A DNA stretch of 64,000 nt from Gigantopelta aegis (lineage: Eukaryota > Mollusca > Gastropoda > Neomphalida > Peltospiridae), in the NCBI RefSeq assembly GCF_016097555.1, contig NW_024532777.1, positions 61,559 through 125,558 on the forward strand. Reading direction: 5' to 3'. The number at the start of each line of letters is the position of its first letter. Position 1 is the first letter of the stretch. The translations under genes were made by a program, and so were the position numbers. The notes beneath the pieces are model-generated. The model was not told the origin of the DNA. It made no database searches and saw nothing but the letters and a program-made list of their open reading frames with translations. Positions 1 through 64,000 of this stretch are shown here, piece after piece.

Positions 1-278
1 CAAATTCACCAATACATTGTAAACAGTTGGAGAATCTCGGACTGATTCACTTATCAGTCTTTTAGAATACATTGCTGCAGAAACTCGTGATAAACATCTA
101 CTTAACTGGCTATGTAAGTCAGCAAATGATTTGTCAATACACTCTTCAACACTTTATGAACTTCATCATTTTCTGTAGCATTGGTATTTGCTATGTTATT
201 AGAAAGATCTACAGAGTTACCACCAGGAAGGCCTTCTATCTTGGTCACTTGTACCTTCTGTCTGTCTTTCTATTTCCC
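1..278 (-). CDS. Unit A exon 3 (partial): helical domain of unknown family
   Basis: Left end of the window cuts a seventh paralogous unit on the minus strand. This is its third exon, starting after an acceptor TTTAACAAG at about 279. It codes residues matching exon 3 of units B, C, D, F and G: an acidic stretch with NATENDEVHKVLKSVL, then a helix with SAAMYSKRLISESVRDSPT. I recognise no named family; the pattern is mostly helical and always follows the Death exon. A few single-base indels break the frame, for example in the segment that elsewhere reads DRSSSCGNSVDLSNN. The rest of the gene lies to the left of position 1. Confidence 0.6.
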
Positions 279-416
279 CTTGTTAAAGAAAGAAAGAAGG
301 GACTATCAAGTCAATTCCACTACTTTCTGAGAGTAAAGCTTCATATCTACTATATATTTTACTAATATATTATACTACATTGATAATTATTATAATGAAC
401 TATAAATAGTGAATAC

Positions 417-706
417 CTTCATCTTTAATATCTAGTTGTCCTCTCAGTGTAGTAGCTACATCCTTGTCACCACAACTTTCAACAGCTGAGATAAGTTCTT
501 CCCAAGAGGGAGCAGTACCATTTGTAATCCACCATTGTAAACCTTCCTCTAAAGCAAAGTGATAATCTGATCACTGCTGGCCATTGTCTTGAGTCGTCTT
601 CTCTCCTCGAGTGACACACCAAGAAGACTAGTGAGTTCAGTCCATTTAGCTTTAACAACAAAACCACTCTTAACAAGAAGTCGTAGAGCATTGTTTGATG
701 TCAATT
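417..706 (-). CDS. Unit A exon 2: Death domain
   Basis: The exon runs from acceptor TTTCAATAG (AG just above 706) to donor GAAG/GTATTC at 417/416. The conceptual frame, entered in phase 1 from the 2A exon, reads ELTSNNALRLLVKSGFVVKA, then KWTELTSLLGVSLEERRRL, and ends with ALEEGLQWWITNG, SWEELISAVESCGD and KDVATTLRGQL. The spaced W..L..LLG, ALxxxLxWW and W..L..A......A..L pattern is that of Death-fold domains, which pair with like domains in apoptotic and innate immune signalling. One deleted A near 570 (GATCAGATT where paralogues have GATCAAGATT) shifts the frame. No other family fits as well. Confidence 0.75.
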
Positions 707-758
707 CTATTGAAATAAATAAGACGTCAGTTATATAGGTGTATTAATGTTTACTGAC

Positions 759-985
759 CTGTTTTAGGTCCAGGATTAAGTTCAATATCTCCTGATAACA
801 TGAGGAGAAGTAGGAGAAATAAAACTAGAAGAATATCAAGTACCACCACCCTCATCTCCTAATGTCAATAGTAACTTTATCCATCCAGGGGTATCAGTGG
901 TAGAAGGAGTCTTTTTAGTAGTATATGGTATATGATGACAATACCATAACCCAATACTAGCTCTCCATTGACACGTATCAATCAT
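759..985 (-). CDS. Unit A exon 1: hydrophobic leader with 2A-like ribosome-skipping motif
   Basis: The ATG (983-985) opens MIDTCQWRASIGLWYCHHIP as in units C and G. The exon ends ACAG/GTCAGT at 759/758. Its last codons give LLLMLSGDIELNPGPKT, a complete 2A consensus DxExNPGP directly after a hydrophobic run. The known 2A reaction is co-translational skipping of the Gly-Pro bond, releasing the leader from the downstream protein, which would begin with Pro. Compared with F and G one T is missing in the GGGT(L) region and two bases in the hydrophobic run, so the frame from the ATG does not reach the motif as given. These are probably read errors, because the motif itself is intact. Confidence 0.75.
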
Positions 986-2435
986 TATGAGCTACAAACA
1001 ATCTCTAGACAACTATTGTATAACTGGGAGTGGTGACTCCCACGCATTATTACTTTGTCCTGGAATAAAAATCAATTCTGTAATGGAGCTATTGCAGTAA
1101 ACAGTAATTAGCTAAACTAACACAACAGTACCTTTTTCTTTCACTGCCACAAGTTTCTAGAGTCCCAAGAGTATTTCAGCAAAACTCTCCATTGAATTTT
1201 GCCATAATTTTATAATTTAATAATATAAACAAAAAATGTATAAATAACATGATAATCAATAGAAATGAACTTGATTCTTTAAGTAGTGTATGAACGTCTG
1301 CTTCAAATGTGTTCACTTCACACTGCAAGGTATAAAACTTGTAAGCATTTTTGAACAGATTACTTGAAATTGAAATATATACACATGAAGACAATTATGA
1401 GGACTGAGTGTTTTCTCCTAAGTATTTATATCAGTTAGATCACAATCTGTCTGTCCACTTATTATGGTCTAAATGATTTTGGACATAGAGTGTAGAGACA
1501 AAGATTTAACTAACATATATACTCCAGATGTATGCTATCTAGTTCATAACCTCATAATCAGGTATTTGATAAAGGAAAAGAATACCAAGATATGAGACTA
1601 TCAAGTTCAAAGAAACTATCTATTATAATATTAATAATATGATATAAAACATAAGGAGAAAGTTAAAATTGATACCACCTGCTAACAACTGAGCCTTCTT
1701 TTTTTACTATAATAGAAATATATGTAATGATTATCAATTAATATAAATCTGTTACGACTATTTTACTGTAATAATTGTAGTAACATTGATGTCATTATGA
1801 TGTCATGATCTATATTATAAGTATTATGTCTCAATTAGTGGATCCAGAAGGTTGTCTAAATATGTACAAAATATCTTGAACCACAAATACAATATACTAG
1901 TCTTAAATTTATACATTTATAATATAAAAAGTAATTAATTAAAGTTTCCAAGAAAGTTAATAGAATAAAAAATATTGTAGTAATTAAACACACTATAGGA
2001 CTACCTATTAAACTGTATTACTAAATACTTTGCCCCAAAAGTGATCATAATCTCTCATACTATCTTTCTATAATAATAACTAACTAATAACTGACACTAT
2101 TGGTACTGTCTCTTAACACAAGTCAGCCATGACACACCTCCCTTTCCTATTTAAAAAAGACTGCAAACAAGTAAAAAAAAATCAGATTTAGATAAAGTGT
2201 TTGATTAGCTTTATAGAAGAAAAAACAATACAAATAAGATAGATGATAATAGAAACATCATCTCCGCATAACAATACAATGATTACTCAAAAGGGACTAA
2301 AACAAGTACATAAAAATGTTAACAAAAAAAAAAATACACAACATGACAACATGTTAACATATAATAGGAGTAAGATAGTCTTCATGAGGTATTTCATTGT
2401 TGTCATGTTTTACAACAAAACTTTTTTTGAATGTT
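986..2435. other. Intergenic block between units A and B, with conserved hairpin at 1026-1041
   Basis: No coding region is supported here. The block is the 5' flank of unit A and the 3' flank of unit B. The same sequence recurs at 27201-28758, 34955-36503 and 52721-54270, so it was duplicated with the genes. It holds a perfect inverted repeat GGGAGT-ggtg-ACTCCC about 40 bases upstream of the unit A ATG. The B-proximal end (about 2100-2430) is A-rich and T-rich, as expected of a 3' untranslated region for a minus-strand gene. Short reading frames inside are not conserved among the copies. Confidence 0.6.
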
Positions 2436-3275
2436 TTACAACTTTAAATGTACAAGTAGGATTTGAGATGTGCAAAATAAATGAATTAAATATCGACTTG
2501 AAATTTGGCATTCTTTGTCTCTTCGTCTGTTTCTCTTGTTAGTTTCATTTCTCAATTCACTAGTTGTTAGTGAAGATGTAGGTGTAGTCATTGTTTCACT
2601 AGATGTTTGCAATGATGAATTTATAGTATGTTCTGAAGATTGCTTTGTGTTCTGTAAGTGTGATGCTATTTGACCTCCATATTTAATTAATAGTTCAAAA
2701 ATGGTGTCCTGTTCATTCTCATTAGTGAAATCTAATGGAGTTTCATTGTTAACAATAACATTAACATTGGCACCATTTTCTAAGAGCATCCCTACTATTG
2801 TGGATTGTCCACCAAATATTGCAAAGAACAAAGGAGTGAACCCATAATAACTTTCTTGTTTATTGATATCAGCTCCAGCTTGTATGAGAGCATCCACTAT
2901 ATCAACATGTCCACATGATGAAGCTACCATAAGTGGAGTAAGACCAAGTACCAGTGGAGTATCTGGACTATCTAATGTCTTCATTATGACTGCACCTAAA
3001 TCTCCTTTAACACATGAGTCTAATAATCCTCTCTGGTCATTAGTGTGGTGTGGAAGTTTGTTTGAAAGAAAATTAATTAGAGCAGGATCACCATGCCAAC
3101 ATGATTGCACTACTGCTTTTTCAATTTCATTAGTAGTCAGTTCACTTTCATCTATGAGCACTTCAACAATTTCTCTGTTACCAATAAAGCTGATAAAAGA
3201 AATGCTGTCATTTCAATCCCTTCAATATATGTTACTATATGAGGATCTGCTTTTGATTGTAGCAAGCATTTAACT
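2436..3275 (-). CDS. Unit B C-terminal ankyrin cap and Ser/Thr-rich tail
   Basis: This is the 3' end of exon 4. Reading from 3275 downward: a cap repeat CLLQSKADPHIVTYIEGIEM, then VEVLIDESELTTNEIEK-like and KGDLGAVIMKTLDSPDTP, two canonical ankyrins (TPLMVASSCGHVDIVDALIQ; TPLFFAIFGGQSTIVGMLLE), then GGQIASHLQNTKQSS and a Ser/Thr-rich tail (TSSETMTTPTSSLTTSELRN) ending in a basic run (NKRNRRRDK). Every unit has this cap and tail, whatever its array length. The terminal frame of B runs about 25 residues past the stop used in G because of a one-base shift near the basic run. Confidence 0.75.
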
Positions 3276-6200
3276 ACTTCAAGATGCTCATTCCCAATAG
3301 CTACCATTAGGGCAGTAACTCCTTTTTTGTTCTGAATGTTAACATCTGCATGCTCTTTGAGTAGTAGTTCGACAACCTGTGTATGACCATCACTACTAGC
3401 TAGCATTAGAGCAGTCCATCCTTTTTTGGTTTGAATGTTAACATCTGCATTCCCTTTGAGTAGTAGTTCAACAATCTGTATATGACCATTTTCACTAGCT
3501 GCCACTAGGGCAGTCGCTCCATCTTCCTTCTGAATATTAACATCTGCATTGTCTTTGAGTAGTAGTTCAACAATCTTTGTATAACCATTTAGACTAGCTA
3601 CCATTAGGGCAGTCACTCCATCTTTATCCAGAATATAACATCTGCATTCTCTTTGAGTAGTAGTTCAACAACCCGTGTATGGCCATTTTTACTTGCTAGC
3701 ATTAGAGCAGTCCGTCCATCTTCTTTCTGAGCATTAACATCAGCATTCTCTTTGAGTAGTAATTTAACAACCTGTGTATGACCAATATAACTAGCTAACA
3801 TTAGGGGAGTCCCTCCTTCTTCTTTCTGAGTATTAACATCTGCATTTTCTTTGAGTAGTAGTTCAACAATCTGTGTATGACCATTTACACTAGCTATCAT
3901 TAGGGGGTCCATCCTTTTTCAGTGTTTTTATTAACATCTACATTCTCTTTGAGTAATAGTTCAACAATCTGTGAATGACCATTTTGACTAGCTGCCATTA
4001 GTGCAGTGTATCCATCTTCCTTCTGAATGTTAACGTCTGCATTCTCTTTGAGTAGTAGTTCAACAACCTGTGTATGACCATTTTGACTGGCTAGCATTAG
4101 TGCAGTGTATCCATCTTCCTTCTGAATATTAACGTCTGCATTCTCTTTGAATAATAATTCAACAACTTGGGTATGACCTTTTTGACTAGCTATCATTAGG
4201 GCGGTCCATCCTTTTTCAGTGTTTTTATTAACATCTACATTCTCTTTGAGTAATAGTTCAACAATCTGTGAATGACCATTTTGACTAGCTGCCATTAGTG
4301 CAGTGTATCCATCTTTCTTCTGAATATTAACGTCTGCATTCTCTTTGAGTAGTAGTTCAACAACCTGTGTATGACCATTTTGACTAGCTGCCATTAGTGC
4401 AGTGTATCCATCTTTCTTCTGAATGTTAACGTCTGCATTCTCTTTGAGTAGTAGTTCAACAACCTGTGTATGACCATTTTGACTGGCTAGCATTAGTGCA
4501 GTGTATCCATCTTCCTTCTGAATATTAACATCTGCATTCTCTTTGAGTAGTATTTCAACAACTTGTATATGATCATTTTTACTAGCTAGCATTAGGGCGC
4601 TATATCCAATTTTGTCTTGAGTATTAAAATTTTCAGTCTTTTTTAGTAGTAGTTCAGCAATCTGGGTATGACCTTGGTCAACAGCCAACATTAGGGCATT
4701 TGCTCCATTTGTAGCCTGTACATTAACATCTGTGTTTTCTTGAAGTAGTAGTTCAACAACTTGGGTATGACCTTTTTGACTAGCTATCATTAGGGCGGTC
4801 CATCCTTTTTCAGTGTTTTTATTAACATCTACATTCTCTTTGAGTAATAGTTCAACAATCTGTGAATGACCATTTTGACTAGCTGCCATTAGTGCAGTGT
4901 ATCCATCTTTCTTCTGAATGTTAACGTCTGCATTCTCTTTGAGTAGTAGTTCAACAATCTGTGAATGACCATTTTGACTGGCTAGCATTAGTGCAGTGTA
5001 TCCATCTTTCTTCTGAATGTTAACGTCTGCATTCTCTTTGAGTAGTAGTTCAACAACCTGTGTATGACCATTTGACTGGCTAGCATTAGTGCAGTGTATC
5101 CATCTTCTTTCTGAATATTAACATCTGCATTCTCTTTGAGTAGTATTTCAACAACTTGGTTATGACCATTTGACTAGCTGCCATTAGTGCAGTGTATCCA
5201 TCTTTCTTCTGAATGTTAACGTCTGCATTCTCTTTTAGTAGTATTTCAGCAACTTGTATATGATCATTTCTACTAGCTAGCATTAGGGCACTATATCCAA
5301 TTTTGTCTTGAGTATTAACGTTTTCAGTCTTTTTTAGTAGTAGTTCAGCAATCTGGTATGACCTTGGTCAACAGCCAACATTAGGGCATTTGCCCCATTT
5401 GTAGCCTGTACATTAACATCTGTGTTTTCTAGAAGTAGTAGTTCAACAACTTGAGTATGACCTTTTTGACTAGCTATCATTAGGGCAGTCCATCCTTTTT
5501 CAGTGTTTTTATTAACATCTACATTCTCTTTGAGTAATAGTTCAACAATCTGTGAATGACCATTTTGACTAGCTGCCATTAGTGCAGTGTATCCATCTTC
5601 CTTCTGAATGTTAACGTCTGCATTCTCTTTGAGTAGTAGTTCAACAACCTGTGTATGACCATTTTGACTGGCTAGCATTAGTGCAGTGTATCCATCTTCC
5701 TTCTGAATATTAACGTCTGCATTCTCTTTGAATAATAATTCAACAACTTGGGTATGACCATTTAGACTAGCTATCATTAGGGCGGTCCATCCTTTTTCAG
5801 TGTTTTTATTAACATCTACATTCTCTTTGAGTAATAGTTCAACAATCTGTGAATGACCATTTTGACTAGATGCCATTAGTGCAGTGTATCCATCTTTCTT
5901 CTGAATGTTAACGTCTGCATTCTCTTTGAGTAGTAGTTCAACAACCTGTGTATGACCATTTTGACTGGCTAGCATTAGTGCAGTGTATCCATCTTTCTTC
6001 TGAATGTTAACGTCTGCATTCTCTTTGAGTAGTATTTCAACAACTTGTATATGATCATTTTTACTAGCTAGCATTAGGGCACTATATCCATTTTTGTCTT
6101 GAGTATTAACATTTTCAGTCTTTTTTAGTAGTAGTTCAGCAATCTGGGTATGACCTTGTTCAACAGCAAACATTAGGGCAATTGCTCCATTTGTAGCCTG

Positions 6201-9200
6201 TACATTAACATCTGTGTTTTCTTGAAGTAGTAGTTCAACAACTTGGGTATGACCTTTTTGACTAGCTATCATTAGGGCGGTCCATCCTTTTTCAGTGTTT
6301 TTATTAACATCTACATTCTCTTTGAGTAATAGTTCAACAATCTGTGAATGACCATTTTGACTAGCTGCCATTAGTGCAGTGTATCCATCTTCCTTCTGAA
6401 TGTTAACGTCTGCATTCTCTTTGAGTAGTAGTTCAACAACCTGTGTATGACCATTTTGACTGGCTAGCATTAGTGCAGTGTATCCATCTTCCTTCTGAAT
6501 ATTAACGTCTGCATTCTCTTTGAATAATAATTCAACAACTTGGGTATGACCATTTAGACTAGCTATCATTAGGGCGGTCCATCCTTTTTCAGTGTTTTTA
6601 TTAACATCTACATTCTCTTTGAGTAATAGTTCAACAATCTGTGAATGACCATTTTGACTAGATGCCATTAGTGCAGTGTATCCATCTTTCTTCTGAATGT
6701 TAACGTCTGCATTCTCTTTGAGTAGTAGTTCAACAACCTGTGTATGACCATTTTGACTGGCTAGCATTAGTGCAGTGTATCCATCTTCCTTCTGAATATT
6801 AACATCTGCATTCTCTTTGAGTAGTATTTCAACAACTTGTATATGATCATTTTTACTAGCTAGCATTAGGGCGCTATATCCAATTTTGTCTTGAGTATTA
6901 ACATTTTCAGTCTTTTTTAGTAGTAGTTCAGCAATCTGGTATGACCTTGGTCAACAGCCAACATTAGGGCATTTGCTCCATTTGTAGCCTGTACATTAAC
7001 ATCTGTGTTTTCTTGAAGTAGTAGTTCAACAACTTGGGTATGACCTTTTTGACTAGCTATCATTAGGGCAGTCCATCCTTTTTCAGTGTTTTTATTAACA
7101 TCTACATTCTCTTTGAGTAATAGTTCAACAACCTGTGAATGACCATTTTGACTAGCTGCCATTAGTGCAGTGTATCCATCTTCTTTCTGAATATTAACAT
7201 CTGCATTCTCTTTGAGTAGTAGTTCAACAACCTGTGTATGACCATTTTGACTGGCTAGCATTAGTGCAGTGTATCCATCTTCTTTCTGAATATTAACATC
7301 TGCATTCTCTTTGAGTAGTATTTCAACAACTTGGTTATGACCATTTTGACTAGCTGCCATTAGTGCAGTGTATCCATCTTTCTTCTGAATGTTAACATCT
7401 GCATTCTCTTTTAGTAGTATTTCAGCAACTTGTATATGATCATTTTCACTAGCTAGCATTAGGGCACTATATCCAATTTTGTCTTGAGTATTAACATTTT
7501 CAGTCTTTTTTAGTAGTAGTTCAGCAATCTGGGTATGACCTTGGTCAACAGCCACATTAGGGCATTTGCCCCATTTGTAGCCTGTACATTAACATCTGTG
7601 TTTTCTTGAAGTAGTAGTTCAACAACTTGGGTATGACCTTTTTGACTAGCTATCATTAGGGCAGTCCATCCTTTTTCAGTGTTTTATTAACATCTACATT
7701 CTCTTTGAGTAATAGTTCAACAATCTGTGAATGACCATTTTGACTAGCTGCCATTAGTGCAGTGTATCCATCTTTCTTCTGAATGTTAACGTCTGCATTC
7801 TCTTTGAGTAGTAGTTCAACAACCTGTGTATGACCATTTTGACTGGCTAGCATTAGTGCAGTGTATCCATCTTCCTTCTGAATATTAACGTCTGCATTCT
7901 CTTTGAATAATAATTCAACAACTTGGGTATGACCTTTTTGACTAGCTATCATTAGGCAGTCCATCCTTTTTCAGTGTTTTTATTAACATCTACATTCTCT
8001 TTGAGTAATAGTTCAACAATCTGTGAATGACCATTTTGACTAGATGCCATTAGTGCAGTGTATCCATCTTTCTTCTGAATGTTAACGTCTGCATTCTCTT
8101 TGAGTAGTAGTTCAACAACCTGTGTATGACCATTTTGACTGGCTAGCATTAGTGCAGTGTATCCATCTTTCTTCTGAATGTTAACATCTGCATTCTCTTT
8201 GAGTAGTATTTCAACAACTTGTATATGATCATTTTTACTAGCTAGCATTAGGGCACTATATCCATTTTTGTCTGAGTATTAACATTTTCAGTCTTTTTAG
8301 TAGTAGTTCAGCAATCTGGGTATGACCTTGTTCAACAGCAAACATTAGGGCAATTGCTCCATTTGTAGCCTGTACATTAACATCTGTGTTTTCTTGAAGT
8401 AGTAGTTCAACAACTTGGGTATGACCTTTTTGACTAGCTATCATTAGGGCGGTCCATCCTTTTTCAGTGTTTTTATTAACATCTACATTCTCTTTGAGTA
8501 ATAGTTCAACAATCTGTGAATGACCATTTTGACTAGCTGCCATTAGTGCAGTGTATCCATCTTTCTTCTGAATGTTAACATCTGCATTCTCTTTGAGTAG
8601 TAGTTCAACAACCTGTGTATGACCATTTTGACTGGCTAGCATTAGTGCAGTGTATCCATCTTTCTTCTGAATGTTAACGTCTGCATTCTCTTTGAGTAGT
8701 ATTTCAACAACTTGTATATGATCATTTTACTAGCTAGCATTAGGGCACTATATCCATTTTTGTCTTGAGTATTAACATTTCAGTCTTTTTTAGTAGTAGT
8801 TCAGCAATCTGGTATGACCTTGTTCAACAGCAAACATTAGGGCAATTGCTCCATTTGTAGCCTGTACATTAACATCTGTGTTTTCTTGAAGTAGTAGTTC
8901 AACAACTTGGGTATGACCTTTTTGACTAGCTATCATTAGGGCGGTCCATCCTTTTTCAGTGTTTTTATTAACATCTACATTCTCTTTGAGTAATAGTTCA
9001 ACAATCTGTGAATGACCATTTTGACTAGCTGCCATTAGTGCAGTGTATCCATCTTCCTTCTGAATGTTAACGTCTGCATTCTCTTTGAGTAGTAGTTCAA
9101 CAACCTGTGTATGACCATTTGACTGGCTAGCATTAGTGCAGTGTATCCATCTTCCTTCTGAATATTAACGTCTGCATTCTCTTTGAATAATAATTCAACA

Positions 9201-12200
9201 ACTTGGGTATGACCATTTAGACTAGCTATCATTAGGGCGGTCCATCCTTTTTCAGTGTTTTTATTAACATCTACATTCTCTTTGAGTAATAGTTCAACAA
9301 TCTGTGAATGACCATTTTGACTAGATGCCATTAGTGCAGTGTATCCATCTTTCTTCTGAATGTTAACGTCTGCATTCTCTTTGAGTAGTAGTTCAACAAC
9401 CTGTGTATGACCATTTTGACTGGCTAGCATTAGTGCAGTGTATCCATCTTTCTTCTGAATGTTAACGTCTGCATTCTCTTTGAGTAGTAGTTCAACAACC
9501 TGTGTATGACCATTTTGACTGGCTAGCATTAGTGCAGTGTATCCATCTTTCTTCTGAATGTTAACGTCTGCATTCTCTTTGAGTAGTATTTCAACAACTT
9601 GTATATGATCATTTTTACTAGCTAGCATTAGGGCACTATATCCAATTTTGTCTTGAGTATTAACATTTTCAGTCTTTTTTAGTAGTAGTTCAGCAATCTG
9701 GTATGACTTGGTCAACAGCCAACATTAGGGCATTTGCCCCATTTGTAGCCTGTACATTAACATCTGTGTTTTCTTGAAGTAGTAGTTCAACAACTTGGGT
9801 ATGACCTTTTTGACTAGCTATCATTAGGCAGTCCATCCTTTTTCAGTGTTTTTATTAACATCTACATTCTCTTTGAGTAATAGTTCAACAATCTGTGAAT
9901 GACCATTTTGACTAGCTGCCATTAGTGCAGTGTATCCATCTTTCTTCTGAATGTTAACGTCTGCATTCTCTTTGAGTAGTAGTTCAACAACCTGTGTATG
10001 ACCATTTTGACTGGCTAGCATTAGTGCAGTGTATCATCTTCCTTCTGAATATTAACGTCTGCATTCTCTTTGAATAATAATTCAACAACTTGGGTATGAC
10101 CTTTTTGACTAGCTATCATTAGGGCAGTCCATCCTTTTTCAGTGTTTTTATTAACATCTACATTCTCTTTGAGTAATAGTTCAACAATCTGTGAATGACC
10201 ATTTTGACTAGATGCCATTAGTGCAGTGTATCCATCTTTCTTCTGAATGTTAACGTCTGCATTCTCTTTGAGTAGTAGTTCAACAACCTGTGTATGACCA
10301 TTTTGACTGGCTAGCATTAGTGCAGTGTATCCATCTTTCTTCTGAATGTTAACATCTGCATTCTCTTTGAGTAGTATTTCAACAACTTGTATATGATCAT
10401 TTTTACTAGCTAGCATTAGGGCACTATATCCATTTTTGTCTTGAGTATAACATTTTCAGTCTTTTTTAGTAGTAGTTCAGCAATCTGGGTATGACCTTGT
10501 TCAACAGCAAACATTAGGGCAATTGCTCCATTTGTAGCCTGTACATTAACATCTGTGTTTTCTTGAAGTAGTAGTTCAACAACTTGGGTATGACCTTTTT
10601 GACTAGCTATCATTAGGGCGGTCCATCCTTTTTCAGTGTTTTTATTAACATCTACATTCTCTTTGAGTAATAGTTCAACAATCTGTGAATGACCATTTTG
10701 ACTAGCTGCCATTAGTGCAGTGTATCCATCTTTCTTCTGAATGTTAACATCTGCATTCTCTTGAGTAGTAGTTCAACAACCTGTGTATGACCATTTTGAC
10801 TGGCTAGCATTAGTGCAGTGTATCCATCTTTCTTCTGAATGTTAACGTCTGCATTCTCTTTGAGTAGTATTTCAACAACTTGTATATGATCATTTTTACT
10901 AGCTAGCATTAGGGCACTATATCCATTTTTGTCTTGAGTATTAACATTTTCAGTCTTTTTTTAGTAGTAGTTCAGCAATCTGGGTATGACCTTGTTCAAC
11001 AGCAAACATTAGGGCAATTGCTCCATTTGTAGCCTGTACATTAACATCTGTGTTTTCTTGAAGTAGTAGTTCAACAACTTGGGTATGACCTTTTTGACTA
11101 GCTATCATTAGGGCGGTCCATCCTTTTTCAGTGTTTTTATTAACATCTACATTCTCTTTGAGTAATAGTTCAACAATCTGTGAATGACCATTTTGACTAG
11201 CTGCCATTATGCAGTGTATCCATCTTCCTTCTGAATGTTAACGTCTGCATTCTCTTTGAGTAGTAGTTCAACAACCTGTGTATGACCATTTTGACTGGCT
11301 AGCATTAGTGCAGTGTATCCATCTTCCTTCTGAATATTAACGTCTGCATTCTCTTTGAATAATAATTCAACAACTTGGGTATGACCATTTAGACTAGCTA
11401 TCATTAGGGCGGTCCATCCTTTTTCAGTGTTTTTATTAACATCTACATTCTCTTTGAGTAATAGTTCAACAATCTGTGAATGACCATTTTGACTAGATGC
11501 CATTAGTGCAGTGTATCCATCTTTCTTCTGAATGTTAACGTCTGCATTCTCTTTGAGTAGTAGTTCAACAACCTGTGTATGACCATTTTGACTGGCTAGC
11601 ATTAGTGCAGTGTATCCATCTTTCTTCTGAATGTTAACGTCTGCATTCTCTTTGAGTAGTAGTTCAACAACCTGTGTATGACCATTTTGACTGGCTAGCA
11701 TTAGTGCAGTGTATCCATCTTTCTTCTGAATGTTAACGTCTGCATTCTCTTTGAGTAGTATTTCAACACACTTGTATATGATCATTTTTACTAGCTAGCA
11801 TTAGGGCACTATATCCATTTTTGTCTTGAGTATTAACATTTTCAGTCTTTTTTAGTAGTAGTTCAGCAATCTGGGTATGACCTTGTTCAACAGCAAACAT
11901 TAGGGCATTTGCTCCATTTGTAGCCTGTACATTAACATCTGTGTTTTCTTGAAGTAGTAGTTCAACAACTTGGGTATGACCAAATTGACTAGCTAACATT
12001 AGTGCAGTCCATCCTTTTTCAGCGACTTTGTTAACATCCACATTCTCTTTGAGTAGTAGTTCAACAACTTGTGTATGACCATTTCTACTAGCTAACATTA
12101 GAGCAGTCTCTCCATCTTCCTTCTGAATATTAACATCTGCATTCTCTTTGAGTAGTAGTTCAACAACTTGGTTATGACCATTTCGACTAGCTCTCATTAA

Positions 12201-15200
12201 GGCAGTCACTCCTTCTTTGCTCTGAATATTAACATCTGCATTCTCTTTGAGTAGTAGTTCAACAACCTGTGAATGACCATTTTGACTAGCTAGCATTAAG
12301 GCAGTTGCTCCATCTTCCTTCTGAATATTAACATCTGCATTCTCTTGAGTAGTAGTTCAACAACCTGTGAATGACCATTTTGACTAGCTAGCGTTAAGGC
12401 AGTCGCTCCATCTTCCTTCTGAATTTTAACATCTGCATTCTTTTTGATCAATAGTTCAACAACAAATAGTTGACCCTTTTTACTAGCTAGTATTAGGGCA
12501 GTATTTCCATTTTTGTCTTGAATGTTAACATTTTCAGTCTTTTTCAGTAGTAGTTCAGCAATCTGGATATGACCTTGGTCAACAGCAAACATTAGGGCAT
12601 TTGCTCCATTTGTAGCCTGTACACTAACATCTGTGTTTTCTTGAAGTAGTAGTTCAACAACTTGGGTATGACCTTTTTGACTAGCTATCATTAGAGCGTT
12701 CCATCCTTTTCAGCGACTTTGTTAACATCCACATTCTCTTTGAGTAGTAGTTCAACAATTTGTGTGTGACCATTTTGACTAGCTAGCATTAAGGCAGTCG
12801 CTCCATCTTCCTTCACAATATTAACATCTGCATTCTCTTTGAGTAGTAGTTCAACAACCTGTGAATGACCATTTTGACTAGCTAGCATTAAGGCAGTCGC
12901 TCCATCTTCCTTCTGAATGTTAACATCTGCATTTTTTTTTATCAATAGTTCAACAACAAATAGTTGACCCTTTTTACTAGCTAGTATTAGGGCAGTATTT
13001 CCATTTTTGTCTTGAATGTTAACATTTTCAGTCTTTTTCAGTAGTAGTTCAGCAATCTGGATATGACCTTGGTCAACAGCAAACATTAGGGCATTTGCTC
13101 CATTTGTAGCCTGTACACTAACATCTGTGTTTTCTTGAAGTAGTAGTTCAACAACTTGGGTATGACCTTTTTGACTAGCTATCATTAGAGCGTTCCATCC
13201 TTTTTCAGTGTTTCTATTAACATCTGCATTCTTTTTGAGTAATAGTTCAACAACCTGTGAATGACCATTTTGACTAGCTAGTATTAGAGCAGTCCATCCT
13301 TCTTTATCCTGATCATTAACATCTGCATTCTCTTTGAGTAGTAATTTAACATCCTCATATTACCTATTTTTGCAGCTTCAATAATAGAGATGGCCAATCC
13401 GCTACTAAGATGTAACTGTTGCTCCTCCTCCTTTCTTTTTGTCTTATATTTAAAACATTAAACTGTTCTAACAATTTACAGATATCTTCTCTTCCTTCTT
13501 TTCTTACTTTATCAACAATACTCTGGTCATTAATAAAGACATTAGGTTGTGCACCAGCTTTAAGTAGTTGTTCTATAACTTGAAGTGATTTGTGTCCTGT
13601 TATAGCATATACTAGTGAACTGTACCCATCATTGTCTGTACTGTTGATCTTAGCTCCACCTTGTAAGAGGACTTCTACTGTCTCTATATGTCCACAAGAT
13701 GAGGCTATCATAAGAGGAGTGATATCATTGACTAGTGTACAGTTGATATCAACAGTAGAGTCAAAAATATGACTTGTTGTAGAAATGTGATCTCCTTCAG
13801 CACATAATACGAAAAGTTGGAATTCTCTTGTGTAAATAGTCTAGTAAATGGACTAATAAACTTATAATAAGTTGAGAGTGTCCATATTGACATGCTGTAG
13901 TAAGAGCTGTTACTACTAAACGTGATTTCTGGCTCTCTACATCACCTCCTAATTGGAGGAGGAACTTCACAGCTTCATTATGACCAGCTTTCGCTGCTTC
14001 CAGAAGAGCTGACTCAAAAGTGAAGTTATATTCTCGTCATCTTTGAGGATGAGTTCACCATTAATTGTTAGACCAAAGATACCAATGAGATGCATAAACT
14101 GTAACTTGCCTTGAGCATGAGCTATGAGGCTATCAGCTTTTGACTTAAGGACAATGTATTTGATGATAACTGAGCCTGTATCAATCTCTATATACTTAAG
14201 GATTGATTGATTTGATTTGTGAGGTAGTAATGTCCTATTAATAGATAAAGTCCTCCAATAGTAGCATCATTCCATGGATTAAGTAACATGATTTGAATTG
14301 TAGGCATGTTTGATAAATTTATTAGTTGTGGAGAATAGATCTGTCTTAAATTTAGTTTTGAGTTCTTTATTGTAGACGAGTGACGAAAGTGTCTCAGCTT
14401 TGAGCATATGTTCTTTAAGTTCATTGACAAGGTTTTTCTTGTCTTCTCCAAAGCATTCATCATTCAGAAACTGTTCACTCATATCAACAATTAATTCACA
14501 GTCTATGAAGTCAAAATATGGATGTAGTTTCTTGAAAACCTCATCTAAATCATCATGTCTTTTAGTTCTCCAACCCATTTCATTCTATGTTCAATCCATC
14601 TAATAAAGTCCACTAGTACTAGTTGTTGGTGTTGTAGTTTATGATCAAGAGATGATCGAACAGCTACCATTAATACACTGAAGGTTTTGTTTAGATTTTC
14701 CAAAGTAGTATTAATTTGTTTTTCTTCCTCTTCACTTTGTAATGTTAGATTTTTTACAACTTTTTGAGAACCCTACATGAAATGATAAATCATTAAGAAT
14801 TGTAGTGTTTAAAATGGTTTCCTCACTCACTCTACGATTTAACTATAATGCTTTTTCAAATAACTGTTAAAATTAATTTATAGGCTTATTTAACCACATG
14901 CTTCTTTTTATCAGTTCTTTCACAGTTTCTAAAGTTGGAAACCATGAACTACTAAACTGATTATTGCAGCCAAATTGTTTTTCTTCTAAACAAGTATCAA
15001 GTATTCAGTAATCACTAATCAGTACTGTGTCTTGTACATGCAATGCCTAAATTGACCAATCAGATTGTTCAATTTCAGGTCAATAAATAGTTCAATACAC
15101 CTCACAGAGATGGTGTGTATGTAAGCTTATATACTCTTTTCTAAGGCTATGGTTTCCATGGTTACAGCAAGCAGCAATTTAGCTAAAATTGCTGCTATAT

Positions 15201-17321
15201 GTTTCTATTCTATACAGATGAGTAAATTTTTTATGACAAACAAATTTTAATCATTGCAATATAGATGACATCAACTGATAATGCTTGAAGCATCTTACTA
15301 TATAGCTTGCTTCCTTTCCGACACTATAATATATGTCACTGTTAATTGACTAATTCATAGCTCTAGGTTCCATTCATGCTTACAATGAAAAGTTATTTAC
15401 AATATATATTGTTTTGATTACTAATTACTATAACTACTATAGTTTATATAGTTCAACAAATGTGATCTAGTGACAATGCTGCACTGTAAAAAATAATTGA
15501 ATAATTTAACTAATATATAGTTATACAGGTTGCATTTACAAAATATAAACATAATACTATTTTGTTTACTAATATATTATGAAATTGATGTTTATATAGC
15601 TACATAAACAGTAGTATATTAATAATGAAAACAGTATTATGATTACTTTTTGACAAAAATAATTTTGCAATTGTAACCTATGTAACCAAAAAAATGGTTA
15701 AATTAACCAATCAATTTTTACAGTGTGGGTATATATGTGTAGTATGAATTCCATAGTAACTGTACTGCCCTAGCAGCTTATTCAAAACAAAATCATCATA
15801 ATTCTAACAATTAGTTTCAGTCAATTCCATCATGTATTAGTGATCAAAACAATATGATGATACTAGTAATTTAGCTAGTGTAGATCAGCTTCAACCATTG
15901 TTCTAGAGTACATGGACTTTATTAATTATTAAATACTCATGAATAAATAATATCATGAGCTTATTCAGATAATCTGAGTTTGGGCTGAAGAGGTTAATAT
16001 GTGAGAATCCATTGTACCACAAACTAACATAATTTATATTATAATATAATGGTATAAAACCAGACAGCACACATTTTGTGCTTCATTCAAAATGCAAGTG
16101 TCTGATCATTTTCTATTACTGAACCTTGTTGTTGTATATCCTGTTGTATAAGATCATCACATGTAAGATCTAATGAGATATTACATTTCTTTTAACTTCA
16201 TCAATCCAGTCTTGACATAACTTTTGAGCAGCTAATTTAATAGGACCACCTTCACTAGAGAGACATTGTAAGAAAAGTTGACAATGTCTTGTAACTTTGA
16301 AATACTGTTTAGTAAATTCATTCCACTTTTAAATTCACCAATTACATTGTAAACAGTTTGAGAATCTCGGACTGATTCACTTATCAATCTTTTAGAATAC
16401 ATTGCTGCAGAAATTCGTGGCAAACATCTACTTAAACTGGTTTGTAAGTCAGCAAAATGACTTGTCAGTACACTCTTCAACACTTTATGAACTTCATCAT
16501 TTTCTGTAGCATTGGTACTTGCTTTGTTACTAGAAAGACCTACAGAGATTACCACAGGAAGGGCTTCTATCTTGGTCACTTGTACCTTCTGTCTGTCTTT
16601 CTATTTCCCCTTGTTAAAGAAAGAAAGGACTATCAAGTCATTTCCATCACTTTCTGAGAGTAAAAACTTCAATTTCTACTATATATTTTACTAATATATT
16701 ACACTACATTGATAATTATTATAATGAACTATACATAGTGAATACCTTCATATTTAATATCTAGTTGTCCTCTCAGTGTAGTAGCTACATCCTTATCACC
16801 ACAAACTTTCAACAGCTGAGATAAGTTCTTCCCAAGAGGTGCAGTACTGTTTGTAATCCACCATTGTAAACCTTTCTCTAAAGCAAAGTGGTAGTCTTGA
16901 TCACTGCTGGCCATTGTCTTGAGTCTTCTCCTCTCCTCAAGTGAGACCCAGAAGACTAATGATTTTTAGTCCATTTTTCTTCAATGACAAAACCACTCTT
17001 AGAAAGAAGTCTTATAGCATTATTTTTGATGTCAATTCTATTGAAATAAATGAGACATCAGTTATATAGTGTGTTGTAATGTGTTACTGACCTGTTTTAG
17101 GTCAGGGTTGAGTTCAATATCACCTGATAAAATGAGGAGAAGGTAAGAGAAATAAAACTAGAGAGAATATCAAGTACCACCACCCTCATCTCCTGATGTC
17201 AATAGTAACTTCATCCTCCAGGGGTATCAGTGGTAAAAGGAGTCTTTTTAGCTTTGGTATATGGTATCTGATGACAATACCATAACCCAATGCTAGCTCT
17301 CCATTGACTGGTGTCAATCAT
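2436..17321 (-). CDS. Unit B gene: 2A-Death-helical-preANK(type I)-giant ankyrin protein
   Basis: Four-exon minus-strand model: exon 1 17092-17321 (leader with 2A), exon 2 16746-17037 (Death), exon 3 16125-16609 (helical, ending near LAAQKLCQDWIDEVK), exon 4 2436-14772. Exon 4 starts after acceptor TTTCATGTAG and codes GSQKVVKNLTLQSEEEEK, a type I pre-ankyrin module (DLDEVFKKLHPYFDFIDCEL; IYSPQLINLSNMPTIQIMLL; SLIAHAQGKLQFMHLIGIFG), N-cap ankyrins, about 102 array repeats, C-cap ankyrins and a Ser/Thr-rich tail. If intact it would exceed 4000 residues, mostly ankyrin. Ankyrin repeats bind proteins and Death domains recruit signalling partners, so a cytosolic receptor or scaffold is the likely role (inference). 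At least fifteen single-base indels interrupt the frame, nearly all in homopolymers. Confidence 0.7.
3276..13350 (-). repeat. Unit B ankyrin array: about 102 tandem 99-bp repeats with higher-order structure
   Basis: Each 99-bp unit codes one 33-residue ankyrin (for example DGYTALMLASQNGHTQVVEL then LLKENADVNIQKK). Distinct variants recur in fixed order: KKTENVNTQDKNGYSALM, KENVDVNKNTEKGWTALM, QENTDVNVQATNGA. The TEN-type marker repeat (minus of cagtcttttttagtagt) starts at 4634, 5325, 6116, 6908, 7501, 8289, 8781, 9670, 10457, 10951, 11843, 12535 and 13029. After visible 1-nt indels are allowed for, the spacings are 7, 8, 8, 6, 8, 5, 9, 8, 5, 9, 7 and 5 repeats of 99 bp. Repeats at both ends (3276-3900, 11950-13350) are more divergent and the centre is nearly identical, as expected of recent unequal exchange. 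Confidence 0.9.
13351..14772 (-). CDS. Unit B exon 4 start: type I pre-ankyrin module and N-cap ankyrins
   Basis: Starts after acceptor CATGTAG at 14773. The conceptual protein has a helical first part (LNKTFSVLMVAVRSSLDHKL; DDLDEVFKKLHPYFDFIDCE; ECFGEDKKNLVNELKEHML), then a probably alpha/beta part (SNMPTIQIMLLNPWNDATIG; SILKYIEIDTGS; LQFMHLIGIFGLTINGELIL). Ankyrins follow: FTFESALLEAAKAGHNEAVK, TALTTACQYGHSQLI, TPLMIASSCGHIETVEVLLQ, SSLVYAITGHKSLQVIEQLL, closing with KVRKEGREDICKLLEQFNVL. I know no named domain for the first 250 residues. Units D and E share it closely; C, F and G have a diverged counterpart. Frameshifts lie near 13830, 14030 and 14220. Confidence 0.7.
14773..16124. other. 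Unit B intron 3
   Basis: AT-rich non-coding stretch between exon 4 and exon 3 of unit B. The donor is AACAAG/GTTCAG at 16125/16124 and the acceptor CATGTAG/G at 14773. The unit D counterpart (31981-33720) is alignable by eye but has several hundred extra bases at about 32475-33060. A MITE-like element lies at 15482-15725. No coding signal was seen. Confidence 0.6.
15482..15725. mobile_element. MITE-like element with CACTGTAAAA terminal inverted repeats
   Basis: The left end reads CACTGTAAAAAATAATTGAA and the right end is its imperfect inverse, finishing TTTTTACAGTG at 15725. The inverted similarity continues inward (aataatttaac against gttaaattaacc). The element is about 244 bp, non-coding and AT-rich, and is absent from the corresponding intron of unit D. 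A second copy in inverse orientation lies in unit C at about 25306-25468, with the same core (actaatatattatgaaattg). No transposase is present, so it would be non-autonomous. Confidence 0.65.
16125..16609 (-). CDS. Unit B exon 3: helical domain of unknown family
   Basis: Acceptor TTTAACAAG above 16609 and donor AACAAG/GTTCAG at 16125. Codes GEIERQTEGTSDQD, then ATENDEVHKVLKSVLTSHFA, LSRCLPRISAAMYSKRLIS, SVRDSQTVYNVIGEFKSGMN, a helix ISKLQDIVNFSYN (paralogues: LQEHCQLFLQCLSSEGGP), and KLAAQKLCQDWIDEVKRN. In paralogues it ends CDISLDLTCDDL. Several amphipathic helices and the conserved GGP..KLAAQKL.QDW motif define it. It occurs in every unit except E. I cannot name the family; a second death-fold-like helical bundle is one possibility, unproven. 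Two or three single-base indels are visible. Confidence 0.65.
16746..17037 (-). CDS. Unit B exon 2: Death domain
   Basis: Same borders as in the other units: acceptor TTTCAATAG above 17037 and donor GAAG/GTATTC at 16746. Diverged from A, F and G: it reads SGFVIEEKWTK, then RRRLKTMASSDQDYHFALEK, GLQWWITNSTAP and VCGDKDVATTLRGQLDIKYE. Death-fold hallmarks (the W after VIEEK, the WW core and the final helix DVATTLRGQL) are kept. Local indels near 16950 and 16820 (APLGKNLS where others have APSWEELIS) scramble about 10 residues. The domain is expected to recruit Death-domain partners in the cytosol. Confidence 0.7.
17092..17321 (-). CDS. Unit B exon 1: leader with 2A motif broken by one base
   Basis: ATG at 17319-17321 codes MIDTSQWRASIGLWYCHQIP. 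The exon ends ACAG/GTCAGT at 17092. The hydrophobic helix and SGDIELNP are present, but the codons for Gly-Pro read CCTGACCT instead of CCTGGACCT, so one G is missing exactly at the 2A skipping site. One base is also missing at the Trp of PGWMKLL. If real, the deletion abolishes skipping and frame; if a read error, the exon is as functional as in G. Confidence 0.65.
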
Positions 17322-17874
17322 AATGATCTAGAAACTATTCCTAGCAAATGAGCACTTAGGTTGTCCCTTTACTCTTGTGTTCTATTTCCTGTATATTTAG
17401 ACCATATGGTTATAATAACTAGTACTGTGAATGTTATTATAAAATATCATGTGACATGTGTCATTGAATGAAAAAATGTTATAATTCTGATCAACTGCTC
17501 AACTGTTTTGCTATATATAATTATGATCTAGACCTTTAGTGATTATATGTTAAGACTATAAATTGATCTATCCCAGACATCTTGTACTGTTAAATAATAT
17601 AATCATAGTCATCTACCTGTCATTGTACATAGAATTGACAGTAGTTACATAGTAAAACATTAAGTTACAACAACAAACATCGAAATCAGATCTTGTTGTT
17701 TATATGGTTACTATGGTTACTATATAAGGATTATTGTATTCCATTTGATAGTCAGAAAATTGTTCATTTTAGACTACTTAACAAATACAGTGATGATGTA
17801 AACAGATAAGAGTAATAGCTACATTATCTTCACTATGATGTTATAGTAGTGATGTTTTATTTAGACCAGTAAGA
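17322..17874. promoter_or_regulatory. Shared 5' region between unit B (minus) and coiled-coil gene copy 1 (plus)
   Basis: Non-coding, AT-rich. The two genes are transcribed away from each other here. The block is closely matched by 61071-61579 between unit G and the third plus-strand copy (shared ctagaaactattcctagcaa and ggttactatggttactat), and its distal end matches the flank at 40780-40832. It may act as a bidirectional promoter. No TATA box can be assigned with confidence. An untranslated first exon of the plus gene may lie inside, since the first visible plus exon begins at a splice acceptor. Confidence 0.45.
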
Positions 17875-19187
17875 CTACAGTACGTGTGAGAGAGAAAGTG
17901 ATTGAAGATCAAACTTCAACTATCAAACAATTAAAAGAGGTAGGTACCTTGTATATCATTGTTAAACTAATTTAACCAATTAATTGATTAACTACTTTGT
18001 ATTCTATAATAATAACTATAGTTCTTATCACAGTTACTATAAAGGAATTATGATAAGTAACTAACCACATCTATGACAGGTGTGTACTCCCTCAGAGACA
18101 TATATATATGATATTTGCCTTAATTAAACATAGTTCATACTTTATTATATTGTGTATATTAAATTATATACCAGTTTATTAAATGTAAATATCATATATG
18201 GTTATCAATGAGGGAGTGTTCACTTACTGTAGTGTTCAGAGTATTGGTTTGTTTCTTGTCATAACTTCACTCGCAATCAGCTATGACATGTATGTATCTA
18301 TATATTATATATATATTATACTTTGTTATTATATCCATTATTGTATCGTATTGATAGGAAATATCCACTTTAAAAGTTGAGCTCTCGTCAAACCGTCTGA
18401 CTGGTTAAACAAACTTGATGTACTACATAATGATTTAGAGCAGGAACAATCATGTAGACAAGATCTTAATGAACAACTTGATATTATTACTGAACAAAAA
18501 ATGAAATGTGAACAACAATAATGAGGGAGTAAAGAAAATGAAAAGAAATGGAAAGAAAATATAGGTATCACCTGTATGTCTGTCTGTATGTATGTCTGTA
18601 TGTATGTATGTCTGTATGTATGTATGTCTGTATGTATATATCTCTGTCTGTATGTATGTGTGTGTGTGATCTTAATCTTTCTCTCTTTATCTAGTAAATT
18701 AAAGGGACAATGGGAGGAGAGAGTGGGATTAATAGCTAGTCTAGAGAAAACAGTGTACACCAGTTACAAGAGAAAAAGCTAAACAACGTGAACAAGATTT
18801 GATAAAAAGAGAGAGATCAATCTATTTTAGAATCAAAGTATGTGAACTATATTGATAATTTTTAATCTATCATCATCTGTCCAATTCATCATTTATTCAT
18901 TCATCTATCCATTTATCCATCCACTAGACAATCTCTTGAGCAGTTACAACAAGTTAAGATATCTTTAAATAATCATTTAATAAATCACAGAAGTTGATAG
19001 AAGAGAGAGTTAGCCAGGCACTAGAGACAAAGGACATTGAAATATTAGAAGCTCATAGAAAGTGGCAACAGTTGAAGAAGAAATGAGACAAGTATTAACA
19101 GAGACAGCTAAGAAAGGAAAGCTATGGAGGCAAAGTTTCAACCGACTATCAAAAACATTTCATGATTTGCAGAAAGAATTGACCTAA
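17875..19187 (+). CDS. Coiled-coil protein gene, copy 1
   Basis: Four visible exons: 17875-17939 (TSKTTVRVREKVIEDQTSTI), 18358-18564 (SDWLNKLDVLHNDLEQEQSC; QDLNEQLDIITEQKMKCEQQ; ESKENEKKWKENI), about 18695-18837 (LKGQWEERVGLIASLEN; EKAKQREQDLIKERDQAILE) and 18928-19187 (LEQLQQVKISLNNHLINH; LEAHRKVATVEEEMRQVLTE; FQRLSKTFHDLQKELT, stop TAA). Splice sites are GT/AG. Nearly the whole product is charged heptad-like coiled coil with no catalytic motif. The start codon was not found, so a 5' exon is missing or upstream. Indels occur (for example GAACAACAATAATGA in exon 2). Copies 2 and 3 are at 40833 and 61580. Confidence 0.55.
18575..18668. repeat. TGTA/TGTC tetranucleotide microsatellite in an intron
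   Basis: Tract of TGTMTGTA units ending in (TG)n, located just after the exon 2 donor of the coiled-coil gene. The same intron of the other copies holds similar tracts at 41211-41400 and 62270-62345, with different lengths and compositions. Reading frames across it on both strands are low-complexity artefacts. Confidence 0.85.
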
Positions 19188-19342
19188 AATATTGTACCAT
19201 GATTTTCTAATTATATGAAATAATAATTACTATTGAAATTAAAAGTTAATTTTTAGTTCCTGTCCTAAAATGATGTTACAATAGGAGATAGCGGGTTAGT
19301 TATTATTTTGTTTATAATTCAATCATTCTCCTTTAGTTTATA

Positions 19343-21251
19343 ATGGATTCACGTCCGGGAAGTGATTTACAGCTGCCTAAATCAGGTGACCAGGATATGA
19401 TAAAAAATCTACATATCATCGGGCCGTATTGATTTGCATTGATGAAAGAGGGGTCTACCCTTTGATGTATGCAGCAGCCAATGGACACAGAAGGTAACAC
19501 GACTCTTTCCACAAAATGGCGTCCTAGTTCGACCAACCTAATCACTACAGATGGACAGCATTACTACAAGCCTCGTGTTTACGGACATCATGAAGTAGGT
19601 CTACACTCTACTACAACATGGCGCTAATATTAACCTTGGTAACAGCTGGGGGGACCACACCCCTAGTGGCTGCCTGCCAAGGTGGTTTTTTTTTTTAACT
19701 GTAGTTCAAGACTTGTTAGATCGTGGTGCTGGTGTCAATGTTGAGGACGAGGTCACATCGATAACTCCAGTAATGGCAGCTGCTCAGTTGTGGTAGCGAG
19801 GCTATTGTTGATAAGCTCTTATCACGAGGATCTAACGTTAATAGTCGTCTTATCACCAACAGGTTTGGACAGCTCTGATGTTAGCAGCACTCAATAATCA
19901 TGTCCCTTTGTGAGGATGTTGACAAAGTTATCACTTTATTATTTCAGTCTGTACAAGTGACAAACAAAATGAAATAGAGCGATTATTACAAAAAAGATGT
20001 GAAGATCAGAACAACAACTTAGAAATTTTAGAGGAACAAACTTACAAATTAGAGGAAAGCAAGATCACAAGTTTATAATGATATGGTATGTCAGTTTTAT
20101 TTGAAGTACTTTAAGAGCAGCTCATCCACAAAATCAAACACATTATATGAGATAGTTGTTATTTTTCAGAGTGAGAAATTACGAGAGGGTTGAAGTCAGA
20201 GCGGTTGCTAGTGATCGTGAGGGGTTGCTGCTCTTCAACATCAGGTGGTAAGAAAATTACAACAACAACTTCAAGAACTACAAGAGGTGCTGGCTACTAG
20301 AGAACAGATCCACCATAAGATGTCACTGTGACTGTCATGGGATGTGTGTACTGTATGCTGATTTTAGCAAAGAATTGGAGCGATTTGAAACCTCCCAATG
20401 TCGAAAGATGTAACTGAGATAGTGGGAGAAGGAGATTGAGAGGGAGAGAATGAGATTAGAACACAATAGTAGTACAATACAAAGAAAGGTACAATAAATC
20501 TTTATGAGTACTTCATTATTATAATTGTTAACAGATTAGATCAACAACAGAAAATCATATCATGATCTTGAGGAAGATTCCGAGCTGCTTTGAGAATTGA
20601 AGCAGCTCTCGTTATCAACAAGTGAGTACACGAGTATAGAGTATGGAAAATAATGACACACACTCTCTCTCATCTCTCTCTCTTTCTCACGCTCTTGCAC
20701 GTTAGAATCATTCATAGACAAGTTAACTGATGATCTCACTAACATGTCCAGAAGAGCTAAACAATATTAAGAGATAAAGAAGTAAGCTACTAATAAATAA
20801 TCAGGAACTCTCTACAGTTAGATATAGCATCTGTGACAACTTTATATTAGCTCCTTTCATTTTAGATGTGTTAAAGAACCAAAGAGTCGTTCACGAATTA
20901 ACAACAAATCAAACAACAATTACTATCACAATATAGAGAGAAGACAAGACCAGTTAGACACTGAGAACAACAAGAAGAAAACTAGAATCAAGAGTATCCA
21001 CATTACAAGAAGTTAGTTTAATAACCAGTTAATACTGGACATGTTAGAATGCTGGTTAGGACAATGCTGATCTATGGCTAAGTTATCAGCTCAAGAATCT
21101 CTTTTTAAGGGCTCTCCGTGAAAGCGAGAAAGAAAACTTGGAGTCAAGAACTAGCTAGTCAAGGAGCTAGTTTAGCTCAGATCAGGTAATTGGAGTCTCA
21201 GATTGAGTCTTTGACAGAGAAAGTGTCTGAGCTTCAGGGATTTTATATCAG
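19343..21251 (+). pseudogene. ANKS6-like ankyrin/coiled-coil gene, copy 1 (truncated, frame-broken)
   Basis: The ATG at 19343 follows the coiled-coil gene stop by about 155 bp. The first exon codes six ankyrins: STPLMYAAANGH, NHYRWTALLQACVYGHHEVV, GTTPLVAACQGG, VEDEVTSITPVMAAAQCGSE and TGWTALMLAALNNHVPVV. Order and linkers (the NHY-W repeat, then the TTGWTALMLAAL repeat) resemble the ankyrin block of ANKS6-type proteins. Later exons are coiled coil (NNQLRNLEEQT; EKLREVEVRAVASDREVALQ; LQQQLQELQEVLATREQ; SLTEKVSELQDLYQ). It ends at donor ATATCAG/GTAAGT (21251/21252) with no further exon before unit C, as in copy 2 at 43981. Many 1-2 nt indels are present. Confidence 0.55.
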
Positions 21252-21838
21252 GTAAGTGAAATGTTATGTGTGATCAAACACACTATAGCAAATATATTAA
21301 TAGATAAACACTACCAATAGGATCAGTCATTGTGGTAATTAACATACTATAACACTACACATCAAACGTATTACAAAATACCTTTGTCCAAAAGTGATCA
21401 TAATCTCTTATAGTGTCTTCCTATAATAATAACTAACTAATAACTGACACTATTGGTACTGTCTCTTAACAAAGTCAGTCATGACACACCATCCTTTGCC
21501 CTATTTAAAAAATACTGCAAACAAGTAAATAATCGTTTTTTCAGATATTTAGATGTAATATTTAGCTAACTTTATAGAAAAATAAAAATAAAAATAAGAC
21601 ATAATGGTAGCATTATTTTTCTACATAACAATACAATGATTACTCAAAAGGGACTGAAAACAAGTAACACTAAATGTTTAACAAAAAGATACACACCCTA
21701 TTATATGTAATAGAAATAAGATAGTCTTCTTGACCTTCTCTTCCTTGTTATCTTGTTTTCTTTTTTTCTTGTTATCTTGTTTTACATTGATATCTTTAAA
21801 TGTAACTAGTAGGATTGAGATTATGTGAAATGATATAA
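21252..21838. other. Intergenic: end of plus-strand fragment to 3' end of unit C
   Basis: No gene seen. Begins with the orphan intron start GTAAGTGAAATGTTATGTGT, then one copy of the dispersed segment atattaatagataa...ccaataggatcagtcattg (also at 28205, 36005, 44031 and 53727), then the 3' flank common to all minus-strand units (cacaccatcctttgcc..., A-rich stretch). Convergent gene ends. Confidence 0.5.
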
Positions 21839-24800
21839 TTAAATACAGACTTTAAATTTGGCAATCTTTGTCCCTTTGTCTGTTTTTTATTAGCTTCTTT
21901 TCTCAATTCACTAGTTATTAGTGAAGATGTGGTGTGGTCATTGTCTCACTAGAATGGTTTGTGATGATGACTTTATAGTCTGTTCTGAAGATTGCTTTTG
22001 TCCTCTAAGTGTGATGCTATTTGACCTCCATATTTAATTAATAGTTCAATAATGGCTTCATCTTTATTATCATTTTTAGCTTCAAATCTAATGGAGTTTT
22101 CTATTCATAGAAATAACATAAAAATTGGCACCATTTTTTAAAAGCCTCTCTACTATGAAGTGGATCTACCTCCTTGTACAGCAAAGAACAAAGGAGTTGA
22201 ACCCATAATAACTTTCTTGTTTGTTGACATCAGCTCCAGCTGTATAAGAAGCATCCACTATATCATCATTCCCATATGATGAATCCTATCATGAGTGGAG
22301 TAAGACCAAGTACCAGTGGAGTATCTGGACTATCTAATGTCTTCATTATGACTGCCACCTAAATCTCCATTGACACATGAGTCTAGTAGTTCTCTCTGAT
22401 CATTAGTGAGGTTTGGAAGTTTGTTTGAGAGGAAGGTAATGAGAAGTATGGTCACCACCATAACATAATAGTACTACTGTTTTTTTCAATTTCAAAAGAG
22501 CTAGTTCACTTTTGTCTATGAGTACTTCAAAAATGGTCTCTGTTACCAATAATAGCTGCTGTTACAAATGCTGTTATTTCAATTCCTTCAAAACACATTA
22601 CTATATGAGGATCTGCTTTTGATTGTGTAGCAAGTCATTCAACTACTTCAAGATGTTCATTCCCCAATAGCTTTTCATTAGGGCAGTCAATCCTTCTTCA
22701 TTCTGATCATTAACATTTGCATTCCCTTTGAGTAGTAGTTCAACAACCTGGTGTATGACCATTTTGGCTAGGCCATCATAGGGCAGTCCATCCTTTTTTT
22801 TCCTGAATATTAACATCAGCATTCTCTTTGAGTAGTAGTTCACACACCTGTGTATGACCATTTTGGCTAGCTATCATTAGGCAGTCCACCCTTCTTCATT
22901 CTGGAGTATTAACATCTGCATTATCTTTGAGTAGTAGTTTCACAACCTCTGTATAACCATCATTACTAGCTATCATTAGGGCAGTCTCCCCTTCTTCATT
23001 CTGAGCATTAACATCTGCATTCTCTTGAGTAGTAGTTTCAACAACCTGTGTATGACCATTTTGACTAGCCAACATTAGAGCAGTCCATTCATCTCTTTCT
23101 GAATATTAACATCAGCATTCTTTTTTGAGTAGTAGTTCAACAACCTGTGTATAACCATTTTGGCTACTATCATTAGGGCAGTCCACCCTTCTTCATTCTG
23201 AGTATTAACATCTGCATTATCTTTGAGTAGTAGTTCAACACCTCTGTATGACCATCATTACTAGCTATCATTAGGGCAGTCCATCCATCTTCTTTCTGAG
23301 CATTAACATCTGCATTTCTCTTTGAGTAGTAGTTTCAACAACCTGTGTAATGACCATTTTGACTAACTAGCATTAGGGCATGGTCCATTCATCTTCATTT
23401 CTGAATATTAATATCTGCATACTCTTTGAGTAGTAATTTAACATCCCCAATATTACCTATTTCTTGCAGCTTCAATAATTTGGGATGGTCCAATCTACTA
23501 CTGGAGTTTTGTAACTGTTTGCTCCTCCTCCTTTTCCTGTTATATTTAAAACATTACACTGTTCTAATACTTTACAGATATCTTCTCTTCCTTCTTTCTC
23601 TTACTTTATTCAACAATTACTCTGGTCATAATAAAGACATTAAGTTGAGTCACCAGCTTTAAGTAGTTTGTTTTATAACTGAAGTGACTTGTGTCCTGTT
23701 TTTATAGCATATACTAGTGGACTGTACCCATCATTTGTCCTGTACTGTTGACATTAGCTCCTGCTTGTAGGAGGACTTCTACTGTCTCTGCATGTCCACA
23801 CGATGAGGCTATCATAAGAGGAGTGATATCATTGACTACTGTACAGTTGATATCACAATAGAGTCAAAAATATGACTTGTTGTAGAGATGTGATCTCCTT
23901 CAGCACTTAATACAAAGTTGGGATTCATCTTGTGTAAAATAGTCAAGTAAGTACATTAATAAACTAATAATAAGTCGGAGTGTCCATATTGACATGCTGT
24001 AGTGAGAGATGTTACTACTAAACTTAATTTCTGGTTTCCTGGCTGTTTATCAAGTAACATTTCCACTATCTCAATGGAGTTTAGATATACAGATACAGTA
24101 AGAGCTGTATCATCATTTCTTGTTGTAATAAGGTGATCAGCATTAAATTGAAGTAATAACTTCACAATATCTGAGTGATTATTTCGACATGCTATTATGA
24201 TAGCTGTGTCACCATTATTGTTTTGTATATCAGGATTAGCTCTAGTCTGGAGTACATATGTTGACTATCTGTAGGAGTTTTGTATCACATGCTATCCATC
24301 AATGCAGTATACCAGTTTTGTCTTGAATGTTAGGATTAGCTCCAGCTGATACTAGTGTTTGTACAACTTGTTCATGTCCTCCTTTACTAGCTAATATAAG
24401 TGCTGTACTACCTTCTTCATTTTGATAATTGATATTATCAATAAATCAAGTAGAACTGAACAGCTTCATCATTACCAATCTTGAAGCATTTTGTAATGTT
24501 TGGTCAAAGAAAATTGATTTCTCTTCTCTTTTCAAGATAGTTTGTCATCATCAATAGTCAGTTCAAAGATACCAATGAGTGATGCAAATTCTTTCCTTAA
24601 AGAGCCAATTTCCAAGATGAAGTCTAATCTTGATCTAGGTACAAGTAGAGTTATATATATTGATCCTTTCCTCCACTCGTATATGAGTCATTCTCTGATG
24701 GAACATGTAGTTAACCAGTGTTTTTAAAGTTCTCTAATGTCTTTTTTCCCCCATTCCGATTAAGTTTGATAACCACTTCACCAAGTAATTGATGTGACTT

Positions 24801-27200
24801 CTGGATTTGGTATCAATGCTTCTGTAACTGCATTCTTGAATTTTTCAAGTGTTGTTGATTGTTTAAATTCTTTGAGATGTTGTTTATAAGTACACATGTC
24901 CTTCTTTATCCTCTCATTAATTAGAGAAGTCCTCATTGTTAACGATAACTTCTAATACCTCCACATCAAGGTAGCTATACTATGGCCAAAGTTGCTGAAT
25001 AGTCTTGGAATATCTGTAGCATCTGTTAATCCTTCTATTCTATAATATTCTCCAAGATAATCAGAAATATCAATAAGTTCAAGTGTTCCATTATCAATTA
25101 GTTTACGTAGGACACTTTTAATATTTTTAACTAAATTTGTATATTCTTTTTGAAGACTTTCTAATTCTTCAGCTACAGGAAATCTGGAGTGACTGTCACT
25201 TCTTGATTATTAATCCCTACATAAATAGAAAGTACTAATGAAGTAGAGTCTTTGTTCAGTCCTAAATTAACAACTTTATAAAAGGATAACAAAAGCATCA
25301 AAAGTAATCATAATACTATTTTCATTATTAATATATACTGTTTATGTAGCTATATAAACATCAATTTCATAATATATTAGTAAACAAAAATAGTATTATG
25401 TTTATATTTTCCACATGTAACCATTATAAACTATATATTAGTTAAACCAACCATTCCATTTTACAGTGTAGTTGTTGTAACTGATATAGTCATTAGGTTT
25501 CATACATGCCTACCAATATATAAAAAGTGTTAACAAACATATGTTGTTTTGATTATTGATACTATGGAATTTACAGTTTATATAGTATAAATAAATCGGT
25601 CTAGCTATTTTACAAAATCATCATTGTTTCTAATCAATTAGTTTCATGAACAGTCACTTCCCCTCATCTATTAGTAATCAAAACAATATAATGTTTACTA
25701 TTTGTATCTATTGGTAAATTAGCTAGTGTGGATCAGCTTCATCTATTGTTCTGGAACATGTGGACTTTATTAATCAATTAATTATTATGTACTCATGAAT
25801 AAATAATATCATGAGCTTATTCAAATAATCTGAGAGTTCAGATTAAAGAAGGTCCAGATATATGAGCATTCATTGTAACATGTCGAACATAATTTTATTA
25901 TAGTAGTAAAAAGAGAGAACAACACACATAATTTGTGCTTTAATTCCAAAATGCAAGTGTCCTGATCACTTTATAATACTGACCTGTTGTTTTATATCCG
26001 ATCCTGTTTGTAAGATCATCACATGTAAGATCTACTGAGATATCACATTGCTTTTTTGACTTATCACCCATTCTTGACATAACTTTTGAGCAGCTAATTT
26101 AGTAGGACCACCTTCACTGGAGAGACATTGTAAGAAAAGTTGACAATGTTCCGTACCTTTTGAATACTGTTTACTAAATTCATTCCACTTTAAAATTCAA
26201 CAATTTACATTGTAAAAAACAGTTGGAGAATCCTCGGACTGATTTACTTATCAGTCCTTTAGAATACATTGCTGCAGAAACTTGTGACAAACATCTACTG
26301 CAATGGTTATGTAAGTCAGCAAAAATGCTGGAAAATACATCTTAAACACTTTATGAACTTCATCATTTTCTGTAGCATTGGTATTGCTAGTTATTAGAAA
26401 GATCTACAGAGTTACCACAAGAAGCCCTTCTAGCTTGGTCACTTGTTCCTTCTGTACGTCTTTCTAATTTCACCCTTGTTAAAGAAGGAAGGGACTATCA
26501 AGCCAATTCCACTACCTTTCTGAGAGTAAATTTTTCTGTCGTACTATATATTTTACTAATATATTATACTACATTGATTATTATTATAATAAACTATAAC
26601 TAGTGAATACCTTCACTCTTAATGTCTAAGTTGTCCTCTCAGTGTGTAGTAGCTACATCCACATTAGCCCAAACTTTCAACAGCTGAAATAAGTTCTTCC
26701 CACCAGGGGCAGTACCATTTGCTATATCCACCATTGTAAAAACCTTCCTCTAGAGCAAAGTGGTAGTCTTGATCAGTGCTGGCCATTGTCTTGAGTCCGT
26801 CTACCTCTCCTCGAGTGACACACCTAGAAGAAATAGTGAGTTCAGTCCATTTATCTTTAAATCAAACGACCTCTTAATAAGAAGGGTATAGCATTAACTG
26901 CTGTCAACCTCTATTAAAGTAAATTGAAAACAAATCATTCATCAGTTATGTTTTTTTAATGTTTACTGACCTGTTTTAGGTCCAGGATTAATTCAATATC
27001 TCCTGATAAAATGAGGAGAAGTACAAGAAACAAAAACTAGAGAGAACATCAAAGTACCACCACCACCTCATCTCCTATGTCAATAGTAACTTCATCCATC
27101 CAGGGGTATCAGTGGTAAAGGAGTCTTTTTAGTAGTATATGGTATATGATGACAATACCATAACCCAATACTAGCCTCTCCATTGACACGTATCAATCAT
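21839..27200 (-). CDS. Unit C gene: 2A-Death-helical-preANK(type II)-ankyrin protein, heavily frame-broken
   Basis: Exons by homology: exon 1 26971-27200, exon 2 26611-26910, exon 3 25984-26474, exon 4 21839-25216. Exon 4 opens GINNQEVTVTPD after acceptor TTTATGTAG, has the type II module (IDISDYLGEYYRIEGLTDAT; QSTTLEKFKNAVTEALIPNP), then ankyrins (IEIVEMLLDKQPGNQKLSLV; SLTTACQYGHSDLL), a short variable array of about 8 repeats (22640-23445), the C-cap and a Ser/Thr-rich tail. Frameshifts occur about every 50-150 bp, far denser than in G. Either this part of the sequence is poorly polished or the copy is a pseudogene; even density in coding and non-coding parts would favour error. Confidence 0.6.
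22640..23445 (-). repeat. Unit C variable ankyrin array, about 8 repeats
   Basis: Degenerate 99-bp repeats of the KENADVN type, between the C-cap (CLLQSKADPHIV equivalent) and the N-cap end (KEGREDICKVLEQ equivalent). Shortest array of the six readable units. Repeats are less uniform than in B, with linkers such as NDQNEEGLTALM. Confidence 0.75.
25306..25468. mobile_element. Second copy of the CACTGTAAAA MITE-like element (truncated, inverse orientation)
   Basis: Core sequence (taaacatcaatttcataata; agtaaacaaaaatagtatta) is the reverse complement of the core of 15482-15725, and the right end finishes TTTTACAGTG at 25468. The left terminal repeat is missing. It lies in intron 3 of unit C just upstream of exon 4, where units F and G have unrelated sequence. 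Confidence 0.6.
25984..26474 (-). CDS. Unit C exon 3: helical domain of unknown family
   Basis: Acceptor AACAAG above 26474, donor ACAACAG/GTCAGT at 25984. Contains the same markers as in B (FESGMNLVN-like; GGP..KLAAQKL; SVEVILHVMILQ-region equivalent of DLTCDDL) but with many indels (for example KNxSPTVYNV disturbed by an extra aaaa). Function unknown; it always follows the Death exon. Confidence 0.5.
26611..26910 (-). CDS. Unit C exon 2: Death domain
   Basis: Homologous to the Death exons at 417-706 and 60501-60792, with acceptor TTTAATAG and donor GAAG/GTATTC. Recognisable pieces are KWTELTISSR-region, TMASTDQDYHFALEE, GLQWWI and LRGQLRH/DIK. At least six indels are visible against unit G. 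Confidence 0.6.
26971..27200 (-). CDS. Unit C exon 1: leader with 2A motif disrupted
   Basis: ATG at 27198-27200 (MIDTCQWR, with a one-base insertion after it). The end of the exon reads TTATCAGGAGATATTGAATT then AATCCTGGACCT: one base short of the intact GAACTTAATCC, so SGDIE and NPGP are in different frames. Upstream, ACTTTGATGTTCTCTCTAGT keeps the hydrophobic helix codons. Confidence 0.6.
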
Positions 27201-28758
27201 TATGAGCTACAAACATCTCTAGACACTTATTGTATAACTGGGGGAGTGGTGACTCCCACGCATTTATTACTCTTGTCCTGGAATTCTGTAATGGAGCTAT
27301 TGCAGTAAACAGTAATTAGCTAACTAAAAACATACACTTTTTCTTTCACTGCCACAAGTTCTAGAGTCCCAAGAGTATTTCAGCAAAACTCCTCCATTGA
27401 ATTTTGCCATAAATATACTTTAATAATTTAATAATATAAAACCAAAAATGTATAAATAACATGATAATCAATAGAAATTAAACTTGATCTTTAAGTCTTG
27501 TATGAACGTCCTGCTTCAAATGTGTTCACTTCACACTGCAAGGTAATAAAAACTTGTAAGCATTTTTGAACAGATTACTTTGAAATTGAAATGTATACAC
27601 ATGAAGACAATTATGAAGACTAAGTGTTTTCTCCTAAGTATTTATATCAGTTAGATCACAATCTGTCTGTCCACTTATGGAATCTAATGATTAGAACATA
27701 GAGTGTAGAGACAAGAGATTTAACTAATATATAACTCAGATGTAAAGCTATCTAGTTCATACCTCACATCAGGTATTTGATAAAGGAAAAGAATACCAAG
27801 ATAGAGGCTATCAAGTTCAAAGAAACATCTATTATAATATTAATAATATGGTATAAAAACATAAGGAGAAGGTTAAAATTGATACCACATGCTAGCACTG
27901 ACCCTTTCTTTGTTACTATAATAGAAATACATGTAATGATTATCCATTAATATAAATCTATTATGACTATTTTTTACTGTAATAATTGTAGTAACATTGA
28001 TGTCATTATGATGTCATGATCTATATTATAGTATTATGTCTCAATTAATGGATCTAAGAAGGTTGTCCAAATATGTCTTAAACAACAAATACAATATACT
28101 AGTCTTAAATTTATACATTTATAATATAAACAAGTAATTAAAGTTTTCCAGAAAGTTAAAAGAATAAAAAATTGTAGTAAATTAAACATACTATAGCACT
28201 ACCTATCAGAATATATTAGTAGATAACACACTACCAATAGGATCAGTCATTGTAGTAATTAAACACACTGTAGGCACGACACATCAAACTGTATTACAAA
28301 ATACTTTATCCCAAAGTGATCATATCTCTTATAGTGTCTTTCTATAATAATAAACTAACTAATAAACTGACACTATTGTCTCTTAACACAAGTCAGTCAT
28401 GACAACACCTCCTTTGCCCTATTTAAAAAAGACTGCAAACAAGTAAATAATCGTTTTTTTTCGATTTAGATGGTAATATTTAGCTAACTTTATAGAAAAA
28501 AAAACAAATAAAATAAGACAATAATGGTAGCATTATTTCTACATAACAATACAATGATTACTCAAAAGGGACTGAAACAAGTACATAAAAATGTTAACAA
28601 AAAAGATACACAACATATTATGATGTCATAGTAATAGAGATAGTCTTCTTGACCTTTTTTTTTGTCTTGTTTTCTTTTTTTTCCCTGCTTGTTATCTTTG
28701 TTTTACATTGATATCTTTAAATGTACTAGTAGGATTTGAGATGTATGGAGTTAATAAA
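27201..28758. other. Intergenic block between units C and D, with conserved hairpin at 27242-27257
   Basis: Copy of the block at 986-2435. GGGAGT-ggtg-ACTCCC is conserved about 42 bases above the unit C ATG. The rest is AT-rich, including one dispersed atattagtagataacacacta segment near 28210 and a T/A-rich 3' flank of unit D. No gene seen. Confidence 0.55.
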
Positions 28759-31700
28759 TTAAAAATACAGACTTAAAAATTTGGCACTCTTTGTCCCTTT
28801 GTCTGTTTGCTTATTAGCTTCATTTCTCAATTTCACTAGTTATTAGTGAAGATGTAGGTGTGGTCCATTGTCTCACTAGATGTTTGTAATGATGACTTTA
28901 TAGTCTGTTTCTGAAATTGCTTTGTGTCCTCTAAGTGTGATGCCTATTTGACCTCCATATTTAATTAATAGTTTCAATAATGGCTTCATCTTTATTATCA
29001 TTAGCTTCATCTAATGGAGTTCTATTCATGCAGCAGTAATAACATTTAGGATTGGCACCATTTTCTAAGAGTATCTCTACTATTGAAGTGGATTTACCTC
29101 CTGTACAGCAAAGAAACAAGGAGTTAACCCATAATAATTTCTTGTTTATTAACATCAGCTCCAGCTTGTATGAGAGCATCCACTATATCAACATGTCCAC
29201 ATGATGAAGCTATCATGATTGGAGTAAGACCTAGTACCAGTGGAGTATCTGGATTATTTAATGTCTTCATTATAATTGTATCTAATCTCCTTTAACACAT
29301 GAGTCTAGTATTCTCTCTGATCATAGTGAGATGTGGAAGTTTGTTTTGAGAGGAAGGTAATGAGAGTAGGGCGACACACCATAACTATATAGTACTACGT
29401 GTTTTTCAATTTCAAAAGGAGCTAGTTCACTTTTGTCTATGAGTACTTCAACAATGTCTCTGTTACCAATAAGAGCTGCTGTTACAAATGCTGTCATTTC
29501 AATTCCTTCAAAACACATTACTATATGAGGATCTGCTTTTGATTGTAGCAAGCATTCAACTAACTTCAAGATGTCATTCCCAATAGCTTTCATTAGGGCA
29601 GTCAATCCTTCTTCCTTCTGATCATTAAACATTTGGATTCCCTTTGAGTAGTAGTTCACAACCCTGTGTATGACCATTTTGCTAGTAGCATCATTAGGGC
29701 AGTCCATCCATTTTTTTTCTGAATATTAACATCAGCATTCTCTTTGAGTATACTTCAACAACCTGTGTATGATGACCATTTGGCTAGCTATCATTAGGGC
29801 AGTCCACCCTTCTTCAGTGAGCATTAACATCTGCATTATCTTTGAGTAGTAGTTCAACAAACCTGGTATGACCATTTGGCTAGCTATCATTAGAGCAGTC
29901 CATCCATCTTTCTTTCTGATATTAACATCAGCATTCTCTTTGATTAGTAATTTCCACAATTTGTGTATGACTATATCGACTAGCTATCATTTAGGGCAGT
30001 CCATCCTTCTTTATCCTGATCATTAACATCTGCATTCTCTTTGAGTAATAGTTCGACAATCTGTATATGACGACCATATCGACTAGCTAGCATTAGGGTA
30101 GTCATCCATCTCTTTCTGAATATTAACATCTGCATTCTCTTTGAGCAATAGTTCGACAATCTGTGTATGACCATATCGCCTAGCTAGCATTAGGGCATCA
30201 GTCCATCTTCTTTCTGAATATTAACATCTGCATTCTCTTTGATTAGTAATTCCACAATTTGTGTATGACCATATCGACTAGCTATCATTAGGGCAGTCCA
30301 TCCTTCTTATACCTGATCATTAACATCTGCATCTCTTTGATTAGTAATTCCACAATCTGTGTATGACCATATCGACTAGCTAGCATTAGAGCAGTCATTC
30401 CTTTTTTCGCTCTGAATATTAACATCTGCATTCTCTTTCAATAGCACTTCAATTACCTGCATATAGGACCATTATGGCTAGCTAGATTAGAGCAGTCCAT
30501 CCATCTTCATTTCGAATATTAACATCTGTATTCTCTTTAAGTAGGAGTTTGACAACCTCAATATTGCCTTTTTTTGCAGCTTCAATAATAGAGATGGCCA
30601 ATCCGCTACTGAGATGTAACTGTTGCTCCTCTTCCTCCTCTTTTTGTGTTGTATTTAAAACATTAAACTGTTCTAACAATTTACAGATATCTTCTCTTCC
30701 TTCTTTTCTTGCTTTGTCAGCAATGCTTTGGTCATTGAGAAGATATTAGGTTGAGCACCAATTTAAGTAGTTGTTCTATAACTTGAGGTGACTTGTGTCC
30801 TGTTTATAGCATATACTAGTGGACTGTACCCATCACTGTCTGTACTGTTGACATTAGCTCCACCTTGTAGAGGACTTTGTACTGTTTCTATATGTCCACA
30901 AGATGAGGCTATCATAAGAGGAGTAATATCATTGACTAGTGTACAGTTGATATCAACAGTAGAGTCTAAAATATGACTTGTTGTAGAAATGTGATCTCCT
31001 TCAGCACCTAATACGAAAAGTTGGAATTCATCTTGTGTAAAATAGTCTAGTAAGTGCATAATAAAGTATAATAAGTTTGAGAGTGTCCATATTGACATGC
31101 TGTAGTGAGAGCTGTTACTACTAAACATGATATCTTGCTCTCTACATCACCTCCTAGTTTGAGGAGGAACTCCACAGCTTCATTATGACCACGTTTTGCT
31201 GCTTCTAGAAGAGCTAACTCAAAAGTGAAGTTCATATTTTCGTCATCTTTGAGGATGAGTTCACCATTAATTGTTAGACCAAAGATACCAATGAGACGCA
31301 TAAACTGTAACTTCCCTTGAGCATGAGCTATGAGGCTATCAGCTTTTGACTTATGAACAATGTATTGATAATAATGAGCCTGTATCAATCTCTATATGTT
31401 TAAGGATTGATTGCTTTGATTTGTGAGGTAGTAAATGTCCTATTAATAGATAAAGTCCTCCAATAGTAGCTTCATTCCATGGATTAAGTAACATGATTTG
31501 AATTGTAGGCATATTTGATAAATTTACTAGTTGTGGAGAATAGATCTGTCTTAATTTAGTTTTAAGTTCTTTTACTGTAGACGAGCAACGAAGTGTCTCA
31601 GCTTTGAGCAATGTTCTTTAAGTTCACTGAGAAGGTTTTTTCTTGTCTTCTCCAAAGTATTCATCATTGAGAAACTGTTCACTCATATCCACAATTATTC

Positions 31701-34700
31701 ACAGTCTATGAAGTCAAAATATGCATGTAGTTTTCTGAAAACCTCATCTAAATCATCAATGTCTTTTAGTTCACCAACCCATTTCATTCGATGTTCAATC
31801 CATCTATAAAGTCCACTAATACTAGTTGTTGGTGTGGGTTGTAGTTTATGATCAAGAGATGATCGAACAGCAACCATTAATACACTGAAGGTTTTGTCTA
31901 TGTTTTTTTAAGTAATATTAACTTGTGTTTTCTTCCTCTTCACTTTGCAATGTTAGTATTTTACAAAGTTTTTGAGAACCGGCATAAATGATAAATCATT
32001 AAGAATTGTATGTTTAATATGGAGGGATGGTCTGGAAAATGGCTGCCCATTCAACTCTACTGATTTAACTATAATGCTTTCAAATAATTGTTAAAGTTGA
32101 CTTATAGGCTTATTTAAGCACCTACTTCTTTTATTGAGCTCTTTCACATTTCTAAAGTTGTAACATAAACTAGTTAAACCAAATTGTTCTTTATACAAAG
32201 TATCAAAACATTCAGTAATCGCTAATCAGTACTGTGTCTTGTACATGCAATGCCTAAATTGACCCAATCAGATTGCTCCATTTCAGGTCAATAAATACTT
32301 TAATACACCTCCTAAGATGGTGTGTAAGTTTATAGACTCTTTTCTAAGGCTATCATTTCCATGGTTATATAGCAAGCTGCAATTTAGCTAAAATTGCTGC
32401 TTATATGTTTCTATTCTATACAGATGAGTAAATTTATTATACAAAACAATTTTAATCATTCCAATAGATGACATAGCCTTTCATAATCCAGGTCTTAACC
32501 TGATAAAATATTTAGTCCAACGTATAGTAATTAAAGAAAAACTAAGTGCACTGACATGATGCTATATATTTTATTGCCTAAGTTATGTGCAAGCAAGATC
32601 CTACATAATTGTTACAATTAATATTACTGCCTGGCACATGTAGTCCTGTATTTATTTTGGACCATGTGTTATAACTGGTTTTGTTTGTTTTCATCATTTT
32701 AATATATTGTTATATGCGACTTTGAGAGTAACAAATGGAATTAAACTGTATCCTTTGCCTGCTGACTGACTCATAGAGTAAATAATGAATCCATTAATCC
32801 TAATGACAAGCATGTGACTGACAATGCTTAAAGCTTCTGGCTAGCTTGCTTCTTTGCATATAATTCTAGCATTCTATAGCTATAGTTCTTCCACAGACAA
32901 CTGCTGCTAGTTCTCCAATCTTTGTAGCTCTAGTCAGTGTTCACTGTGAAGTCAGTATCGTCCAAACAATTATAGGATGATTTTTAATTATAATCTTGTT
33001 TTTGATTGTTTTACTTGCATGTATCTTTGTATGGACTCTTTGTAATTACATACCATTATATATTCTATTTAATTGACCTATTCAGAATAGTCCTAGGTTC
33101 CATTCATAGCTTACAATGAAAAGTATTTACAATATATACTTTTTGATTACTCATTACTATGGAATTGTACAGTTATATAGTTCAACCAAATGTTATCTAA
33201 TGACACCAGCTGGGGGTATGTATGTGTAGGTTGAATTCCATAGTAAACTATACTGATCTAACAGCTTATTTCAAACATAGTTTTTAACAAACAGCTACAT
33301 GAACAATCAATTACATAGTACATTTATGTTATGTTCTATAATTGGCATACCCATACACTGGATGATAATTAGTTTCATGACCAGTCACATTCTATCATAT
33401 ATTAGTAATCAAACAATGTTTACTAATAAATTTATTTAATTTAGCTAGTGTGGATCAACTTTCAACAATTGTTCTGGACCATGTGGACTTTATTAAAAAA
33501 TAGTCAATTAATTATTATGTACTCAGAGTTAATAATATCATGAGTTTGTTCAGATAATCTGTGAGTTTGGATTAAAGAGGTTTAGATATATGAGGATCCA
33601 TTGTAGCACATCTAACATAATTTTACATTGTCATATGAAATGTACTATAATAGTACAAAAAGAGAGAGTGCACATTTGGTGCTTTCAATATCAAAAAATG
33701 TCTCATTTTCTATTACTGACTTGTTGTTGTATATCCTGTTGTCATAAGATCATTCACATGTATAGATCTAGTGAGATATCAACATTTCTTTTTAACTTCA
33801 ATAATCCAATCTTGACAATAAACTTTTGACAGATAATTTAGTAGGACCACCTTCACTGGAGAGACATTGTAAGAAAAGTTGACCATGTTCTTGTAACTTT
33901 GAAATGTCTTCTTTGATAAATTGCATTGCATTTCAAAATTCATCAATCACAATGCGAAACAGTGGGAATCTCGAATGAGGTGTTTTGTTGCTCTTGACTG
34001 ATTTTTTATCAGCTTATGTGAATAGCCATCTTTGTCTTGGCAGCCAAATTGTGGGAAAAACATGACTTTAACTGGTCACTTAAATGAGCAAAATGGCATG
34101 TTAGTACACTCTTCAATATTTTTGTGAACTTCATTTTTTTCTGTAGCCATGGTACTTTCTTCTGTATTACTAGAAAGATCTACAGAGTTACCACAGGAAG
34201 GGCTTCTAACTTGGTCCCTTGTTCCTTCTGTATGTCTTTCTATTTCCCTTGTTAAAGAAAGGAGGGACTGTCAAGCAATTCCACTACTTTCTGAGAGTAA
34301 AGCTTCAATGTCTATTATATATTTTACTAATATATTATATTTACATTGATATCATTAATTATAATGAACATAAATAGTGAATACCTTCATCTTTAATATC
34401 TAGTTGTCCTCTCACTTGTAGTAGCTACAATCCTTATCACCACAACTTTCAACAGCTGAGATAAGTTCTTCCCAAGAGGGAGCAGTACCATTTTGTAATC
34501 CACCATTGTAAACCTTCCTCTAAAGCAAAGTGATAATCTTGATCACTACTGGCCATTGTCTTGAGTCGTCTCCTCTCCCTCGAGTGAGACACAAGGAGTT
34601 TGGTCCCATTTATCTTCAATGACAAAACCACTCTTAACAAGAAGTCGTAAGCATTATTTGATGTTAATTCATTGAAATAAATAAGACATCAGTTATATAG

Positions 34701-34954
34701 GTGTATACCTGTTTACTGACCTGTTTTAGGTCCAGGATTAAGTTTCATATCTCTCCTGATAAAATGAGAGAAGTAAGAGAAACAAGACTAAAGAGAATAT
34801 CAAAAGTACCACCACCCTCATCTCCTGACAATCAATAGTGACTTCAAATCCATCCAGGGGTATCAGTGGTAGAAGGAGTCTTTTTAGTAGTATATGGTAT
34901 ATGATGACAATACCATAACCCAATGCTAGCTCTCCATTGACTGGTGTCGATCAT
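28759..34954 (-). CDS. Unit D gene: 2A-Death-helical-preANK(type I)-ankyrin protein
   Basis: Exon 1 34721-34954, exon 2 34385-34669, exon 3 33721-34247, exon 4 28759 to about 31980. Exon 4 is type I: IDDLDEVFRKLHAYFDFIDC, IYSPQLVNLSNMPTIQIMLL, LQFMRLIGIFGLTINGELIL, FTFELALLEAAKRGHNEAVE, then N-cap ankyrins, about 10 variable repeats (29555-30560), C-cap and a tail ending in a KQTKGQR-like basic stretch. The exon 2 and exon 4 acceptors lack a clear AG as given (TTTCAATG and TTTATGCCGG against TTTCAATAG and TCATGTAGG elsewhere), each explained by a small change. Indels are moderate. Confidence 0.6.
29555..30560 (-). repeat. Unit D variable ankyrin array, about 10 repeats
   Basis: 99-bp repeats coding for example VELLLKENADVNDQDKEGWT. 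Alternating linkers NDQDKEGWTALM and NIQKEDGWTALM, and a YGRHIQ/YRYSH-type loop (tatcgactagc) not found in B. The array is bounded by the same caps as in the other units. Confidence 0.75.
31981..33720. other. Unit D intron 3
   Basis: Non-coding, AT-rich. Aligned with intron 3 of unit B it carries extra sequence at about 32475-33060, with no clear terminal repeats, so either an insertion in D or a deletion in B. No gene seen. Confidence 0.5.
33721..34247 (-). CDS. Unit D exon 3: helical domain, diverged
   Basis: Same position and borders as the other exon 3 copies. Sequence is closer to unit F than to B: it has VLTCHFAHLSDQLK-like, SHNLAAKTKMAIH-like and FEMQCNLSKKTFQ-like stretches, and the C-terminal GG.TKLSVKSL.QDWI equivalent. 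It has extra bases near 33960-34030 relative to F. Family unknown. Confidence 0.5.
34385..34669 (-). CDS. Unit D exon 2: Death domain
   Basis: Codes TMASSDQDYHFALEEGLQWW in one uninterrupted run, then the SWEELISAVESCGD equivalent and LRGQLDIKDE. The N-terminal helix (RLLVKSGFVIEDKW) is present but shifted by a one-base deletion near 34650. Death-fold signature residues as in unit A. Confidence 0.65.
34721..34954 (-). CDS. Unit D exon 1: leader with degenerate 2A region
   Basis: ATG at 34952-34954 (MIDTSQWRASIGLWYCHHIP). The hydrophobic stretch IFSLVLFLLLL is readable. The 2A codons read GGAGAGATATGAAACTTAAT against GGAGATATTGAACTTAAT in F and G, so SGDIE is lost, although LNPGPKT can still be read after it. 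Borders conserved (ACAG/GTCAGT). Confidence 0.6.
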
Positions 34955-36503
34955 ATGACCTACAAACAATCTCTATATCAAAAGACAACTTTTAATATTG
35001 TAATAACTGGGAGTGGTAACTCCCATCACATAATTACTCTTGTCCTAGAATAAAATCAGTCTTCAATTCTGCACATAAAATAATGGAGCTATTGCAGTAA
35101 ACAGTAATTAGCTAAACTAATACAACAGTACTTTTTCTTTCACTGCCACAAGTTCTAGAGTCCCAAGAGTATTTCAGCAAAACTCTCCATTGAATTTGTC
35201 ATCATTTTCATAATTTAATAATATAAACAAAGATATATAAAAAACATGATAATTCAATAGAAATGAGTTGATTCTTTAAGTAGTGTATGAAAATCTGCTT
35301 CAAATGGTGCTCACTTCACACTACAAGGTAGTAAAGCTTGTAAGAATTTTTGAACAGATTACTTGAAAATTGAAATGTATACACATGAAGACAATTATAG
35401 GAAAGACACTAAGTGTTTTTTCCTAAGTATTTATATCAGTTAGATCACCAATCTGTCATTCACTTATTGGAATCTAAATAATTTAGGACATAGGGTGTAG
35501 AAACAAGAGATTTAACTAAAATATATATACTCCAGATGTAAGCTGTCTAGTTCATAGCCTCATAATCAGGTATTTGAAAAAGGAAAAGAATACCAAGATA
35601 CGAGGCTATCAAGTTCAAAGAAACCATCTATTATAATATTAATAATTATGGTATAAATTATAAGGAGAGGGTTAAAATTGATACCACCTGCTAGCGCAAA
35701 CTGAGCCTTTCTTTGTTACTATAATAGAAAATATATGTAATGATTATCAATTAATATAAGTCTGTTGTGACTATTTTACTGTAATAACTGTAGTAAATTT
35801 GATGTCATGATCTATATTATAAGTATTATGTCTCAATTAGTGGATCTAAGAAGGTTTGTCTAAATATTTACAAAATGTCTTGAACCACAAATACAATATA
35901 CCAGTCTTAAATTTATACATTTATAATATAACAAGTAATTAAAGTTTTCCAAGAAAGTTAATAGAATAAAATATTGTAGCATTTAAACACACTAAACACT
36001 ACCTATCAGAATATATTAGTAGATAACACACTACAATAGGATCAGTCATTGTAGTAATTAAACATACTATAACACTACCTATCAAACTGTATTATTAAAT
36101 ACTTTGTCCAAAGGTGATCATAATCTTTCATAGTGTCTTTCTATAATAATAACTAACTAAACCACTGACACTATTGCTGCTGTCTCTTCATTCATGACAC
36201 ACCTCCTTTTCCCTATTTAAAAAAGACTGCAAGCAAGTAAAAAAATAAGCTTTAGATGTAGTATTTAGATGGCTTATAGAAAAAAAAACATGAAAATAAG
36301 ACAATAATCGCATCATTTCTACATGATAATACAAACACTACTCAAAGGGACTAAAAAAAACAATTGCATAAAAAATATGTTAACATAGAAGATACACAAC
36401 ATATTATGATAATAATAGGAATAAGGTAGTCCTCTTGATCTTCTTCCTTATTGTCATATTTATTTATGTACTAGTAGGATTTGAGATGTACGGAGTTAAT
36501 AAA
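34955..36503. other. Intergenic block between units D and E, with conserved hairpin at 35009-35024
   Basis: Copy of the block at 986-2435. Hairpin GGGAGT-ggta-ACTCCC: the only change against the other copies is in the loop, so the stem is kept. Contains one dispersed atattagtagataacacacta segment near 36010. No gene seen. Confidence 0.55.
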
Positions 36504-39500
36504 TTAAATAAGGACTTGAAACTTGGCATTCTTTTTTCTTTGTTGTTTCTTGTTAGTTTTATTTCTCTCAATTCACTAGTTATTGGTGAAGATGTAGGGT
36601 GTGGTCATTGTTTCACTAGATGTTTGTGATGATGACTTTTATAGTCTGTTCTATGATTGCTTTGTGTCCTCTAAGTGTGATGCTATTTGACCCTCATATT
36701 TAATTAATAGTTTCAATAATGGCTTCATCTTTATTATCATTAGCTACATCTAATGGGTGTTTCATTCATAGCAGCAATAATATTAGGATTAGCACCATTT
36801 TCTAAGAGCATCTCTACTATTGAAGTGGGTTGTCCACCAGTTAGCTGCAAGGAACAAAGGAGTTAACTATAATGATTTTCTTGTTTATTGACGTCAGCTC
36901 CAGTTTTGTATGAAGAGCATCCCACTATATCAACATGTCCACATGATGAGCTACCATAAGTGGAGTAACGATCACGTACCAGTGGAGTATCTGGATTATC
37001 TATTGTCTTCATTATGACTGTAGCTAAATCTCCTTTAACACATGAGTCTAGTAGTTCTCTCTGATCATTAGTGAGATGTGGAAGTTTGTTTGAGAGGAAG
37101 GTAATGAGAGTAGGGTGACCACCATAACATAATAGTACTACTGTTTTTTCAATCTCATCAGTAGTCAGTTCACTTTTGTCTAAGAGCACTTTAACAATGT
37201 CTCTCTGTTACCTGTAAGAGCTGCTAAAAGAAGTGCTGTTATTTCAATTCTTTAATACACATTACTATATGAGGATTTGCTTTTGATTGTAGCAAGTATT
37301 CAACTACTTCAGAATGCTTATTCTCAATAGCTACAATTAGGGCAGTCTCTCCTTTTTTGCTCTGAATGTTAATGGTCTGCATGCTCTATGAGTAGTAGTT
37401 TAATAACCTCTGTATGACCATTTAGACTAGCTAACATTAGAGCAGTCCATCCATCTTCCTTCTGATATTTAACACTTGCATTCTCTTTTGAGTAGTAGTT
37501 CAACGATCTGTGTTATGACCAATAAGACTAGCTAGCATTAGGACATCAATCCATCTACATTCTGAATATTAACATCTGCATTCTCTTTGAGTAGTAATTC
37601 AACAACCTGTGTATGACATTTAGACTAGCTACCATTAGGGCAGTCAATCCTTCTACATTCTGAATATTAACATCGCATTCTCTTTGAGTAATAGTTCAAC
37701 AACCTGTGTATGACCATTGTGACTAGCTGCCATTAGGCAGTCAATCCTTCTACATTCTGAATATTAACATCTGCATTCTCTTTTGAGTAGTAGTTCAACA
37801 ACCTGTGTATGACGACATGGTTAGACTAGCTACCATAGGGCAGTCAATCCTTCTACATTCTGATATTATTAACATCTGCATTCTCTTTGAGTAGTAGTTC
37901 AACAACCTGTGTATGACCATTTAGATTAGCTGCCATTAGGGCAGTCAATCCTTCTACATTCTGAATATTAACATCTGCATTCTCTTTGAGTAGTAATTTC
38001 AACAACCTGTGTATGACCATTTAGACTAGCTGCCATTAGGGGCAGTCACTCTACGTTCATTCTGAATATTTAACATCTGCATTCTCTTTGAGTAGTAGTT
38101 CAAAACCTTGTGATGACCATTTAGACTAGCTACCATTAGGGCAGTCACTCTATGTTCATTCTGAATATTAACATCTGCAATTCTCTTTGAGTAGTAGTTT
38201 GACAATCTTTTGTATGACCATGTTGACTAGCTACCATTAGAGCGTCACTCTATGTTCATTCTGAATATTAACATCGCATTCTCTTTGAGTAGTAGTTTTG
38301 ACAATCTTTGTATGACCATGTTGACTAGCTCACCATTAGGGGCAGTCAATCTATATTTCATTCTGAATATTAAACATCTGCATTCTCTTTGAGTAGAAAT
38401 TTAACAACCTCAGTATTGCCTATTTTGCAGCTCCAATAATAGGGATGGTCAATCTACTACTGAGTTGTAACTGTTGCTTCTCCTCCTTTTCTTTTTTGTT
38501 TATATTTAAAACATTAAACTGTTCTAATAATTACAGATATCTTCTCTTCCTTCTTCTTCTTACTTTATCACAATAGTCTGGTCATTAATAAAGACATTAG
38601 GTTGGCACCAGCTTTAGTAGTGTTGTTCTATAACTTGAAGTGACTTGTGTCCCGTTATAGGGCATATACTAGGTGGACTGTACCCATCATTGTCTGTACT
38701 GTTTGAACATTAGCTCCACCTAGTAGGAGGACTTGTACTGTCTCTGTATGTCCACAAGATGAGGCTATCATAAGAGGAGTAATATCATTGACTAGTGTAC
38801 AGTTGATATCAACAGTAGAGTCAAAAATATGACTTGCTGTAGAGATGTGATCTCCTTCAGCACATGATATGAAAAGTTGGATTTTTCTTGTGTAAAATAG
38901 TCTAGTAAGGCATTAATAAAGTAATAATAAGTTGAGAGTGTCCATATTGACATGCTGTATGTAGAGATGTTACTACTAATAAACTTGATATCTTATTCTC
39001 TACATCCACCTCCTAATTGGAGAGGAACTCCACAGCTTCATTATGATCCAGCTTTTGCTGCTTCTAGAAGAGTGACTCAAAAGTGAAGTTCATTCTTCTC
39101 GTCGTCTTTGAGGATGAGTTCACCATTAATTGTTAGACCAAAGATACCAATAGAGCATAAACTGTAACCTGCCTTGAGCATGAGCTATGGGCTATCAGCT
39201 TTTGACTTAAGGACAATGTATTTGATGATAACTGAGCCTGTATCAATCTCTATATACTTAAGGATTGATTGCTTTGATTTGTGAGGTAGTAAATGTCCTC
39301 TATTAGTAGATAAAGTCCTCCAATAGTAGCATCATTCCATGGATTGATGTAACAGATTTTGAATTGTAGGCATATTTGATAAATTTACCTAGTTGTGGAG
39401 AAATAGATCTTCTTAGTTTAGTTTTGAGTTTCTTTTACTGTAGACGAGCAACGAAGTGGTCTCAGCTTTGACCGCATATGTTCCTTAAGTTTTGCTGACA

Positions 39501-40260
39501 AGGTTTTTTTCTGGGGTCTTCTCCAAAGCACTCATCATTCAGAAACTGTTCCAAAACAAGATCATATCTACAATTAGTGTTCATTCACAGTCTATAAAGT
39601 CAAAATATTGATGTAGTTTTCTTGAAAACCTCCATCTAAATCATCAATGTCTTTTTAGTTCTCCAACCCATTTCTATTCGATGTTCAATCCATCTAATAA
39701 AGTCCACTAGTACTAGTTGTTGATGTTGTAGTTTATGATCAAGAGATATGGGATCGAAGCTTCCGCTACCATTAATCGCTGAAATTTCTGTCTAGACTTT
39801 GTTTAGAGTAGTGTGAATTTGTTTTTTCATCTTCGTCTCTTTCTGTCATTACCATGTTTTAACAAGTTCTTGAGGACCTACATAAAATTATAAATAGATA
39901 AGTTATTATAACCATTATAAATACCATGGATGTAGTTTGAGCTGTTAATGAAGTTGTGTTAAGATGTTCTGTACATCTAAAGCTAGAAGTGGTGTTCTTC
40001 TGATGATTTTCTAGTGCAGACAGTACATCTTTGCCACATGCCTCAGGATGAGATACTGAGCCATTTTGTAAAAAGAGCAGCTTTTTGTTGGTCATTTTTC
40101 TTTTTTGGTTGTTCACGTTCTATTTCTTGGATATGTTCAGTTGTAGGGGTCTTAATCCCACGTAAGAAAGTACCAAACTTGTTTTTGCCAATTAACTAGA
40201 GGATCTAGTAATTTTATTAACTGGTCATACTGTGGTCTACTACCAGACAGAACAACTGAT
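36504..40260 (-). CDS. Unit E gene: alternative Death-like exon plus type I preANK-ankyrin exon; no 2A leader seen
   Basis: Two exons supported: a Death-like exon at 39925-40260 and the large exon 4 at 36504-39877. Exon 4 opens after acceptor TTATGTAG with GPQELVK and continues type I (DDLDGGFQENYINILT-region, NLSNMPTIQNLLHQSMD-region, SLAHAQGRLQFMLYWYLWS-region in broken frames), the N-cap, about 11 variable repeats (37300-38405), C-cap and tail. The Death and helical exons of other units and the 2A leader are absent between 40261 and the plus-strand gene at 40833. Many indels. The 5' end is undefined. Confidence 0.6.
37300..38405 (-). repeat. Unit E variable ankyrin array, about 11 repeats
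   Basis: Near-uniform 99-bp repeats with the linker NIQNVEGLTALM (minus of agtcaatccttctacattctg) and NIQNEHRVTALM. These linkers occur in no other array, so this array was homogenised separately from those of B and F. Confidence 0.75.
39925..40260 (-). CDS. Unit E alternative N-terminal exon: divergent Death-like domain
   Basis: Possible acceptor GTCAGCAG above 40260, donor CCATG/GTATTT at 39925. Conceptual translation: SVSRSVVLSGSRPQYDQLIK, LLDPLVNWQK, FGTFLRGIKTPTTEHIQEIE, then DQQKAALFTKWLSISS and EACGKDVLSALENHQ. The pattern (LL......W...G.FL.GI....I..IE......KAAL..KWL......W/C..V..ALE) is that of a Death domain of a different branch from the WW-type exon of the other units. Frame breaks lie near 40190 and 40045. 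An apparent transmembrane run at 39859-39920 is most likely intron. Confidence 0.55.
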
Positions 40261-40832
40261 CTGCTGACACTTATTAACAACTAAAGTACTTTATATTGTA
40301 GACAACTGACAGCAACTAACTGCCAAGGTGTAGCAACTGGTACCCTTTTATATTTTTATTGGTTGGCTATGGAATGCAGTGTTTGTCACAACAGCTAATA
40401 ACCTTATTTTTCTTTATAAGGCAATAATTGTCATGAAATATTTTAGACTGACACGTTGTACAGTGGTTTTGGCTAATAACTATGAGAGCATTGAATATTA
40501 TTAATATTATCATGGTGAGGAGTGTCAATATCATTCTAGTATGACTCAGTTAGTGGATGGAAAGGTCATAATTTGACACCAATATGTACACAAAATGGCT
40601 CAGGCTCATGAATATTGTGTTTTATAAATAATAAATACATAATGATAATCAGTTATTAGTGATTGGATAGAACTCATTCCTAACTATATATTACAATCCT
40701 ATGGGGCACCATTTGTTCATATAATTTCATAGTTCATAACAAATAGACAGGGATGATATAAAACCATTTATATACAAGAATAGTAGCTATATTATCTTCA
40801 CTATGATGTTATAGTAGTGATCTTTTATTTAG
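40261..40832. other. 5' region of unit E and of coiled-coil gene copy 2
   Basis: AT-rich and non-coding. The part from about 40780 (atagtagctatattatcttcactatgatgttatagtagtgat) matches 17812-17870 upstream of copy 1, so it moved with the plus-strand gene. The part nearer unit E differs from the flanks of B and G. No promoter element can be named. Confidence 0.45.
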
Positions 40833-41335
40833 ACCAGTAAATACAGTACGTGTGAGAGAGAAAGTTGATTGAAGATCAACTTCAACTATCAAACACTTAA
40901 AAGAGTAAGTACAATTAATCCCTCCATTAATACATTAATACATTTATCTGTCCATCCACGTTCCATTCATCATTTATTCCATCTATTGATAGGAAGTATC
41001 AGCAATTAAAAGCTGGCTCTCATCAAACCAGTCTGACTGGTTAAACAAACTTGATGTACTACATAATGATTTAGAGCAGGAACAATCATGTAGACAAGAT
41101 CTTAATGAACAACTTGATATTATTACTGAACAAAAATGATATGTGAACGTCAACAAATATATGAGAGTAAAGAAAATGAAAAGAAATGGAAAGAAAATAT
41201 AGGTATCACCTTATGTCTGTCTGTCTGTATGTATGCATGTATGTATGTCTGTCTGTCTGTCTGTATTATGTATGTCTGTCTGTCTGTATGTATTATGTCT
41301 GTATGTTCGTTCTGTATGTATGTTATGTGGTGTGT

Positions 41336-41375
<40 letters not shown>

Positions 41376-41930
41376 TGTGTGTTGGGGTGTGTGTGTGGGG
41401 GGTATCTCTTCATCTTTCTCTCTCTGTCTAGTAAAATTAAGTGACAATGGGAGGAGAGGGGGGATTAATAGCTATCTAGGAACATGTACATCAGTTACAA
41501 GAGAAAGCTAAACAACGTGAACAAGATTTGATAAAAGAGAGAGATCAAGCTATTTTAGAATCAAATTATGTTGAACTATATTGATCATTTTAATCTATCA
41601 TCATCTGTCCATCATCATGTATTTATTCATCCAAAAAAAAAAAAAAAAATCCATGTTATCCATCCATACAATCTCTTGAGCAGTTACAACAAGTCAAGAT
41701 ATCTTTTAAATAATCACTTTAATAAATCACAGCAAGTTGATAGAAGAGAGAGTTAGGCCAGGCACTAAGAGACAAGACATTGAAATATTAGAAGCTCATA
41801 GAAAAGTGGCAATAGTTGAAGAAGAAATGAGACAAGTATTAACAGAGACTGCTAAGAAAAGGAAAGCTATGGAGGCCAAGTTTCAACGACTATCAAAAAC
41901 ATTTCATGATTTCAGAAAGAATTGACCTAA
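40833..41930 (+). CDS. Coiled-coil protein gene, copy 2
   Basis: Exons near 40833-40904, 40993-41202, 41432-41565 and 41668-41930, homologous to copy 1. Cleanest stretch is the last exon: DIEILEAHRKVAIVEEEMRQ, VLTETAKKRKAMEAKFQRLS, TFHDFRKN (paralogue HDLQKELT), stop. The acceptor of exon 4 seems lost: ccatccatacaatc here against ccactagacaatc in copies 1 and 3, preceded by an (A)15 run. Heptad-rich throughout; function unknown. Confidence 0.5.
41211..41400. repeat. TGTC/TGTA then (TG)n microsatellite in an intron
   Basis: About 190 bp of TGTC and TGTA tetramers followed by a long (TG)n tract with G-rich interruptions, inside intron 2 of coiled-coil copy 2. Low-complexity Cys/Val or His/Thr frames across it are artefacts. 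Confidence 0.9.
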
Positions 41931-42087
41931 TATATTGTACCATGATTTTCTTAATTATATGAAATAAGTTAATTAATATTGAAATTAAAAGTTAATTTCA
42001 GTTCCTGTCCTAAAATGATATTACAATAGGAGATAGCAGTTAGTTATTATTTTTGTTTATAATTCAATCATTCTCCTTTAGTATAAT

Positions 42088-43981
42088 TGGAATCACGTCC
42101 GTGAAGTGATTACAGCTGCTGAATGCAGGTGACCATGATATGATAAAATCTACATATCTCGGGCCGTATTGATTGCATTGATGAAGAGGGGTCTACCCCT
42201 TTGATGTATGCAGCAGCCAATGGCACACGAGAAGGTAACACGACTCCTCCTTCAAAATGGCGTCCTAGTCGACCAACCTAATCACTACAGATGACAGCAT
42301 TACTACAAGCCTTGTGTTACGGACATCATGAAGTGGTCTACACTCTACTACAAACATGGCGCTAATATTGACCCTTGGTAACAGCTGGGGGACCCACACC
42401 CCTAGTGGCTGCCTGCCAAGGTGGTTGTTTAACCGTCGTTCAAGACTTGTTAGATCGTGGTGCTGGTGTTCAATGTTGAGGACGAGTCACATCGATAACT
42501 CCATTAATGGCAGCTGCTCAGTGTGGTAGTGAGGCTATTGTTGATAAGCTCTTATCACGAGGATCTAATGTTAATGGTCATCTTATCACAACAGGTTGGA
42601 AGCTCTGATGTTAGCAGCATCAACAATCATGTCCCTGTTGTGAGGATGTTGACAAAGTTATCACTTATTATTTCAGTCTGTACAAAGTGACAAAAAAAAT
42701 GAATTTGGTAGAACGATTACAAAAAAGATGTGAAGATCAGAACAATCAACTTAGAAATTTAGAGGAACAAACTAACAATTAGAGAAAGCAAGATCACAAG
42801 TTTATAATGATATGGTATGTCAGTTTTATTTGAAGTACTTATAGCACCTCATCCACAAACCAAACACATTATATCAGATATTGTTATTTTCAGAGTGAGA
42901 AATTACGAGAGGTTGAAGTCAGAGCTGGTGCTGTGATCGTGAGGTTGCTCTTCAACATCAGGTGGTAAGAAATTACAACAACAACTTCAAGAACTACAAG
43001 AGTTGCTGGGCCACTAGAGAACCAAGAGCACCAGTAGATGTCATGTGACTGTCATGTGATGTGTGTACATGTGTCCGATTTTTAGCAAAGAATTGGACCC
43101 ATTGAAACCTCCCGCTAAGTCGAGATGTACGTGAGATAGTGGGAAGGAGATTGAAAGGGAGAAATGAGATTAGAAACAATAGTAGTACAATACAAAAAAA
43201 GGTACAATAAATCATTATTGAGGGTACTTCATTATTATAACTTGTTAAACAGATTAACATCAACAACGAAATCATATCATGATCTGAGGAAGAATTCCGA
43301 GCGCTGCTTTGAGAATTGAAGCAGCTCGTTATCCAACAAGTGAGTACACACAAGTATAGAGTATGGAAAATAATGACACACTCTCTCTCTCTCTCTCCGG
43401 GCTCTCCTCTCTCTCTGCAGTTAGAATCAAATTCATGACAAGTTAACTGATGATCCTCACTACATGTCAAGAAGAGCTAACAATATTAAGAGATAAAGAA
43501 AGTAAGAGCTACTAAATTATCAGTGAACTCTCTACATTAAGATATAGCAGCTGTGACACTTTATTTAGTCCTTTCATTTTAGGATTGTTTTAAAGAACAA
43601 AAAGAGTCGTATCACAGAATTAACAACAAATCAACAACAATACTATCACAATATAGAGAGAAGATAGGACAGTTAGACACGAGATGACTACAAGAAGTAA
43701 ACTAGAATCAAGAGTATCTATATTACAAGAATGTGGGGGGGGGTGATAACTAGTTAATACTGGACATGTTAGAATGCTGTCTAGGAACATCTTTGTCTAT
43801 TGGCTAAGTTTTAGCTCAAGAATCTCTTGTTAAGGGTCTCCGTGAAGAGAGAAAACTTTGGAGTCAAGAACTAGCTAGTCAAGGAGCTAGTTTAGCTCAA
43901 GATCGAGGTCAGAAATTGACGGAGGGTCTCAGATTGAGTCTTTTGACGAGAGAAGTGTCTGGGCTTCAGGATTTATATCAG
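42088..43981 (+). pseudogene. ANKS6-like ankyrin/coiled-coil gene, copy 2 (truncated, start disrupted)
   Basis: Homologous to 19343-21251. The start reads ATAATTGGAATCAC where copy 3 has ATAATGGATCAC, so an insertion removes the ATG as given. Readable ankyrins: STPLMYAAANG, NHYRWTALLQALCYGHHEVV, VTSITPLMAAAQCGSEAIVD. Coiled-coil exons follow: LRNLEEQTNN, EKLREVEVRA, LQQQLQELQELL, SLTREVSGLQDLYQ. It ends at the same donor ATATCAG/GTAAGT (43981/43982) as copy 1, with unit F's 3' flank beyond. Loss of 3' exons shared by both copies implies they descend from one truncated copy. Confidence 0.55.
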
Positions 43982-44562
43982 GTAAGTGAAATGTTATGTG
44001 TGATCAAACAACACTAAAATAATAGCAAATATATTAATAGATAACTGCGAGGACACTACCAATAGGATCGTCATTGTAGTAATTAGCAACACACAGTGGC
44101 AATACATATCAGAATATATTAATAGATAAACACACTACCAATAGGATCAGTCATTGTAGTGAATTAAACACACAGTGGCCTACATATCAAATATATTAAT
44201 AGATAACACACCTACCAATAGGATCAGATCATTGTAGTCAATTAAAAACAGTAAAAAATCAGGTTTAGATGTAGTATTTAGATAACTTTATAGAAAAAAA
44301 AAAAAATGAAAATAAAGACAACAAATAGTAACACCATCTCTACATAAAAAAATAAGGACTACTCAAAGGGGACCAAAAAAACAAGTACATAAAAAATGTT
44401 AACATAAAAGATACACAACAAATTATGATATAATAGGAACAAAGGTAGTCCTCTTGAGATTTTTCCTTGTTGTCTTGTTTTATTTTATCTTGTTTTACAC
44501 TGGTATCCCTAAATGGTACGAGTAAAAACGAGTAGGATTTAAGATGTGTGTTAGTAAATAAA
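43982..44562. repeat. Intergenic with about three tandem copies of an 80-85 bp repeat (44031-44246)
   Basis: The segment atattaatagataa...cactaccaataggatcagtcattgtagtaatta starts near 44031, 44116 and 44193. Single copies sit at the same relative place in the other intergenic blocks (21295, 28205, 36005, 53727). The remainder is the A-rich 3' flank of unit F. No gene. Confidence 0.65.
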
Positions 44563-47500
44563 CTAAATATATGACTTGAAATTTTGCATTTTTTTCCTCT
44601 TTATTTGTTTCTTATTAACTTCATTTCTCAATTCACTGGTTTGTTAGTGAAGATGTAGGTGTGGTCATTTCTCACTAGATATTTGTGATGATGACTTTAT
44701 AGTCTGTTCTGATGATTGCTTTGTGTCCTGTAATTGTGATTCTATTTGACCTCTATATTTAATTAATAGTTCAATAATGGTTTTCGTTCAATGCTCATTA
44801 ACTTCATCTAATGGAGCTTTTATTCATAGAAATAGTATTAGTGGATTAGCACCGTTTTTTCTAAGAGCATCTCTACTATTGTGGATTGTTCACCTAATAT
44901 TGCAAGGAACAAAGGAGTGAAACCCATAATAACTTTCTTGTTTATTAACATCAGCTCCAGCTTGTATAAGAAGCATCCCTATATCACATGTGGCCACATG
45001 ATGAAGCTACCACCCATAAGTGGAGTAACATCACATACCAGTGGAGTGTCTGGATTATCTATGTCTTCATTGAAACTGCAGCTAAATCTCCTTTAACACA
45101 TGATACTACTAGTTCTTTCTGATTCATTAGTGGGTGTGAGTTTTGCTTGAGAGAAAAGTATTAGACCAAGGTCACCACCATAACATAATAGTACTAATGC
45201 TTTTTCAATCTCATCAGTAGTTTGGTTCACTTTTGTCTATGATCACTTCAACAATGCCTCTGTTACCAGTAAGAGCTGCTATTATAAGTGCTGTCATTTC
45301 AATTCCTTTATACACACTACTATATGAGTATCGGCTTTTTGATTGTAGCAAGCATCAACTATTTCAAGAGTGCTCTTTCAAATACTAGTATTAGAGCAGT
45401 CCTCCATCTTCTTTCTGAATATTACATCTGCATTCTCTTTGAGTAGTAGTTCGCCAACCTGTGTATTAACCATTTTCACTAGCTAGTATTAGAGCAGTCC
45501 ATCCATCTTCTTTCTGAATATTACATCTGCATTCTCTTTGAGTAGTAGTTTCAACAACCTGTGTATTAACATTTTCACTAGCTAACATTAGAGGAGTCCA
45601 TCCATCTTCTTCTGAATATTAACATCTGCATCTCTTTGAGTAGTAGTTCAACAACCTGTGTATTACCATTTTCACTAGCTAGTATTAGAGCAGTCATTCC
45701 TTTTTGGCTCTAATATTACCATCTCATTCTGTTTGAGTAGTAGTTTGACAACTTTGTATGACCACATTTGACTAGCTAACATTAGAGGAGGTCCATCCAT
45801 CTTCTTTCTGAATATTAACATCTGCATTTCTCTTTGAGTAGTATTCGACAACCTTGTGTATTTACCATTTTCACGAGCTATATTAGAGCGGATCATTCCT
45901 TTTTGGCTCTGAATCTTAACATCTGCATTCTGTTTGAGTAGTAGTTCACAACCTGTGAATGACCATTGTGGACTAGCTCCCCATTAAGGCAGTCATTCCT
46001 TCTTTGCTCTGAATATTAACATCTGCATTCTCTTTGAGAAGTAATTCAACAATCTCTGTATACCATTGCCACTAGCTCCCATTAAGGCATTTCATTCCTT
46101 CTTTGCTCTGAATATTAACATCTACATTCTCTTTGCTAGTAGTAATTGCAACAATCTCTGTATGACCATTGCCACTAGCTCTCATTAAGGCAGTCATGGT
46201 CCTTCACTTTGCTCAGAATATGAACATCTGCACTTCTCTTTGTGGGGGGTAGTAATTCAACAATCTCTGTATACCATTACCACTAGCTCCCATTAAGGCA
46301 TTCATTTCCTTCTTTTCTCTGACTATTAACATGCTGCATTCTTTGAGTAATAGTTCAACAATCTGTGTATGTCCATTATGACTAGCTAGCATTAGGGCAG
46401 TCCATCGATCTTCTTTCTGAATATTAACATCGGGTCATTCTCTTTGAGTAGTAGTTCGACGCAAACCGGTGTGTTATATTACCATTTTTCACTAGCTAGT
46501 ATTAGAGCAGTCATTCCTTTTTGGCTCTGAATATTAACATCTACATTCTCTTTGAGTAGTAATTCAACAATCTCTGTATGACCATTGCCACTAGCTCTCA
46601 TTAAGGCAGTCATTCCTTCTTTGCTCAGAATATGAACATCTGCATTCGCTTGGAGTAGTAATTCAACAATCTCTGTATGACCATTACCACTAGCTCCCAT
46701 TAAGGCATTCATTACTTCTTTGCTCTGAATATTAACATCTGCATTCTCTTTGAGTAATAGTTCAACAATCTGTGTATGTCCATTATGACTAGCTAGCATT
46801 AGGGCAGTCCCATCGATCTTCCTTCTGATATTAACATCTGTCATTCTCTTTGATTAGTAATGTCCACAAGTTGTGTATGACCATTTCGACTAGTTGCATT
46901 AGAGCAGTCATTCCTTTTCACTCTGAATATTAACATCTGCATTCTCTTTGATTAGTAATTCCACAACTTGTGTATGACCATATCGGACTAGCTCGCATTA
47001 GGGCAGTCCTTCCTTCTTTATCCTGATCATTAACATCTGCATTCTCTTTGAGTAATAGTTTCAACAATCTCTGTATGACCATTTCGACTAGCTAGCATTG
47101 AGCCAGTCATTCCTTTTTTGTTCTGAATATTAACATCTGCATTCTCTTTGATTAGTAATTCAACAATCTCTGGATGACCATTTGCCACTAGCTCCCATTA
47201 GGCAGTCATTCCTTCTTTGCTCTGATTATTAACATTTGCATTTCTTTGAGTAGTAATTCAACAATCTCTGTATAACCATTACCACTAGCTCCCATTAAGG
47301 CATTGATTCCTTTTTCGCTCTGAATATTAACATCTTGCATTTCTCTTTCAATAGCACTTCAATTACCTGTGTATGTCCATTATGACTAGCTGCATTAGGG
47401 CAGTCCATCGATCTTCCTTCTGAATATTAACATCTGCATTCTCTTTGAGTAGTAGTGTTGACATCTGTGTATGACCATTTCGACTAGCTAGCATTAGGGC

Positions 47501-50500
47501 AGTCCATCTTTTTTATCCTGATTATTAACATCTGCATTCTCTTTGAAGTAGTAGTTCGACAATCTGTGTTATGACATTTTGACTAGCTAGTATTAGAGCA
47601 GTCATTCCTTTTTCGCTCTGAAATATTAACATCTGCATTCTCTTTGAGTAGTAGTTCGACAATCTGTGTATGACCATTTTCGACTAGCTATCATTAGGGC
47701 AGTCCATCCTTCTTTATCCTGATCATTAACATCTGCATTCTCTTTGAGTAGTAGTTCGACAATCTGTGTATGACCATTATAACTTGCTTCCGTTAGAGCA
47801 GTCCATCCTTCTTTATCCTGATCATTAACATCTGCATTCTCTTTGAGTAGTAGTCGACAATCTGTGTATGACCATTTTGACTAGCTAGTATGAGCAGTGG
47901 CGTCATTCCTTTTTCGCTCTGAATATTAACATCTGCATTCTCTTTCAATAGCACTTCAATTACCTGTGTATGTCCATTATGACTAGCTAGCATTAGGGCA
48001 GTCCATCGATCTTCCTTCTGAATATTAACATCTGCATTCTCTTTGATTAGTAATTCCACAAGTTGTGTATGACCATTTCGACTAGCTTGCATTAGAGCAG
48101 TCATTCCTTTTTCACTCTGATATTAACATCTGCATTCTCTTTGATTAGTAATTCCACAATCTGTGTATGACCATTATAACTAGCTTCCATTAGAGCAGTC
48201 ATCCTTCTTTATCCTGATCTTAACATCTGCATTCTCTTTGAGTAATAGTTCGACAATCTGTGTATGACCATTTCGACTAGCTAGCATTAGAGCAGTCATT
48301 CCTTTTTTTGTTCTGAATATTAACATCTGCATTCTCTTTGATTAGTAAATTCAACAACTTGTGTATGAACATATTGACTAGCTCGCATTAGGGCAGTCCA
48401 TCCTTCTTTATCCTATCATTACATCTGCTCTGCATTCTCTTTGAGTATAGTTCGACCAATCGTGTATGACCATTTCGACTAGCTAGCATTAGAGCAGTCC
48501 ATTCCTTTTTCCGCTCTGAATATTAACTCTGCATTCTCCTTTCAATAGCACTTCAACTTTACCTGCATATGACATTTATGGCTAGCTAGCATTAGAGCAG
48601 TCCATCCATCTTCTTTTTTCGAATATTAACATCTGTATTCTCTTTAGTAGTAGGAGTTCAACATCCTCAATATTGCCTTTTTTTTTTTGCAGCTTCAATA
48701 ATAGAGATGGCCAATCCACTACTGAGTTGTAACTGGTTGTTCTCTTCCTCTCTTTTTTTTTGTATTTAAAACTTTAAACTGTTCTAACAATTTACAGATA
48801 TCTTCTCTTCCTTCTTTTCTTGCTTTGTCAGCAACGCTTTGGTCATTGATGAAGATATTAGGTTTAGCACCAGATTTAAGTAGTGTTCTATAACTTGAAG
48901 TGATTTGTGTCCTGTCTATAGCATATACTAGTGGACTGTACCCCATCATTGTCTGTACAGTTGACATGAGCTCCACCTTGTAGGAGGACTTTCTACTATC
49001 TCTGCATGTCCACAAGATGAGGCTATCATAAGTGGAGTAATATCATTGACTACTGTACAGTTGATATCAACCGTAGAGTCAAAAATATGACTTGTTGTAG
49101 AGATGTGATCTCCTTCAGCACTTAATACGAAAAAGTTGGAATTCTTCTTGTTGGTAAAATAGTCTAAGTAAGTGCATTAATAAATAATAATAAGTTGAGA
49201 GTGTCCATATTGACATGCTGTAGTAAGAGCTGTTTTTTTTACTACTATGTGATTTTTGTTTCTCTGGCTGTTTTTATCCAAGTAACCATTCCACTATTTC
49301 AAGGTGGAGTTTACATATACTGACACAGTGAGAGCTGTATCATCATTTCTTGTAGTAATAAGTGGATCAGCATTAAAAAATTGAAGTATAACTTCACAAT
49401 ATCTGAGTGATTATTTCGACATGCTAGGTTATAATAGCTGTATCACCAAATTCACCATCATCTCTTTGTATATCAGGCTTAGCTCCAGTCTGGGTAGTAG
49501 GTACTTGACTATAGTGTAGGAGTTTGTATCACATGCTATCATCATGCAGTGTAACAGTGGTTGTCTTGAATGTTAGGATTAAGCTCCAGCTGATATTGGG
49601 GTTTTTTGTACAACTGTTGTTCATGTCCCCCCTCCTTTACTAGCTAACATTAGTGCTGTACTGCCTTCTTCATTTTTGAAAATCGATATTATCAATTAAG
49701 TCAAAGTAAGAACTGAAAACAGCTTCATCATTACCAAGTCTTGAAGCATTCTGTAATGTTTGGTCAAAAGAAAAGTGGTAGTTTCTTCTTTCTCTTTTAA
49801 GATATAGTTTGATCATCAATAGTCAGGGTTCAAAGATACCAATAAGTGATGCAAATTCTTTTCCTTAAAGAGCCCCCGATTTCCAAATGAAGTCTAATCT
49901 TGATCTAGTACAAGTAGAGTTATATATATGATCCTTCCTCCACTCGTAATGATGGGTCATTCTCTGATGGAACATGTAGTTTTTTTTAACCAGTGTCTCT
50001 TAAAGTTCTTCCAATGTTTTTTTCTTTCCCCATTCATGATTAAGTTTGATAACCACTTCACAAGTAAATTGACGTGACTTCTGGATTTGGTATCATCATG
50101 GCTTCTGTAACTGCATTCTTGAATTTTTCACGTGTTGTCGATTGTTTGAAATTCTTCAAGATGTTGTTTGTAAGTACACATGTGCCCCCTTCTGTATCCC
50201 TCATCAATTAGAAAGTCCTCATTGTCAATGATAACTTCTAACGTAAATTACCTCAACATCAAGGTAGCTATAATATGCCAAAGTCGCTGAAATAGTGTTT
50301 GGAATATCTGTAACATCTGTTAATCCTTCCCCCTTCCCTTAATTCTAAAATATTTTCCCAGATAATCAGAAATGTCAATAAGTTCAAGTGTTTCATTATC
50401 AATTAGTTTACGTAGGGCACTTTTAATATTTTTAACTAAATTTGTATATTCTTTTTGAAGACTTTTCAATTTTTCAGCTACAGGATCATCTGGAGTGACT

Positions 50501-52720
50501 GTTTTTTTCTGATTTTAATCCCTACACAAATGGAAAGCACTAATTTAGCAGAGTGCCTTTGTTCAGTCCCCTAGATTAATAAATTACAGAAAGTATACCA
50601 AAGGGCATGAATGAAAACAAACCACTTTACACGGGGTTGCATTAAATGAGGCAAGTGGTGTTGGGTGTTCAATTCCCTTTTTTCAGAAGAATTTGCACAT
50701 GGTTCTTTCAGAAGATTTGCACATGGTTTAACTACCCCGCCACTTTGTAAAATGGGACTAAGTCAAGGAATATACTACTTACAAAAACAGTGTAATTTGA
50801 GTCTAGACATACATTTATTCAGGGTGGGCATTTTTATTTGCACAATACTTGTGTTGGTTCCAGGTGTTTTTTTATTCAAAGCTGGCATTTAATGAAAGAA
50901 ATACAGTTGTATATTATATATATATAATATACACATACCAACACTTCACTTTATAATTAATATAAACATACATATATTCACTATTAATAGTTTGTTTAAC
51001 TTTACAGTCCATTTAGGTTTTATACATGCCACAATACAATGAAAAAATATTAATGTTTCTTTTTGATTACTAATACTATGGAATTTAGTTTGTGTAGTTG
51101 GATAAATAATCCCTCGGCAAAATCATCATAGTTCTTAACAATTGTATGACCCTTACCATCAATTCCCATCATCTATTAGTAATCGAAAACCAATATAATG
51201 TTTACTGATTTGGATCAGTAAATTTATCTATAATATGGATTAGCTTCAACCATTGTTCTGGAACATGTGGACTTTATTAATCAATTAATTATTATATACT
51301 CATGAATAAATAATATTATGAGTTTGTTCAGATAATCTGAGAGTTCAGATTAAAGAAGTCCAGATATATGAGGATTCATTGTAACATGTCTAACATAATT
51401 TTATTATAGTAGAATAAAGAAAGAACAGCACACATAATTTTGTGCTTCATTTAAAAATTCAATTGAATTCAAGTGTCTGTTCATTTTATAAATACTTGAC
51501 CTTTTTGTTGTATATCCTGTTTGTATAAGATCAGCACATGTAAGATCTAGTGAGTTTATCACATTTCTTTTTTGACTCCATCAATCCAGTCTTGACCTAA
51601 CTTTTGAGCAGCTAATTTAGTATAGGACACCTTCACTGGAGAGACATTGTAAGACCCAAAAGTTGACAATGTTCCTGTACTTTGAAATGTCTTTTCTTTG
51701 ATAAATTGCATTGCATTTTCAAATTCATCAATCACATTTTGGTGAACAGTTGGAGACTCTCTGACTGATTTACTTATCAGTTTATGTGAATACATCTCTG
51801 CAGCAACTTGTGGGAGACATGATTTTAATTGTTCACTTAAACAAAGCAAAATGACATGTCAGTACACTCTTCAATACTTTATGAACTTCACTTTTTTCTG
51901 TAACATCGACACTTTGCTATGTTATTAGAATGATCTACAGAGTTACCACAGGAAGAGCTTCTATCTTGATCACTTGTTCCTTCTGTCTGTCTTTCTATTG
52001 CCCTTAGAAAAAGAAGGAAACTGTCCACAGCAGCTTCATCCCTCTGATTTCTTGAGATGAAGCCTCCCGTCTATTATATATTTTACTACTATATTATACT
52101 ACATTGATTATTATATATAATGAACTATATATAGTAGATACCCTTCATCGTTAATATCTAGTTGTCCTCTCAGTTTTAATAGCAACATCCACTATTACCA
52201 AACTTTCAACAGCTGAAATAAGTTCTTCCCAAGAGGGAGAAGTACCATTTGTAATCCACCATTGTAAACCTTTCCTCTCTAGAGCAAAGTGGTAGTCTTG
52301 ATCACTGCGGGCCATTGTCTTGAGTTGGCTCCTCTCCTCCATGACACACTAGAAGACTAGTGAGTTCAGTCCATTTATCTTTAACAACAAAACCACTCTT
52401 AACCAAGAAGTCGTAGAGCATTGTTTGATGTCAATTCTATTGAAATAAATGAGACATCATTTTATATAGGTGTGTTAATGTTTTACTGACCTGTTTTAGG
52501 TCCAGGATTAAGTTCAATATCTCCTGATAAAATGAGGAGAAGTACGAGAAACAAAACTAGAGAGAATATCAAAGTACCACCACCCTCATCTCCTGATGTC
52601 AATAGTAACTTCATCCATCCAGGGGTATCAGTGGTAGAAGGAGTCTTTTTAGTAGTATATGGTATATGATGACAATACCATAACCCCAATACTAGCTCTC
52701 CATTGACACGTATCAATCAT
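44563..52720 (-). CDS. Unit F gene: 2A-Death-helical-preANK(type II)-ankyrin protein
   Basis: Exon 1 52491-52720, exon 2 52143-52436, exon 3 51501-52012, exon 4 44563-50521. Exon 4 is type II: NIKSALRKLIDNETLELIDI, YLGKYFRIKGLTDVTDIPNT-like, NDEDFLIDEGYRRGHMCTYK-like, VTLLVLDQD-like; then ankyrins with GDTAIITCRNNHSDIV-like and TLVSVYVNSTLK-like repeats, the N-cap, about 33 variable repeats (45360-48665), the C-cap, and a tail ending NKKQIKRKKMQNFKSYI. Exons 1-3 are well preserved, but the stretch 48700-50520 has many small insertions (runs of T, C and G). Domain roles as for unit B. Confidence 0.65.
45360..48665 (-). repeat. Unit F variable ankyrin array, about 33 repeats
   Basis: 99-bp ankyrin repeats in blocks: NIQSKEGMTALMRASGNGHT with EIVELLLQANADVHILSKEG (46080-46770), NDQDKEGWTALMLASRNGHT and NIQSEKGMTALMLAS (46900-48600), NIQKEDGWTPLMLASENGNT (45400-45900). 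The same block order recurs at least twice (46380-46900, 47380-47500 and 47950-48060 share VIEVLLKENADVNIQSE next to DRWTALMLASHNGHT), so there is higher-order duplication here too, older than in B. Confidence 0.8.
51501..52012 (-). CDS. Unit F exon 3: helical domain of unknown family
   Basis: Best copy of the variant shared with unit D: CLSEQLKSCLPQVAAEMYSH, KLISKSVRESPTVHQNVIDE, FENAMQFIKEK, then KLAAQKLGQDWIDGVKKEM. Acceptor TTTCTAAG above 52012, donor AAAAAG/GTCAAG at 51501. N-terminal part GNRKTDRRNK and SDQDRSSSCGNSVDHSNN is probably disordered. No named domain. Confidence 0.65.
52143..52436 (-). CDS. Unit F exon 2: Death domain
   Basis: Acceptor TTTCAATAG above 52436; donor GAAG/GGTATC at 52143 (one extra base). 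Readable parts: ELTSNNALRLLG, SGFVVKDKWTELTSLL, RSQLKTMARSDQDYHFAL, GLQWWITNGTSPSWEELISA, VESLVIVDVAIKTERTTRY (the last part shifted; paralogues have CGDKDVATTLRGQL). Death-fold core conserved. Confidence 0.7.
52491..52720 (-). CDS. Unit F exon 1: intact hydrophobic leader with 2A motif
   Basis: ATG at 52718-52720. One extra C near 52686 shifts the first ten codons, but from GLWYCHHIPYTTKKTPSTTD onward the frame is open to the exon end. It codes PGWMKLLLTSGDEGGGTLIF, SLVLFLVLLLILSGDIELN and PGPKT. A helix of about 17 hydrophobic residues directly precedes the canonical D-I-E-L-N-P-G-P. Donor ACAG/GTCAGT. Established: this motif mediates ribosome skipping at Gly-Pro, and 2A sequences merged with signal sequences are known in some marine invertebrate proteins. 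Inferred: the Death-ankyrin protein is made mostly as a separate cytosolic chain. Confidence 0.85.
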
Positions 52721-54270
52721 TATGAGCTACAACAATCTCTAGACAACTTGTTGTATAACTGGGAGTGGTGACTCCCACGCATTTTATTACTCTTGTCCTA
52801 GAATAAAATCAATTCTGTAATAGAGCTATTGCAGTAAACAGTAATTAGCTAAACTAACACAACAGTACTTTTTCTTTCACTGCCACAAGTTCTAGAGTCC
52901 AAGAGTATTTCAGCAAAACTCTCCATTGAATTTTGCCATAATTTTATAATTTAATAATATAAACAAAAATGTATAAATAACATGATAATCAATAGAAATG
53001 AACTTGATTCTTTAAGTATGTATGAACGTCTGCTTCAAATGTGTTCACTTCACACTACAAGGTAATAAAAACTTGTAAGCATTTTTGAACAGATTACTTG
53101 AAATTGAAATGTATACACATGAAGACAATTATGAGGACTAAGTGTTTTCTCCTAAGTATTTATATCAGTTAGATCACAATCTGTCTGTCCACTTATTGGA
53201 ATCTAAATGATTTAGAACATAGAGTGTAGAGACAAGAGATTTAACTAAAATATATACTCCAGATGTAAGCTATCTAGTTCATAACCTCACAATCAGGTAT
53301 TTGATAAAGGAAAAGAATACAAAGATATGAGGCTATCAAGTTCAAAGAAACCATCTATATAATATTAATAATATGATATAAAATATAAGGAGAAGGTTAA
53401 AAATTGATACCACCGGCTAGCAACTGACCCTTTCTTTGTTACTATAATAGAAATATATGTAATGATTGTCAATTAATATAATCTCTTTATGACTATTTTA
53501 TTGTAAACTGTAGTAACATTGATGTCATTATGATGTCATGATCTATATTATAAGTATTATGTCTCAATTAATGGATCTAAGAAAGTTGTCCAAATATGTA
53601 CAAAATGTCTTGAACACAAATACAATACCAGTCTTAAAAATTTTATACATTTTATAATATAACAGTAAATTTTCCAAGAAGTTTATGGAATAAAAAATAT
53701 TGTAGTAATTAAACATACTAAGCACTACATATCAGAAATATATTAATTAACACATACCAATAGGATCAGTCATTGTAGCAATCAAACCCACACATGTACT
53801 ACCATATCAAAAATGTATTATTAAACTTTGTCCAAATAGTGATCATAATCTCTTATAGTGTCTTTCTAAAATAATAACTAACTAATAACTGACACTATTG
53901 CTGCTGTCTTTAACATGGAGTCAGTATGACACACCTCCTTTCTCTATTTATCTGCAAACAAGTAAATAATTTTTTTTCAGATTTAGATGTAATATTTAAA
54001 TAACTTTATAGAAAAAACAATGAAAATAAGACAATAATAATAGCATTATTTCTACATAACAATACAAATGATTACTCAAAAGGGACCAAAAACAAGTACA
54101 TTAAAAATGTTAACAAAAAGCTATACAAACATATTATTATATAATAGGAATAAGGTAGTCTTCTTGACCTTCTTCTTTGTTGTTTTGTTTTCTTTCTTTC
54201 TTCTTATCTTGTTTTACACTTGATATCTTTAAATGTATGAGTAGGATTTGCAATGCGTGAAATGAATGAA
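52721..54270. other. Intergenic block between units F and G, with conserved hairpin at 52761-52776
   Basis: Fourth copy of the block at 986-2435. GGGAGT-ggtg-ACTCCC about 41 bases above the unit F ATG. Contains one atattaattaacacataccaatagg segment near 53735. No gene seen. Confidence 0.55.
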
Positions 54271-57200
54271 CTAAAATGTGGACTTGAAATTTGGCGATCT
54301 TTTTTTCTTTGTCTGTTTCTTGTTAGTTTTATTTCTCAATTCACTTGTTATTAGTGAAGATGTAGGTGTGGTCATTGTCTCACTAGATGTTTGTGAAGAT
54401 GACTTTATAGTCTGTTCTGAAGATTGGTTTGTGTCCTGTAATTGTGATGCTATTTGACCTCCATATTTAATTAATAGTTCAAAAACAGTTTCATGTTGAT
54501 TCTCAATAGCTACATCCAATGGAGTTTTATTCATGCAAATAACATTAGGATTTGCACCATTTTCTAAGAGTATCTCTACTATTGAAGTGGATTGTGTTTG
54601 CCAGTTACTGCAAAGAACAAAGGAGTGAATCCATAATAACTTTCTTGTGTTATTAAACATCAGCTCCAGCTTGTATGAGAGCATCCACTATATCATCATG
54701 GTCCACATGATGAAACTATCATGAGTGGAGTGGTAAGACCTAGTACCAGTGGAGTATCTGGATTATTTAATGTCTTCATTAACTGCACCTAAATCTCCAT
54801 TAACACATGAGTCTAGTAGCTCTCTCTGATCATTAGTGAGGTGTGGAAGTTTCTTTGGGAGCAGAGTAATGTCAGTAGGGTTGTTATCTAAACATAATCG
54901 TATTATTACTCCTGCTATTTCAAAGGAGTTGGTTCACTTTTGTCTATGAGCACTTTAACAATGTCACTATTACCAGTAAGAACTGCTATTACAAATGCTG
55001 TCATTTCAATCCCTTCATTATATGCTACTATATGAGGATCTGCTTTTGATTGTAATAAGAATTCAACTACGTCAAGATGTTCGTTCATAATAGCTAGCAT
55101 TAGTGCAGTTTCTCTTCTTTGTTTGAATATTAACATCTGCATTCTGTAGTTGAGAAGTAGTTTGACAACTGTGTATCACCATTTTCACTAGCTATCAATA
55201 TTAAAGGGCAGTCTTTCCTTTTTTGCTCTGAATATTAACATCTGCATTCTCTTTGAGTAGTAGTTCAACAACCTGTGTATCACCATTTTCACTAGCTATC
55301 ATTAGGGCAGTCACTCCATCTTCATCTGAATATTAACATCTGCATTATCTTTGAGTAGTAGTTCAGCAACCTGTGTATTACCATTATAACTAGCTATCAT
55401 TAGGGCAGTCACTCCACCTTCATCCTGAATATTAACATCTGCATTCTCTTTGAGTAGTAGTTCAACAACCTGTGTGATGACCATTATGACTAGCTATCAT
55501 TAGGGCAGTAAATCCATTATGTTCTGAATATTAACATCTGCATTCTCTTTGATAGTAGTAGTTCAACAACCTGGATATGACCATTTTAGACTAGCTAACA
55601 TTAGGGGAGTCACTCACCTTCATCCTGAATATTAACATCTGCATTCTCTTTGAGTAGTAGTTCGACAACCTGTGTATCACCATTTAGACTAGCTAACATT
55701 AGGGGGAGTCTTTCCTTCTTCATCCTGAATATGAACATCTGCATTTCTCTTGAGTAGTAGTTCAACAACCTGGGTATGACCATTTTCACTAGCTATCTTT
55801 AGTGCAGTCAGTCCTCCCCCTTCATCCTGAATATTAACATCTGCATTATCTTGAGTAGTAGTTCAAAACCTGTGTATGACCATTTTCACTAGCTATCATT
55901 AGGGGAGTCACTCCACCTTCATCCTGAATATTAACATCTGCATTCTCTTTGAGTAGTAGTTCGACAACCTGGGTATGACCATTTTAGACTAGCTAACATT
56001 AGGGCAGTCACTCCACCTTCATCCTGAATATTAACATCTGCATTCTCTTTGAGTAGTAGTTCAACAACCTGTGTATTACCATTATGACTAGCTATCATTA
56101 GGGGAGTCTTTCCTTCTTCACTCTGAATATTAACATCTGCATTCTCTTTGAGTAGTAGTTCGACAACCTGGGTATGACCATTTAGACTAGCTAACATTAG
56201 GGCAGTCACTCCACCTTCATCCTGAATATTAACATCTGCATTATCTTTGAGTAGTAGTTCAACAACCTGGGTATGACCATTATGACTAGCTATCATTTAG
56301 GGGAGTCTTTCCTTCTTCACTCTGATATTAACATCTGCATTCTCTTTGAGTAGTAGTTCAAAAACCTGTGTATTGACTATTTTCACTAGCTATCATTAGG
56401 GCAGTCACTCCACTTCATTGCTGAATATTAACATCTGCATTCTCTTTGAGTAGTAGTTCAACAACCTGTGTATGACTATATGACTAGCTATCATTAGGGC
56501 AGTCAATCCATTATTGTTCTGAATATTAACATCTGCATTCTCTTTGAATAGTAGTTCACAACCTGGGTATGACCATTTTGACTAGCTATCATTAGGGCAG
56601 TCAATCCATTATTGTTCTGAATATTAACATCTGCATTCTCTTTGAGTAGTAGTTCAACAACCTGTGTATTATACCATTTTCCTAGCTATCATTAGGGCAG
56701 TCACTCCATCTTCATTCTGAATATTAATATCTGCATTCTTTTTCAGTAGTAGTTCAGCAACAAATATTTGACCCTTTTTACTAGCTATCATTAGGGGAGT
56801 ATATCCATTTTTGTCTGAGTGTTAAACATTTGTAGTCTTTTTGAGTAGTAGTTCAGCAATCGGGGTATGACAACGGTCAACAGCCATCATTAGGGCATTT
56901 GCTCCTTTATAGTTTGTACATTAACATCTGTGTTTTCTTCAAGTAGTAGTTCTACAACCTGGGTATGACCATTTTGACCCTAGCTAACATTAGGGCAGTC
57001 CATCCTTCTTCATTCTGAATATTAACATCTGCATTCTCTTTGAGTAGTAGTTCAACAAACCTGTGTATGACCATTTTGGCTAGCTCTCATTAAGGCAGTC
57101 ACTTTACTTGTAGATTGAACATTGACATCTATTGTCTCTTTGACAACAACTATGGTATTACTAATATTTGCAGCTTCAATGTAGGGGTCATCAATCTGCT

Positions 57201-59282
57201 GCTACTGAGTTGTAACTGTTGTTCCTTCTCTTTTTCTTTTTCCGTTATATTTAAAACATTAAACTGTTCTAACAATCTACAGATATCTTCTCTTCTTCTT
57301 CTCTATTTTATCAACAATACTCTGGTCACTGACGAAGACATTAGGTTGAGCACCAGCTTTAAGTAGTTGTTCTATAACTTGTAGTGACTTGTGTCCAGTT
57401 ATAGCATATACTAGTGGACTATGCCCATCATTGTCTGTACTACTGACATTAGCTCCACCTTGTAAGAGGACTTGTACTGTTTCTATATGTCCACAAGATG
57501 AGGCTATCATAAGAGGAGTAATATCATTGACTAGTGTACAGTTTGATATCAACAGTAGAGTCTAAAATATGACTTGTTGTAGAAATGTGATCTCCTTCAG
57601 CACTTAATATGAAAAGTTGGAATTCTTCTTCTGTAAAATAGTCTAGTAAGTGCATTAATAAAGTAATAATAAGTTGAGAGTGTCCATATTGACATGCTTT
57701 AGTGAGAGCTGTTACTACTAAACTTGATTTCTGGTTCTCTGGCTGTTTATCAAGTAACATTTCCACTATCTCAATGGAGTTTACACGTAGAGATACAATG
57801 AGAGCTGTCTCATCATTCTTGTTGTAATAAATGGATCAGCATTATATTGAAGTAATAATTTCACAATATCTGAGTGATTATTTCGACATGCTATTATGAT
57901 AGCTGTGTCACCATCATTTCTTTGTATATCAAGATTAGCCCCAGTCTGGAGTAGGTAGTTGACTATATTGTAGGAATTGTATCACATGCTATCATCAATG
58001 CAGTATAACCAGTGTTGTCTTGAATGTTAGGATTAGCTCCAGCTGATATTAGTGTTTGTACAACTTGTTCATATCTTCCTTTACTAGCTAACATTAGTGC
58101 TGTACTGCCCTTCTTCATTTTGATAATCGATATTATCAATTAAGTCAAGGAAGAACTGAAACAGCTTCATCATTACCAGTCTTGAAGCATTTTGTAATGT
58201 TTGGTCAAAAGAAAATTGAGTTTCATCTTTCTCTTTCAAGATAGGCTGATCATCAATAGTCAGTTCAAAGATACCAACAAGTAATGCAAATTCTTTCTTT
58301 AGAGTAGCAATTTCCAAGATGAAGTCTAATCTTGATCTAGGTACAAGTAGAGTAACATATATTGATCCTTCCTCCACTCGTATATGAGTCATTCTCTGAT
58401 GAAACATATAGTTAATTAGAGTTTTTAAAGTTCTCCAATGTTTTCTTTCCCCATTCACGATTAAGTTTGATAACCACTTCACAAATAATTGATGTGACTT
58501 CTGGATTTGGTATCAATGCTTCTGTAACTGCATTCTTGAATTTTTCAAGTGTTGTTGATTGTTTAAATTCTTCGAGATGTTGTTTGTAAGTACACATGTC
58601 CTTCTGTATCCTCTCATCAATTAGGAAGTCATCATTGTCAACGATAACTTCTAATACCTCCACATCAAGGTAGCTATAATATGGCCAAAGTTGCTGAAAT
58701 AGTTTTGGAATATCTGTAACATCTGTTAATCCTTCTATTCTAAAATATTCTCCAAGATAATCAGAAATGTCAATAAGTTCAAGTGGTTCCATTATCAATT
58801 AGTTTACGTAGGGCATTTTTAATATTTTTAACTAAATCTGTATATTCTTTGTGGAGACCTTTTAATTTTTTCAGCTACAGGATAATCTGGGGAGACTGTC
58901 ACTTCTTGATTATTAATCCCTACATAAATAGAAAGCACTAATGAAGTAGAGTCTTTGTTCAGACCTAGATTAGCAACTTTATAAAAGGATAACAAAAGCA
59001 TGCAAATAAACCATTTTCCACCTGCATTAAATGAGTTCATTTCTTTCAGAAGATTTGCACGCGGTTTGCACTACCCCATCCACTTTGTAAAATGACTAGT
59101 CCAAGGCTATACTACTTACAAAAACCAGTGTAAGTTGAGTCTAGACCTGGCATTTATTCAGGGTGGGCATTTATTTGCACAGTACTTGTGTTTTTTTTCC
59201 AAGTGTTTATTCAAGGCTGGCATTTATTCGAAGTAGGCATTTAATGTAGGAAATACAGTGTATATGTGTATGTATATATATA

Positions 59283-59335
<53 letters not shown>

Positions 59336-59354
59336 AACACTTCACTTATAATTA

Positions 59355-59385
<31 letters not shown>

Positions 59386-61070
59386 AATTGACTATTAAAT
59401 AGTTGGTTGTTTTAACTGATATATCATTTAGGTTTCATACATGCCTACAAATATGTGTTAACAACATATGGTATTTTGATTACTGATACTATGGAATTTA
59501 CAGTTTATATAGTAATAAATAATATCTGGTCTAGCTATTTATAAAATCATCATGGTTTTAACAATTATATATTAGTAATCAAAACAATATAATTTTTACT
59601 GATTTGTATCAGTAAATTTAGCTAGTATGAATCAGCTTCTACCCATTTTCTGGACCATGTGGACTTTATTAATCAATTAATTATTTATGTACTCATGAAT
59701 AAATAATATCATGAGCTTATTCAGATAATCTGAGAGTTCAGATTAAAGTTCATATATATGAGCATTCATTGTAACATGTCCAAAATAATTTTATTATAGT
59801 AGTATAAAGAAAGAACAACACACATAATTTGTGCTTTATTCAAAATGCAAGTGTCTGATCATTTTATAATACTAACCTTGTAGTTTTATATCCTGTTTGT
59901 GTAAGATCATCACATGTAAGATCTAGTGAGATATCACATTTCTTTTGACTTCTTCAACCATATCTTGACATAACTTTTGAGCAGCTAATTTAGTAGGACC
60001 TCTTTCACTGTAGAGACATTGTAAGAAAAGTTGACAATGTTCCTGTAACTTTGAAATATTGTTTACTAAATTCATTCCACTTTCAAATTCACCAATTACA
60101 TTGTAAACAGTTGGAGAATCTCGGACTGATTTGACTTATCAGTCCTTTAGAATACATTGCTGCAGAAACTCGTGATAAACATCTACTTAATGGTTACTTA
60201 AGTCAGCAAAATGACTTTGTCAGTACACTCTTCAATATTTTATGAACTTCATCATTTTCTGTAGCATTGGCATTTGCTATGTTACTAGAAAGATCTACAG
60301 AGTTACCACAGTAAAGGCTTCTAGCTTGGTCATTTGTTCCTTCTGTATGTCTTTCTATTTGCCCTGTTAAAGAAGGAAAGGACTATCAAAGCCATTTCCA
60401 CCACTTTCTGAGAGTAAAATTTCCATGTCTACTATATATTTTACTAATATATTACACTACATTGATAATTTATATATATTGAACTATACATTTTACATAC
60501 CTTCATTTTTAATATCTAGTTGTTCTTCTCAGTGTAATAGCAACATCCTTATCACCACAACTTTCAACAGCTGAAATAAGTTCTTCCCAAGAGGGAGCAG
60601 TACCATTTGTATTCCACCATTGTAAACCTTCCTCTAGAGCAGAGTGAAAATCTTGATCAGTGCTGGCCATCGTCTTGAGTCTTCTCTCTCTTCCAGTGAC
60701 ACACCTAAAAGACTAATGAGTTTTAGTCCATTTTTCTTCAATGATAAAACCACTCTTAGCAAGAAGTCTTAGAGCATTATTTGATGTCAATTCTATTAAA
60801 ATAAATAAGACATCAGTTATATAGGTGTGTTAATGTTTACTGACCTGTTTTAGGTCCAGGGTTGAGTTCAATATCTCCTGATAAAATGAGGAGAAGTACG
60901 AGAAACAAAACTAGAGAGAATATCAAAGTACCACCACCCTCATCTCCTGATGTCAATAGTAACTTCATCCATCCAGGGATATAGTGTAGAAGGAGTCTTT
61001 TAGTAGTATATGGTATATGATGACAATACCATAACCCAATGCTAGCTCTCCATTGACACGTATCAATCAT
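54271..61070 (-). CDS. Unit G gene: 2A-Death-helical-preANK(type II)-ankyrin protein (best-preserved copy)
   Basis: Exon 1 60845-61070, exon 2 60501-60792, exon 3 59877-60363, exon 4 54271 to about 58919. Exon 4 follows TTTATGTAG and codes GINNQEVTVSPDYPVAEKIK, type II module MEPLELIDISDYLGEYFRIE, LWPYYSYLDVEVLEVIVDND, CTYKQHLEEFKQSTTLEKFK, IRVEEGSIYVTLLVPRSRLD, LLVGIFELTIDDQPILKEKD. Ankyrins: NIDYQNEEG start, IEMLLDKQPENQKSSLVVTA, N-cap, about 21 variable repeats, C-cap, tail TSSETMTTPTSSLITSELRN and NKKQTKKKRSPNFKSTF stop. Only a handful of indels interrupt it. Likely a cytosolic Death-ankyrin signalling protein released from its leader by 2A skipping (inference). Confidence 0.75.
55075..57170 (-). 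repeat. Unit G variable ankyrin array, about 21 repeats
   Basis: 99-bp repeats with the linkers NIQDEGGVTALM, NIQSEEGKTPLM and NIQNNNGLTALM alternating, for example MIASHNGHTQVVELLLKDNA. A QENTDVNVQ/KKTTNV pair near 56750-56960 matches the marker pair of unit B, so the ancestral array predates the split of types I and II. Confidence 0.8.
58084..58919 (-). CDS. Unit G exon 4 start: type II pre-ankyrin module
   Basis: About 270 residues in nearly open frame. First part helical (DVTDIPKLFQQLWPYYSYLD; NDDFLIDERIQKDMCTYKQH; NPEVTSIICEVVIKLNREWG), second part probably alpha/beta (RVEEGSIYVTLLVPRSRLDF; EFALLVGIFELTIDDQPIL). Length and order match the type I module of B, D and E, including the GS...V motif followed by a helix and L.GIF.LTI, yet identity is low. 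So it is the same domain in a diverged version. No database name known to me. Confidence 0.7.
58920..59876. other. Unit G intron 3 with GGCATTTATTC repeats and long (AT)n
   Basis: Non-coding. At 59146-59255 the motif ggcatttattcaagg/ggtgggcatttatt recurs about four times at 20-30 bp spacing, a dispersed repeat also present in intron 3 of unit F (50805-50895). At 59270-59390 there is a long (AT)n microsatellite. Neither is found in the intron of unit C, which holds a MITE-like element instead. Confidence 0.6.
59877..60363 (-). CDS. Unit G exon 3: helical domain of unknown family
   Basis: Acceptor TTTAACAG above 60363, donor CTACAAG/GTTAGT at 59877. Codes GQIERHTEGTNDQARSL, NIANANATENDEVHKILKSV, SAAMYSKRLISQ, SVRDSPTVYNVIGEFESGMN, KLQEHCQLFLQCLYSERGP, KLAAQKLCQDMVEEVKRNVI region. 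Helical, with a conserved Cys-rich QEHCQLFLQC stretch. Unnamed; absent from unit E only. Confidence 0.65.
60501..60792 (-). CDS. Unit G exon 2: Death domain
   Basis: Acceptor TTTTAATAG above 60792, donor GAAG/GTATGT at 60501. Reads ELTSNNALRLLAKSGFIIEE, KWTKTHxSF-region, RRLKTMASTDQDFHSALEEG, LQWWNTNGTAPSWEELISAV, ESCGDKDVAITLRRTTRY (paralogues LRGQLDIKDE). Hydrophobic core positions and both Trp clusters of the family are kept. One indel lies near 60690 and one at 60527. Confidence 0.72.
60845..61070 (-). CDS. Unit G exon 1: intact hydrophobic leader with 2A motif
   Basis: Open from ATG (61068-61070): MIDTCQWRASIGLWYCHHIP, then a small local shift (KRLLLHYIPGW where F has KKTPSTTDTPGW), then MKLLLTSGDEGGGTLIFSLV, LFLVLLLILSGDIELNPGP and KT at donor ACAG/GTCAGT. 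With F it proves the leader-2A reading frame. The N-terminal 44 residues before the hydrophobic helix are longer than a usual signal peptide n-region, so a signal-anchor helix is possible. Confidence 0.85.
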
Positions 61071-61579
61071 AATGATCTAGAAACTATTCCTAGCAAATGA
61101 TCACTTAGTTGTCTGTGTCCTGTACTCTTGTGTTCTATTTCCTGTAGAGTAATTTTCTGTATATTTTGACCATATGGTGGGTTGCTTATAATAAATAGTA
61201 CTGTGAAGGTTATTATTAATATCATGTGATGTGTGTCATGTGATGTGTTTCATGTGAATGAAGAAATGTTATAAATTTTGATCAACTCCTCAACTGTTTT
61301 TGCTATATATAATTATGATCTAGACTTGTTAGTGAGTATAAGTCAAGACTATAAATTGATCTTATCCCCCGACATCTTTTTGTACTGTTAAATAATATAA
61401 TCATAGTCATCTACCTGTCATCTACTGTCAGTACATAGCATTGATAGTAGGCCACATAGTAAAGCATTAAGTTTTAAATAACGACAAAAAATAAAAAAAA
61501 CAGATCCTGTTGTTTTATATGGTTACTATGGTTACTATGTAGTATTGCATTAGCGTGTCAGGAAAATTGTTCATTTTAG
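61071..61579. promoter_or_regulatory. Shared 5' region between unit G (minus) and coiled-coil gene copy 3 (plus)
   Basis: Matches 17322-17874 along most of its length (gaaactattcctagcaaatg; cagtaagactacagtacgtg at the plus exon). Contains tcatgtgatgtgt repeats near 61220-61255. Candidate bidirectional promoter; no specific element can be assigned. Confidence 0.45.
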
Positions 61580-62860
61580 ACCAGTAAGACTACAGTACGT
61601 GTGAGAGAGAAGGTGATTGAAGATCAAACTTCAACTATCAAACAATAAAAGAGGTGGGTACTTTCTATATCATTGTTAGAAACTAATTTAACCAATTAAT
61701 TGATTAACTATTTATATTCTATATAATAACTATAGTTCTTATCACAGTTACTATGCAGGGAATTATGATAAGTAACTAAGCAATGTATGTATAATATATA
61801 TATATATATATATATTATACTGAAGTATCTAAGTCTGTTGAAGAGTGCTCGATGTCGTTTAGACAGAGGGGGGGAGGGCGGTTAGAACAGAATTAAAGGA
61901 CAAAAGAAAAAGAGACTGTCTGACGATCGCATAACGCGTGAAACTCGGAGTAACAGCAACACAGTGAGAGCTCTGTCTTTTGTCCTTTAATTCTGGTTCT
62001 ATATATATATTATATCTTTGTTATTATATCCATTATTGTATTGTATTGATAGGAAATAACCACTTTAAAAGCTGAGCTCTCGTCAACCAGTCTGACTGGT
62101 TAAACAAACTTGATGTACTACATAATGATTTAGAGCAGGAACAATCATGTAGACAAGATCTTAATGAACAACTTGATATTATTACTGAACAAAAAATGAA
62201 ATGTGAACAACAGATATATGAGAGTAAAGAAAATGAAAAGAAATGGAAAGAAAAATATAGGTATCACCGGTATGTCTGTCTGTCTGTATGTCTGTATGTC
62301 TGTCTGTCTGTCTTGTATGTATGTATGTGTTGTGTGTGTGTATGTATTCTTCATCTTTCTCTCTCTGTCTAGTAAATAAAGGGACAATGGGAGGAGAGAG
62401 TGGGATTAATAGCTAGTCTAGAGAACAGTGTACACCAGTACACAAGAGAAAGCTAAACAACGTGAACAAGATTTGATAAAAAGAGAGAGATCAATCTATT
62501 TTCAGAATCAAAGTATGTGAAACTATATTGATCATTTTAATCTATCATCATCTGTCCATTCATCATGTATTCATTCATCCATCCATTTATCCATCCACTA
62601 GACAAATCTCTTGAGCAGTTACAACAAGTCAGATATCTTTAAATAATCATTTAACAAAATCAAGAAGTTGATAGAAGAGAGAGTTAGCCAGGCACTAGAG
62701 ATAAAGACATTGAAATATTAGAAGCTCATAGAAAAGTGGCAACAGTTGAAAGAAGAAATGAGACAAGTATTAACGAGACAGCTAAAGAAAGGAAAGCTAT
62801 GGAGGGCAAGTTTCAACGACTATCAAAAACATTCATGATTTGCAGAAAGAATTGACCTAT
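61580..62860 (+). CDS. Coiled-coil protein gene, copy 3
   Basis: Exons near 61580-61653, 62053-62260, 62373-62512 and 62602-62860, matching copies 1 and 2. Exon 2 is the cleanest of the three copies: SDWLNKLDVLHNDLEQEQSC, QDLNEQLDIITEQKMKCEQQ, IYESKENEKKWKEKY. The stop seen in copy 1 (ttgacctaaaa) reads ttgacctatata here, one base changed or lost, so the frame end is uncertain. Function unknown; extended coiled coil. Confidence 0.5.
61884..62000. mobile_element. Short MITE-like element with 24-bp inverted repeats
   Basis: Left end AGAACAGAATTAAAGGACAA (continuing AAGA) and right end, read on the other strand, AGAACCAGAATTAAAGGACA (continuing AAAGA). The element is about 117 bp, GC-richer in its core (gacgatcgcataacgcgtg) than its surroundings, and sits in a TATATA tract in intron 1 of coiled-coil copy 3. 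It is absent from copies 1 and 2. A G-rich stretch (gggggggagggcgg, about 61868-61881) adjoins it on the left and may belong to a larger insertion. Confidence 0.55.
62270..62345. repeat. TGTC/TGTA microsatellite in an intron
   Basis: Short tetranucleotide tract in intron 2 of coiled-coil copy 3, in the same position as 18575-18668 and 41211-41400 but shorter. Confidence 0.85.
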
Positions 62861-63015
62861 ATATTGTACCGTGATTTTCTAATTATATGAAATAAGTAAT
62901 TAATATTGAAATTAAAAGGTTAATTTCAGTTCCTGTCCTAAAATGATGTTACAATAGGAGATAGTGGGTTTAGTTATTATTTTGTTTAGAATTCAATCAT
63001 TCTCCTTTAGTTATA

Positions 63016-64000
63016 ATGGATCACGTCCGTGAAGTGATTATCAGATTACAGCTGCTGAATCAGGTGACCATGATATGATAAAAAATCTACAAATATATCG
63101 GGCCGTATTGATTGCATTGATGAAGAGGGGTCTACCCTCTGATGTATGCAGCAGCCAATGGACACGAGAAAGGTAAACACGACTCCTCCTTCCAAATGCG
63201 TCTAGTCGACCAACCTAATCACTACAGATAGGACAGCATTACTACAAGCTTGTGTTACGGGAATCAGAAGTGGTCTACATCTACTACAAACATGGCGCTA
63301 ATATTAACCTTGGTAAACAGTGGTTTTTTAACTGTCGTTTCAAGATTTTAGACGGGTGCGGGCAAGTTGGGGGGGCAAAAAAACCATAATGGCAAGTGGG
63401 GTGGAGGATATGTGATAAGTTTAACGGGATCTAACTTAATACGTCTTTACAAAAGTTGGACAATCTATGTTACAACTAACAATTGTCCCTGTTGTGAGGA
63501 TGTTACAATTTAACTTTTATTTCTTTCAAAGGCAAACAAATAAATAAAGATTACAAAAAGAGGAAGATCGAACAAACAACTTGAAATTTGAGGAACAAAA
63601 TACAAAATTAGAGAAAGCAAAACCAATTTTAAATGATAGTATTGTTTTATTTGAAGTATTAGAGCAGTTATCCCAAACCAAAAACATTATATAGATATTT
63701 TATTTTCAAGGTGAGAAATACAGAGTTTGAATCAGCTTGCTATTGAGTGAGGGTTGTTTTCAAAAGGGGTAAAAAAATTACAACAAAAACTTCAAGAATA
63801 CAAGGGCGGCTTACTAAGAACAAGGCCCGTAAGAGTCATTATTTCATGGATATGGTACTTGTATTGTTTTAGCAAGAATGGCTGAAACCCTCCTGTACGA
63901 AGTACGTGAGATTTGGAGAAGGGATTTGAAAGGAGAAAAGAGATAGCAAATATACAAACAAAGAAAGGTCAATAAAATCTTTTTTACTTCGATTGTGATT
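63016..64000 (+). CDS. ANKS6-like ankyrin/coiled-coil gene, copy 3 (partial, right edge of window)
   Basis: ATG at 63016 opens MDHVREVI (the following TAA/ESGDHDMIKN is shifted by an 8-base insertion). Readable: GRIDCIDEEGS, DVCSSQWTRER (shifted), RWTALLQACVTGIR-region. This copy gives the best start for the family. Beyond about 63320 tens of bases are missing relative to copies 1 and 2 (the GTTPLVAACQGG repeat is gone) and indels become very frequent. Coiled-coil exon traces continue to 64000. The gene may be complete beyond the window. Confidence 0.5.

Follow-up and report, generated by a model that had tools for sequence, protein, structure and literature searches.

Organization of the Locus

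The window, that is, the whole 64-kb stretch of DNA analyzed here, contains on its minus strand six copies of a common first exon (units A, B, C, D, F, and G), identified by BLAST with the exon 1 region of unit F. The sequence-only reading had noted this exon in F and G and, by motif, in A; all three do carry the literal octapeptide DIELNPGP, but the family comprises six copies, not three. Exon 1 of each unit opens with an ATG (MIDTCQWRASIGLW in the consensus) and closes one base past PKT, and its end is common to all units: a hydrophobic stretch, SGDIELNPGP, KT, and a splice donor, with small changes in B, C, and D. The exon 1 frame of F and G is LIFSLVLFLVLLLILSGDIELNPGPKT, followed by a phase-1 donor, and would be joined through ACA-G|AA-TTG (T-E-L-T) to the Death exon. 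The donor ACAG|GTCAGTAA is identical in six of six units, and the acceptor AG is present in five, unit D having ATGA instead. The following features were assigned:

52491..52720, minus strand: unit F exon 1 (MID start, polar linker, hydrophobic helix, 2A, KT, first base of a split codon); an extra G breaks the ATG-to-2A frame
52528..52572, minus strand: unit F hydrophobic helix LIFSLVLFLVLLLIL, from sequence and hydropathy
52498..52521, minus strand: unit F 2A octapeptide DIELNPGP, predicted skip between G and P
52437..52490, minus strand: unit F intron 1, GT...AG, with an early in-frame stop
52143..52436, minus strand: unit F exon 2, Death domain, with indels; the Death match was made with the consensus
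60845..61070, minus strand: unit G exon 1, open from ATG to NPGP
60852..60875, minus strand: unit G 2A octapeptide DIELNPGP
60793..60844, minus strand: unit G intron 1
60501..60792, minus strand: unit G exon 2, Death domain, with one indel
58424..58783, minus strand: unit G helical segment ahead of the TRADD-N-like part (14-93% identity to 23 relatives; low-confidence all-helical model)
58120..58428, minus strand: unit G TRADD-N-like domain, start truncated by a frameshift (weak Pfam TRADD-like_N match; Gly-Ser turn; structure model)
54271..58139, minus strand: unit G ankyrin repeats in several frames, approximate limits
759..985, minus strand: unit A exon 1, intact octapeptide
17092..17321, minus strand: unit B exon 1, one-base deletion in the octapeptide
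26971..27200, minus strand: unit C exon 1, one-base deletion in the octapeptide
34721..34954, minus strand: unit D exon 1, octapeptide with two aligned differences, no acceptor AG

In unit F, exon 1 starts with the ATG at 52720 and ends at 52491, the donor GT lies at 52490, and exon 2 begins at 52436; in unit G, exon 1 occupies 61070..60845 and exon 2 begins at 60792. The boundaries proposed earlier (52491/52436 and 60845/60792) are exact, and the arrangement of a hydrophobic segment, a canonical 2A, and a conserved donor in phase with the Death exon is borne out by the sequence, from which the in-phase splice is itself predicted. Exon 1 can code for about 75 residues; counted from the MID ATG, the leader has 74. 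An in-frame ATG further down (MKLLL) would give a leader of approximately 39 residues. The frame read through into intron 1 is K-T-G-Q-stop, the stop lying a few codons past the donor, so an unspliced message would yield the leader alone.

The domain order of the window protein is Death, helical, TRADD-N-like, ankyrin. The Death-helical-ankyrin order given previously is amended in that the helical part also contains the TRADD-N-like domain, a weak Pfam match. Consensus exon 2 matches Pfam Death with an E-value of 2e-4 and 21.9 bits (cut-off 22.6), a cut-off passed by some relatives from the sponge Amphimedon queenslandica (P0002, P0045). The ankyrin part consists of arrays of 99-bp repeats (Pfam Ank_2, E-value 1.6e-13 in unit B), and no NACHT or LRR families were found in the five window segments scanned. 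The sequence of the window suggests a tandem family of sponge-type immune genes. None of the 15 close relatives found via the TRADD-N region has the leader, because their gene calls begin in an internal exon.

The ankyrin array of unit B (3298-13355) comprises approximately 102 repeats, each 99 bp (33 residues) long, with 78% matches and only 1% indels; the other arrays of ankyrin repeats listed have 3-6% indels. A further ankyrin-start segment, at 38424-39001, belongs to the same family and has no leader nearby by BLAST with F exon 1.

Hydrophobic Helix and 2A Motif

The core of the leader helix occupies residues 50-64 of 74, with about 49 residues ahead of it, and the helix directly abuts the 2A. 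The best 19-residue hydropathy value is 2.76, at residues 50-68, and none of 2000 shuffled leaders was equally hydrophobic before the octapeptide; membrane association is read from hydropathy alone, and the same measure misses the sea-urchin leader SpNLR2A6. The ribosome tunnel covers some 30-40 residues, so the window helix would still be inside the ribosome when the fate of the Gly-Pro bond is decided, so that any membrane insertion of a skipped leader would be of the tail-anchored kind. Because of the roughly 49 residues ahead of the helix, the unskipped chain is more likely to be anchored in the membrane, in either orientation, than to be secreted. The signal-sequence leader of the sequence-only reading is thus correct in that the helix abuts the 2A, but a bare signal sequence it is not, and a secretory-directed unskipped product is not supported as stated.

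In unit D the octapeptide has two aligned differences next to an insertion of two bases; the changes in B, C, and D are of the same sort as the small changes across exons and introns. No match to DIELNPGP was found in 100 dinucleotide shuffles of the window. By eye, the upstream hexapeptide LLILSG resembles the LLLLSG-like StopGo class (PMC12846837).

Frameshifts and Sequence Conservation

While exon 1 of unit G is open from ATG to NPGP, unit F has four G at 52687-52684 as against three in the other copies, which places the ATG at 52720 out of frame with the F 2A. Indels are likewise present in the F and G Death exons, and single copies are heavily frameshifted, but the six-copy majority consensus is open across exons 1 and 2. 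Relative to this consensus, the two parts of exon 1 have 1.29 and 1.90 indel events per 100 nt, intron 1 has 1.86, exon 2 has 1.94, and intron 2 has 2.16; of the 79 events, 4 have a length divisible by three. Most indel bases (74 of 93) are private to a single copy, and 51 of 93 (55%) fall in same-base runs, which hold 43% of consensus bases. Exon 1 is the least variable part of the compared stretch (exons 1-2, introns 1-2), with 12.1 and 13.6% variable columns in its two parts, compared to 28.3% in exon 2, 38.5% in intron 1, and 44.5% in intron 2. Exon 1 has 14 distinct silent substitutions in 53.3 sites and 16 distinct replacement ones in 174.7 sites (ratio 0.35), and exon 2 has 31 silent and 56 replacement (ratio 0.52), the ratios being based on raw counts from six related, noisy copies. 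Even indel rates together with constrained substitutions favor sequencing error in functional genes over decay, and this is what the data suggest for the indels of the window.

The leader was further compared in an alignment of 36 sequences, 33 from the 37 assembly loci with the octapeptide described below (units A, F, and G of the window among them) and three from window units B, C, and D; four loci (L001, L002, L011, L037) were omitted as other types. Conservation of the octapeptide in 33 of the 36 is a selection criterion. Nucleotide diversity is 0.43-0.56 before the MID ATG and approximately 0.26 past it, a drop consistent with this ATG as the start. Diversity at codon positions 1, 2, and 3 of the hydrophobic part is 0.18, 0.14, and 0.32; in the N-terminal part of the same 36 leaders the codon-position signal is absent (0.27, 0.26, 0.26), which counts against coding constraint there, unless it is masked by alignment noise.

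Distribution in the Assembly and Origin of the Contig

The DNA pattern for DIELNPGP occurs at 37 places in the 1.149-Gb assembly of 5216 contigs, and the reversed pattern at none. The window belongs to a 125,558-bp contig (C614), and 35 of the 37 places are on contigs numbered C614 or higher. A donor-like site, by our own loose pattern, is present at 29 of 35 loci, and the Death exon was detected at 20 of 37 within the approximately 3 kb fetched. A search of the assembly with the leader peptide gave at least 106 matches at E ≤1, a lower bound on matches in which one broken leader can produce two; at least nine of them cover residues 1-76 without a stop.

The remaining two places, L001 and L002 on C5 (40.8 Mb) and C10 (91.7 Mb), contain a different 2A sequence in an apparent LINE-like element on these large contigs, with its own hydrophobic N-terminus and DIELNPGP 2A.

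All leader matches listed are on contigs numbered C614 or higher, while at least four of the lower-numbered ones (C1, C5, C6, C10) exceed 40 Mb, and all named relatives of the leader are from sponges. A COX1 search revealed a long copy on C6, with a frame fitting the invertebrate mitochondrial code and AGA at what we take to be Ser positions, and a frame-broken copy on the small contig C1045, which reads like what is presumably a code-4 mitochondrion. The CpG observed/expected ratio ranges from 0.17 to 0.24 within the window; three chromosome samples give 0.36-0.74, but the remainder of C614 itself gives 0.38-0.44, which makes this contrast weak as evidence of origin. Most likely, the contig is sponge DNA of low coverage that entered a larger bilaterian animal's assembly, as possible contamination or from an associated organism; low coverage would at the same time account for the indels of the window.

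Leader Proteins of Amphimedon queenslandica

Of 1316 candidates in a search with the consensus leader plus Death part, one protein was retained; it is a NACHT protein of A. queenslandica, begins MIDVSQWRASIGLW, and reaches LLLLSGDIELNPGP ahead of its Death-like part. Its first 240 residues in turn retrieved 101 proteins from UniRef, NCBI, and ENA (P0001-P0101), every named one from A. queenslandica and the remainder unnamed ENA entries; since the set was collected using the leader, it says nothing on the frequency of the leader among sponge receptors. By Pfam, 53 are NACHT and 46 ankyrin proteins, one being both and three neither. The module found on them consists of MID..QWRASIGLW, a hydrophobic helix, and SGD[IV]ELNPGP, with the Death part next. 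The pattern D[IV]E.NPGP was found in 97 of the 101 (regular expression, first 600 residues, at least 20 residues ahead of it); of the other four, P0095 and P0096 start almost at the 2A, P0014 has NPGP in an altered octapeptide, and P0082 has none near its start. QWR..IG and 2A occur together in 86 of 101.

Between NACHT and ankyrin types, median identity over 400 sampled pairs is 0.80 in the leader and 0.43 in the 90 residues past it; the leader behaves like a module common to both. Other bearers of the leader are P0054, of the phosphorylase superfamily, and P0045, a Death-ankyrin-LRAT protein. Hydropathy indicates two hydrophobic segments in 46 of the 86 leaders, three in 19, one in 18, and none in 3, the last segment overlapping the octapeptide or ending no more than 4 residues away in 66 of 86. 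As the first segment lies far upstream and would have emerged before the 2A, Amphimedon chains may already be membrane-associated when the 2A acts.

Four models (P0049, P0051, P0069, P0070) have the octapeptide preceded by KQTNR rather than by the L-rich segment, as if an exon had been skipped or mispredicted.

Comparison with Known Systems

The module is of a known kind, represented by the 2A signal sequences of sea-urchin NLRs. New are its presence in a sponge, the longer leader with its own conserved start, its occurrence as a module across several receptor families, and the Death-TRADD-N-ankyrin (non-NLR) partner. That a 2A beside a signal sequence gives dual targeting in a marine invertebrate, as asserted previously, is confirmed for the sea urchin (Roulston et al., 2016, PMC4981915), whose NLRs are the cited case, StopGo being described as rare in cellular genes (PMC12846837). 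SpNLR2A likewise has an N-terminal 2A right after an L-rich hydrophobic run and belongs to a multigene family of Death-containing immune receptors, but its leader has 26 residues at the very N-terminus, compared to 74 with a conserved start and linker in the window, and it is found on Death-NACHT-LRR proteins and was tested in cells, while the window leader is on Death-TRADD-N-ankyrin proteins known from sequence. SpNLR2A6, similar in make-up to the window leader, skips at approximately 80% in vitro by its authors' estimate; its skipping-dead mutant goes to the Golgi, with about 44% in the medium as opposed to about 15% for the wild type (PMC4981915).

The Amphimedon proteins share with the window MID..QWRASIGLW, the helix abutting SGD[IV]ELNPGP, and Death next, but have a longer linker and usually one or two extra hydrophobic segments; identity to the window model in the Death-to-ankyrin part is about 27%, and the leader sits on NACHT proteins in Amphimedon, whereas the five window segments scanned contained no NACHT family. 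Amphimedon also has a large lineage-specific TRADD-N expansion in the NCOA6 clade (Kaur et al., 2021, PMC8195603), with a Death-like domain, TRADD-N, and then ankyrin repeats, as read for the window family; the excerpted text of that paper makes no mention of a 2A or leader, and the likeness to the window family is drawn from its description. Viral 2A/StopGo sequences have the same octapeptide D(V/I)ExNPGP and LLLLSG-like upstream hexapeptide class (PMC12846837), while the window 2A belongs to an animal gene, is N-terminal, and is separated from the next domain by an intron. We found no link in the literature between 2A and sponge immune genes, nor a description of the 2A of the Amphimedon leader proteins; the 2A survey of Rao et al. 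(2025), cited in PMC12846837, may list some.

Predicted Products and Alternatives

We consider it probable that these sponge genes carry a skippable 2A leader on a Death-TRADD-N-ankyrin protein and produce a soluble adaptor plus leader, with a minority of membrane-tethered protein. The first exon would encode the leader, with its conserved MID..QWRASIGLW start, polar linker, single hydrophobic helix, and L-rich 2A/StopGo, and would be spliced in phase onto the Death, helical, TRADD-N-like, and ankyrin exons. At NPG|P the ribosome would mostly skip the Gly-Pro bond, freeing a 73-residue leader, whose sole hydrophobic helix ends 9 residues from the C-terminus (tail-anchor-like), and a soluble Pro-started Death-TRADD-N-ankyrin immune adaptor. 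In the minority of chains in which the bond is made, the helix would emerge still fused and tether the protein to the membrane. The splice, the skip and how often it occurs, insertion into the membrane and its orientation, the two product pools, and the immune role are all predicted from sequence. Against this explanation are the restriction of literal octapeptides to three of six units, the many frame-broken copies, the flat N-terminal codon signal, the lack of the leader in the 15 relatives found via the TRADD-N region, and some Amphimedon models (such as P0049 and P0051) with a 2A lacking the L-rich segment.

A model close to that of the sequence-only reading, in which the leader is a signal sequence of the sea-urchin kind, with a cytosolic skipped and a secreted unskipped product, corresponds to the export measured for the SpNLR2A6 skipping-dead mutant (PMC4981915), but about 49 residues precede the window helix, no obvious small-residue cleavage site follows it, and 65 of 86 Amphimedon leaders have two or three hydrophobic segments; we regard it as unlikely. 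Quite unlikely, in our estimate, is near-complete skipping with negligible unskipped product, the leader being a separate membrane micro-protein made in equal number with the receptor. Leader identity exceeding that of the adjoining Death part (Amphimedon NACHT-ankyrin medians of 0.80 and 0.43, 400 pairs) and the stop just inside intron 1, by which an unspliced message would also give the leader alone, agree with it; however, exon sharing or gene conversion could explain the conservation, and no function is known for the leader.

The view that the window copies are dead, the 2A exon being a relic in a decayed tandem array, draws on the frameshifts in most exons, but indels are equally common in introns, substitutions are clearly fewer in exon 1, 4 of 79 indel events are multiples of three, and private indel bases predominate (74 of 93), a pattern that points to sequencing error; decay appears very unlikely. 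Most improbable is an inactive 2A in a plain membrane-anchored Death-TRADD-N-ankyrin receptor. Putative membrane-bound sponge NLRs with transmembrane domains have indeed been reported (PMC12909245), but the linker is of different length and sequence in the window and in Amphimedon whereas the octapeptide and its L-rich context are maintained, and the motif fits a consensus whose natural members, when tested, are active (PMC12846837).

Beyond the skippable leader of the window genes, we tentatively suggest, as a possible though doubtful generalization, that a portable sponge first exon across NLR, Death-TRADD-N-ankyrin, and other families acts as a co-translational tether-or-release switch. If so, each translation would end in one anchored receptor or in two products, a soluble receptor and a membrane micro-protein, and many putative membrane-bound sponge NLRs, among the transmembrane architectures reported (PMC12909245), would owe their transmembrane call to the 2A leader, which would give a simple account of them. 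About 100 predicted sponge immune proteins with a 2A leader would bring translational recoding into the innate immune receptors of an early-branching animal phylum; receptor tethering would become testable, and gene models may depict one protein where two exist.

Six of the Amphimedon NACHT proteins (P0004, P0006, P0007, P0042, P0044, P0048) contain a second NPGP approximately 113-115 residues past the leader 2A.
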